34,468 nt of DNA from Anaerolineales bacterium (GTDB taxonomy: Bacteria; Chloroflexota; Anaerolineae; Anaerolineales; Villigracilaceae), in the NCBI GenBank assembly GCA_014860805.1, contig JACZJB010000245.1:1-34468 (forward strand). Direction: 5' to 3'. Every line of letters begins with the position of its first letter. Within the stretch, counting starts at the first letter, position 1. Positions 1 to 34,468 of this stretch are shown in pieces. The notes under the pieces were generated by a model. It had not been told where the DNA came from. It saw nothing but the letters and a program-made list of their open reading frames with translations, and searched no databases. The position numbers were made by a program, and so were the translations under genes.

Positions 1-23
1 TTTCTACCCTTGAAGGTATTCGT

Positions 24-686
24 ATGTTGCAAAATCCCCCGCTTGGTCACCCCGTTACTCAGGAAGAAATAACCCCTCATACAAAGAAGCAGGGGGGGAG
101 CCTGGTTTCTGAGCAAGTGGGAAAAAAAATGAGAGAGATACGAAAGTCGCGCAGGTTGTCCATTCGCGCCCTGGCAGAATTGAGCGGGTTAAGCGTGAAT
201 ACCCTCAGCCTTATTGAAAACGGAAAGACATCGCCCAGTGTCAGCACCTTGCAACAGCTTGCGCAAAGTTTGAATCTCCCTATTGTTGCTTTCTTCGAAG
301 GTAACCCGCCTCAGAACAAAGTTGTTTACCAAAAATCGGGTGAACGGCAGCAGATCGTATTTTCGCAAGGGCACATGGAAAAACTAAATACTGGCATGCC
401 TTCCACTGGATACGAACCTCTTATTACGAGGCTAGAGATTGGGGCGAATAGTGGGGAGATTCCAGTCACCTACCCTGGACGTGAATTTATTTACTGCCTG
501 GAAGGACACATTACTTATTTTATCGGGAATGATGTTTATCCGCTTGCGCCCGGCGACAGCTTGATCTTCGATGCACACGTACCGCACATTTGGCGCAATA
601 CTGCCAGCATGGAGTCCAGTGCTTTGCTGGTGATTTGCCCTGAGCCTGTGCTGAACAACCGTTTTGAACAATATCAGATGCCGTAA
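24..686 (+). CDS. XRE-family regulator with C-terminal cupin domain
   Basis: A 220-residue transcription factor. Residues about 31-91 form a Cro/C1-type helix-turn-helix: the segment with RALAELSGLSVNTLSLIENGK is the recognition helix region, followed by SPSVSTLQQLAQSL. Residues about 135-210 form a small cupin barrel, with PGREFIYCLEG and LAPGDSLIFDAHVPHIW as the two cupin motifs. Proteins of this architecture usually bind a small metabolite in the cupin and regulate neighbouring metabolic genes. The first 30 residues are an unstructured lead. I chose the ATG at 24 because GAAGG lies 8 nt upstream. An internal ATG at residue 36 would cut into the HTH. It lies 29 nt before the first cytochrome gene on the same strand and may regulate the respiratory locus, but the sequence shows no ligand. 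Confidence 0.9.
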   Translation: MLQNPPLGHPVTQEEITPHTKKQGGSLVSEQVGKKMREIRKSRRLSIRALAELSGLSVNTLSLIENGKTSPSVSTLQQLAQSLNLPIVAFFEGNPPQNKVVYQKSGERQQIVFSQGHMEKLNTGMPSTGYEPLITRLEIGANSGEIPVTYPGREFIYCLEGHITYFIGNDVYPLAPGDSLIFDAHVPHIWRNTASMESSALLVICPEPVLNNRFEQYQMP

Positions 687-704
687 ATCAGAACAAGAAA
701 ATTC

Positions 705-710
705 GGAGGT
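705..710 (+). promoter_or_regulatory. Strong ribosome binding site for the triheme cytochrome
   Basis: GGAGGT lies 5 nt before the ATG at 716. It decides that start against the competing frame beginning at 664, which has no such site. Confidence 0.8.
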
Positions 711-715
711 TCCTT

Positions 716-1255
716 ATGTTATCCAAACACTCTTGCTGGACCGTTTTACTGACTGTTGCTTTTCTCGCAGTGGCATTTTGGGGTTTGCCCCAACCAACAG
801 AAGTTCACGCTGCAAGACCAAACTCTTTCACCGTGGACAACTCCTGCCTATCCTGCCATGAGGATCTTTACCAACTACATGATACTGGCTGTTGGTATTG
901 CATGACAGAACCTCACAAAGACCGTTGTGTGGATTGTCACGAGGGCAATCCATCTGCGTTCAAGGAAGGGGAAGCTCATGTTGCACTGTTAATACATCCA
1001 CAGGAGAACGATGGCGCGAAATGCCTGGAGTGCCACACTCCCGAAGAGTCTCAAGCGCTCATGGCGAAGTTTGAAGCAAATCAGGGGTTTGACATAGTCA
1101 TTAGGCCCGAACCTTATACCCCTTCACCCTTTGCAAAAACTGGTTTCCCCGTTACAGCTGAGGCAAATCCGATCATCGAAAACTTGGGCTGGTTGGCGTT
1201 TGCCACTTTAATGTTCGGAGTATGGCTGATGCTGGTTCTAAGGTCGAACAGATAA
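716..1255 (+). CDS. Triheme c-type cytochrome, C-terminally membrane anchored
   Basis: A 179-residue exported electron carrier. It has an N-terminal signal peptide (hydrophobic residues about 8-24, likely cleavage after EVHA), three CXXCH haem-binding motifs (CLSCH, CVDCH, CLECH), and a C-terminal transmembrane helix in the last 25 residues ending in basic LRSNR. The haem domain should face the outside. Between the first two haem sites there is an extra CWYCM pair followed by a distant His (TEPH). It is not a canonical haem site and may be a fourth degenerate site or a redox disulfide. It is probably an electron carrier for the downstream molybdoenzyme or bc-like module. No specific family name was recognised. 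Confidence 0.85.
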   Translation: MLSKHSCWTVLLTVAFLAVAFWGLPQPTEVHAARPNSFTVDNSCLSCHEDLYQLHDTGCWYCMTEPHKDRCVDCHEGNPSAFKEGEAHVALLIHPQENDGAKCLECHTPEESQALMAKFEANQGFDIVIRPEPYTPSPFAKTGFPVTAEANPIIENLGWLAFATLMFGVWLMLVLRSNR

Positions 1256-1424
1256 ATACAACACACTATTTTGTGTGTATTTGCGTAATTAATGAAAAAT
1301 TTAACATTTTTAGTTACAAAACACACAATTAATATGACAGACCTCACTACCTCATCCTCCGCCGACTCACTAGAATGCACGTATATGTCCATTCAGCCAT
1401 GCGAATATAAGTAAGAAAGAAGCT
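1256..1424. promoter_or_regulatory. Intergenic region with paired TTGTGTGT motifs, likely ArsR operator/promoter
   Basis: This AT-rich 169-nt gap separates the first cytochrome from the ArsR gene. ACACAC (1261-1266) and GTGTGT (1273-1278) form an inverted repeat with a 6-nt spacer. A second copy, AAAACACACAATT (about 1318-1330), lies about 55 nt further on. Read on opposite strands, the two share TTGTGTGT. The position directly upstream of an ArsR-type repressor suggests autoregulation. No clear -35/-10 pair could be fixed. Confidence 0.45.
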
Positions 1425-1763
1425 ATGCAAATCAATTCCCTAAAATTGGAAATATCCCAGTTGCAAGCCGACATGTGTTCGGCCTTCACAGACCCAACGC
1501 GGATTCTGATCCTATATGTATTGCACGAAACGCCCCGTAATGTGACGGAACTCGCGAATTTGATCGGCATCCCCCAACCCACCGCCTCGCGTCACTTGAA
1601 AGTTCTGCGCGATCATGGGTTGGTACAAACCACTCGCACCGGGACCACGATCACATATTCATTGGTGGATGAAAGATTAATCCAATCTCTTGAGATTTTA
1701 CGAGTAGTCCTGCACGACACTCTGACATTAAAAGCCAATATGATGCTTGAGCCAAATCCTTAA
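1425..1763 (+). CDS. ArsR/SmtB-family winged-helix repressor
   Basis: A 112-residue protein matching the usual size of ArsR repressors. Residues about 18-90 hold the winged helix: ALxDPTR-like AFTDPTRILILYVL, the recognition helix IPQPTASRHLKVLRDHGLV, then the wing TTRTGTTITYSL. The metal-box ELCVCDL motif is absent, and the only cysteine is Cys18. It therefore cannot be a classical arsenite/cadmium sensor, and it also lacks the cysteine pair used by sulfide-responsive SqrR/BigR-type members. It lies between two triheme cytochrome genes, so it probably controls the sulfur/Mo respiratory genes that follow. The upstream SD is weak (AAGAAAG). Confidence 0.88.
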   Translation: MQINSLKLEISQLQADMCSAFTDPTRILILYVLHETPRNVTELANLIGIPQPTASRHLKVLRDHGLVQTTRTGTTITYSLVDERLIQSLEILRVVLHDTLTLKANMMLEPNP

Positions 1764-1799
1764 TTTGATATTTCTCTCAAAATCTCTGAGGAGAACAAT

Positions 1800-2621
1800 A
1801 TGCAACAAAAGAATAAAGCGTTTTTTTTGATGTTTGCTGGACTAGCTCTCGTGATTGCATCCAGCATTTTTTTGATGACGGCAACACCTGTTAGCGCGCA
1901 ATGTGGTTCGCAGGCTTCGTCCTGCAAGAACTGTCATGAGGTGCAGGCAGAGATGCCCGTCAATGCCGATGGGACGGGGTGGCACCAGTCTCATGCATTC
2001 GGCGATTTCTGCTACATCTGTCACGCGGGCAACAACCAGGCGACGGATAAAGCCGCCGCACACGAAGGAATGGTTGCTCCGCTTGATGACGTACAAGCCG
2101 CGTGCCAGCAATGCCACGTGGCGGATCTGGATGCGCGCGCAAAGGTTTACGCGGATATTCTCGGCGTAACCGTCGGCTCGGGGACTTCGGCTCCTGCCGC
2201 GGCGGGGTCTGAGGCGCCAACTGTCAGTGTGGATTCCGCTGCGAGCGTTCCTTCATCCAATCAATGCAACGAGGTTGTGGTGGACGATCCCAACACCATT
2301 GACTATGCCGCCAATTACGAAGAGATTGTGCTCGGCAAAACGCCGACCAACTGGGGCAACATGATTTTGATGGGCATGATCGGTTTAATGCTGGTGGGCG
2401 GCGGTGGATTTGTTGTGACTCGCGAGAAATTCATCAACGTGAAATTTGGCGATACCAAGGCTATGGATGCTGAGTATCCTGCCGATGTGGTCGAAATGCT
2501 GCCGAAGATCGCTTCGTTGAAAGCAGACACACGTAAGTCTTTGAAGAACGTTTTGGACAACAAAAAAGCGGACAAGGTTCTCGACCTGATGGACGCCGTG
2601 ACAAAAAAGGATGAGGAGTAA
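1800..2621 (+). CDS. Triheme c-type cytochrome with central membrane helix
   Basis: A 273-residue protein. It has a signal peptide (FFLMFAGLALVIASSIFLM, likely cleavage after VSA), followed by three CXXCH sites (CKNCH, CYICH, CQQCH) in the first 120 residues. Extra histidines (HQSHAF, AAHEG) suit bis-His ligation. Residues about 125-160 are an Ala/Ser/Pro-rich linker. A transmembrane helix at about 187-206 (MILMGMIGLMLVGGGGFVV) is followed by a charged cytoplasmic tail rich in Lys and Asp. The start is fixed by GAGGAG before the ATG. It is 3 nt upstream of the YeeE pair, so it is co-translated with sulfur transport. It likely carries electrons to or from the molybdoenzyme. Confidence 0.85.
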   Translation: MQQKNKAFFLMFAGLALVIASSIFLMTATPVSAQCGSQASSCKNCHEVQAEMPVNADGTGWHQSHAFGDFCYICHAGNNQATDKAAAHEGMVAPLDDVQAACQQCHVADLDARAKVYADILGVTVGSGTSAPAAAGSEAPTVSVDSAASVPSSNQCNEVVVDDPNTIDYAANYEEIVLGKTPTNWGNMILMGMIGLMLVGGGGFVVTREKFINVKFGDTKAMDAEYPADVVEMLPKIASLKADTRKSLKNVLDNKKADKVLDLMDAVTKKDEE

Positions 2622-2624
2622 GCC

Positions 2625-3170
2625 ATGAAATTCATTCTGAATTACATTCGCAAGGATGAGTGGTCGCCATACGTGGCGGGAGTGCTGCTAGGACTGGTGG
2701 GCATTGCCGCTGTTTGGGCAAGCAATAGCCTGCTCGGTGCCTCTGGCGCGTTTGAAAACATTGCAGGCATGATTGGAAAAGCGGTTGCCCCTGCGGTGTT
2801 TGACAATATGTACTTTAACTTCATCATGCCGCCGGGTATCACGGTTGGCGTCATGTTGGTGATTGGGATATTTTTCGGCGGCATGATCGGTGCGGCTACA
2901 AGCGGCACACTCAAATGGGGCAAGAAAGACTCTGCCAATTCAGACGAACAATGGAAACGTATCTTCGGCGCACAGACTTGGAAGCGCTGGCTGATTGCCT
3001 TCTTCGGCGCGATCGTGCTCGAATACGCAGCAGGCATTGCAGGCGGTTGCACCAGCGGACTCGCCATCTCAGGTGGTATGTTGCTGGCTCCGGCGGCGTT
3101 CCTGTTCATTGCAGGCATGTTCGTGGGCGGTATTCCCACTGCCTTGTTGATCTACGGCAAACGCTTCTAG
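2625..3170 (+). CDS. YeeE/YedE-family sulfur-compound permease, first half
   Basis: A 181-residue integral membrane protein with about four to five helices. The signature GGCTSGLAISGG (residues 140-151) carries Cys142, the type of conserved cysteine that in YeeE/TsuA proteins passes thiosulfate through the membrane. Here the fold is split over two genes, and this one supplies one half. GAGGAG precedes the ATG and overlaps the end of the cytochrome gene. A soluble loop at residues about 95-118 separates the helices. It may instead move another sulfur species such as sulfide or a persulfide. No TusA-like partner was seen in the window. Confidence 0.85.
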   Translation: MKFILNYIRKDEWSPYVAGVLLGLVGIAAVWASNSLLGASGAFENIAGMIGKAVAPAVFDNMYFNFIMPPGITVGVMLVIGIFFGGMIGAATSGTLKWGKKDSANSDEQWKRIFGAQTWKRWLIAFFGAIVLEYAAGIAGGCTSGLAISGGMLLAPAAFLFIAGMFVGGIPTALLIYGKRF

Positions 3171-3179
3171 GAGGCTGAC

Positions 3180-3734
3180 ATGACGAACTTTATCATCGCT
3201 TTGGCGCTGGGTGTGTTCTTTGGGTTTTCGCTCAACAAAGCTGGCTTAACAAAATACAACAAGATCATCAACGTCTATCGTTTTACCGATATGACCGTTT
3301 TGAAGTTCATGATGACCGCATTGGTGGTTTCCATGAGCGGACTGTACGCATTGCGAGGGCTGGGCCTTATCACCTTCCCGAATGTGCCTGCCACGTATAT
3401 CGTCGGCAATCTCGTGGGTGGAATCATCTTCGGCTTCGGCATGGCTCTCAGTGGATATTGCCCTGGCACGGCAGCAGCAGGTGCAGGCGAAGGCAAATTA
3501 GATTACCTCATCCCTGGTTTGTTCGGCTTTTTAGTTGGCGCGGTAATCTATGGCTTGACTTATGACAAAGTGTTCCCCGCGATCTCTGCCATTGCTAATT
3601 ATGGCAATACAACCATGCCAGACCTGTGGAACTTGAGTCCATTCCTTACGATTCTGACTTTTGCGCTGATGTCGCTGTTGTTGTTCTACTTGATCGACCG
3701 TGTGGGCTGGCAACGGAAGGGCAGTGAGCAGTAA
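3180..3734 (+). CDS. YeeE/YedE-family permease, second half (DUF6691 type)
   Basis: A 184-residue membrane protein with about five helices. The motif ALSGYCPGTAAAGAGEGK (residues 89-106) places Cys94 at the end of a half-helix, mirroring Cys142 of the preceding protein. The N-terminal SLNKAGLTKYNKIINVYRFTDMT is typical of the second member of split YeeE pairs. GGAGG lies 5 nt before the ATG at 3180. The gap to the upstream stop is 9 nt, so the two should be made together and form one transporter. The last residues run into an inverted repeat that begins at 3729. Confidence 0.86.
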   Translation: MTNFIIALALGVFFGFSLNKAGLTKYNKIINVYRFTDMTVLKFMMTALVVSMSGLYALRGLGLITFPNVPATYIVGNLVGGIIFGFGMALSGYCPGTAAAGAGEGKLDYLIPGLFGFLVGAVIYGLTYDKVFPAISAIANYGNTTMPDLWNLSPFLTILTFALMSLLLFYLIDRVGWQRKGSEQ

Positions 3735-3769
3735 TCAGTGGAAAACTGGTTTCTGGTAACTGATTACTG
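3729..3769. repeat. 11-bp inverted repeat between the permease and molybdoenzyme genes
   Basis: CAGTAATCAGT (3729-3739) and ACTGATTACTG (3759-3769) are perfect reverse complements around a 19-nt loop. The left arm overlaps the last codons of the upstream gene. There is no T-tract, so it is not a standard terminator. It could be an mRNA-stability or attenuation hairpin, or a copy of a dispersed repeat of the CAGT/ACTG type also seen at 14653-14678. Confidence 0.75.
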
Positions 3770-3785
3770 AGCACTGGAGTTCTCT

Positions 3786-5969
3786 ATGACAAAAACGATC
3801 TCAAGAAGAGATTTTCTAAAAATAAGCGCGGCAGGAGCGGGAGCGCTGGCTCTCGGTCAAATGCTGCCCGCAAAGGTGGCGCAGGCAGCACGTGCGGCGG
3901 GACACATCAACGCGGAAGGCGATGGATTCGTCCATAGCATGTGCGAGATGTGTGTGTGGCGTTGCGGCTTGATCGCCAAAGTCGTGGATGGTCGCGTTGT
4001 CAAACTGGATGGCAATCCCGAGCACCCACATTCACGCGGCAACCTGTGTCCGCGCGGGCAATCAGGCTTGATGAACACCTACGATCCCGACCGTGTGTTG
4101 ACTCCTCTTATCAGAGTAGGGAAACGCGGCGAAGGCAAATTCCGTCAGGCTTCGTGGGAAGAGGCGCTGGATCTGGTCGCCAGCAAGATGACTGAGATCA
4201 AGAACAAGTACGGCGCAGAAGCGATGGTTTTTTCGTCCACGCATAATTTGAGCCAGCCTTTATTCGAGAATTTATTGTACGCATTTGGTTCGCCGAACTA
4301 CGGCACGCAACGCTCGCTGTGTTTCAACGCCATGATCGTCGCCAACACGATGACCTACGGCATGGAAGAACCTGGGCGCATCTACGACGACAAACTCAAA
4401 TACATTTTGTTGACGGGACGCAATCTACTCGAGGCGATTTCAACTTCTGAAACACATGACTTGATCACCGCGATTGACCGCGGCGCGAAGGTGGTCTATC
4501 TCGACCCGCGCTACACAAAGACCGCTTCAAAAGCGACCGAGTGGCTGCCCATCAAACCCGGAAATGATCTAGCCTTTCATTTGGCTTTGCTCAACATCAT
4601 CATCGGTGAAAAGTTATACAACCGCTCCTTTGTTGAAAAGAATACCATCGGCTTTGATGAACTGAAAAAAGAAGTTGCGCGCTACACCCCCGAATGGGCA
4701 TCTCCTTTAACTGGAATCCCCGCTGAAACCATCACGCGCATCGCACACGAATTTGCAGACGCCGCTCCTCATGCACTCGCTCACAACGGCTGGCGCACCT
4801 CCAACTTCGTAAATTCATTCCACACCCAACGCGCCATCACCATCTTGAATGCACTGATGGGTAACTGGGGCGTGGTGCTAACCGAAGCGGGCAGCGAAGA
4901 AAGCGGCGCATTGGGCGCTCCCCCACAACCTGCCTACCCGCGCATCTCTGCCTTGCGTCTTGATGGCGTGCCGTGGAAATATCCCGTTGTGCCGTTCAAG
5001 ATCGGCGTGTTTCAGGAACTGCGCGACAATATTGTTAAGGGTGATCCCTATAACGCGCATGGCTGGTTCATCTCGCGCCAGAATCCGATTCAATCCCTGC
5101 CTGATCGCGGCAAGACCATCGAAGCCTTTGGCAAATTGGATTTTATCGTCACCGTGGACATCGTCCTCAACGATACCGCATGGTTCTCCGATGTTGTTCT
5201 GCCTGAAGCTTCCTATCTCGAACGCTATGACCCGCTTCTGCCTGTTGGCGATAAAGTTTTCCTGCGCCAGCCAGTGATCGAACCGCAGGGCGAAGCCAAA
5301 TCTGCTTTGTGGATTTACAAGCAGCTTGGCGAACGCCTCGGACTCGGCGACTACTTCCAATACGAAGATGAAGAAGATTACATCCGCCAGCAACTCAAGC
5401 CGCTTGGCGTTACGCTGGAAGATGTCAAAGCGAAAGGGTATGCTGAAGCACCCGAAGCAGCTCACGGCGGAGAAAGCGGCGAACTCACTTGGAACACTCC
5501 AAGTGGAAAGATCGAGTTATTCTCCGATACGCTTGCCAAAGTTGGCTTCTCTGGCGTCCCCACATGGGATGAACCACCCCAACCTGCTGAAGGTCAATTC
5601 TTCCTGTTGACAGGCAAGATCGCAACATCCACCCAGTTTGGGACTCAGAACAATCAACTGCTTCACAAATATTCAGAAGAACCGCGTATGTGGATGAACG
5701 CTCAAACCGCTGCCGAGCTTGGTCTGGCTACCGACGACTGGGTCGAAGTCACAAGCGAGGTTGGGCAGATCCACACGCAATTGCTGGCAACGCAGGCCAT
5801 CCGCCCCGACTGCGTTTATATGACCCCTGGCTACGGACATCTTTCCAAAGGTCTGAAAACAGCGTACGGCGTTGGCGCGAGCGACTCCGCTGTCCATGTG
5901 ACCTACACCGACCCCATCAGCGGCGGGCAGGCATTGAGCCAGACTTTTGTCACGGTCAAAAAGGCGTAG
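3786..5969 (+). CDS. Molybdopterin oxidoreductase, thiosulfate/polysulfide reductase-like catalytic subunit
   Basis: A 727-residue DMSO-reductase-superfamily enzyme. The Tat signal SRRDFLKISAAGAGALALG (residues 6-24) sends the folded protein outside the membrane. Cys53, Cys56, Cys60 and Cys88 bind the first [4Fe-4S] cluster (CX2CX3CX27C). Cys179 in QRSLCFNA sits where PsrA/PhsA proteins have the Mo-ligating cysteine. The C-terminal dinucleotide-binding domain (YMTPGYGHLSKG near residue 680) is complete, and the length fits PhsA/PsrA. It should reduce a sulfur compound (thiosulfate, polysulfide or tetrathionate) with electrons from the following B and C subunits; oxidation in reverse is also possible. 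The upstream YeeE pair supports a sulfur substrate. Related arsenate or selenate enzymes cannot be excluded without phylogeny. Confidence 0.88.
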   Translation: MTKTISRRDFLKISAAGAGALALGQMLPAKVAQAARAAGHINAEGDGFVHSMCEMCVWRCGLIAKVVDGRVVKLDGNPEHPHSRGNLCPRGQSGLMNTYDPDRVLTPLIRVGKRGEGKFRQASWEEALDLVASKMTEIKNKYGAEAMVFSSTHNLSQPLFENLLYAFGSPNYGTQRSLCFNAMIVANTMTYGMEEPGRIYDDKLKYILLTGRNLLEAISTSETHDLITAIDRGAKVVYLDPRYTKTASKATEWLPIKPGNDLAFHLALLNIIIGEKLYNRSFVEKNTIGFDELKKEVARYTPEWASPLTGIPAETITRIAHEFADAAPHALAHNGWRTSNFVNSFHTQRAITILNALMGNWGVVLTEAGSEESGALGAPPQPAYPRISALRLDGVPWKYPVVPFKIGVFQELRDNIVKGDPYNAHGWFISRQNPIQSLPDRGKTIEAFGKLDFIVTVDIVLNDTAWFSDVVLPEASYLERYDPLLPVGDKVFLRQPVIEPQGEAKSALWIYKQLGERLGLGDYFQYEDEEDYIRQQLKPLGVTLEDVKAKGYAEAPEAAHGGESGELTWNTPSGKIELFSDTLAKVGFSGVPTWDEPPQPAEGQFFLLTGKIATSTQFGTQNNQLLHKYSEEPRMWMNAQTAAELGLATDDWVEVTSEVGQIHTQLLATQAIRPDCVYMTPGYGHLSKGLKTAYGVGASDSAVHVTYTDPISGGQALSQTFVTVKKA

Positions 5970-5978
5970 AGGTATATC

Positions 5979-6749
5979 ATGACTGAAATCAAACATCACG
6001 CGTATCTCTTTGACGCCACTCGCTGCATTGACTGCCGTGCCTGCATGGTCGCATGCAGCGTGGAAAACAACATCGACATGGATAAGACCCGCATCTGGGT
6101 GGCTGGGCTTGGTATCACAGGTACGTTTCCAGATCTGCAACGCGGCACGATGGTCTATCACTGCATGCACTGCGAACACCCAGACTGCATGTCAGCCTGC
6201 CCTGTCGGCGCGTACACAAAAGCCGAAGATGGTCCTGTCACGTACAATCCCGATCTATGCATCGGCTGCCGTTATTGCATGAACGCCTGTCCATTTGGCG
6301 TGCCGCACTTCGACTATGACAAGGGTATCATCGACGGCGCGTTCATCGACAAATGCACCTTCTGTCCGCAGCGCATCTACAACGGACAGGAACCCGCCTG
6401 CGTGCAGACCTGCCCCACCGACGCGCTCGAGTATGGTGACCGTGACGAACTGATCGCGAAGGCACATGAACGCATCGCCGCACATCCCGATAAATATATT
6501 CAGCATGTGTATGGTGAACATGAAAATGGCGGCACATCCTACCTGATCATTTCACATGTTCCGTTTGCAGATTTGGGCTTGCCCGATCTTCCCGAAACAC
6601 CTGTCAACGAAGTCAGTGAAAAGGTGATGGCAATGACCATTCCGTTCGCGCTCAGTTGGGGAGCAGTCTTGAGCGGGGTTGCAGCTGGTGTCAACCTGTA
6701 CAACAAAAATAAGGAAGAAGCCGAGAAGAAGGCGGAGGAAACCAAATGA
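5979..6749 (+). CDS. Four-cluster ferredoxin subunit (PsrB/PhsB/DmsB type)
   Basis: A 256-residue electron-transfer subunit. Four cysteine groups that bind [4Fe-4S] clusters can be read: CIDCRACMVAC (Cys16-Cys26), CMHCEHPDCMSACP, CIGCRYCMNACP, and CTFCPQR with CVQTCP. It passes electrons between the NrfD membrane subunit and the molybdenum site. Unlike short PsrB proteins it carries a C-terminal hydrophobic stretch (MTIPFALSWGAVLSGVAAGVNLY) followed by a charged tail, which may anchor it. AGAGGT precedes the start. The gene lies 9 nt after the catalytic subunit, and its stop overlaps the next start (ATGA at 6746). Confidence 0.92.
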   Translation: MTEIKHHAYLFDATRCIDCRACMVACSVENNIDMDKTRIWVAGLGITGTFPDLQRGTMVYHCMHCEHPDCMSACPVGAYTKAEDGPVTYNPDLCIGCRYCMNACPFGVPHFDYDKGIIDGAFIDKCTFCPQRIYNGQEPACVQTCPTDALEYGDRDELIAKAHERIAAHPDKYIQHVYGEHENGGTSYLIISHVPFADLGLPDLPETPVNEVSEKVMAMTIPFALSWGAVLSGVAAGVNLYNKNKEEAEKKAEETK

Positions 6750-7933
6750 AACTAGACATTACGCTTCCAAAATTCCTTCGCATCGGCATTCTGCCTTCTG
6801 TTCTGATTGCGCTCATGGGCATTGCCTTCGTCACCGCCATGGCGCGTTACGCCTTCGGCATCGGCGCCATCAGTGACTTGAGCTATTCCTATCCCTGGGG
6901 ATTCTGGATCAGCTTCGACCTGTTCACAGGCGTGGTTATCAGCAGCGGCGGTTTTCTCATGGCAGGCCTGGTCTACATTCTGGGTATCAAGGAATTCCAA
7001 CCGCTTCTGCGCCCGTCTGTCCTCACGGCCTTCCTCGGCTACATCATGGTCGCCATCGCCCTGCTCGTTGACCTTGGTCAACCACTGCGAATCTGGTACA
7101 TGATGATCCACTGGAATCACACCAGCGTCCTGCTTGAGATCGGCATCTGTGTGATGTTATATCTCACTGTACTTGCCATTGAGTTTGCGCCCGTGGTGCT
7201 GGAGAGTTTCCCCAAACTGCACAATATCGCCCACCTTATTCACAAATTCATTATGCCCTTTGTAATTCTCGGCGTAGTGCTTTCAACCCTGCACCAATCT
7301 TCCCTCGGCTCACTTCTGCTCATCCAGCCGACCAAACTGCACCCACTCTGGTGGACGCCCATCCTACCGATCATGTTCTTTACTTCAGCCATCTCTGTTG
7401 GCATGGCAATGATCATCCTTGAGTCGTCGCTCAGCTCGCGTTACTTCCAACGCGGTCTTGAAACTCACTTGTTGGAAAAAATTGCCAAAGGTCTGCCGAT
7501 TGCGCTCGGCGTTTACGCCTTGCTAAAATTTGGCGAACTCGCTGTAGCGGGTGAACTCGACCTGCTCTTCACCAGCGGCATCATGAGCGTGCTCTTCTGG
7601 GCAGAAATACTCATTGGCGTGGTCACTCCCATCGTCTGGTTCTCCATCCAAAAGAATCGCACCAGCAACAACGCTTTACTCACAGGCGCGATCATCGTCC
7701 TCGTTGGCATGATCCTCAACCGATTCAACGTCAGCTGGTTCGCTGTCAAGCACCCCGATCCGCTTTTCTACATGCCAACCTTCATGGGCAACGTGGATTA
7801 CTTCCCCACCTTCCCAGAAGTCGCCGTCTCCATTGGCATCTTCGCCGCGGGCATCATGGCATTCGGATTGATCGCCAAATACTTCCCCGTCTTCGAGGAT
7901 GAACTTCCCGCAGCAGCCCATGCAGGCGATTAA
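6746..7933 (+). CDS. NrfD/PsrC-family membrane quinone subunit
   Basis: A 395-residue polytopic membrane protein with about ten helices, the length typical of NrfD/PsrC. The N-terminal helix is followed by SYSYPWGFWISFDLFTGV, the family's hallmark region near the quinone site, then by regular hydrophobic segments to GIFAAGIMAFGLIAKYFP. It takes electrons from menaquinol, or delivers them to it, for the A and B subunits. It overlaps the ferredoxin gene by 4 nt, so the three genes encode one complex. A 192-nt gap with a strong hairpin follows. Confidence 0.92.
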   Translation: MKLDITLPKFLRIGILPSVLIALMGIAFVTAMARYAFGIGAISDLSYSYPWGFWISFDLFTGVVISSGGFLMAGLVYILGIKEFQPLLRPSVLTAFLGYIMVAIALLVDLGQPLRIWYMMIHWNHTSVLLEIGICVMLYLTVLAIEFAPVVLESFPKLHNIAHLIHKFIMPFVILGVVLSTLHQSSLGSLLLIQPTKLHPLWWTPILPIMFFTSAISVGMAMIILESSLSSRYFQRGLETHLLEKIAKGLPIALGVYALLKFGELAVAGELDLLFTSGIMSVLFWAEILIGVVTPIVWFSIQKNRTSNNALLTGAIIVLVGMILNRFNVSWFAVKHPDPLFYMPTFMGNVDYFPTFPEVAVSIGIFAAGIMAFGLIAKYFPVFEDELPAAAHAGD

Positions 7934-8040
7934 GGTCACCGCCTCTTTCTGACGTGAAGTCTGATTCTGCTCAACAAGCAGTTGCCTGCCTTCAACATGC
8001 GAGGGGCAACATCCATCAAAAGTTAAGCCGACATTCTCCA

Positions 8041-8082
8041 GCATCTCTGCCCATGATTTGGGCAATCCATGGGCAGAGATGC
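8041..8082. promoter_or_regulatory. Perfect 15-bp inverted repeat upstream of cytochrome b
   Basis: GCATCTCTGCCCATG (8041-8055) pairs exactly with CATGGGCAGAGATGC (8068-8082) around a 12-nt loop. It is followed by GAAAAATCCC rather than a T-run, so it may be a regulatory or mRNA-processing hairpin or an operator rather than a simple terminator. It divides the Psr-type module from the bc-like module. Confidence 0.7.
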
Positions 8083-8092
8083 GAAAAATCCC

Positions 8093-8125
8093 TTAGCGTG
8101 AAGTGATATTATTTGTAGAATTCCC
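8093..8125 (+). promoter_or_regulatory. Possible promoter for cytochrome b, leaderless start
   Basis: TAGAAT (8116-8121) resembles a -10 box, and a poor TTAGCG (8093-8098) stands at -35 spacing. There is no Shine-Dalgarno before the ATG at 8126, and the -10 would place transcription start at or beside the ATG. This is inferred and weak. Confidence 0.3.
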
Positions 8126-9169
8126 ATGCGCCCTTCTTTTTTTCATCACCTCCATCCCCCAACAATTCCAACTGCACAAGCAAGATGGCGGCACACCTTA
8201 GCCGCAGGCGGGACAGCCATCTTCCTCATGCTCATTCTCGGCGTGACGGGTATTCTGGAGATGTTCTACTACATTCCAAACCCAGAAGAAGCCGCGCTCT
8301 CGGTTCAAACCATCACCTACCTCGTTCCTTTCGGCGGATTCATCCGTAACTTGCATTACTGGTCGGCACAACTTTTATTGATCGTTTCGGCAATTCATCT
8401 TTTGCGCGTCGTTTTCACCGCAGCTTACAGCCACCCGCGCCGATTCAACTATCTGCTTGGGCTGACTCTCTTTGTCATTGTCATTCTCCTTGATTTCACA
8501 GGCTACATCCTGCGCTGGGATGTGGACATTTGCTATCCATTGTTGACAGGCACAAACCTGCTCAAAACCATCCCGCTCATCGGCGATGCCCTTCACCGCA
8601 TCGCCATCGGCGGAGGCGATGCATGTACCTCTGGCTTGCTGCGCATGTATGTCTGGCATATCTTCGGCTTGACATTGCCCGTCATCATCCTCGGCGTGTG
8701 GCACGCCTTTCGCGTTCGCCGTGATGGAGGCATCGCCGTCCCGCCGCCGCAAGTACGCACAGATAACGCCCGTATTTCCCGCAACGAACTCGTCCGCCGC
8801 GAAGTGTTGGCGATGTTCGTCATTGGTATTGCGCTCATTCTCTTGTCGAGCTTTGCACCAGCTCCGATTGCGCCTGCCATGCCAACCACACCTGCGGCAA
8901 TTGGCGCAGCCGCTTCACAATCTGCAAGAGCACCCTGGTTCTTCCTGTGGGTTCAACAAATGCTGAAATGGGGTGATCCGTTTATTTTTGGGATTGTCAT
9001 CCCGATTGGTATTCTTGTCCTCGTTGCCCTCATCCCCTACATCTTCCCAAAACCCGCAGACTCTGACATCGGCACATGGTTCCCAAAATCCAACCGCTTC
9101 GCGCAAATCACAATTGGATTGGTGTCTTTTATCGTTATTCTATTAACCTTACTCGCCAATGCAAAATAA
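8126..9169 (+). CDS. Cytochrome b of a bc1/b6f-like quinol complex
   Basis: A 347-residue diheme membrane protein. His77 and His91 (NLHYWSAQ...SAIHLLR) and His178 and His193 (VWHIFG...GVWHAFR) are the four axial ligands of the two b haems, spaced 14 and 15 residues apart as expected. A shortened C-terminal part carries APWFFLW (from about residue 269), standing where subunit IV-type proteins have the Qo-site PW(Y/F)FLW. The protein is therefore an N-terminal cytochrome b fused to part of the C-terminal domain. It should oxidise menaquinol and work with the Rieske protein two genes downstream. The C-terminal 11 nt overlap the next gene. Confidence 0.9.
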   Translation: MRPSFFHHLHPPTIPTAQARWRHTLAAGGTAIFLMLILGVTGILEMFYYIPNPEEAALSVQTITYLVPFGGFIRNLHYWSAQLLLIVSAIHLLRVVFTAAYSHPRRFNYLLGLTLFVIVILLDFTGYILRWDVDICYPLLTGTNLLKTIPLIGDALHRIAIGGGDACTSGLLRMYVWHIFGLTLPVIILGVWHAFRVRRDGGIAVPPPQVRTDNARISRNELVRREVLAMFVIGIALILLSSFAPAPIAPAMPTTPAAIGAAASQSARAPWFFLWVQQMLKWGDPFIFGIVIPIGILVLVALIPYIFPKPADSDIGTWFPKSNRFAQITIGLVSFIVILLTLLANAK

Positions 9170-10388
9170 ACCCACCACTTTCCACTTTCTACTTTTGATT
9201 GCGTCGGGGCTTCTTCTCGCAGCGCTTTCCTTTCTATGGTGGAACGACTCACGCCAACCCGCTCCCATCTCCCTCACCCCAACACTCTCTGGCGAAACCG
9301 AATACTGCCTCACCTGCCACGTGGACCTGCCCGAGATTAGCGCATCACATCCTGCGGACACATTCGGTTGCGTCAGTTGTCACGGCGGCGAAAGACTCGC
9401 GCTCAACGCGGACCTGGCGCACAGCACCATGCGCGGCGGAGCGAATCCATCCGACTTCAGCGTAGTCGAAGCCTCGTGTGGCGGAAGCAACTGTCACAGT
9501 GGCAGCGAAGCGGATGATCGTCATCACATTCAGCGTGTGATGACCAGCGTTCAATCCACCTATGCGGGCGCGATTGCCAGTATCCGCTATACCTTTGGCG
9601 CGCAGACAGACCTCAATGCGCATTTCGGCATCCAAGCAGTGATCGATGAACAATCCAAGACGGGAATTTCATCTCTCGAGACATTCAACCCTGTCGATGA
9701 AGCCCATCCGTCCATCCAAAAGTTCGGCGAGGAATGCCTGAGCTGTCATCTTCATGCAGAACCGCGCGAAGGGGAAGCCTATGCGCGTGAGACCGGTTGT
9801 GCGGCATGCCACTCGACTAAAAAACATACGCTCACAACCGCCATACCTTATACCCAATGTAACGCGTGTCATAACCGTGGTAATTATGATTTGCGGACGA
9901 TGACCTTCGTCGAGCGCACAGACCACCCCACGCAACGCATTGATGATTACTATCAACCCATCGCGCAGTTCACCCAATGCGAATACACCCTCGACTGTGT
10001 GGATTGCCATACCCGCTCTGAAGTGATGGGCGATGGCGACATTCACAACGATCAAGCATCCATTGAGTATGTGCAATGCAAAACTTGTCATGGAACGCTG
10101 GAAGAACTTCCGCTTACCAAAACGCTGACTGACCCCAATGACATTGCCTTCACGCTTGCCTTCCTCAACCCCATTAAGGATCTGAAGCTCGGCGACACCA
10201 TCATCGTCACCGAAAAAGGCGAGCCGCTTTGGAACACAAAAGTTTTACCTGATGGAACCTATGAAATGATCGGCAAAGCAACCAATCAATATTTCACTTT
10301 CCGCCCTGTAATGGGAACCGCCTGTGAACAAAAGCCTGATGAGCAGGAATCCCATTACTGCCATGAATGTCACGCAGTGGAAAAATAA
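9159..10388 (+). CDS. Nine-haem c-type cytochrome
   Basis: A 409-residue exported multihaem protein with an uncleaved N-terminal signal anchor (residues 8-27). Haem sites are CLTCH, CVSCH, CGGSNCH (an expanded CX4CH site), CLSCH, CAACH, CNACH, CVDCH, CKTCH and CHECH, making nine. It takes the place of a cytochrome c1 in this quinol complex, between cytochrome b and the Rieske gene. It probably passes electrons onwards to the triheme cytochromes or the molybdoenzyme. The CX4CH motif is rare and may need a special haem lyase. The start overlaps cytochrome b by 11 nt and has no visible SD, which points to translational coupling. The first codons are built from a pyrimidine-rich TTTCCACTTTCTACTTT run. 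Confidence 0.88.
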   Translation: MQNKPTTFHFLLLIASGLLLAALSFLWWNDSRQPAPISLTPTLSGETEYCLTCHVDLPEISASHPADTFGCVSCHGGERLALNADLAHSTMRGGANPSDFSVVEASCGGSNCHSGSEADDRHHIQRVMTSVQSTYAGAIASIRYTFGAQTDLNAHFGIQAVIDEQSKTGISSLETFNPVDEAHPSIQKFGEECLSCHLHAEPREGEAYARETGCAACHSTKKHTLTTAIPYTQCNACHNRGNYDLRTMTFVERTDHPTQRIDDYYQPIAQFTQCEYTLDCVDCHTRSEVMGDGDIHNDQASIEYVQCKTCHGTLEELPLTKTLTDPNDIAFTLAFLNPIKDLKLGDTIIVTEKGEPLWNTKVLPDGTYEMIGKATNQYFTFRPVMGTACEQKPDEQESHYCHECHAVEK

Positions 10389-10389
10389 G

Positions 10390-10806
10390 ATGACTGATCT
10401 TTCCCGCCGCGATTTCCTCAAACTCATCCGCAATGGTTTTCTTTACCTCAGCGGCGTGCTAGTCACTGGCGGTTTGCTTCGCTTTCTTTCCTATGAATCC
10501 GAGCCCAAGCGCAAAACAGAATTTGACATTGGCTCCGCGGACAATTACCCCCTCGGCTCGCGCACATCCATACCAGAGATCCCCGCGCTTCTCATCCACA
10601 CTGAAAGCGGATACACCGCCCTAAGCCTGACCTGCACCCATCTCGGCTGCACTCTTGAACCCAACGAAACTGGCTTTGCATGTCCCTGCCACAATTCCAG
10701 TTTTGATGAAGCAGGGAATGTAATACATGGTCCCGCCGTGAAACCTTTGCAGGTTTTGCGCATCGAAATAACAGATGATGGAAATATAAAAGTATTTACC
10801 GCTTGA
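10390..10806 (+). CDS. Rieske [2Fe-2S] protein of the bc-like complex
   Basis: A 138-residue iron-sulfur protein. The start at 10390 is preferred over an in-frame ATG at 10324 because it puts the Tat motif SRRDFLKL at residues 5-12 and follows the previous stop by 1 nt. A single transmembrane anchor (residues 16-33) is followed by a Rieske fold: Cys82-Thr-His84-Leu-Gly-Cys87 and Cys98-Pro-Cys100-His101. Cys82, His84, Cys98 and His101 bind the cluster. Cys87 and Cys100 form the usual disulfide. The protein is short but complete. With cytochrome b it bifurcates electrons from menaquinol. Confidence 0.93.
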   Translation: MTDLSRRDFLKLIRNGFLYLSGVLVTGGLLRFLSYESEPKRKTEFDIGSADNYPLGSRTSIPEIPALLIHTESGYTALSLTCTHLGCTLEPNETGFACPCHNSSFDEAGNVIHGPAVKPLQVLRIEITDDGNIKVFTA

Positions 10807-10817
10807 AGGATATCTCC

Positions 10818-11429
10818 ATGAACCTTGTCCAAATCCTTGAAAAATCCATGCAAGACCATGACCACCTTTGTCCGCGCCAGATACTTGGCGCACGGATTGG
10901 TATGGCTGGGATGAAAGCGCTTAATTTCACTGAGCCCCCGAAAAGGAAAGAGTTGCTCATCATCTCTGAGACGGATGGCTGTTTTGTAGATGGAGTCATT
11001 GCTGCCACAGGCTGCACCGTCGGTCACAGAACACTGCGAGTGGAAGATTACGGCAAGGTCGCTGCGACCTTTGTGGATACGAAGACGGGAAAAACCATCC
11101 GCGTTGCCCCTGCATTGGATATCCGCGAGCGGGCCTATCGATATGCTCCCAACGAACCGCGTCATTACTTTGTCCAAATGCAGGCATATCAGACCATGCC
11201 AGACGAAGAGATGTTCACTTTCATTGAAATAGAACTTGTCACGTCAGTGGAAAAGATCGTATCGAGACCTGGTGTGCGGGTTTGTTGTGATATTTGTGGG
11301 GAGGAAATTATGAACGAGCGGGAAGTAAAACATGAAGGACTTACGCTTTGTCGGGCATGTTCTTCTCCGGCGTACTATCAGGTTTCAGCTTCAGAAATAA
11401 GTTACCAAATACAGCAGGCATTCTATTAA
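10818..11429 (+). CDS. FmdE-family protein with C-terminal zinc ribbon
   Basis: A 203-residue soluble protein. The N-terminal domain is of the FmdE type (formylmethanofuran dehydrogenase subunit E family): HDHLCPRQ at residues 14-21, then DGCFVDGV and TGCTVGH (Cys55, Cys66, His70). The C-terminus holds a zinc ribbon with Cys157/Cys160 and Cys178/Cys181. AAGGA 7 nt before the ATG at 10818 favours that start over the TTG at 10803, which overlaps the Rieske stop. FmdE-type proteins outside methanogens often sit beside molybdenum enzymes and may aid cofactor or metal handling. It closes the respiratory gene set. No reaction can be assigned. Confidence 0.85.
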   Translation: MNLVQILEKSMQDHDHLCPRQILGARIGMAGMKALNFTEPPKRKELLIISETDGCFVDGVIAATGCTVGHRTLRVEDYGKVAATFVDTKTGKTIRVAPALDIRERAYRYAPNEPRHYFVQMQAYQTMPDEEMFTFIEIELVTSVEKIVSRPGVRVCCDICGEEIMNEREVKHEGLTLCRACSSPAYYQVSASEISYQIQQAFY

Positions 11430-11500
11430 GTTGGAATTGTTACAAGCGCGTGCAAGCCGTAAGAGATATTCAACATCAACGCTTCTCACAAGGTGCTGAT

Positions 11501-11539
11501 AGTAAAAAGCAGCAGAGATAAGCTCTGCTGCTTTTTACT
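11501..11539. terminator. Bidirectional Rho-independent terminator
   Basis: AGTAAAAAGCAGCAGAG (11501-11517) pairs perfectly with CTCTGCTGCTTTTTACT (11523-11539) around a 5-nt loop. The A/T arms provide T-runs on both strands. It ends the + strand respiratory transcript and the convergent - strand sugar transcript. Confidence 0.93.
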
Positions 11540-11576
11540 TCAGATCAATTTCCTTCTCCCCAGCAAATATTAAGGG

Positions 11577-12851
11577 TTATTTCCCTCTTAAAGATTGAGC
11601 CGCTTTATTCAACTCTTCAGCATTCTTCTGGATCTTCTTGATCGCCGCAACGGCATCGTCCACACCTTTTGTCCCTGCACGGAAGATGGCTTCATCCAGC
11701 CAGACCGCTTCGTGTTCGCAGGCACGGGTGGCTTCAGGCAGGTCCATCTTCTTGAAATCGAAATATTGCGGGAAGGCATTCGGTACCGCAAGTTTCGACT
11801 TCTGCGGCTGGAACAGTTCATAGTTGTGCATGGCTTCGTAGCCAGTCCAGCAATCAATACCTTCGGCATCCAAGGCGCCGCATAAGACATCATGCTCCAC
11901 ACCGAAGGTAGCGGGGTCAATGGCAAAGATGTAACGATAGAACGAGCGTGTGGTGTGACGCTCATCCCGTTTCAACACGCGCACACCTTGGATCTCGCTC
12001 AAGGCTTCGTCCATGTATGCCGCCATCTCTTCGCGTTGTTTTGCCTGCCCAGGGAAGCGTTCAATGCCGGCCAGAGCTATTGCTGCCTGCAACTCGCTTA
12101 AACGGAAATTCCCGCCCTGCACAGCCAGCCCATTGGCGTAATCTTCGCCGCCACCGCCCAAGGCATGTGGCCTTCCGCAGTCGATGATTGAAGCTGCCAG
12201 CGCGGCATGCTCCGCCGACTTGCACAGCAAGATCCCGCCTTCACCCGAAGTCAGCGTCTTCGACGACTGCAATGAGAACGATCCGAAGTGACCGATTGTC
12301 CCTGCGCCCATGCCGCGCCACTTTGCGCCGTGCGCATGAGCGCAGTCTTCGATGACGATCAGGTTATGTTTCTCCGCCAGCGCCATGATGGCATCCATGT
12401 CTGCCATGTTCGAGCCGAGGTGGACCGGGATGATGGCTTTCGTCTTCGACGTGATGGCTTTCTCTGCCGCTTTCACATCAAGGCAATAGGTATTCGGGTC
12501 AACATCAACGATGACGGGAATCGCTCCTGCTCCCATTGGGGCGGATGCCGTTGCCTGAAACGTATATGCAGGGACAATGACTTCGTCGCCCCAGCCGATA
12601 CCCGCCGCGCGTAACGCCACTTCCATGGTGATCGTTCCATTCGTCATTGGCACAGCATAGCCGCCGCCCTGCAACTCGGCAAATTTCTTCGCCAGTTCTG
12701 CTGTCTTCGGTCCGGGGTATGGATACCCACCCCAGCGCCCGGATTTGATCACTTCCGTCACAGCATCAAGATCGCGTTGATCCCACACAGGCCATTGTGG
12801 ATATGGTTCAGTTCGGGTTTTGCTTCCGCCTAAGATTGCTAATTCAGACAT
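11577..12851 (-). CDS. DegT/DnrJ/EryC1/StrS-family PLP aminotransferase
   Basis: A 424-residue sugar or cyclitol aminotransferase. Lys198 in SSKTLTSGEGG is the PLP-binding lysine, Asp169 in IVIEDCAHAHG contacts the PLP ring nitrogen, and NGTITMEVALRAAGIGWGDEV near residue 71 starts the usual DegT fold. AAGGAG sits 6 nt before the start at 12851. A longer frame (to 12944) adds 31 residues (FNRKSEIQNRTS) that come from a dispersed repeat and are rejected. It is the last gene of the long - strand set. The nearest known types act on keto-sugars or inosose, so it probably makes or breaks an amino sugar or aminocyclitol in this pathway. Confidence 0.9.
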   Translation of the reverse strand: MSELAILGGSKTRTEPYPQWPVWDQRDLDAVTEVIKSGRWGGYPYPGPKTAELAKKFAELQGGGYAVPMTNGTITMEVALRAAGIGWGDEVIVPAYTFQATASAPMGAGAIPVIVDVDPNTYCLDVKAAEKAITSKTKAIIPVHLGSNMADMDAIMALAEKHNLIVIEDCAHAHGAKWRGMGAGTIGHFGSFSLQSSKTLTSGEGGILLCKSAEHAALAASIIDCGRPHALGGGGEDYANGLAVQGGNFRLSELQAAIALAGIERFPGQAKQREEMAAYMDEALSEIQGVRVLKRDERHTTRSFYRYIFAIDPATFGVEHDVLCGALDAEGIDCWTGYEAMHNYELFQPQKSKLAVPNAFPQYFDFKKMDLPEATRACEHEAVWLDEAIFRAGTKGVDDAVAAIKKIQKNAEELNKAAQSLRGK

Positions 12852-12899
12852 AGGATTCTCCTTCTTCGATGTACGATTTTGGATTTCAGATTTACGATT
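12852..12899. repeat. Dispersed repeat, AAATC-rich type, between GH4 and aminotransferase
   Basis: GATTTCAGATTTACGATT (12882-12899) matches 17 of 18 bases of 21933-21950. On the - strand it supplies the TAA stop of the GH4 gene (12892-12894), then continues as a related GATTTTGG stretch toward the aminotransferase SD. Confidence 0.8.
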
Positions 12900-14229
12900 G
12901 AAAGAAATATGGCAGGTATTGTTTGTTCGCTTCGAGTAATTCATTCAACATTTGCTTTGCTTGTGCAATGGCCAAACGGCTCGAGAGCGGATCATTCAAT
13001 AAGACCTGCAATGCCAAACCCCAATCTCCGCCCAGCGCGGCTTGGACGGTCATCTCTTGGTTCAAGACATGCTTCTGCAAGATGTTCTGCACGCCCACAG
13101 GAACTTCGCCATAGGCGGTGGCATGCGCGCCTGTTACGTCAATGACGCCGTAGGTTTCAACCACAACGTTGTAGGGCAAATTTCCAATTTGCCCTGTGTT
13201 GGGCAGGTTCATAATGCCAACATACGTTTCACCATTGGTTACAGCGCGGATGATCTTGTTCGCGGCTTCGGTGGAGATATCTGCCATGAATGGCTTTAGG
13301 TCAGTCTTGCCGCGCAGCACAGACTCGATCATCATCTTTGCATAGGCTTCGAGCGTTTTTCGGTCTTCAATGCTGGTCAACTTGATTTCATAGTCCGCAC
13401 CCCAGTTCGTGGCCTCGTTGATAAAGTGCGGGAAGAACTCGGCAATGTGGCGGTCTCCTGCGGCGGGAAGAGCGCCGTACAACTTGAACAAGGTGGATTT
13501 CACTTTGGCATGGTCCGTGAAAACGGAAGTATCTTCTTCATCTACTTTGATCTCGTTGTTGAGAATCTTTTCGGTGATGGCAGGGATTTCATGCCATACA
13601 CGTTTGCCATCGGCATATAGATCCGTAACCCAGATGAGATGATTGACGCCCGCAATTTTCGCAGTGACGTTCTCGGGCTGGGTGTTAAAAATTTGCGCCA
13701 GTTTTTCGCGCACACCGATCCACTCGTGACACAAGCCGACCACCTTCACGCCCTGCATGGCAAGCGTGCGTGTCAGTACGGTCATGGGATTGGTGTAATT
13801 GAGAAAGAGCGCGTTCGGGCAGATCTCCATCACTTTACGCCCGATCTCGGCAACGACGGGAATATTCCGCAAGGCTCGCGCCAGCCCGCCTGGACCCGTG
13901 GTGTCACCCACCGATTGCTTGATTCCACAATTGGCGGGAATCTCCAGGTCAGGGCGCATGGAATCAAGCCTGCCAGTGGTGATGGTGAGAATGACAAAGT
14001 CTGCGCCTTGCAGGGCATCTTCGAGCGAGAGCGTTTTTTCAAGATGAAAGTTCAGCTTGAAATCCTGAATCATCTTTTGTCCGAGCGCATATACCAAGTC
14101 CATACGGTCTTGGGCAATATCATGCAGAACGATCGTCGAACCAGCCAGCTCTGGTGTGGCGAAAATGTCGCGCATGAAAGTGGGACCCCATGTGTACGAC
14201 CCGCCGCCGATGATGGTGATCTTCGTCAT
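12892..14229 (-). CDS. Glycoside hydrolase family 4 enzyme (CHE type)
   Basis: A 445-residue NAD- and metal-dependent glycosidase. The N-terminal Rossmann motif GGGSYTWGP (residues 8-16) is followed by NYTNPM (144-149), the metal-binding Cys167-His168-Glu169 (GLCHEW), and GVNHLIW with His197. CHE-type GH4 members are mainly alpha-glucosidases or uronate-acting enzymes that need Mn2+; members with CNV or CDM act on 6-phosphosugars. The substrate remains open. The start codon overlaps the stop of the upstream hydrolase (ATGA) and lies inside a dispersed repeat. The last two residues and stop come from another repeat (12882-12899). A perfect 10-bp hairpin lies inside the gene at 13173-13195. Confidence 0.9.
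   Translation of the reverse strand: MTKITIIGGGSYTWGPTFMRDIFATPELAGSTIVLHDIAQDRMDLVYALGQKMIQDFKLNFHLEKTLSLEDALQGADFVILTITTGRLDSMRPDLEIPANCGIKQSVGDTTGPGGLARALRNIPVVAEIGRKVMEICPNALFLNYTNPMTVLTRTLAMQGVKVVGLCHEWIGVREKLAQIFNTQPENVTAKIAGVNHLIWVTDLYADGKRVWHEIPAITEKILNNEIKVDEEDTSVFTDHAKVKSTLFKLYGALPAAGDRHIAEFFPHFINEATNWGADYEIKLTSIEDRKTLEAYAKMMIESVLRGKTDLKPFMADISTEAANKIIRAVTNGETYVGIMNLPNTGQIGNLPYNVVVETYGVIDVTGAHATAYGEVPVGVQNILQKHVLNQEMTVQAALGGDWGLALQVLLNDPLSSRLAIAQAKQMLNELLEANKQYLPYFFQS
13173..13195. repeat. Perfect intragenic hairpin within the GH4 gene
   Basis: AGGGCAAATT (13173-13182) and AATTTGCCCT (13186-13195) are perfect inverse arms around a 3-nt loop. They code for TGQIGNLP, a segment typical of GH4 enzymes, so the structure may be incidental to codon choice. 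Confidence 0.6.
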
Positions 14230-14264
14230 TGCGAGGAGCCGTCCTTTGGCGACGAAGCAATGAC
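14225..14264. repeat. Copy of the GTCATTGC dispersed palindromic repeat at the ATGA junction
   Basis: GTCATTGC (14225-14232) and GCAATGAC (14257-14264) bound the repeat. The same ends and inner GACGAAGCAAT-type arm occur in the longer copy at 34043-34119. It encodes the last 12 residues of the hydrolase (from Val388), its TGA stop, and the overlapping ATG of the GH4 gene. Confidence 0.8.
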
Positions 14265-15425
14265 ATCACGCAGCGCATCCATCACACTCGGCGCGATTCC
14301 CTTGCCGATCGAATTCGTCTCTTCGTAATGCTTTCCAGGCTTGAACGGATTCCACGGGTACTTGAAATCTTCCACAGGCAGGATGTAGCCCAACTCGTCG
14401 TTCGCCAGCCCGATCACGCCTGTGACCTGCGCCCCCGCCTCTTTCATCCACGCCTTAAGCTGCAAGCCCAACTTGGGCAGCAACTCCCCTGGGACAGTTG
14501 CCAGCCACAACCCGCCGATTCTAATGAGGTTGACTTCGGTGGTGATATAACCCATTGCATCGCGTACATCAGGCAGGAGTTTTCTCCCGAAGGCAAGTTT
14601 ATACAGGATGTTAGTGAGTTTGGCTTTGATAAGACGTTTTTCAAAACTGACTACTGTCAACTGCCCACTGTCAACTGCGCGAAGCGCCTTCAACCCCTCC
14701 TCCGCCAGTTTCCGCCCCATAAATTCTGACTCGTCAAAAGAATGATCTTTTACATCAGGAGTCAACATGCCGCCCAATGCGCCAGAGAAGAAGATGCACG
14801 GAGCGCCTGTCTGCTTTTCGGTCTCTTCGCGCAGGCTGTGGACATAATCGGATGTGATGTTGGGATTCATATCCCACAACACTTCGGGATGACAGGGATA
14901 GTTGAACAGTGTCACCTTCGGTTTGCCATCGCCGTTTACGAATTGCAAGAGCGTCAATTCGTCGTCGATGATCTCAGGATCGCGGGCATTCTTGATCAAG
15001 CCTGAGGTGTGGACGGAAGTCCACTTAACGGAGGCAGGCTCGAGTGCAGAAAGAGAAGCGTGAATTACATCCGCTATTTTTTTCTGGAGTGCGGACAGAT
15101 ATTCCAAATCCACGCCGCTGGTCTTTTGGTCGGGTCCCCACAAACCCATCGTATCTGGACCGTGGTGCGTGTGTGTGGAGGCAATGACGATGGAAACATC
15201 AGGAGATTGGATGCTCGCGATCACTTCGTATACATACGGGCGGAAGAAGCCGATCAGATCCAGCGCGGTCAGCACGATGGTGGTCTGTTCATCTTGAATG
15301 GCCAGCGCGCGCGCATACAGATCATCGTGGATGGTTTGCGCGCGGCGGTCGTTGCCAAAGCCTGCCAGGAAAACGGGTTTATCCAGCGAGGGCGTGATGG
15401 TTGTTTGTGCATACCCAATTTTCAT
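14226..15425 (-). CDS. Neutral/alkaline ceramidase-like hydrolase
   Basis: A 399-residue protein of the neutral ceramidase N-terminal-domain type. It shows STHTHHGPDT (residues 83-92; His85, His87, His88) and NYPCHPE (175-181; His179) as likely zinc ligands. The family includes lipid amidases that split the N-acyl bond of ceramide and uncharacterised sugar-locus members. There is no signal peptide, so the enzyme is probably cytoplasmic, unlike secreted ceramidases. Residues about 250-261 (AVDSGQLTVVSF) are written by a tandem 12-mer repeat, and residues 388-399 by the GTCATTGC repeat, so at least two repeats have been absorbed. ATGA overlaps link it to the kinase before and the GH4 gene after. 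The substrate may be an N-acyl amino sugar rather than a lipid; this is inference. Confidence 0.8.
   Translation of the reverse strand: MKIGYAQTTITPSLDKPVFLAGFGNDRRAQTIHDDLYARALAIQDEQTTIVLTALDLIGFFRPYVYEVIASIQSPDVSIVIASTHTHHGPDTMGLWGPDQKTSGVDLEYLSALQKKIADVIHASLSALEPASVKWTSVHTSGLIKNARDPEIIDDELTLLQFVNGDGKPKVTLFNYPCHPEVLWDMNPNITSDYVHSLREETEKQTGAPCIFFSGALGGMLTPDVKDHSFDESEFMGRKLAEEGLKALRAVDSGQLTVVSFEKRLIKAKLTNILYKLAFGRKLLPDVRDAMGYITTEVNLIRIGGLWLATVPGELLPKLGLQLKAWMKEAGAQVTGVIGLANDELGYILPVEDFKYPWNPFKPGKHYEETNSIGKGIAPSVMDALRDVIASSPKDGSSQ
14653..14678. repeat. Tandem 12-bp repeat inside the ceramidase-like gene
   Basis: ACTGTCAACTGC occurs twice (14653-14664 and 14667-14678), with a related CTGACT just before. 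On the coding strand it gives VDSGQLTVVS in frame, so it interrupts the family fold without a frameshift. It belongs to the same CAGT/ACTG-type class as 3729-3769. Confidence 0.8.
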
Positions 15426-16393
15426 ATGACAATCTCCTTTGCCGTATTCGTCATTTTATTGCGGATGGCATAGCCATCGAAATCCGCCTGCTCCATGCCA
15501 AGGATGACCGCGCCCACCACGGGTGGACCAACGAGCCGAATCAATTTTGCGTTGGGTAGATGTTTCATCACAATTTCTTTCATTGGTTCGATGATGATGT
15601 CGCCTGCCTCGAACACGCTGCCCGATTGAACGATCTCCACTTCGTCATTTTCCATTTCGATCTGACGCGCCACCGCAACCGCCAGCCAGCCAAGCTCCTC
15701 CCCCGCCCAGCGAATAATTTCCTGCGCGGCGGTGTCACCGTTACGCGCGGCTTCTGTCACTTGCACAGCAAGGTATGGAAACAAGTGATATTTTTCGTTC
15801 GATAAACCTTCCATCAAATCCATTTCGTTTGTGGCATCGGTCGCTTCGAGATAAATCTTTGTCAGCGCCGTCGGCGGGATGCGTTTAATCCACGCGTAAT
15901 TTACCATCTGCAAGCCGCGCTGGACAATTTCAATCGCACCGCCTTGTTCACCGAACTGCGCGCCGTTGCCAACAATGCGCCCTTTTTTTCCATATTTATT
16001 CCGCCCGCGGCAGTTGTTCGATGACCCCGCAGTGACGTTGACTCCAACTCCGCGCGTCGCGCCAGCCAGCAGTCCATTCCAGCCGTCGTTGACAACTTCA
16101 ACGGGGCAGGATAACCCCAGCGATGAGATCGCCTGCAAATGCGCCTCACGGTCGGATGGAAAATCGTATCCTGCCACGCCGAAGCCTGCTCCAGCGATAT
16201 GAGCCTTATCCACGCCTGACATTTCCAGCGCGCCCGCCAACGACTCGCGCAGTACATTTTCAAGTCCATCGTACCCAACACCTTGGTGGTTTCCGCCCCA
16301 CGCTTTCCCAAACGCAACGCATTGACCCGTCTCACTCACGATTAACGCATGAGTTTTGGACGAGCCAACATCCATGCCGAGAAAATAGCGCAT
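15422..16393 (-). CDS. BadF/BadG-type ATPase, N-acetylglucosamine kinase-like
   Basis: A 323-residue ASKHA-fold protein. MDVGSSKTHALI (residues 7-18) is the phosphate-1 loop, the segment around VVNDGWNGLLAG holds the catalytic Asp region, VTAGSSNNC is the phosphate-2 loop, and QSGSVFEAG follows in the adenosine region. Such proteins phosphorylate amino sugars or hexoses. Activators of 2-hydroxyacyl-CoA dehydratases carry Fe-S cysteines between the halves, which are absent here, so a sugar kinase is favoured. GGGAGG precedes the start just inside the MFS gene. It overlaps the hydrolase by ATGA. It would supply the phosphate required if the CNV-type GH4 acts on a phosphosugar. Confidence 0.85.
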   Translation of the reverse strand: MRYFLGMDVGSSKTHALIVSETGQCVAFGKAWGGNHQGVGYDGLENVLRESLAGALEMSGVDKAHIAGAGFGVAGYDFPSDREAHLQAISSLGLSCPVEVVNDGWNGLLAGATRGVGVNVTAGSSNNCRGRNKYGKKGRIVGNGAQFGEQGGAIEIVQRGLQMVNYAWIKRIPPTALTKIYLEATDATNEMDLMEGLSNEKYHLFPYLAVQVTEAARNGDTAAQEIIRWAGEELGWLAVAVARQIEMENDEVEIVQSGSVFEAGDIIIEPMKEIVMKHLPNAKLIRLVGPPVVGAVILGMEQADFDGYAIRNKMTNTAKEIVI

Positions 16394-17737
16394 TTACGTT
16401 CCCTCCCGCTTCTTCTTTAAAGTATCCTGAATCTTTTTCAGATAATCCCCATGCAATGGATACAGCCACAGGAAAAAAATAGCCAATAAAAAGCCGACGG
16501 ATGTTGGGACGGTCAGGAAGATGCGAAAGCCCATTTCCACCGAGACAGGCTGCACATCGAGAAGGGTATCGTAGCCAAAGGCAGGCATGACCAGCCCAAA
16601 GACAGACGAGACCAGCAATCCGCTCAATGTGATGATAAAACCGCTCATGCCAAAGTACATGCCTGCGCGCTGGTGACCCGTCTTCACTTCATCCTCATCG
16701 ATCACCTCAGACAGGATCACATCGCCGATCAACACAAGCCCGCCAAGACCAACACCAACGATGACAGCAGTTGCATAGGTGAAATAGATATTGGGTGAAA
16801 ACCCCATCGGCACGATTCCAAGAATCATGAAAACATGCGCGAGCATCAGTGTTTTTCGGTTGCCGATTTTGTTTGCCACCCAGTTGCGCCAGGGATACAA
16901 CGAGAACATGGCGATCAGAAACGCAATACCCAGAATGACCGTCGCCAGCCCCTCGTCCACTTTCAGGCTGTATTTCAAATAGAAAAGAATACCAGTTTGC
17001 AGAACACCCGTCCCAAAGAAGCGCATGGCTTGCGAGCCTGTTACCATGAGATAGCTCTTATTAAAAAAGGTTGCCTTCAAGGAACTGAGAAACGGGAAGC
17101 TTGTATCGGTCTTCAAATCTTTCCGTTCGAATAAAAAGGGATACCCAATATAGATGGCGATCAGCGAGATGACCGCCAGCACGGTCGCCATACCGCTCCA
17201 GCCCAATATCTGTGCGAGCAAAGGCGGGAGAGCCGCACCCAGCACCAATGCGACCGTTTGGAAAATATTCATCTTTGCGGCGGCATCTGTGCGTTCTTCA
17301 TGCGTGCTGAACATTTCAGGAAGCAATCCATAATAGCCTGTAGCAAGAGCGGTATACAGCCCCTCCCAAATGACAATGGCCGCGCCAAACCATGTCAAAA
17401 GGGCAATGGGGTTGTCTTTTCCATCGAAAGGGATGCTGAATATGAGCGCGAATGAAACCGCATAGGGCAAGCCGCCGAATAGAACGTAAGGCAGCCGCCT
17501 GCCCCAGCGTGAGCGCGTGCGGTCTGAAAAATATCCCAGCACGGGATTATTGATTGCGTTATACAGCGTGTAAAAAAACCAAAAAGTTGCGTACCATGTG
17601 GCGGGCAGATTTTTTACATCAACAATATAGAACGCCACGATGCCTGAAATCGCTTCGACTGGCGTTGCCACACCCAAACTGGTCAGCCCATACATCACCC
17701 GCGTTTTCGTGCTGGTCGCAAATTCATAAATTGTCAT
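16394..17737 (-). CDS. GPH-family (MelB-like) sugar symporter
   Basis: A 447-residue membrane protein with about twelve helices. NNPVLGYFSDRTRSRWGRRLPYVLFGG (starting near residue 62) is the loop 2-3 signature of the glycoside-pentoside-hexuronide family, including the charged DRTRSRWGRR sequence. The central loop at about 205-215 (FERKDLKTD) and the cation-binding helices are present. It brings a glycoside or hexuronide into the cell with Na+ or H+ and so feeds the surrounding cytoplasmic enzymes. AAAGGAG stands before the ATG. Its stop is directly adjacent to the kinase start. Confidence 0.9.
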   Translation of the reverse strand: MTIYEFATSTKTRVMYGLTSLGVATPVEAISGIVAFYIVDVKNLPATWYATFWFFYTLYNAINNPVLGYFSDRTRSRWGRRLPYVLFGGLPYAVSFALIFSIPFDGKDNPIALLTWFGAAIVIWEGLYTALATGYYGLLPEMFSTHEERTDAAAKMNIFQTVALVLGAALPPLLAQILGWSGMATVLAVISLIAIYIGYPFLFERKDLKTDTSFPFLSSLKATFFNKSYLMVTGSQAMRFFGTGVLQTGILFYLKYSLKVDEGLATVILGIAFLIAMFSLYPWRNWVANKIGNRKTLMLAHVFMILGIVPMGFSPNIYFTYATAVIVGVGLGGLVLIGDVILSEVIDEDEVKTGHQRAGMYFGMSGFIITLSGLLVSSVFGLVMPAFGYDTLLDVQPVSVEMGFRIFLTVPTSVGFLLAIFFLWLYPLHGDYLKKIQDTLKKKREGT

Positions 17738-17788
17738 TCAATTCTCCTTTGGCAATTTCACTGACCGCAGACCATAGGACGCTGTCCA
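17738..17788. repeat. Short gap carrying a GACCGC-type repeat fragment
   Basis: TGACCGCAGACCATAGGAC (17762-17780) resembles TGACCGCTGACAACGGAC at 20100-20117. The gap also holds the SD of the symporter gene. It is a degenerate copy of a dispersed intergenic repeat. Confidence 0.5.
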
Positions 17789-19078
17789 TCAGTTGAACTG
17801 TGGCAGCCACTGCTTGTTGACCTCAAGCATATCGTCCATCACTTTTTGAACTTGATCTGCACTCGGTCCAAGCGGATTGGTAAGCAGAGCCTGATACATT
17901 GCGTTTCGGTCGCCATGCACCGCAGCTTCGACGGTGAGCAGTTCGTACATCTTCACCTGAGACAAAAGCCCGAAGCATGAAGCAGGCAGGGGGTCGGCAG
18001 GAAGCGGGCGAATCCCGTTTCGATCCACTTTGGCGGGCAGTTCCAGCACCCAGTCTGATGGATATTCCTTCACGGCCCCGTTATTCCGCGTGTTGACCAC
18101 ATGCACTTCGCCGAGGTCGTTGTAATGCGAGTTGATCAGTTGGGTCGCGAGCGTGGAGTAATACGCGCCGCCACGCTTCATCAAGTCTGCGGGCGGTTCG
18201 GTGAGGGTCGGGTCGGCATAATCGCGCAGCAGGTCTTTTTCGATCTCCATCACCTGCTCGGCGCGGGAGGGAGGCCATTTCTTTTGCTCATTGAATTTCT
18301 TTTCGGTGTAGTAAAAATATTGCAGGTAATAATTGGGGATCATGCCAAGCGTTTCAAGTGTGCGGATGTCCCATTCAGGTTCGGCTTCTTTTTTCATTTC
18401 TTCAAGATAAGCGGGGAAAATATATGGCCACATCTCTTCGCCATCCACAGTGAAGCCGCGATGCCAGGTAAGATGATTCAACCCAAGTGTGTTCAACACC
18501 GCGTGATTGTCTTCGATCTTTTTGCCTGTGACTTTCTCAAGTCCTTCAAGAATTTCCATCTTGGTGGTGATGCCCACATTGCACACACCCACAGCAGGCA
18601 CATCGGGCGCATATCGATTCAACGCTTCGGTAACAAGCCCAGCAGGATTTGTAAAATTGGCAAGCAGCGCGCCAGGCGCGACTTCACGAATATCGTTGGC
18701 AATGCTGAGAATCACAGGGATGGTACGCAATGCTTTTGCCATGCCGCCCACGCCTGTCGTCTCTTGTCCGATCAAACCGTGCCGCAGACCGAGATATTCA
18801 TCCCCGCGACGGGCGGGCATCATGCCGACTCGCAATTGCGTGGTGACATACGAAGCGCCTGCAATCGCCTCTTTCTGGACCGTGGACAGGATCACCTTAA
18901 AGGGCTCTCCCTTCGCCCTCACCATTCTCTGCGCAAACCCGCCGACAATGTCAAGCCGTTGCCTGTCAATATCCATCAACCAAAGCTCTTTGATGGGCAG
19001 CGAATCAATTCTGGCAAGAAATCCGTTTACAAGTTCGGGAGTATAAGTCGAGCCTCCGCCGATGACTGTGATCTTCAT
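17789..19078 (-). CDS. Glycoside hydrolase family 4 enzyme (CNV type), 6-phospho-beta-glucosidase-like
   Basis: A 429-residue GH4 enzyme. GGGSTYTPEL (residues 7-16) binds NAD, and NFTNPAG (141-147), Cys166-Asn167-Val168 and LNHLTW (His202) make up the metal site. The Cys-Asn-Val signature is that of 6-phospho-beta-glucosidases such as CelF or LicH, whose mechanism uses NAD-dependent oxidation at C3. AAGGAG stands before the start. No PTS genes lie in the window, so phosphorylated substrate would have to come from the kinase at 15422-16393 or elsewhere. The second GH4 gene, with a CHE signature, lies in the same set, so two glycosidic linkages are probably handled. Confidence 0.9.
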   Translation of the reverse strand: MKITVIGGGSTYTPELVNGFLARIDSLPIKELWLMDIDRQRLDIVGGFAQRMVRAKGEPFKVILSTVQKEAIAGASYVTTQLRVGMMPARRGDEYLGLRHGLIGQETTGVGGMAKALRTIPVILSIANDIREVAPGALLANFTNPAGLVTEALNRYAPDVPAVGVCNVGITTKMEILEGLEKVTGKKIEDNHAVLNTLGLNHLTWHRGFTVDGEEMWPYIFPAYLEEMKKEAEPEWDIRTLETLGMIPNYYLQYFYYTEKKFNEQKKWPPSRAEQVMEIEKDLLRDYADPTLTEPPADLMKRGGAYYSTLATQLINSHYNDLGEVHVVNTRNNGAVKEYPSDWVLELPAKVDRNGIRPLPADPLPASCFGLLSQVKMYELLTVEAAVHGDRNAMYQALLTNPLGPSADQVQKVMDDMLEVNKQWLPQFN

Positions 19079-19086
19079 AGGTCTCC

Positions 19087-20067
19087 TTATTGATACAACT
19101 TTCCATATTTTGCAATGATTTCATCTTCCCAACTCAGTTCATCAGAATTAGGAATACGTCCTTCGTCTTCCATCACTTCAAAGACCTGGGTCATGCCTTG
19201 CTCCAGCGAAATCTGCGGACGGAACTCTGGCACATCGCGGAACAATTTTTCAGACGAGTAGTAATCGTTATAGGCAAATTCATCTTCGAGAATGCCCATA
19301 TCTGGGACGTTGAGTCGTTTCAGGCCTTCAAATGGAATGCCGACAAGTTCCGCTTCTTTGCCGAGGATTTTGCCAGCCAGTTTGTGATAATCAAACCATG
19401 TATAAAATCCGCGGTTGACGGCGTTATACGTCTGCCCAATGGTATGTTCCTTGCCAATGACACCAACGAAGGCATGGGCGATATCGTCCACGTGAAGGTG
19501 TTGATGAATGGCAAAGCCATCGCCGCAGATGATGACGGGTTTGCCTTTTTTGACGCGGTCGATCCACGAGAAATCCCAGCAGATCTGGCGCAGCATCCCC
19601 TGCACGGGTCCATAGGTGGTGGATGGTTTGATGATAACTATAGGGAATTTCTCGCGGTGATACGCTTCCAGATAGACATGATCCGCCGCCACCTTGTTGC
19701 GTCCATACTCGGTGTTGGGTCGTAAAGGATGAGTCTCGTCCACGGGCAGGTAATCGTATTGGATTCCATACGTGCAGGTGGTGGATGTTTGCACGAACCA
19801 GCCCACACCACGAAAGGCGCGTACGCTCGAAGCCGCGTCTTCGGCGGTAAAACAGATCATGTCAATAGCCGCGTCGAATTTCTCCGCTTGCATCTTGCGC
19901 TCGAAGTCTTCGCGGTTGTGACGGTCGCCTGTGATGATACGTACACCTTCGGGCGCTTGCGCTTTCTGCCCGCGATTGAAGAGGGTGACGTCATGTCCCT
20001 TTTCGAGTAAAAGTTTGACGATGGGCTGGCTGATGTTACCTGTGCCACCGACGATACAGATTTTCAT
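19087..20067 (-). CDS. NAD-dependent epimerase/dehydratase (extended SDR)
   Basis: A 326-residue extended short-chain dehydrogenase. VGGTGNIS (residues 6-13) is the dinucleotide loop, Tyr121-Gly-Arg-Asn-Lys125 is the catalytic YxxxK, STTCTYG precedes it with the usual Ser/Thr, and KPSTTYGP is the NAD-sugar border motif. It probably oxidises, epimerises or dehydrates a sugar or nucleotide sugar in the pathway; the exact reaction cannot be read. The preceding SD is AAGG. It lies 8 nt before the GH4 gene, so it is in the same transcript. Confidence 0.88.
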   Translation of the reverse strand: MKICIVGGTGNISQPIVKLLLEKGHDVTLFNRGQKAQAPEGVRIITGDRHNREDFERKMQAEKFDAAIDMICFTAEDAASSVRAFRGVGWFVQTSTTCTYGIQYDYLPVDETHPLRPNTEYGRNKVAADHVYLEAYHREKFPIVIIKPSTTYGPVQGMLRQICWDFSWIDRVKKGKPVIICGDGFAIHQHLHVDDIAHAFVGVIGKEHTIGQTYNAVNRGFYTWFDYHKLAGKILGKEAELVGIPFEGLKRLNVPDMGILEDEFAYNDYYSSEKLFRDVPEFRPQISLEQGMTQVFEVMEDEGRIPNSDELSWEDEIIAKYGKLYQ

Positions 20068-20155
20068 GGATACCTTTTTCGGTTTCGTTCGCTAACGGAT
20101 GACCGCTGACAACGGACTATGATTAGCCTTACTATCCGTATTCGGTCGTCTGCTG
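20068..20155. repeat. 88-nt gap with GACCGC/GGTCGTC repeat remnants
   Basis: TGACCGCTGACAACGGAC (20100-20117) and an opposite-facing GGTCGTCTGCTGTCA (about 20145-20159) form a loose inverted pair. It is likely a degenerate repeat unit, and it also carries the epimerase SD (AAAAAGG). Confidence 0.5.
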
Positions 20156-21160
20156 TCATTTGATATTGATTACTTTTCCCGTACGGCTCGACTCATACGC
20201 CGCATCCACAACCTTCATATTTATGAGTCCTTCCATGCCGCCAGGATTTGGCTTTTGCTTTTTTTCAACACAATCGACAAAATATTTAAACTGATTATCG
20301 TACAAACTCTGCGGGCAATGTTCCTTGCGCGGGAATTCAAAACCCGATTCGATCTCGTCCAGTTTTTGTTCTTTTTCGTTGGGCAGAATCAGTTTGGTTG
20401 GGAACAACTGCCCGAAGCCTTTCGACCCATACAACTGTGTCGCCGCTTCGGGACCGTCTGCGTGCGGCTGCCACCAACCCGATTCAATGTACGATGTCGC
20501 GCCGTTATCCCATTCAACGATGATGACGCCTGTATCGTCCACATCGAAATCTTTGTAATACGTTCCGATCTTTGCGTAAACGGAAGCAGGCTGCGGGTCG
20601 CCCAATAAAAATCTTGCGGTGTCCAGCGCATGGATGCCCATGTCCGCCATGGCACCGCCGCCCGCAAATTCTTTTTGCGTGAACCAGCCCGAGGGCCCCC
20701 AGTGGGTATGCACGCCATAGCCCTTCGTGCGGATGATCTTGCCGAGTTTCGATGATTGCTCCTTCAACCACAACACATCGGGGTCGAAACGCCAGCAGTG
20801 CGCCACCATCAACGTTGCGCCAGATTTCTCCGCGGCTTCGTTCATCTGCTCCGCTTCGGCGGCGTTCATAGCCATCGGCTTCTCGACCATCACATGGACA
20901 CCTGCATTCAAAGCGGCAATCGTTTGCGGCGCATGGAGATAGTTTGGTGTTGAAACAACCAGCGCATCCACGCCGCCTTCTTTGAGCATTGATTCCACGT
21001 TTTCATATTGGCGCGTGATGTCAAAGCGTTTACCAAACTCGATCATTGAGTCGGTTTTGTGATTTACGACAGCAGTCAATTCCACGCCCAGGTTCTGTGC
21101 CGCCTGGGCGTGGACCTTGTTGATATAGCCTGTCCCTGCAAATGCGATTCGTAATGTCAT
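20156..21160 (-). CDS. Gfo/Idh/MocA-family sugar oxidoreductase
   Basis: A 334-residue NAD(P)-dependent dehydrogenase. The start at 21160 has GGAG upstream. A longer frame reaching 21214 overlaps the upstream gene and adds no conserved residues. AFAGTGYINKVHAQA (residues 5-19) is the Rossmann loop, VEKPMAMNAAEAEQM contains the EKP catalytic lysine motif, and GGAMADMGIHALD is the typical C-terminal-domain helix with His. Members oxidise sugars or inositols at one carbon. Beside a DegT aminotransferase it could make the keto substrate to be aminated, or undo that in catabolism. Confidence 0.92.
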   Translation of the reverse strand: MTLRIAFAGTGYINKVHAQAAQNLGVELTAVVNHKTDSMIEFGKRFDITRQYENVESMLKEGGVDALVVSTPNYLHAPQTIAALNAGVHVMVEKPMAMNAAEAEQMNEAAEKSGATLMVAHCWRFDPDVLWLKEQSSKLGKIIRTKGYGVHTHWGPSGWFTQKEFAGGGAMADMGIHALDTARFLLGDPQPASVYAKIGTYYKDFDVDDTGVIIVEWDNGATSYIESGWWQPHADGPEAATQLYGSKGFGQLFPTKLILPNEKEQKLDEIESGFEFPRKEHCPQSLYDNQFKYFVDCVEKKQKPNPGGMEGLINMKVVDAAYESSRTGKVINIK

Positions 21161-21191
21161 GGGGCTTCTCCAGTTTGCGTTTGGCACGTAG

Positions 21192-22151
21192 TCATAAGGT
21201 ATGTGCAATGCCAAACGACAAATTATGCTTCTTGCTATACTCGGGCAAAATTTTCAGGGTGCGGTCGATCATGTCTTGCGGGATGTTATCCAGCGGCACG
21301 TGGCAGGCTTTCAATGCCTGCTCCAATTTGGAAATATCCTGTCCCTGCAATTTGGCGATGAGCAAAATTGCAGGGCCGACCAGGTCACCGTGCGGGAGGC
21401 CGTGCCCCATTTCGTTTTCGACGGCGTAGGCAAAGTAGTGTTCGCTTCCCTCTTCGGGGCGGGAGTGACCGACCTGATTGCAGAGTTGGACTTCCATTGC
21501 CAAACAATCATACAAAGTTTTAAGTCCATCTGCGTCGCCGCGCCCTGCGGCTTCGGCGCAATCGAGTACACCGCTCAAAATGGATTGGGCGTTGTCATAC
21601 ACCCACGGAATGAATTCCATGCCTTGCGGGTTTTTGCCCTGCTCGTGCGCGAACTTCCAATCCCATGCGCCTGTGGCAATCGACATCACGTCGGTGATGC
21701 CTGCGGCGCGGATAAAAGCTGGGGCTTTGGCGATCGTTTCAAAGTCCAGGATGAGGCGTTCGGGCACTTTTGTCTCGATGTAGTACACGCAACCATCTTT
21801 GCGGATGCCTGATGCGGCGGTAATGAACGCATCCACCGAGAGGGCGGTTGGAAGAACCACGAGCGGCAGGTTGAAATTGGAAGCGAAATATTTCGCAGCA
21901 TCGGCAGTGAGCCCGCCGCCCACAGCATAGATGATTTCAGGTTTACGATTTTCGATTGACAATTGAAGACCATCCCAATAATCGGTGGTTGCTTCCGTCA
22001 CTTCAATGGTGTCCACGATATTCAACCCGTGTAAATTATTTTTCACTGCATTCCACGCAGGCGCGGATGTGACGAGTAAAACAGGGCTTTTCTCCTTCAC
22101 TTCGGAGAAGGGCAACAGATCAACTTTAGGGAGGTTCCAAATTTTTTTCAT
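21192..22151 (-). CDS. Glycerol-1-phosphate dehydrogenase-like (EgsA/AraM-type) metal-dependent dehydrogenase
   Basis: A 319-residue protein of the iron-containing dehydrogenase/dehydroquinate synthase fold. IYAVGGGLTADAAKYFA is the NAD-binding GGG loop, LPTALSVDAFITAASGIRKDG matches the substrate strand of the glycerol-1-phosphate dehydrogenase type, and GSEHYFAYAVE and GLPHGDLVG supply metal-binding histidines. The start at 22151 overlaps the upstream stop (ATGA); the longer frame to 22250 is rejected. Residues about 63-73 (LSIENRKPEI) are encoded by a dispersed repeat shared with 12882-12899. The true substrate may be a cyclitol or sugar phosphate rather than glycerol phosphate. Confidence 0.82.
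   Translation of the reverse strand: MKKIWNLPKVDLLPFSEVKEKSPVLLVTSAPAWNAVKNNLHGLNIVDTIEVTEATTDYWDGLQLSIENRKPEIIYAVGGGLTADAAKYFASNFNLPLVVLPTALSVDAFITAASGIRKDGCVYYIETKVPERLILDFETIAKAPAFIRAAGITDVMSIATGAWDWKFAHEQGKNPQGMEFIPWVYDNAQSILSGVLDCAEAAGRGDADGLKTLYDCLAMEVQLCNQVGHSRPEEGSEHYFAYAVENEMGHGLPHGDLVGPAILLIAKLQGQDISKLEQALKACHVPLDNIPQDMIDRTLKILPEYSKKHNLSFGIAHTL
21933..21960. repeat. AAATC-type dispersed repeat within a coding sequence
   Basis: GATTTCAGGTTTACGATT (21933-21950) differs at one position from 12882-12899. It continues as TTCGATTGAC, so the coding strand reads as a run of AATC units and adds about ten residues in frame. Confidence 0.8.
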
Positions 22152-23152
22152 TGTGATCTCAATTTTCCAAACGTTTTTCCAACCACATTCCACACGACTT
22201 CGGGGTTTTCGGACGCCCCATCCCAGGCGGAGTTGCCATGCATGCCCCACACGGCAATTGACTTCGCGCCTCTTTCCACGGCGAGGCTAAACCCTGCTTC
22301 GAGTTCATGTTCCCTGCCTGACGGGATCCCAAACCCCTGTGCCCAAAAGTGCGGCGTCAAACCGCGCGGCTCACAAATATCCATGGTGCGTTTCATTTGC
22401 AAAGAGACATACTCTTTGCAGTTTTTGTCGTGCAGGAACCAGTATGGGTCGGTGCCGAAAATGTCCAGCCCGCGAATGTCGGCGATGCGGCTCCACGAGA
22501 GGGATTCATTCGCTTCATCATCCACGGGTAATAACGTGATGGCGTTCCGCGCGCCTTTGTCTTTGGCATAGCCGATCATCTCGGTCAGAAAGTCCACCAT
22601 CAGGTCTTCGCGAAAGATTTTCATTTCGGCAGTTATTTTGTCTGGCATGGGTTGACCGAATCGACTCTGGAATGAGGCGCGGCATCTCGGACAGAAGCAG
22701 GCAAAGGCATCGTCTGAGGCGAAGTGCAGGTCATCCCAATCTGGAATGTAGAGATGCGGTTCATCCCAAAAGAGGGTGTCGGCGCCGAAATCGATTGCCA
22801 TATCGATCCAAAGTTTCATGGCGGCTTTGGTCTCATCAGCAGAAGGACAAGCCGCGGGAGCGCGTTGCCCTGTGGAAAGAATTTGGCAGGCATCGGGGTT
22901 GCGCGGTACGAAGGCGCTGAATTGCTCACCGCCGAAGAGTCCCATCACTGCCCAGGGATTCGCCCAACAGCCGATACCCACATCGCGCGTTTTACGGAAA
23001 AAGGTTTCAGTACGTTTGCGGGCGAAGATGAGTTCGTTTTCGCTAAAACAATGTACGAGGTATGTGCAATGATGCGCGAGAATATCCTCAAGATCACGCT
23101 CGAAGTGGTGAAGCCAGCCGTTGGCAAAGTAGGAGACGCCTGTTTCGATCAT
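22148..23152 (-). CDS. Unknown TIM-barrel protein, glycosidase-like
   Basis: A 334-residue protein with no family that I can name. The repeated hydrophobic strands (GIGCWANPW, GADTLFWDEPHLY, NAITLLPVDDE, GLDIFGTDPYW, KSIAVWGMHG) suggest a TIM barrel. FWDEPHLY with Glu131 at a strand end looks like a catalytic acid or base. CFCPRCRASFQSRF (from Cys152) resembles a small metal-binding or structural cysteine motif found in GH42-like and other putative sugar hydrolases. No signal peptide is seen. It follows the CDF gene by 3 nt and overlaps the dehydrogenase by ATGA. A role in hydrolysis or isomerisation of the same sugar is inferred from context only. Confidence 0.7.
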   Translation of the reverse strand: MIETGVSYFANGWLHHFERDLEDILAHHCTYLVHCFSENELIFARKRTETFFRKTRDVGIGCWANPWAVMGLFGGEQFSAFVPRNPDACQILSTGQRAPAACPSADETKAAMKLWIDMAIDFGADTLFWDEPHLYIPDWDDLHFASDDAFACFCPRCRASFQSRFGQPMPDKITAEMKIFREDLMVDFLTEMIGYAKDKGARNAITLLPVDDEANESLSWSRIADIRGLDIFGTDPYWFLHDKNCKEYVSLQMKRTMDICEPRGLTPHFWAQGFGIPSGREHELEAGFSLAVERGAKSIAVWGMHGNSAWDGASENPEVVWNVVGKTFGKLRSQ

Positions 23153-23155
23153 TCA

Positions 23156-24232
23156 TTAATCCGCTACTGACAGGAAGTGATGATGCGCGGTGGGATGGTA
23201 TTCGATGGATTGGTCACATTCGCATGGGTCGGCATGGACGACAACTTCCACCAAGGCAGGGAATTCATGGAAGAGGGCATGGCGCACTTCTTCGATGATG
23301 AAATGTCCCTGCAGAACGGTCAATTTGCAATCCACAGTGACATGCATTTCACCCCACAGGCGATGACCCACCCAACGGATTGCGGCGTTGTGAATATCTT
23401 TGACGCCATGCACATGTGAGGCGACATGTTTGAACTCTTCGTAGAGTTCAGGCGAAACCGCGTCCATCATGCGATGCCACATATCTTTTGCGGTCTGCAA
23501 GACAATGCCAATGATGGCAAAGCCAATCCCCATGCCGATAATCGGGTCAAGGATCGGATAACCGAGCCAGACACCGATTGTGCCAGCAAGAACTGCCAGC
23601 GAGGTGAACCCGTCAGTACGGGCGTGGTAACCGTCGGCGATGAGCGCGGCGGAGCCGATCTCCTTGCCGATGCGGATTCGGAAGACCGCCACAAGTTCAT
23701 TGCCGATGAAGCCGATCACGGCGGCAATAGCGACCCATTCCAGATTTTGAATGGGCATTGGCTCGATGAAACGCAAAACAGATTGACGAACGGCTTCAAA
23801 AGCGCTGAAGGCAATCATCAGGACAATGATGACACCTGCAATATCTTCGGCGCGTCCGTAGCCGTATGTGTAGCGTTTATTCCTTGCGCGGCGGGAAAGC
23901 CAGAATGCAAACCCAAGCGGAATGGCTGTCAGCGCATCCGAAAAATTGTGGATGGTGTCGGCGAGCAGAGCCACGCTTCCGCTGACAATGACAATAGCCA
24001 CTTGAAAGACGGCAGTCACCAGCAAACCAGCCAGTGAAACCTTCAATGCCCAGATGCCGCGGTCGGTGGCAAGGTTGGGATCGAGAGCGGCTTGCTGATG
24101 CCCATGCGAGTGCGGGGTGAAGAGATGTTGAATCCACGCGAAGAAGGGTTTATCAGAATGCGAATGTCCGTGGTTGTGATCATGGCCATGGTCGTGCAGA
24201 TGTCCTTCTTCGTGTTCGTTGTGGTGTCCCAT
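23156..24232 (-). CDS. Cation diffusion facilitator (zinc-type) metal transporter
   Basis: A 358-residue CDF protein. The N-terminal region is His-rich (HHNEHEEGHLHDHGHDHNHG, then HSHGH), a metal-binding feature of zinc-type CDFs. Six helices follow. His95-x3-Asp99 in HNFSD and His203-x3-Asp207 in HARTD are the transport-site pairs of zinc or cadmium carriers. The cytoplasmic C-terminal domain after about residue 260 ends in further histidines. It normally exports Zn2+ in exchange for H+. GGAGG precedes the start. It is the first gene of the long - strand sugar set, where several enzymes need divalent metals. Confidence 0.92.
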   Translation of the reverse strand: MGHHNEHEEGHLHDHGHDHNHGHSHSDKPFFAWIQHLFTPHSHGHQQAALDPNLATDRGIWALKVSLAGLLVTAVFQVAIVIVSGSVALLADTIHNFSDALTAIPLGFAFWLSRRARNKRYTYGYGRAEDIAGVIIVLMIAFSAFEAVRQSVLRFIEPMPIQNLEWVAIAAVIGFIGNELVAVFRIRIGKEIGSAALIADGYHARTDGFTSLAVLAGTIGVWLGYPILDPIIGMGIGFAIIGIVLQTAKDMWHRMMDAVSPELYEEFKHVASHVHGVKDIHNAAIRWVGHRLWGEMHVTVDCKLTVLQGHFIIEEVRHALFHEFPALVEVVVHADPCECDQSIEYHPTAHHHFLSVAD

Positions 24233-24325
24233 TCGGAGCCTCCATAAAATGATTTGGAGGTTATAGGGTTTGGAATTTACACGGGTACCCTCAACCTTAA
24301 ACCCGTAATTCAGGCGGCAGGAAAA

Positions 24326-27057
<2,732 letters not shown>

Positions 27058-27067
27058 TTTTCCTTTC

Positions 27068-28201
27068 TTATTCCTTTGATCCCGTCAGTTTGATGCCTTG
27101 AATGAAGGTCTTTTGTGCAAAGAAGAATGCCACAATGATTGGCAGGGTGAACACAGTTGCCGCCGCCATGAGCTGATTCCAGACGATGGTCTTTTGTCCT
27201 TGAAAATCCTGCAAGCCGAGCGCCATGGTGAAGTTGCGCGGGCTGTTGAGGAAGAGCAGCGGACCCGTAAAGTCATTCCAGGCATAAAGAAAAGTGAAGA
27301 CGGTGATGGTAGCCAGGACAGGGGTGGAAAGCGGCAGGACGATCCTGGTGAAGATCTGCCATTCGCTTGCGCCGTCCACACGGGCAGCGTCGCACATTTC
27401 TTCGGGGATGGTTCGGAAAAATTGGCGCAGGAGGAATACATCCCAGGCGTTGGCGAAGAAGGCGGGGATGATGAGCGGCAGGAAGGTATCTCCCCACCCC
27501 AGTGCGTCGTTGAAGAGCAGGTAGATGGGAATCATCGTCACCTGAAAAGGCAGCATCATGGTGGCGAGGATAATGACAAAGAGCAGGTCGCGCCCGGGAA
27601 ATTTGAGCCGCGCAAACGCGTACGCGACAGGCGCATTTGAAACCAGCGTGCCGATAATCGTGAAAAAAGCGATGACAAGGCTGTTCCTGAAATACACCCA
27701 AAAGCTTGCCCCCACGCCGGGACGACTTCCCCGACTCATTGCGTCGGGAAAGTTTTGCCAGCGGAAGGAAACTTCCATGATGGGTTCGGCGATCCGTTCA
27801 CTCCCGCGCTGTAATTTATATTCAAATATTTCAGAGGGGTTGGCGGGGTCTACAAATGTGCCGACACCTTCGACAATTTTGAGCGCCGCAAGTTGCTTGA
27901 TGGTCCCATCTTCGGTCTTGACATTGTACAAAGGGAATTTTTCACTGTTTACCTCCACGCGCACGTTGTCATAGGGCAGCCAGCGCGGCGGCGAACGAAA
28001 CACGTCCTGGTCGGATTTGAAGGCGGTTAACAACATCCACAAAAATGGGATGGCAAAGAACATGCCGACGAAGATGATCAGTCCATGGCTGAGAGTGGAG
28101 GTGAAGAGGTCGCGAATTTTGCGCGCCTGCCGCTCGGAGGATGCATCCCGTTTGGGTTGTTGATTCAGGTTCAGGTCGGGGGAAGAAGCGATATTCGTCA
28201 T
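27068..28201 (-). CDS. ABC sugar permease, MalG-type
   Basis: A 377-residue inner-membrane subunit of a carbohydrate ABC importer. The first helix (residues about 38-60) is followed by an unusually long extracellular segment, about residues 80-143, before five further helices. The EAA loop reads EEMCDAARVDGASEWQIF and would dock the ATPase. The start at 28201 avoids overlap with the upstream permease; an in-frame ATG at 28234 is rejected. It acts with the MalF-type partner and the lipoprotein. No ATPase gene lies in the window, so a shared MsmK-like ATPase is probably encoded elsewhere. Confidence 0.92.
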   Translation of the reverse strand: MTNIASSPDLNLNQQPKRDASSERQARKIRDLFTSTLSHGLIIFVGMFFAIPFLWMLLTAFKSDQDVFRSPPRWLPYDNVRVEVNSEKFPLYNVKTEDGTIKQLAALKIVEGVGTFVDPANPSEIFEYKLQRGSERIAEPIMEVSFRWQNFPDAMSRGSRPGVGASFWVYFRNSLVIAFFTIIGTLVSNAPVAYAFARLKFPGRDLLFVIILATMMLPFQVTMIPIYLLFNDALGWGDTFLPLIIPAFFANAWDVFLLRQFFRTIPEEMCDAARVDGASEWQIFTRIVLPLSTPVLATITVFTFLYAWNDFTGPLLFLNSPRNFTMALGLQDFQGQKTIVWNQLMAAATVFTLPIIVAFFFAQKTFIQGIKLTGSKE

Positions 28202-28205
28202 GATG

Positions 28206-29159
28206 TCATCCGGCGTAGTAGGTGAACCTGTCACTCACTTTGAGAAGCAGCAGGGTAAATATCAAAATAATGACGAACAGAATCCATGCCATGGCGGAGG
28301 CGTAGCCCATCTTCAAAAAGAGGAAGGCGTTTTGATAGAGATAGACGCTATAGAACAGCGTGGAGTTGAGCGGACGTCCCAAGCTATCGCCGCCGCCGAC
28401 GATGTAGGCTTGTGCAAAATACTGGAACATGCCGATCATGCCGGTGATGAGGTTGAAGAGCGTGATGGGAGAGACCATGGGGATGGTGATATGCCAAAGA
28501 CGTTGGAACCAATTTGCGCCGTCCAACTCGGCGGCTTCGATTAGGCTGACGGGAACATCCTGCAAACCTGAGAGATAAATAATGATGGTTCCACCCATGC
28601 CCCACATGCCCAGCAGGATAAGGGCAGGTTTGGACCAATTCGGGTCTGCCATCCAGTTGGGTCCTTGAATGCCGATCTGCGCCAGCAAGGTGTTGACCAG
28701 GCCCACTTGTGGATTCAACAGCCAAAGGAAAAGGATGGTGCCAGCCACAGTCGGGACGATGGAGGGCAGAAAGTACACCACGCGATAGAAGGCTTGCCCT
28801 CGCACTTTGAGGTTGAGTAACAGCGCGCAGAGAAACGAGGCGAGCAAGCCAAGCGGCACAGCGATGGCAACCATGTACATGGTGTTGTTAAGGGAGATCC
28901 AAAACTTTTCATCCGTCAAAAGGTCTTTGTAATTTTGCAGCCCGACCCAATCTGGCGTGCGTTTAGAATGATAAATGGTGAAGCTGTAATAAAAAGAAAC
29001 AACCATTGGATAGAGCGTAAATAGGAGAAAGCCGATCAGCCAGGGTGAGAGAAAGAGCAAGCCTGTTCTTAGATCGGCCTTGGTGCGTTTTGTCCAAACT
29101 ACTTTTGGAGGGAGTTTGATCCCAAAAAATTTTCGTTCGGTTGAGGCAGGGTCATCCAT
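28206..29159 (-). CDS. ABC sugar permease, MalF/UgpA-type
   Basis: A 317-residue membrane subunit with six helices: LLFLSPWLIGFLLFTLYPMVVSFYYSF starts the first, and WILFVIILIFTLLLL ends the last. The EAA loop is VSLIEAAELDGANWFQRLWHI, the coupling-helix motif for an ABC ATPase. GGAG lies 8 nt before the start. The gene lies downstream of the sugar-binding lipoprotein and upstream of the MalG-type gene, so the three make one importer for an oligosaccharide, probably a beta-glucan fragment judged by its GH5 and GH1 neighbours. Confidence 0.93.
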   Translation of the reverse strand: MDDPASTERKFFGIKLPPKVVWTKRTKADLRTGLLFLSPWLIGFLLFTLYPMVVSFYYSFTIYHSKRTPDWVGLQNYKDLLTDEKFWISLNNTMYMVAIAVPLGLLASFLCALLLNLKVRGQAFYRVVYFLPSIVPTVAGTILFLWLLNPQVGLVNTLLAQIGIQGPNWMADPNWSKPALILLGMWGMGGTIIIYLSGLQDVPVSLIEAAELDGANWFQRLWHITIPMVSPITLFNLITGMIGMFQYFAQAYIVGGGDSLGRPLNSTLFYSVYLYQNAFLFLKMGYASAMAWILFVIILIFTLLLLKVSDRFTYYAG

Positions 29160-29190
29160 AAATCACGCTCCATTTTTTTACGATAAGCAC

Positions 29191-29225
29191 AGTCCCCTGA
29201 AGGTTTTATCAACCTTCAGGGGACT
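29191..29225 (-). terminator. Strong hairpin between the sugar-binding protein and permease genes
   Basis: AGTCCCCTGAAGGTT (29191-29205) pairs with AACCTTCAGGGGACT (29211-29225) with a 5-nt loop. On the - strand no T-run follows directly. It may be a partial terminator or a stabiliser that keeps the binding-protein mRNA abundant relative to the permeases; this function is inferred. Confidence 0.75.
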
Positions 29226-29236
29226 TTTCCATTCAT

Positions 29237-30532
29237 TTACTTGTTCAATTCAATAAACTTGGCTTCAAAATTCGCCTGAACCGCATCCAATTCGGTTTTA
29301 GGGTCTGCGCCTGTGTAGAGAATTTTCTCTTCCGCAGCGGCGAGTGCATCGTTTAACTCAAAAGAGAGAGGAGTGGTCAACACGGCGTACGCATTTGGAC
29401 TGGACATCAAATCCACGAAGACTTGGAATTTGGTACCCAGTTCCTTGAAGCATGGGTCTTCCGCGGCCTTTCTGCTGGTAGGCAGGTTGGCATTGAAGCA
29501 AAACTCTTCCGCGACGATGGCGGGGGACATCATCCACGCCAGTAGTTTGGCAGAAGCTTCCTTATCTTTTGCGGCGGAAGGAATGACAACAGCAGTCCCC
29601 TGGTTGACAATGGTGCCAGCCCGCTCAGGATGATCCGCCGGCGGCGGGAAGGGCGCCACACCATAATTCAACTCAGGCTTTAAGGCAGGGATGAAGTTGG
29701 GGCCCGTCTGCCACTCTCCCTCCACCATCATCGCAACTTTGCCTGCATAGAAAGGCGCGTCGGGTGAACCATATTCACCAAAGCCCGAAGCAAAGGACTG
29801 AATATTTTCCACGCCATACTCTGTATAGAACTGCTGCTGCCATGTCAATGCATCGATCATTGGCTGGCTGTTGGCGGTGAGTTGTGAACCATCGTCACTG
29901 TACCAGAACCCGCCAAAGTTGCGCACATACAAATCGGTATGGCTCCAGGAGTGATCGGGGATGAAGCCGATCTGTTGAATCTTGCCATTCGAGTCAACAA
30001 CGGTAAGTTTTTCGGCAAAGTCAACCAACTCTTCCATCGTGGCAGGCGGTGTTTCAGGGTCAAGCCCGGCTGCTTCAAACAGGTCTTTGTTCCAGAACAG
30101 GGCATACGCATCCGTGCCCCATGGCAGGCAGAGGATCAAATCATTTTGCATGCATTGGGACAATGGCGCTTCAAACATATCGCCCATGTCAATATTGCCG
30201 GTTTTGATTGCTCCAGAAAGTTCATCCACCAGCCCTTCCTTATAAAAGGACTTTGCCAGATCGCCGCCGCTCAGAACAAGCACATCAGGCGGATTCGAAC
30301 CCGTTAACGCGGGCAGGATCTTATCATCCCCAATTGGGGCGGTAACTTCCACTTTGATACCTGTTTCAGCCGTGTATTTATCGAATAGTTCCTGGATTTG
30401 TTGGGGGTTATCGCCCCATTGGATCCACACACGCAATACGTTATCTCCCGATGCCGCAGGGCTGCCACAGGCAGCCAGTAACATCGAAGCTACAAGTAAC
30501 AGACTGAAGATGCGAAAGAATTTTTTATTCAT
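29237..30532 (-). CDS. Sugar-binding lipoprotein of an ABC importer
   Basis: A 431-residue extracellular solute-binding protein (family 1). The signal peptide ends in a lipobox LAAC with Cys22, followed by a Ser/Ala linker. The body has the two-lobe features DKILPALTGSNPPDVLVLSGGDLAKSF and PPADHPERAGTIVNQGTAVVIP. It captures a carbohydrate outside the membrane and hands it to the two permeases. AGGAG lies before the start. As first structural gene after lacI it is followed by a hairpin that may raise its mRNA level. Confidence 0.93.
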   Translation of the reverse strand: MNKKFFRIFSLLLVASMLLAACGSPAASGDNVLRVWIQWGDNPQQIQELFDKYTAETGIKVEVTAPIGDDKILPALTGSNPPDVLVLSGGDLAKSFYKEGLVDELSGAIKTGNIDMGDMFEAPLSQCMQNDLILCLPWGTDAYALFWNKDLFEAAGLDPETPPATMEELVDFAEKLTVVDSNGKIQQIGFIPDHSWSHTDLYVRNFGGFWYSDDGSQLTANSQPMIDALTWQQQFYTEYGVENIQSFASGFGEYGSPDAPFYAGKVAMMVEGEWQTGPNFIPALKPELNYGVAPFPPPADHPERAGTIVNQGTAVVIPSAAKDKEASAKLLAWMMSPAIVAEEFCFNANLPTSRKAAEDPCFKELGTKFQVFVDLMSSPNAYAVLTTPLSFELNDALAAAEEKILYTGADPKTELDAVQANFEAKFIELNK

Positions 30533-30585
30533 GGTTTCTTCTCCTGTAAGATATGGACCAAAACGACAGTCGAACTTGACAATGG

Positions 30586-31623
30586 CTATAGGTCTCGTTC
30601 ACCTCCTCCTTTATTTTGACATCCGCACGATTCGCGAATGACCAGTTCCGTGCGCATCAAAACCAGTCTTTGAGCCTGCTCGCCGTTCAACAAGCAGATC
30701 AACTGGCGGACGGCTTCTCTACCTACTTCTTCGATCGGCGCGCGGATCGTCGTCAGTCCGGGGGAAATGTATCGGGCGAATTGAACATCGTCGAAACCGA
30801 CGACAGCCACATCGTCAGGAATGATGCGGTTTGCCATCTTCAAGGCGCGATATACGCCAATAGCGGCGTCATCATCGCCCGCGAAGACCGCGTCAAATTC
30901 GATCCCAGCTGCCATGAGCTTCTGCATTTCTTCAAAAGCGGAATCTTCATCGAACTCGCCGCGCGCGATCAATCCTTCATCATAGACAATTTTGTGAGCT
31001 TCCAGCGCCTCGCGATAGCCGCGTTCGCGCCATTCCGAATCTTCGTGTCCTTCGGGTCCGCGCAGGAAAACGATACGGCGCCGTCCATGCTTCTCGATCA
31101 GATGACTGACCAACATGACAGCGCCATCTTTGTTTTCGATGGTGATGACGGGAATCTCCATTCCTTGCGGCGGAGTCTCGTGCATCAACACAAGCGGGAA
31201 ATTGATGCCATATAAGCGTTCCAATTCCTCGAGCTCAAGGCTGGTGGTGAAAACCAACAACCCATCGGTATTATGCTCGCCAATGGGTTTGCGTTGAATG
31301 GGATGATCGCTGTGGGTGGAGTAAATAAGCAATTCATAGCCAGACGAGTGCAATTCCGCCTCGATGCCTTTCAATAGGTGAGGGAAGAAAGCACCTCGAA
31401 TTTCGGAAAAGACCAGCCCTATGGTGTTGGTCTTTCGGCTGGCAAGCACCTGGGCGGCAGCACGCGGCACGAATTTTAATTCCTTGATGGCAAGGCGCAC
31501 CCGCTGGGCGGTTTCGGCGACAACAGGCGTATTTCCATTAATCACACGACTGACCGTGGCAATGGAAACGCCTGCGCGTTGGGCTACATCGGAAATAGTG
31601 GGAAGTGAGCTTTTCGACGGCAT
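30586..31623 (-). CDS. LacI-family repressor of the sugar operon
   Basis: A 345-residue repressor. The N-terminal HTH is TISDVAQRAGVSIATVSRVINGN (starting at residue 9) with the hinge PRAAAQVLASRKTNTIGLVF, followed by a periplasmic-binding-like effector domain. VFAGDDDAAIGVYRAL and DVAVVGFDDVQFARYISPGLTTI are the usual dimer and effector motifs. The start is abutted by a 31-bp palindromic operator, and no SD is visible, so expression is probably self-repressed. It is the first gene of the ABC-GH5-GH1 operon and should be released by a beta-glucoside. Confidence 0.93.
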   Translation of the reverse strand: MPSKSSLPTISDVAQRAGVSIATVSRVINGNTPVVAETAQRVRLAIKELKFVPRAAAQVLASRKTNTIGLVFSEIRGAFFPHLLKGIEAELHSSGYELLIYSTHSDHPIQRKPIGEHNTDGLLVFTTSLELEELERLYGINFPLVLMHETPPQGMEIPVITIENKDGAVMLVSHLIEKHGRRRIVFLRGPEGHEDSEWRERGYREALEAHKIVYDEGLIARGEFDEDSAFEEMQKLMAAGIEFDAVFAGDDDAAIGVYRALKMANRIIPDDVAVVGFDDVQFARYISPGLTTIRAPIEEVGREAVRQLICLLNGEQAQRLVLMRTELVIRESCGCQNKGGGERDL

Positions 31624-31654
31624 GATGTAAGCGCTTTCAGAAAGCGCTTACATC
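31624..31654. promoter_or_regulatory. 31-bp palindromic operator for LacI
   Basis: GATGTAAGCGCTTTC (31624-31638), one central A, and GAAAGCGCTTACATC (31640-31654) are perfect reverse complements. Each half holds AAGCGCTT, itself palindromic, so two overlapping LacI sites spaced 13 bp apart can be read. It abuts the lacI start codon and sits about where transcription would begin. Confidence 0.9.
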
Positions 31655-31682
31655 AGTATACATAAAAAATATAAAAAGTCAA
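31655..31682 (-). promoter_or_regulatory. Promoter of the lacI-ABC-GH operon
   Basis: On the - strand TTGACT (31677-31682) and TATACT (31655-31660) form a near-consensus sigma-70 promoter with a 16-nt spacer. Predicted start near 31648 falls inside the operator, giving a 5' leader of about 25 nt. Confidence 0.8.
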
Positions 31683-31785
31683 TTCCCTGCAGGGCAATCT
31701 CATTTGGTGCTTGAGACAAACCCTCGAGGGTGATCATATTCTGCATTCATCCCCGCCCCAAACACAGCACGGAGAAAACAGCAGG

Positions 31786-31819
31786 AAACAAGCCCCCTCG
31801 TTTCGGCGGGGGCTTGTTT
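31786..31819. terminator. GC-rich terminator after the FAD monooxygenase gene
   Basis: AAACAAGCCCCC (31786-31797) pairs with GGGGGCTTGTTT (31808-31819) around a 10-nt loop. On the - strand it ends the monooxygenase transcript. The right arm reaches the gene's stop codon (31819-31821). Confidence 0.85.
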
Positions 31820-32973
31820 TATTTCGTCACATCATATCCCGTCGCCTTGTGCAGATTTCTCTGCATCGCCCCCGCGGGTGTGATCTTGACGATGAAGTTC
31901 CTCAACCCAATCAACAGCGGATTTTCCACCTGACCGCCTTTGCCGATTGACCAGGATGTGTTCGTGATCCATGCTGTTCGTTCATGGCGTTCACGTTCAT
32001 AGCGCTTCAACGCAGACCTGTAATCTGATTCTTCATTCAAGGCACGTGCCAACACGTAAGCAGACTCCATCGCCATGCAGGCGCCTTGTCCCATGTTGGG
32101 CGTGGTCGAATGAGCGGCGTCGCCGAGCAGGGTCACCCGTCCCTTAGTCCATGAGGCGAAGGGGGCAATGTCGCAAATGTCATTTTGCAGGATGATCTCG
32201 GCGGGAGTTGAATCCAACAAATGATCAATGGGTTTATGCCACTTGCTGAAAATGCCCAGCAATTTGGATTTCTTCTGCTCACCCGTTGCCTTTTCACCGA
32301 TGGGTTGGTTGCGGGTTGCAAACCAATAGACCCGTTTTTTATCCACGCGGACGATTCCGAAACGCGCACCCCTGCCCCACGACTCGGACGTGAGCCCCAG
32401 TGCAGCTTCGTTCTCGGTTTCGACCACGCCGCGCCAAGCGGTGTATCCGGAATAGCGCAATTGAACTTCAGGGAACATCTGCTTGCGGACAACCGAGTGT
32501 ATCCCGTCCGCACCGATCAACACATCCGCCGAGTCAACTTCGCCGTTCTCGAAATGGACGGTCACCTTGTTATCGTCCTGCTCGAACTTCGCGCAGTTCA
32601 TATCCAGCTTTAGCGTATTTGGTTTCAAGGCATTGATGAGGATTTGGTGCAAGTCTGCGCGGTGAATGGCAACCACAGGCTCGCCGTATTTCGTTTCCAT
32701 TTCGTCGGTGCGCGCATCGAACAAGGTCTCGCCGTTATTAGCGCGGATCTGCGAACGTTGTAACTTTGATCCCGCCGCAATGACCTCATCCGCCACGCCG
32801 AGCGCGCGTAAGACATGCAGGGCATTTGACCACAGTGTCAGCCCTGCGCCCACTTCGCCGAGTTTCTTCACCTTCTCATACACTTTGACTTCAAAGCCAT
32901 ACTGTTGCAGGGCAATAGCAGTACAAAGTCCGCCCACGCCAGCGCCAATGATGATCACTTTTGCTTTGTTCAT
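31819..32973 (-). CDS. FAD-dependent group A monooxygenase
   Basis: A 384-residue flavoprotein. IIGAGVGGLCTAIAL (residues 8-22) binds the ADP part of FAD, VLIGADGIHSVVR is the DG motif for FAD and NAD(P)H, and TLLGDAAHSTTPNMGQG is the GD motif for the FAD ribityl chain. It would hydroxylate or epoxidise a ring or alkene with NAD(P)H and oxygen, as in salicylate, kynurenine or zeaxanthin enzymes. The substrate is not readable. AGAGGT precedes its start. It stands 25 nt after the two unknown membrane proteins and may belong to their operon. Confidence 0.92.
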   Translation of the reverse strand: MNKAKVIIIGAGVGGLCTAIALQQYGFEVKVYEKVKKLGEVGAGLTLWSNALHVLRALGVADEVIAAGSKLQRSQIRANNGETLFDARTDEMETKYGEPVVAIHRADLHQILINALKPNTLKLDMNCAKFEQDDNKVTVHFENGEVDSADVLIGADGIHSVVRKQMFPEVQLRYSGYTAWRGVVETENEAALGLTSESWGRGARFGIVRVDKKRVYWFATRNQPIGEKATGEQKKSKLLGIFSKWHKPIDHLLDSTPAEIILQNDICDIAPFASWTKGRVTLLGDAAHSTTPNMGQGACMAMESAYVLARALNEESDYRSALKRYERERHERTAWITNTSWSIGKGGQVENPLLIGLRNFIVKITPAGAMQRNLHKATGYDVTK

Positions 32974-32998
32974 TCGATACCTCTTGTTCGATTATAAA

Positions 32999-33514
32999 TC
33001 AGACAACTGCTTCCACACCCAGCGCAATGACCGTAACGACCAGCGCCAGAATGAAGGTGAACACAATGCCGTTCAAAAACTTGCGGAAGTGGAACCAATA
33101 GTCGCTGTAGCCTGCCATGCCTTCTGTGCCAGGCAGGATCATGAACTTCGGCTTCAGGGTCATCAACAGAAACCAATCGAGCAACACAAGGTCGAGCAGG
33201 TTCCACATTTGAAAGATAACCGTTGAGACGATCAGAGTCTCCACGAAGGTCAATGCGCCGGAAATCTCACGGAGTTGACCCAGCCCGAGGGCGAGGATCA
33301 GCCCCAATGTCGCCAGAAGCGGAAGCGTCATCAGGTTTGCCTGTTTGCGGGTCGCTTCGCTCATCGCTCCATATTTCGCACGGATGTCGGGCGGGTAATC
33401 GTTCAGGATCATTTCCGGGTTGATCCTGCCGATGATGAGCATTGCCGCACTGAAGACTGCGCCAAAGACCATACCCCAGATCAAACCGAGTTGAAGCAGT
33501 TGTGGGATGTTCAT
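32999..33514 (-). CDS. Unknown four-helix membrane protein
   Basis: A 171-residue protein with about four helices: QLLQLGLIWGMVFGAVFSAAMLII, LPLLATLGLILALGLG, FVETLIVSTVIFQMWNLLDLVLLDWFLL, and VFTFILALVVTVIALGV. Between helices 1 and 2 a polar loop (NPEMILNDYPPDIRAKYG) is notable. No family was recognised. Its start overlaps the stop of the preceding gene (ATGA), so the two are co-translated and probably interact. Confidence 0.75.
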   Translation of the reverse strand: MNIPQLLQLGLIWGMVFGAVFSAAMLIIGRINPEMILNDYPPDIRAKYGAMSEATRKQANLMTLPLLATLGLILALGLGQLREISGALTFVETLIVSTVIFQMWNLLDLVLLDWFLLMTLKPKFMILPGTEGMAGYSDYWFHFRKFLNGIVFTFILALVVTVIALGVEAVV

Positions 33515-34020
33515 GAAGCTGCCAGTACCTTCTTGCGGTTGACGAACTTCACACCGAAATACACCGCCGCATCACAGACCAACATGCCAATCACGGCAGG
33601 GATGAGAACCGCCCAACCCGATTCACCACCCTCGGTTACACTCCAGGTGATCTTGCCCAGCGCCGCTAGGTTGATGACCGCCACACCCCACCACCAAGAG
33701 CGTTTCCAAAACGCCAGCGCGAGGAAGTAGAAAAATGCAGGGATGGTCAGGCTGAGCAAAATTTTCCCGAAAGTCCATGCGCCGAGCAAATACTCGCGTT
33801 CGGCTTGCAGGAATTGCTCCACCATCGGGTCAATAGTTTCGGGCGCGGGGAACCAGAACATGCTGGTGGCAAGCGCAATGACAGTTACAATGAGTCCCTT
33901 CCAACTGCGCTTGTAGGCGAAGTAGATATAAGGGAGGATGAACATCGGGCGGATGTACCAACTCAAAACGTTGTGATGACGCGCCCAAGCCCAGGTGAGA
34001 AAGTCCGATAAAATTTCCAT
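33511..34020 (-). CDS. Unknown membrane protein, partner of the downstream gene
   Basis: A 169-residue protein with about four helices and aromatic-rich loops. PMFILPYIYFAYKRSWKGLIVTVIALATSMFWF makes up the first two helices, LLSLTIPAFFYFLALAFW the third, and AVLIPAVIGMLVCDAAVYF the last. It has a conserved-looking PAPETIDPMVEQFLQAEREYL loop that is likely extracytoplasmic. AAGGAGA lies before the ATG. No family was recognised. It begins the three-gene - strand set that ends with the FAD monooxygenase. Confidence 0.75.
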   Translation of the reverse strand: MEILSDFLTWAWARHHNVLSWYIRPMFILPYIYFAYKRSWKGLIVTVIALATSMFWFPAPETIDPMVEQFLQAEREYLLGAWTFGKILLSLTIPAFFYFLALAFWKRSWWWGVAVINLAALGKITWSVTEGGESGWAVLIPAVIGMLVCDAAVYFGVKFVNRKKVLAAS

Positions 34021-34042
34021 TTCAAAGTCTCCTTTTCAATTT

Positions 34043-34119
34043 GTCATTGCGAGCCGCGTTTGTTGCGGCGAAGCAATCTCATCACGGGAGATTGCTTCGG
34101 GCTCCGCCTTCGCAATGAC
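34043..34119. repeat. Palindromic dispersed repeat (GTCATTGC type), full copy
   Basis: GTCATTGCGA (34043-34052) and TCGCAATGAC (34110-34119) are the outer arms, and GAAGCAATCTC (34070-34080) with GAGATTGCTTC (34088-34098) the inner ones. Nested inverted arms and a short unit are typical of REP-like or MITE-like elements. A second copy lies at 14225-14264. Confidence 0.88.
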
Positions 34120-34196
34120 ATTAATTTGTTGCCCCAAAGATACAACTCCCCCTTCCCGCTGACATCGGGCTGCGCTCACTTCTCGCGCGGGAAGTT

Positions 34197-34236
34197 TTCC
34201 CAAAGTGTTGGGAATGACTTCCCATCCCGTTGGGAA
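34197..34236. promoter_or_regulatory. Tandem 18-bp operator-like sites
   Basis: TTCCCAAAGTGTTGGGAA (34197-34214) and TTCCCATCCCGTTGGGAA (34219-34236) share the form TTCCCA-N6-TGGGAA. They are centred 22 bp apart, about two helix turns. A related GGGAA...TTCCC pair overlaps the left edge. They lie just before the gene starting near 34248, so they probably bind its regulator as two dimers. Confidence 0.7.
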
Positions 34237-34247
34237 TAAAATAGGAT

Positions 34248-34468
34248 ATGCTTCGCGCCATGAACACAGGCAATATCCTCTCTCCCCGTTGGGCGCGCGC
34301 CGCCCAGATCGCATGGATCGCCACCGCACTTCTTTGCCTGGCGTTCTTCCTTGTTGAAATCCAACTCTCACGCCAGAACCTGTTCACCTCAGCTACCTAC
34401 GCCAACTACCTCACCGCCCTACGGACCTTCTACATGCTTGTCCATCTTTTCATGGCGGGCTTCATCAT
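34248..34468 (+). CDS. N-terminus of a membrane protein, cut by the window edge
   Basis: An open frame of 73 codons runs to the end of the window without a stop. It begins MLRAMNTGNILSPRWARAAQ, then a helix IAWIATALLCLAFFLVEIQL, a polar stretch SRQNLFTSATYANYLTALRT, and the start of a second helix (FYMLVHLFMAGFII). The ATG at 34260 is an alternative start; AGGA sits 13 nt before it and only 1 nt before 34248. The layout could be a sensor kinase, but nothing further can be said. TAAAAT/TAGGAT-type -10 sequences lie directly upstream, behind the tandem operator. Confidence 0.65.
   Translation, partial: MLRAMNTGNILSPRWARAAQIAWIATALLCLAFFLVEIQLSRQNLFTSATYANYLTALRTFYMLVHLFMAGFI

Follow-up and report, generated by a model that had tools for sequence, protein, structure and literature searches.

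Gene content and conservation of the locus

The window analyzed here is a 34,468-nucleotide stretch of an Anaerolineales bacterium genome (contig JACZJB010000245.1), and all features described below lie on its + strand. Positions 716-11429 encode a Tat-exported PhsA/PsrA-type molybdoenzyme with its FeS and NrfD subunits, together with a split YeeE/YedE permease, a cytochrome b, a nine-haem cytochrome, a Rieske protein, two triheme cytochromes, and an FmdE-domain protein. Profile matches confirmed that every gene named in an earlier, sequence-only reading of this DNA is present on this strand and in the order given there. As that reading had surmised, the exact order was described nowhere in the literature we searched.

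At the upstream end, MHC1 (716..1255), a triheme cytochrome with a C-terminal membrane anchor, is followed by an ArsR-family regulator (1425..1763; Pfam HTH_5) and by MHC2 (1800..2621), a triheme cytochrome that has a single membrane helix and a cytoplasmic tail. Both cytochromes contain three CxxCH motifs, in agreement with the earlier haem count. MHC2 belongs to the core: in relatives it lies directly upstream of YeeA or MolyA, and its mature start, QCGSQASSCKNCHE, is nearly invariant. Both its invariant cysteines and its cytoplasmic tail are positioned next to a permease half. MHC1 is accessory and is annotated among relatives in L062, L064, L096, L103, and L112 only (L112 and L064 are the same contig). 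Many relatives carry an ArsR-family gene upstream of MHC2, and one cysteine of its product is conserved across 14 aligned sequences. The neighboring gene for an XRE-cupin regulator (24..686; Pfam HTH_3 and Cupin_2) precedes the cassette in some relatives only (L062, L064, L096, and L103). At the downstream end lies an accessory FmdE-domain protein (10803..11429; Pfam FmdE, E = 9e-32) with a zinc-ribbon-like tail, for which zf-dskA_traR scored just under the cut-off.

The comparison set comprised 21 Anaerolineales genomes with MolyA at an identity of at least 64%. The cytochrome b and nine-haem genes directly follow the molybdoenzyme genes in 17 of these genomes and lie apart from them in three (G003, G142, and G196). 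YeeA and YeeB are upstream in 19 of the 20 genomes that could be judged, and 5 of the 17 linked genomes have a same-strand FmdE gene downstream. The gene order is shared by genomes from several families of Anaerolineales. At one locus (L105), MHC9 adjoins MolyABC while cytochrome b and Rieske are missing. Eleven fetched loci, L082-L092, encode a paralogous cytochrome b (49-56% identical) but contain no MolyA within the stretch; a Rieske protein was called alongside in 9 of these 11. Positions 716-11429 are a conserved Anaerolineales cassette whose modules can separate. The sequence-only reading had asked whether the full order is kept across Chloroflexota and had regarded separate modules in related genomes as evidence against it. 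The order held in most of the Anaerolineales genomes with MolyA, but separation was also seen, in the three genomes, at L105, and at the paralogous cytochrome b loci, and this counts in part against the earlier reading.

Among more distant enzymes (23 loci at 32-39% identity), YeeA and YeeB accompany the molybdoenzyme in 14 loci and ExtM/MHC9-like genes do so in 7. At 47 remoter molybdoenzyme loci (26-31%), YeeA, YeeB, cytochrome b, and MHC9 were found in none, and a Rieske match in one. Bacteroidota have a PsrABC/split-YeeE/ExtM grouping of a related kind, and SAR324 also has a related grouping.

The molybdoenzyme and the cytochrome module

MolyA (3786..5969) carries a Tat signal and the Pfam domains Molybdop_Fe4S4, Molybdopterin, and Molydop_binding. 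It matches the Thermus PsrA structure (2vpw, E = 5e-140), and its Cys179 aligns with PsrA Cys173, which we take to be the Mo ligand. Among NCBIfam models, thiosulfate reductase PhsA (NF012032) fits best, although MolyA scores below the cut-off of this equivalog (598 versus 694 bits). In a phylogenetic tree, MolyA fell within the PhsA/PsrA family in a clade of its own (24 rows, SH-aLRT 99); a 29-row group, with Salmonella PhsA included, had a support of 90 and no settled inner branching order. Judged by these placements, MolyA is a member of the PhsA/PsrA (sulfur) family in a separate clade, and the call of a sulfur-type molybdoenzyme, for which a phylogeny had been proposed as the check, stood. 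Plasmid matches to MolyA were all below 60% identity, the best annotated being PhsA at 33-34%.

The FeS subunit (5979..6749) contains Fer4_11 and other Fer4 families, and the quinone-reactive membrane subunit (6746..7933) contains NrfD (Pfam). Their top scores were to HmcB/HybA and HmcC/HybB, respectively, well above the NrfC/DmsB and NrfD equivalog models. This membrane subunit is not constant: among the 21 genomes with MolyA, it is of the NrfD type in 14 and replaced by an FdnI-type cytochrome b in 7. HybA/HybB- and FdnI-type subunits feed quinone in their best-known enzymes. Like PhsABC/PsrABC (Salmonella PhsA; Thermus PsrABC, 2vpw), the window enzyme has a Tat-exported catalytic subunit, an aligned Mo-ligand cysteine, an FeS subunit, and a quinone-reactive membrane subunit. 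It differs in its separate clade, its sub-cut-off PhsA score, its HybA/HybB-like B and C subunits, and the permease and cytochrome module that accompany it in the gene set.

Cytochrome b (8126..9169) and the Rieske protein (10390..10806, with the reading frame used starting at 10390; motifs CTHLGC and CPCHNSSF) were both identified by Pfam and enclose the gene for MHC9 (9159..10388). The haem motifs of MHC9 are eight CxxCH and one CX4CH, all invariant across 24 orthologues, and the earlier count of nine was correct. Cytochrome b and a Rieske protein are also found in cytochrome bc1/b6f complexes, but neither a c1 or f subunit nor the PEWY motif was detected at the locus; instead, there is a nine-haem protein and a Qo motif, APWF, without the Glu. 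With the NrfD-type subunit, two quinone-reactive units occupy one conserved locus, as the sequence-only reading had noted.

A close counterpart is the ext cluster of Geobacter (extHIJKLMNOPQS), in which cytochrome b, Rieske, and multihaem genes likewise occur together. The cytochrome b, membrane partner, and multihaem cytochrome are homologous, with MHC9 resembling ExtM (NF040943, E = 1e-34). However, ExtP and ExtQ are fused in the window protein, MHC9 has nine haems rather than twelve, a molybdoenzyme and a permease adjoin the module, and all scores lie under the curated cut-offs (ExtP, 191.7 of 290 bits; ExtQ, 42.5 of 150; ExtM, 119.6 of 800). A phmmer search of MHC9 against the PDB gave weak matches only (best E = 0.079), a search against plasmids gave none, and AlphaFold2 modeling from 13 sequences produced no usable model (mean pLDDT 47.7).

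The split permease and in-frame TGA codons in YeeB orthologues

YeeA (2625..3170) and YeeB (3180..3734) match the C-terminal (172-309, E = 2e-15) and N-terminal (12-150, E = 1e-21) parts of the Pfam Sulf_transp profile, respectively. DUF6691 scored 25.3 bits on YeeB, just under its cut-off of 27. Each half has one conserved cysteine, as in a split permease: alignment places that of YeeA in GGCTSG, and that of YeeB is Cys94 in GYCPGT, aligned with position 91 of TsuA (8j4c). A phmmer search of YeeA against the PDB returned no match at E ≤ 1. The window-type pair shares its two Sulf_transp halves and single cysteines with YedE1-YedE2/PmpA-PmpB and TsuA and differs from them in its linkage to a molybdoenzyme and in the TGA (Sec) codon that replaces Cys in many YeeB orthologues. 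A split YedE1E2 pair was shown to import, rather than export, zero-valent sulfur and needs one cysteine in each half (PMC10812762). Sulfur import beside reduction, which had been called unusual, is less odd given this related pair. Psr has been described together with rhodanese-like sulfur transferases and YeeE/YedE in one Desulfurivibrio, a gene set other than this cassette in the part of the source available (PMC12142623).

The Cys94 codon of the window (3459..3461) is TGC. By a count of stop codons over 52 orthologous places, 34 have one in-frame TGA and none has TAA or TAG. When the codon was read in 27 TGA genes, the TGA always fell at the one conserved cysteine, giving the motif GYUPGT or GFUPGT (GTUPGT in L111). 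A hairpin fitting the published bacterial SECIS model follows this codon in 27 of 27 TGA genes versus 4 of 17 Cys genes; the criteria were passed by 17 of 17 TGA genes first and then by 10 of 10 held-out TGA genes. The mean hairpin score was 21.5, compared with 14.8 after synonymous recoding (standard deviation 1.0, maximum 17.9 of 500). Rfam at the gathering threshold gave no match in 20 loci, so the SECIS assignment is based on the published model and these controls. For the 45-nt stretch by itself, free-energy z-scores ran from -0.08 to -3.0 in 16 TGA genes and from -1.19 to 1.26 in 8 Cys genes, overlapping ranges that were not decisive. SelA was found in 14 of 14 TGA genomes tested and a strong tRNA-Sec in 12 of 14, while Sec machinery is present in most of the 41 genomes examined, whether or not they have the TGA gene.

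Gene decay as the source of the TGA breaks was rejected: TGA is the only such codon among 52 close orthologues, it falls at the conserved cysteine in all 27 genes read at this codon, and both flanks are conserved. The key cysteine of YeeB thus appears to be encoded as Sec in many relatives, although not in the window. Sec was probably ancestral in the clade and would since have been changed to Cys several times, including in the window. Because plain ORF calling reads each TGA-form gene as a pair of short frames, such genes may be under-annotated.

A Sec-containing YeeE/YedE with the motif GUxSG has been predicted (WP_012471001.1, in a table of PMC13188914), and a Sec form is also listed in PMC9312934. 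The tabulated protein belongs to the same Pfam family, whereas the Anaerolineales YeeB has the motif GYUPGT or GFUPGT and is encoded by a split gene. Since GUxSG is compatible with GCTSG, the YeeA-type site, as well as with GCASG, the surroundings of TsuA position 91, we claim only a different local motif for the YeeB Sec and not a new site. The TGA/SECIS combination, here at a motif other than GUxSG, is the new observation of this analysis.

Possible roles of the cassette

Our tentative preference is that the cassette serves sulfur oxidation into menaquinone combined with sulfur import, through three units that would have the menaquinone pool and the extracytoplasmic space in common. MolyA with its FeS and membrane subunits would connect menaquinone, by electron exchange, to an extracellular inorganic sulfur compound. 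YeeA-YeeB would relay sulfane sulfur (or thiosulfate) into the cell by way of a single reactive residue in each half, and cytochrome b-Rieske-MHC9 would oxidize menaquinol and deliver the electrons to c-type carriers. In the likeliest net direction, MolyABC would oxidize sulfide or polysulfide (or join sulfite and sulfide) and reduce menaquinone, the Ext-like complex would then pass the electrons to an acceptor of higher potential, and YeeAB would admit the sulfur product. In favor of this proposal are the retained gene order, the recurrence of a similar grouping with more distant enzymes, the PhsA/PsrA placement of MolyA, B and C subunits of types that feed quinone elsewhere, the TGA/SECIS data, and sulfur import by the YedE1E2 pair. 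The gene content, the conserved order, the subunit swap, and the TGA/SECIS evidence come directly from the data, whereas the substrate, the direction, the partners of MHC9 and MHC2, and the ancestral Sec are inferred.

Several observations run against this proposal. To our knowledge, the characterized PhsA/PsrA-family members are reductases, and the modules are apart in three of the 21 genomes. A search of the window's own genome for TusA and the NIR_SIR domain found neither. Of the 21 MolyA genomes, 16 have strong COX1 matches, one a weak fragment, and four none, compared with strong matches in 17 of the 20 lacking MolyA; haem-copper oxidase is not enriched with MolyA, and aerobic use is therefore not required.

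The cassette could instead support respiratory reduction of thiosulfate, polysulfide, or sulfur, which we regard as possible but rather unlikely. The NrfD- or FdnI-type subunit would oxidize menaquinol for MolyA to reduce its substrate outside, cytochrome b-Rieske-MHC9 would form a separate branch to another acceptor, and YeeAB would recover sulfur for biosynthesis. The grouping of MolyA with PhsA and PsrA and its top NCBIfam model agree with this, as does the FdnI-type subunit, which fits a PhsC-like layout (Salmonella PhsC is annotated as a cytochrome B subunit). The own genome's lack of NIR_SIR could mean that sulfide and sulfur are needed for assimilation, but NIR_SIR is equally rare with MolyA (3 of 21) and without it (3 of 20), and reduction leaves the quinol-oxidizing module retained in 17 of 21 genomes unexplained. 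It is improbable that the true substrate is selenite, tellurite, or another high-potential chalcogen, handled by an Ext-like module, a PsrA-like reductase, and a selenium-linked permease. Cytochrome b, MHC9, and their multihaem relatives do match Geobacter ext-cluster models, YedE proteins have been tied to selenium use by gene context (PMC5322559), and the ext cluster has been tied to selenite and tellurite through ExtI. In the accessible text of that source, however, the mutant described is extI, not extM, extO, extP, or extQ (PMC5877670). Moreover, the ext scores are below family cut-offs, a permease Sec shows just Sec use there, and Cys-form loci keep the same cassette.

The suggestion of the sequence-only reading, a supercomplex or a loop in which multihaem wires carry electrons from the bc-like part to the molybdoenzyme, is quite improbable. 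Once past a menaquinol Rieske complex, electrons should be at too high a potential for polysulfide or thiosulfate reduction, and a loop with these substrates is thermodynamically unlikely. Tight linkage and correlated pairwise distances with MolyA (MHC2, 0.85; MHC9, 0.72; CytB, 0.66) would suit such an arrangement, but these correlations carry no tree correction and also arise from shared descent. L105, with MHC9 by MolyABC, can be cited in its favor; its lack of cytochrome b, the three genomes with separated modules, and the paralogous cytochrome b without MolyA speak against an obligate supercomplex. Taken as a whole, the earlier interpretation is partly supported. That the genes are unrelated neighbors, joined by chance or simple vertical descent, is highly improbable: modules can separate, but the same order recurs in several families of Anaerolineales, with related groupings in Bacteroidota and SAR324, and chance assembly is very unlikely because the order is kept in many genomes.

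Sulfur oxidation with import remains our preference. A more specific and doubtful version is that the Sec-dependent permease half takes sulfane sulfur from MolyA, perhaps via MHC2, while the Ext-like complex with MHC9 conserves energy in a Q-cycle; this would constitute an undescribed sulfur respiration of Anaerolineales with an unreported permease Sec site.

The recurring linkage ties together three families of uncertain role, namely split YeeE/YedE permeases, Ext-type Rieske/cytochrome b/multihaem complexes, and a separate PhsA/PsrA clade. It also provides natural Sec/Cys pairs in a membrane transporter whose cysteine is essential in a characterized relative, so that the passage of zero-valent sulfur across the membrane may be tested by comparing natural forms.

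Gene content and conservation of the cassette

The contig studied here (C79) belongs to a 4.2 Mb genome that is 96.8% complete. All of the genes named in the sequence-only reading were found, at 716-11429 on the + strand. An XRE-cupin regulator (24-686) lies upstream, and genes resembling sugar metabolism begin at 11577 on the opposite strand. This downstream stretch (11577-34020, - strand), read mostly by eye, contains sugar uptake and breakdown genes with no visible tie to the cassette: an ABC transporter, glycosidases, a LacI-type regulator, a kinase, sugar dehydrogenases, a cation efflux protein and, by Pfam, a DegT family member.

The nine-haem, ExtM-like cytochrome MHC9 (9159..10388) contains eight CxxCH haem motifs plus a single CX4CH. 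These nine motifs and Met290 do not vary among 24 orthologues. Outside these motifs, three histidines are conserved in all 24 orthologues, one more in 23 and another in 22. Because conserved histidines outside the haem motifs are so few, several haems may be without a His distal ligand.

We searched 201 genomes of the order, the source genome included, for the molybdoenzyme MolyA (3786..5969) at E <= 1e-100. Matches were present in 23 genomes, 21 at 64-100% identity and two (G010 and G037) at 38-39%. Among 400 genomes of the phylum, 12 had matches. Nine of these, at 72-100%, all belong to the same taxonomic order; a further two, at 39%, share its class, and the last is at 37%. The distant MolyA loci L110 (labelled "bacterium") and L111 (labelled "Bacillota") fall outside the order.

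Linkage was counted by HMM search of fetched neighbourhoods in the 21 genomes with MolyA at 64-100% identity. The proposal of a single locus holds for most of them: cytochrome b and MHC9 directly follow MolyABC (MolyA with its FeS and membrane subunits) in 17 of 21, but the molybdoenzyme and cytochrome modules lie apart in G003, G142 and G196. In G002 a contig break falls within the cassette, and another contig opens with an FdnI-type subunit, cytochrome b and MHC9. The Rieske gene comes next in 15 of the 17 linked genomes; the G189 contig ends, and the HMM search found no Rieske gene in the fetched neighbourhood of G153. YeeA (2625..3170) and YeeB (3180..3734), the halves of a split sulfur permease, lie upstream in 19 of 20 judgeable genomes, G189 being without both. 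FmdE lies downstream in the same orientation in 5 of the 17. Paralogous cytochrome b genes are 49-56% identical.

The membrane subunit of MolyABC is NrfD-type in 14 of the 21 genomes and an FdnI-type cytochrome b in 7, while MolyA, the triheme cytochrome MHC2 (1800..2621), cytochrome b and MHC9 are retained despite this swap. That the quinone-reactive anchor can be exchanged counts against a fixed complex built around the NrfD subunit. One of the seven FdnI-type subunits, that of L074, was scanned, and it matches TIGR01583 (formate dehydrogenase gamma).

Several loci depart from this arrangement. At L105, MHC9 (14201-15502) follows NrfD, and neither a cytochrome b nor a Rieske gene was found within the 22 kb locus. 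L070 and L106 are without YeeA/YeeB, and their MHC2 is without its long cytoplasmic tail, a hint that the tail accompanies the permease; the rule is not strict, because L110 has both permease halves and a short-tailed MHC2. A second cytochrome b-Rieske-triheme cytochrome set occurs in L094 (contig C13 of the same genome, 1-10000) and L096, with cytochrome b 35% and 34% identical, respectively, and XRE-cupin regulators nearby in the opposite orientation. Regulators of this type turn up repeatedly next to these respiratory sets. In L099 and L100, cytochrome b is split, and a nine-haem-like protein is encoded between the two genes; L100 also has a Rieske gene.

Beyond the order, we considered the best 80 of a larger number of loci from a contig scan with MolyA; their lengths range from 3.3 to 22 kb, and gene absences stem partly from contig ends. 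At 54-93% identity there are ten loci, of which three are on contigs already counted in the order sample; YeeB is present in nine and YeeA in eight, and neither was found in the L106 locus. The 32-39% group (23 loci: L113-L133, L136 and L149) has YeeA and YeeB in 14 and an ExtM/MHC9-like gene in seven (L117-L120, L122, L123 and L132). L122 has a fusion of cytochrome b with an ExtM-like multihaem cytochrome (5702-8823), which adjoins a Rieske gene and is divergent from PsrABC-YeeA-YeeB. For the two loci tested, L117 and L122, the best model for the multihaem neighbour was ExtM (E 9e-70 and 1e-71), below its cut-off. A rhodanese-like protein adjoins YeeB in L117. The 47 loci at 26-31% identity all lack YeeA, YeeB, cytochrome b and MHC9, and L151 is the sole Rieske match among them. 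In L114, an MHC2-like triheme protein (11236-11832) and an XRE-cupin regulator lie close to another kind of molybdoenzyme, whose gene is interrupted by a TGA outside any conserved column. The remote molybdoenzymes of L161 and L175, with TGA at the Mo-ligand Cys column, are probably Sec-type formate dehydrogenases.

Placement of MolyA and probable direction of electron flow

The best PDB match of MolyA is Thermus PsrA (2vpw, E 5e-140), with Cys179 aligned to PsrA Cys173. MolyA was placed with a fast IQ-TREE run on 52 rows; in the resulting tree the outgroup is not one clade, long branches are flagged and the deep order is unsure. A 24-row clade (SH-aLRT 99) comprises 22 Chloroflexota rows with L110 and L111. 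The clade belongs to a larger group of 29 rows, with support 90 and an unresolved internal order, which also includes Salmonella PhsA beside a Desulfosporosinus row, and a group of Desulfarculaceae, Desulfovibrionaceae and Campylobacteraceae. Thermus PsrA, the order's two genomes at 38-39% identity and Bacteroidota rows are on the other side of the tree. By kinship, the MolyA clade is sulfur-type, in line with the sequence-only reading.

That reading had also offered a loop in which the bc-like part feeds the molybdoenzyme. The potentials of thiosulfate/(sulfite+sulfide) and polysulfide/sulfide are about -400 mV and -260 mV, that of menaquinone is about -75 mV, and those of menaquinol Rieske proteins are about +100 mV or more. 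Electrons leaving through the Rieske protein and MHC9 would therefore be too high in potential for either polysulfide or thiosulfate reduction, an argument against the loop with these substrates. The two quinone-linked units could be the input and output of the menaquinone pool. On the reading favoured here, YeeAB would import sulfur, MolyABC would oxidize sulfur and pass electrons into menaquinone, and the Ext-like complex would oxidize menaquinol.

We regard this oxidative direction as somewhat more likely, no more, and a reductive MolyABC as somewhat less so. The HybA/HybB- and FdnI-like partners of MolyA are compatible with electron input without proving it. Three points count against oxidation: the known members of the MolyA family are reductases; oxidase genes show no enrichment (strong matches in 16 of 21 genomes with MolyA versus 17 of 20 without); and neither TusA nor a NIR_SIR domain was found in the source genome.

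A predicted selenocysteine form of the permease half YeeB

YeeB was split between two reading frames in the majority of the relatives aligned first. The interruption is a single in-frame TGA that coincides precisely with the Cys94 codon, which reads TGC in the window (3459-3461); the window's own YeeB is the Cys form. The first set held 17 TGA and 8 TGC genes, the window included. In a later 400-genome sample, YeeB occurred at 52 places with at least 56% identity: 34 had one TGA, 18 had no TGA, and not one had TAA or TAG. This count, made by hand, overlaps the first set and gives the kind of stop rather than its position. Among the remoter matches listed (<=39%), G574 had a single TAA, and G704 had a TGA plus a TAG. 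G705 and G596 have two and three separate TGA-form places, respectively, in one genome. On the MolyA tree, Sec/Cys changes number at least six.

Hairpins were judged by the bacterial SECIS model published in PMC13188914. The model fits 17 of 17 TGA genes versus 1 of 8 Cys genes in the first set. A second set of 19 previously unused genes, from 30 loci of which the other 11 were first-set genomes, gave 10 of 10 versus 3 of 9 by the same criteria (pooled, 27/27 versus 4/17; Fisher p 5e-8, relatedness ignored). The hairpin position is fixed at 17-19 nt after the TGA, with a GGU, GGUC, GGC or CGGGA loop in the first set, and the stem persists in L111, where both of its sides read differently. As a control, the same peptides were synonymously recoded (500 sets, codon use from MolyA of the loci). 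The best-hairpin score averaged 21.5 as observed versus 14.8 after recoding (sd 1.0, maximum 17.9 in 500), and a loop at nt 21-23 with GG was present in 17/17 versus a recoded mean of 7.0/17 (maximum 13).

SelA was above cut-off in all 14 TGA genomes tested, and 12 of these had a strong tRNA-Sec match (at least 64 bits), the exceptions being G014 and G196; the next matches in all genomes were below 50 bits and tRNA-Ser-like. SelA was above cut-off in 38 of 41 of all genomes, and Sec genes were as common without a TGA gene, so they show ability rather than correlation. In G101 the hairpin is still there beside a Cys-form YeeB. No SelA match was found in this 82% complete genome, and its tRNA-Sec match (47.1 bits) is barely above the family's 47, inside the tRNA-Ser-like range. 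G101 resembles what a relic of the Sec form would look like.

No description of the cassette gene set was found in open-licence PMC text. A predicted Sec YeeE/YedE protein is already listed in PMC13188914, with the motif GUxSG. Within the reach of these searches, the new elements are predicted Sec in the GYUPGT half of a split permease, the hairpin, the many Sec/Cys pairs and the location in the cassette.

In the alignment with Spirochaeta TsuA (8j4c), YeeB Cys94 falls on position 91; Cys91 of TsuA is essential. In a related split pair (PMC10812762), one Cys per half is essential for zero-valent sulfur import, and export is not helped. At a relay site of this kind, Sec, being more nucleophilic, would be chemically reasonable.
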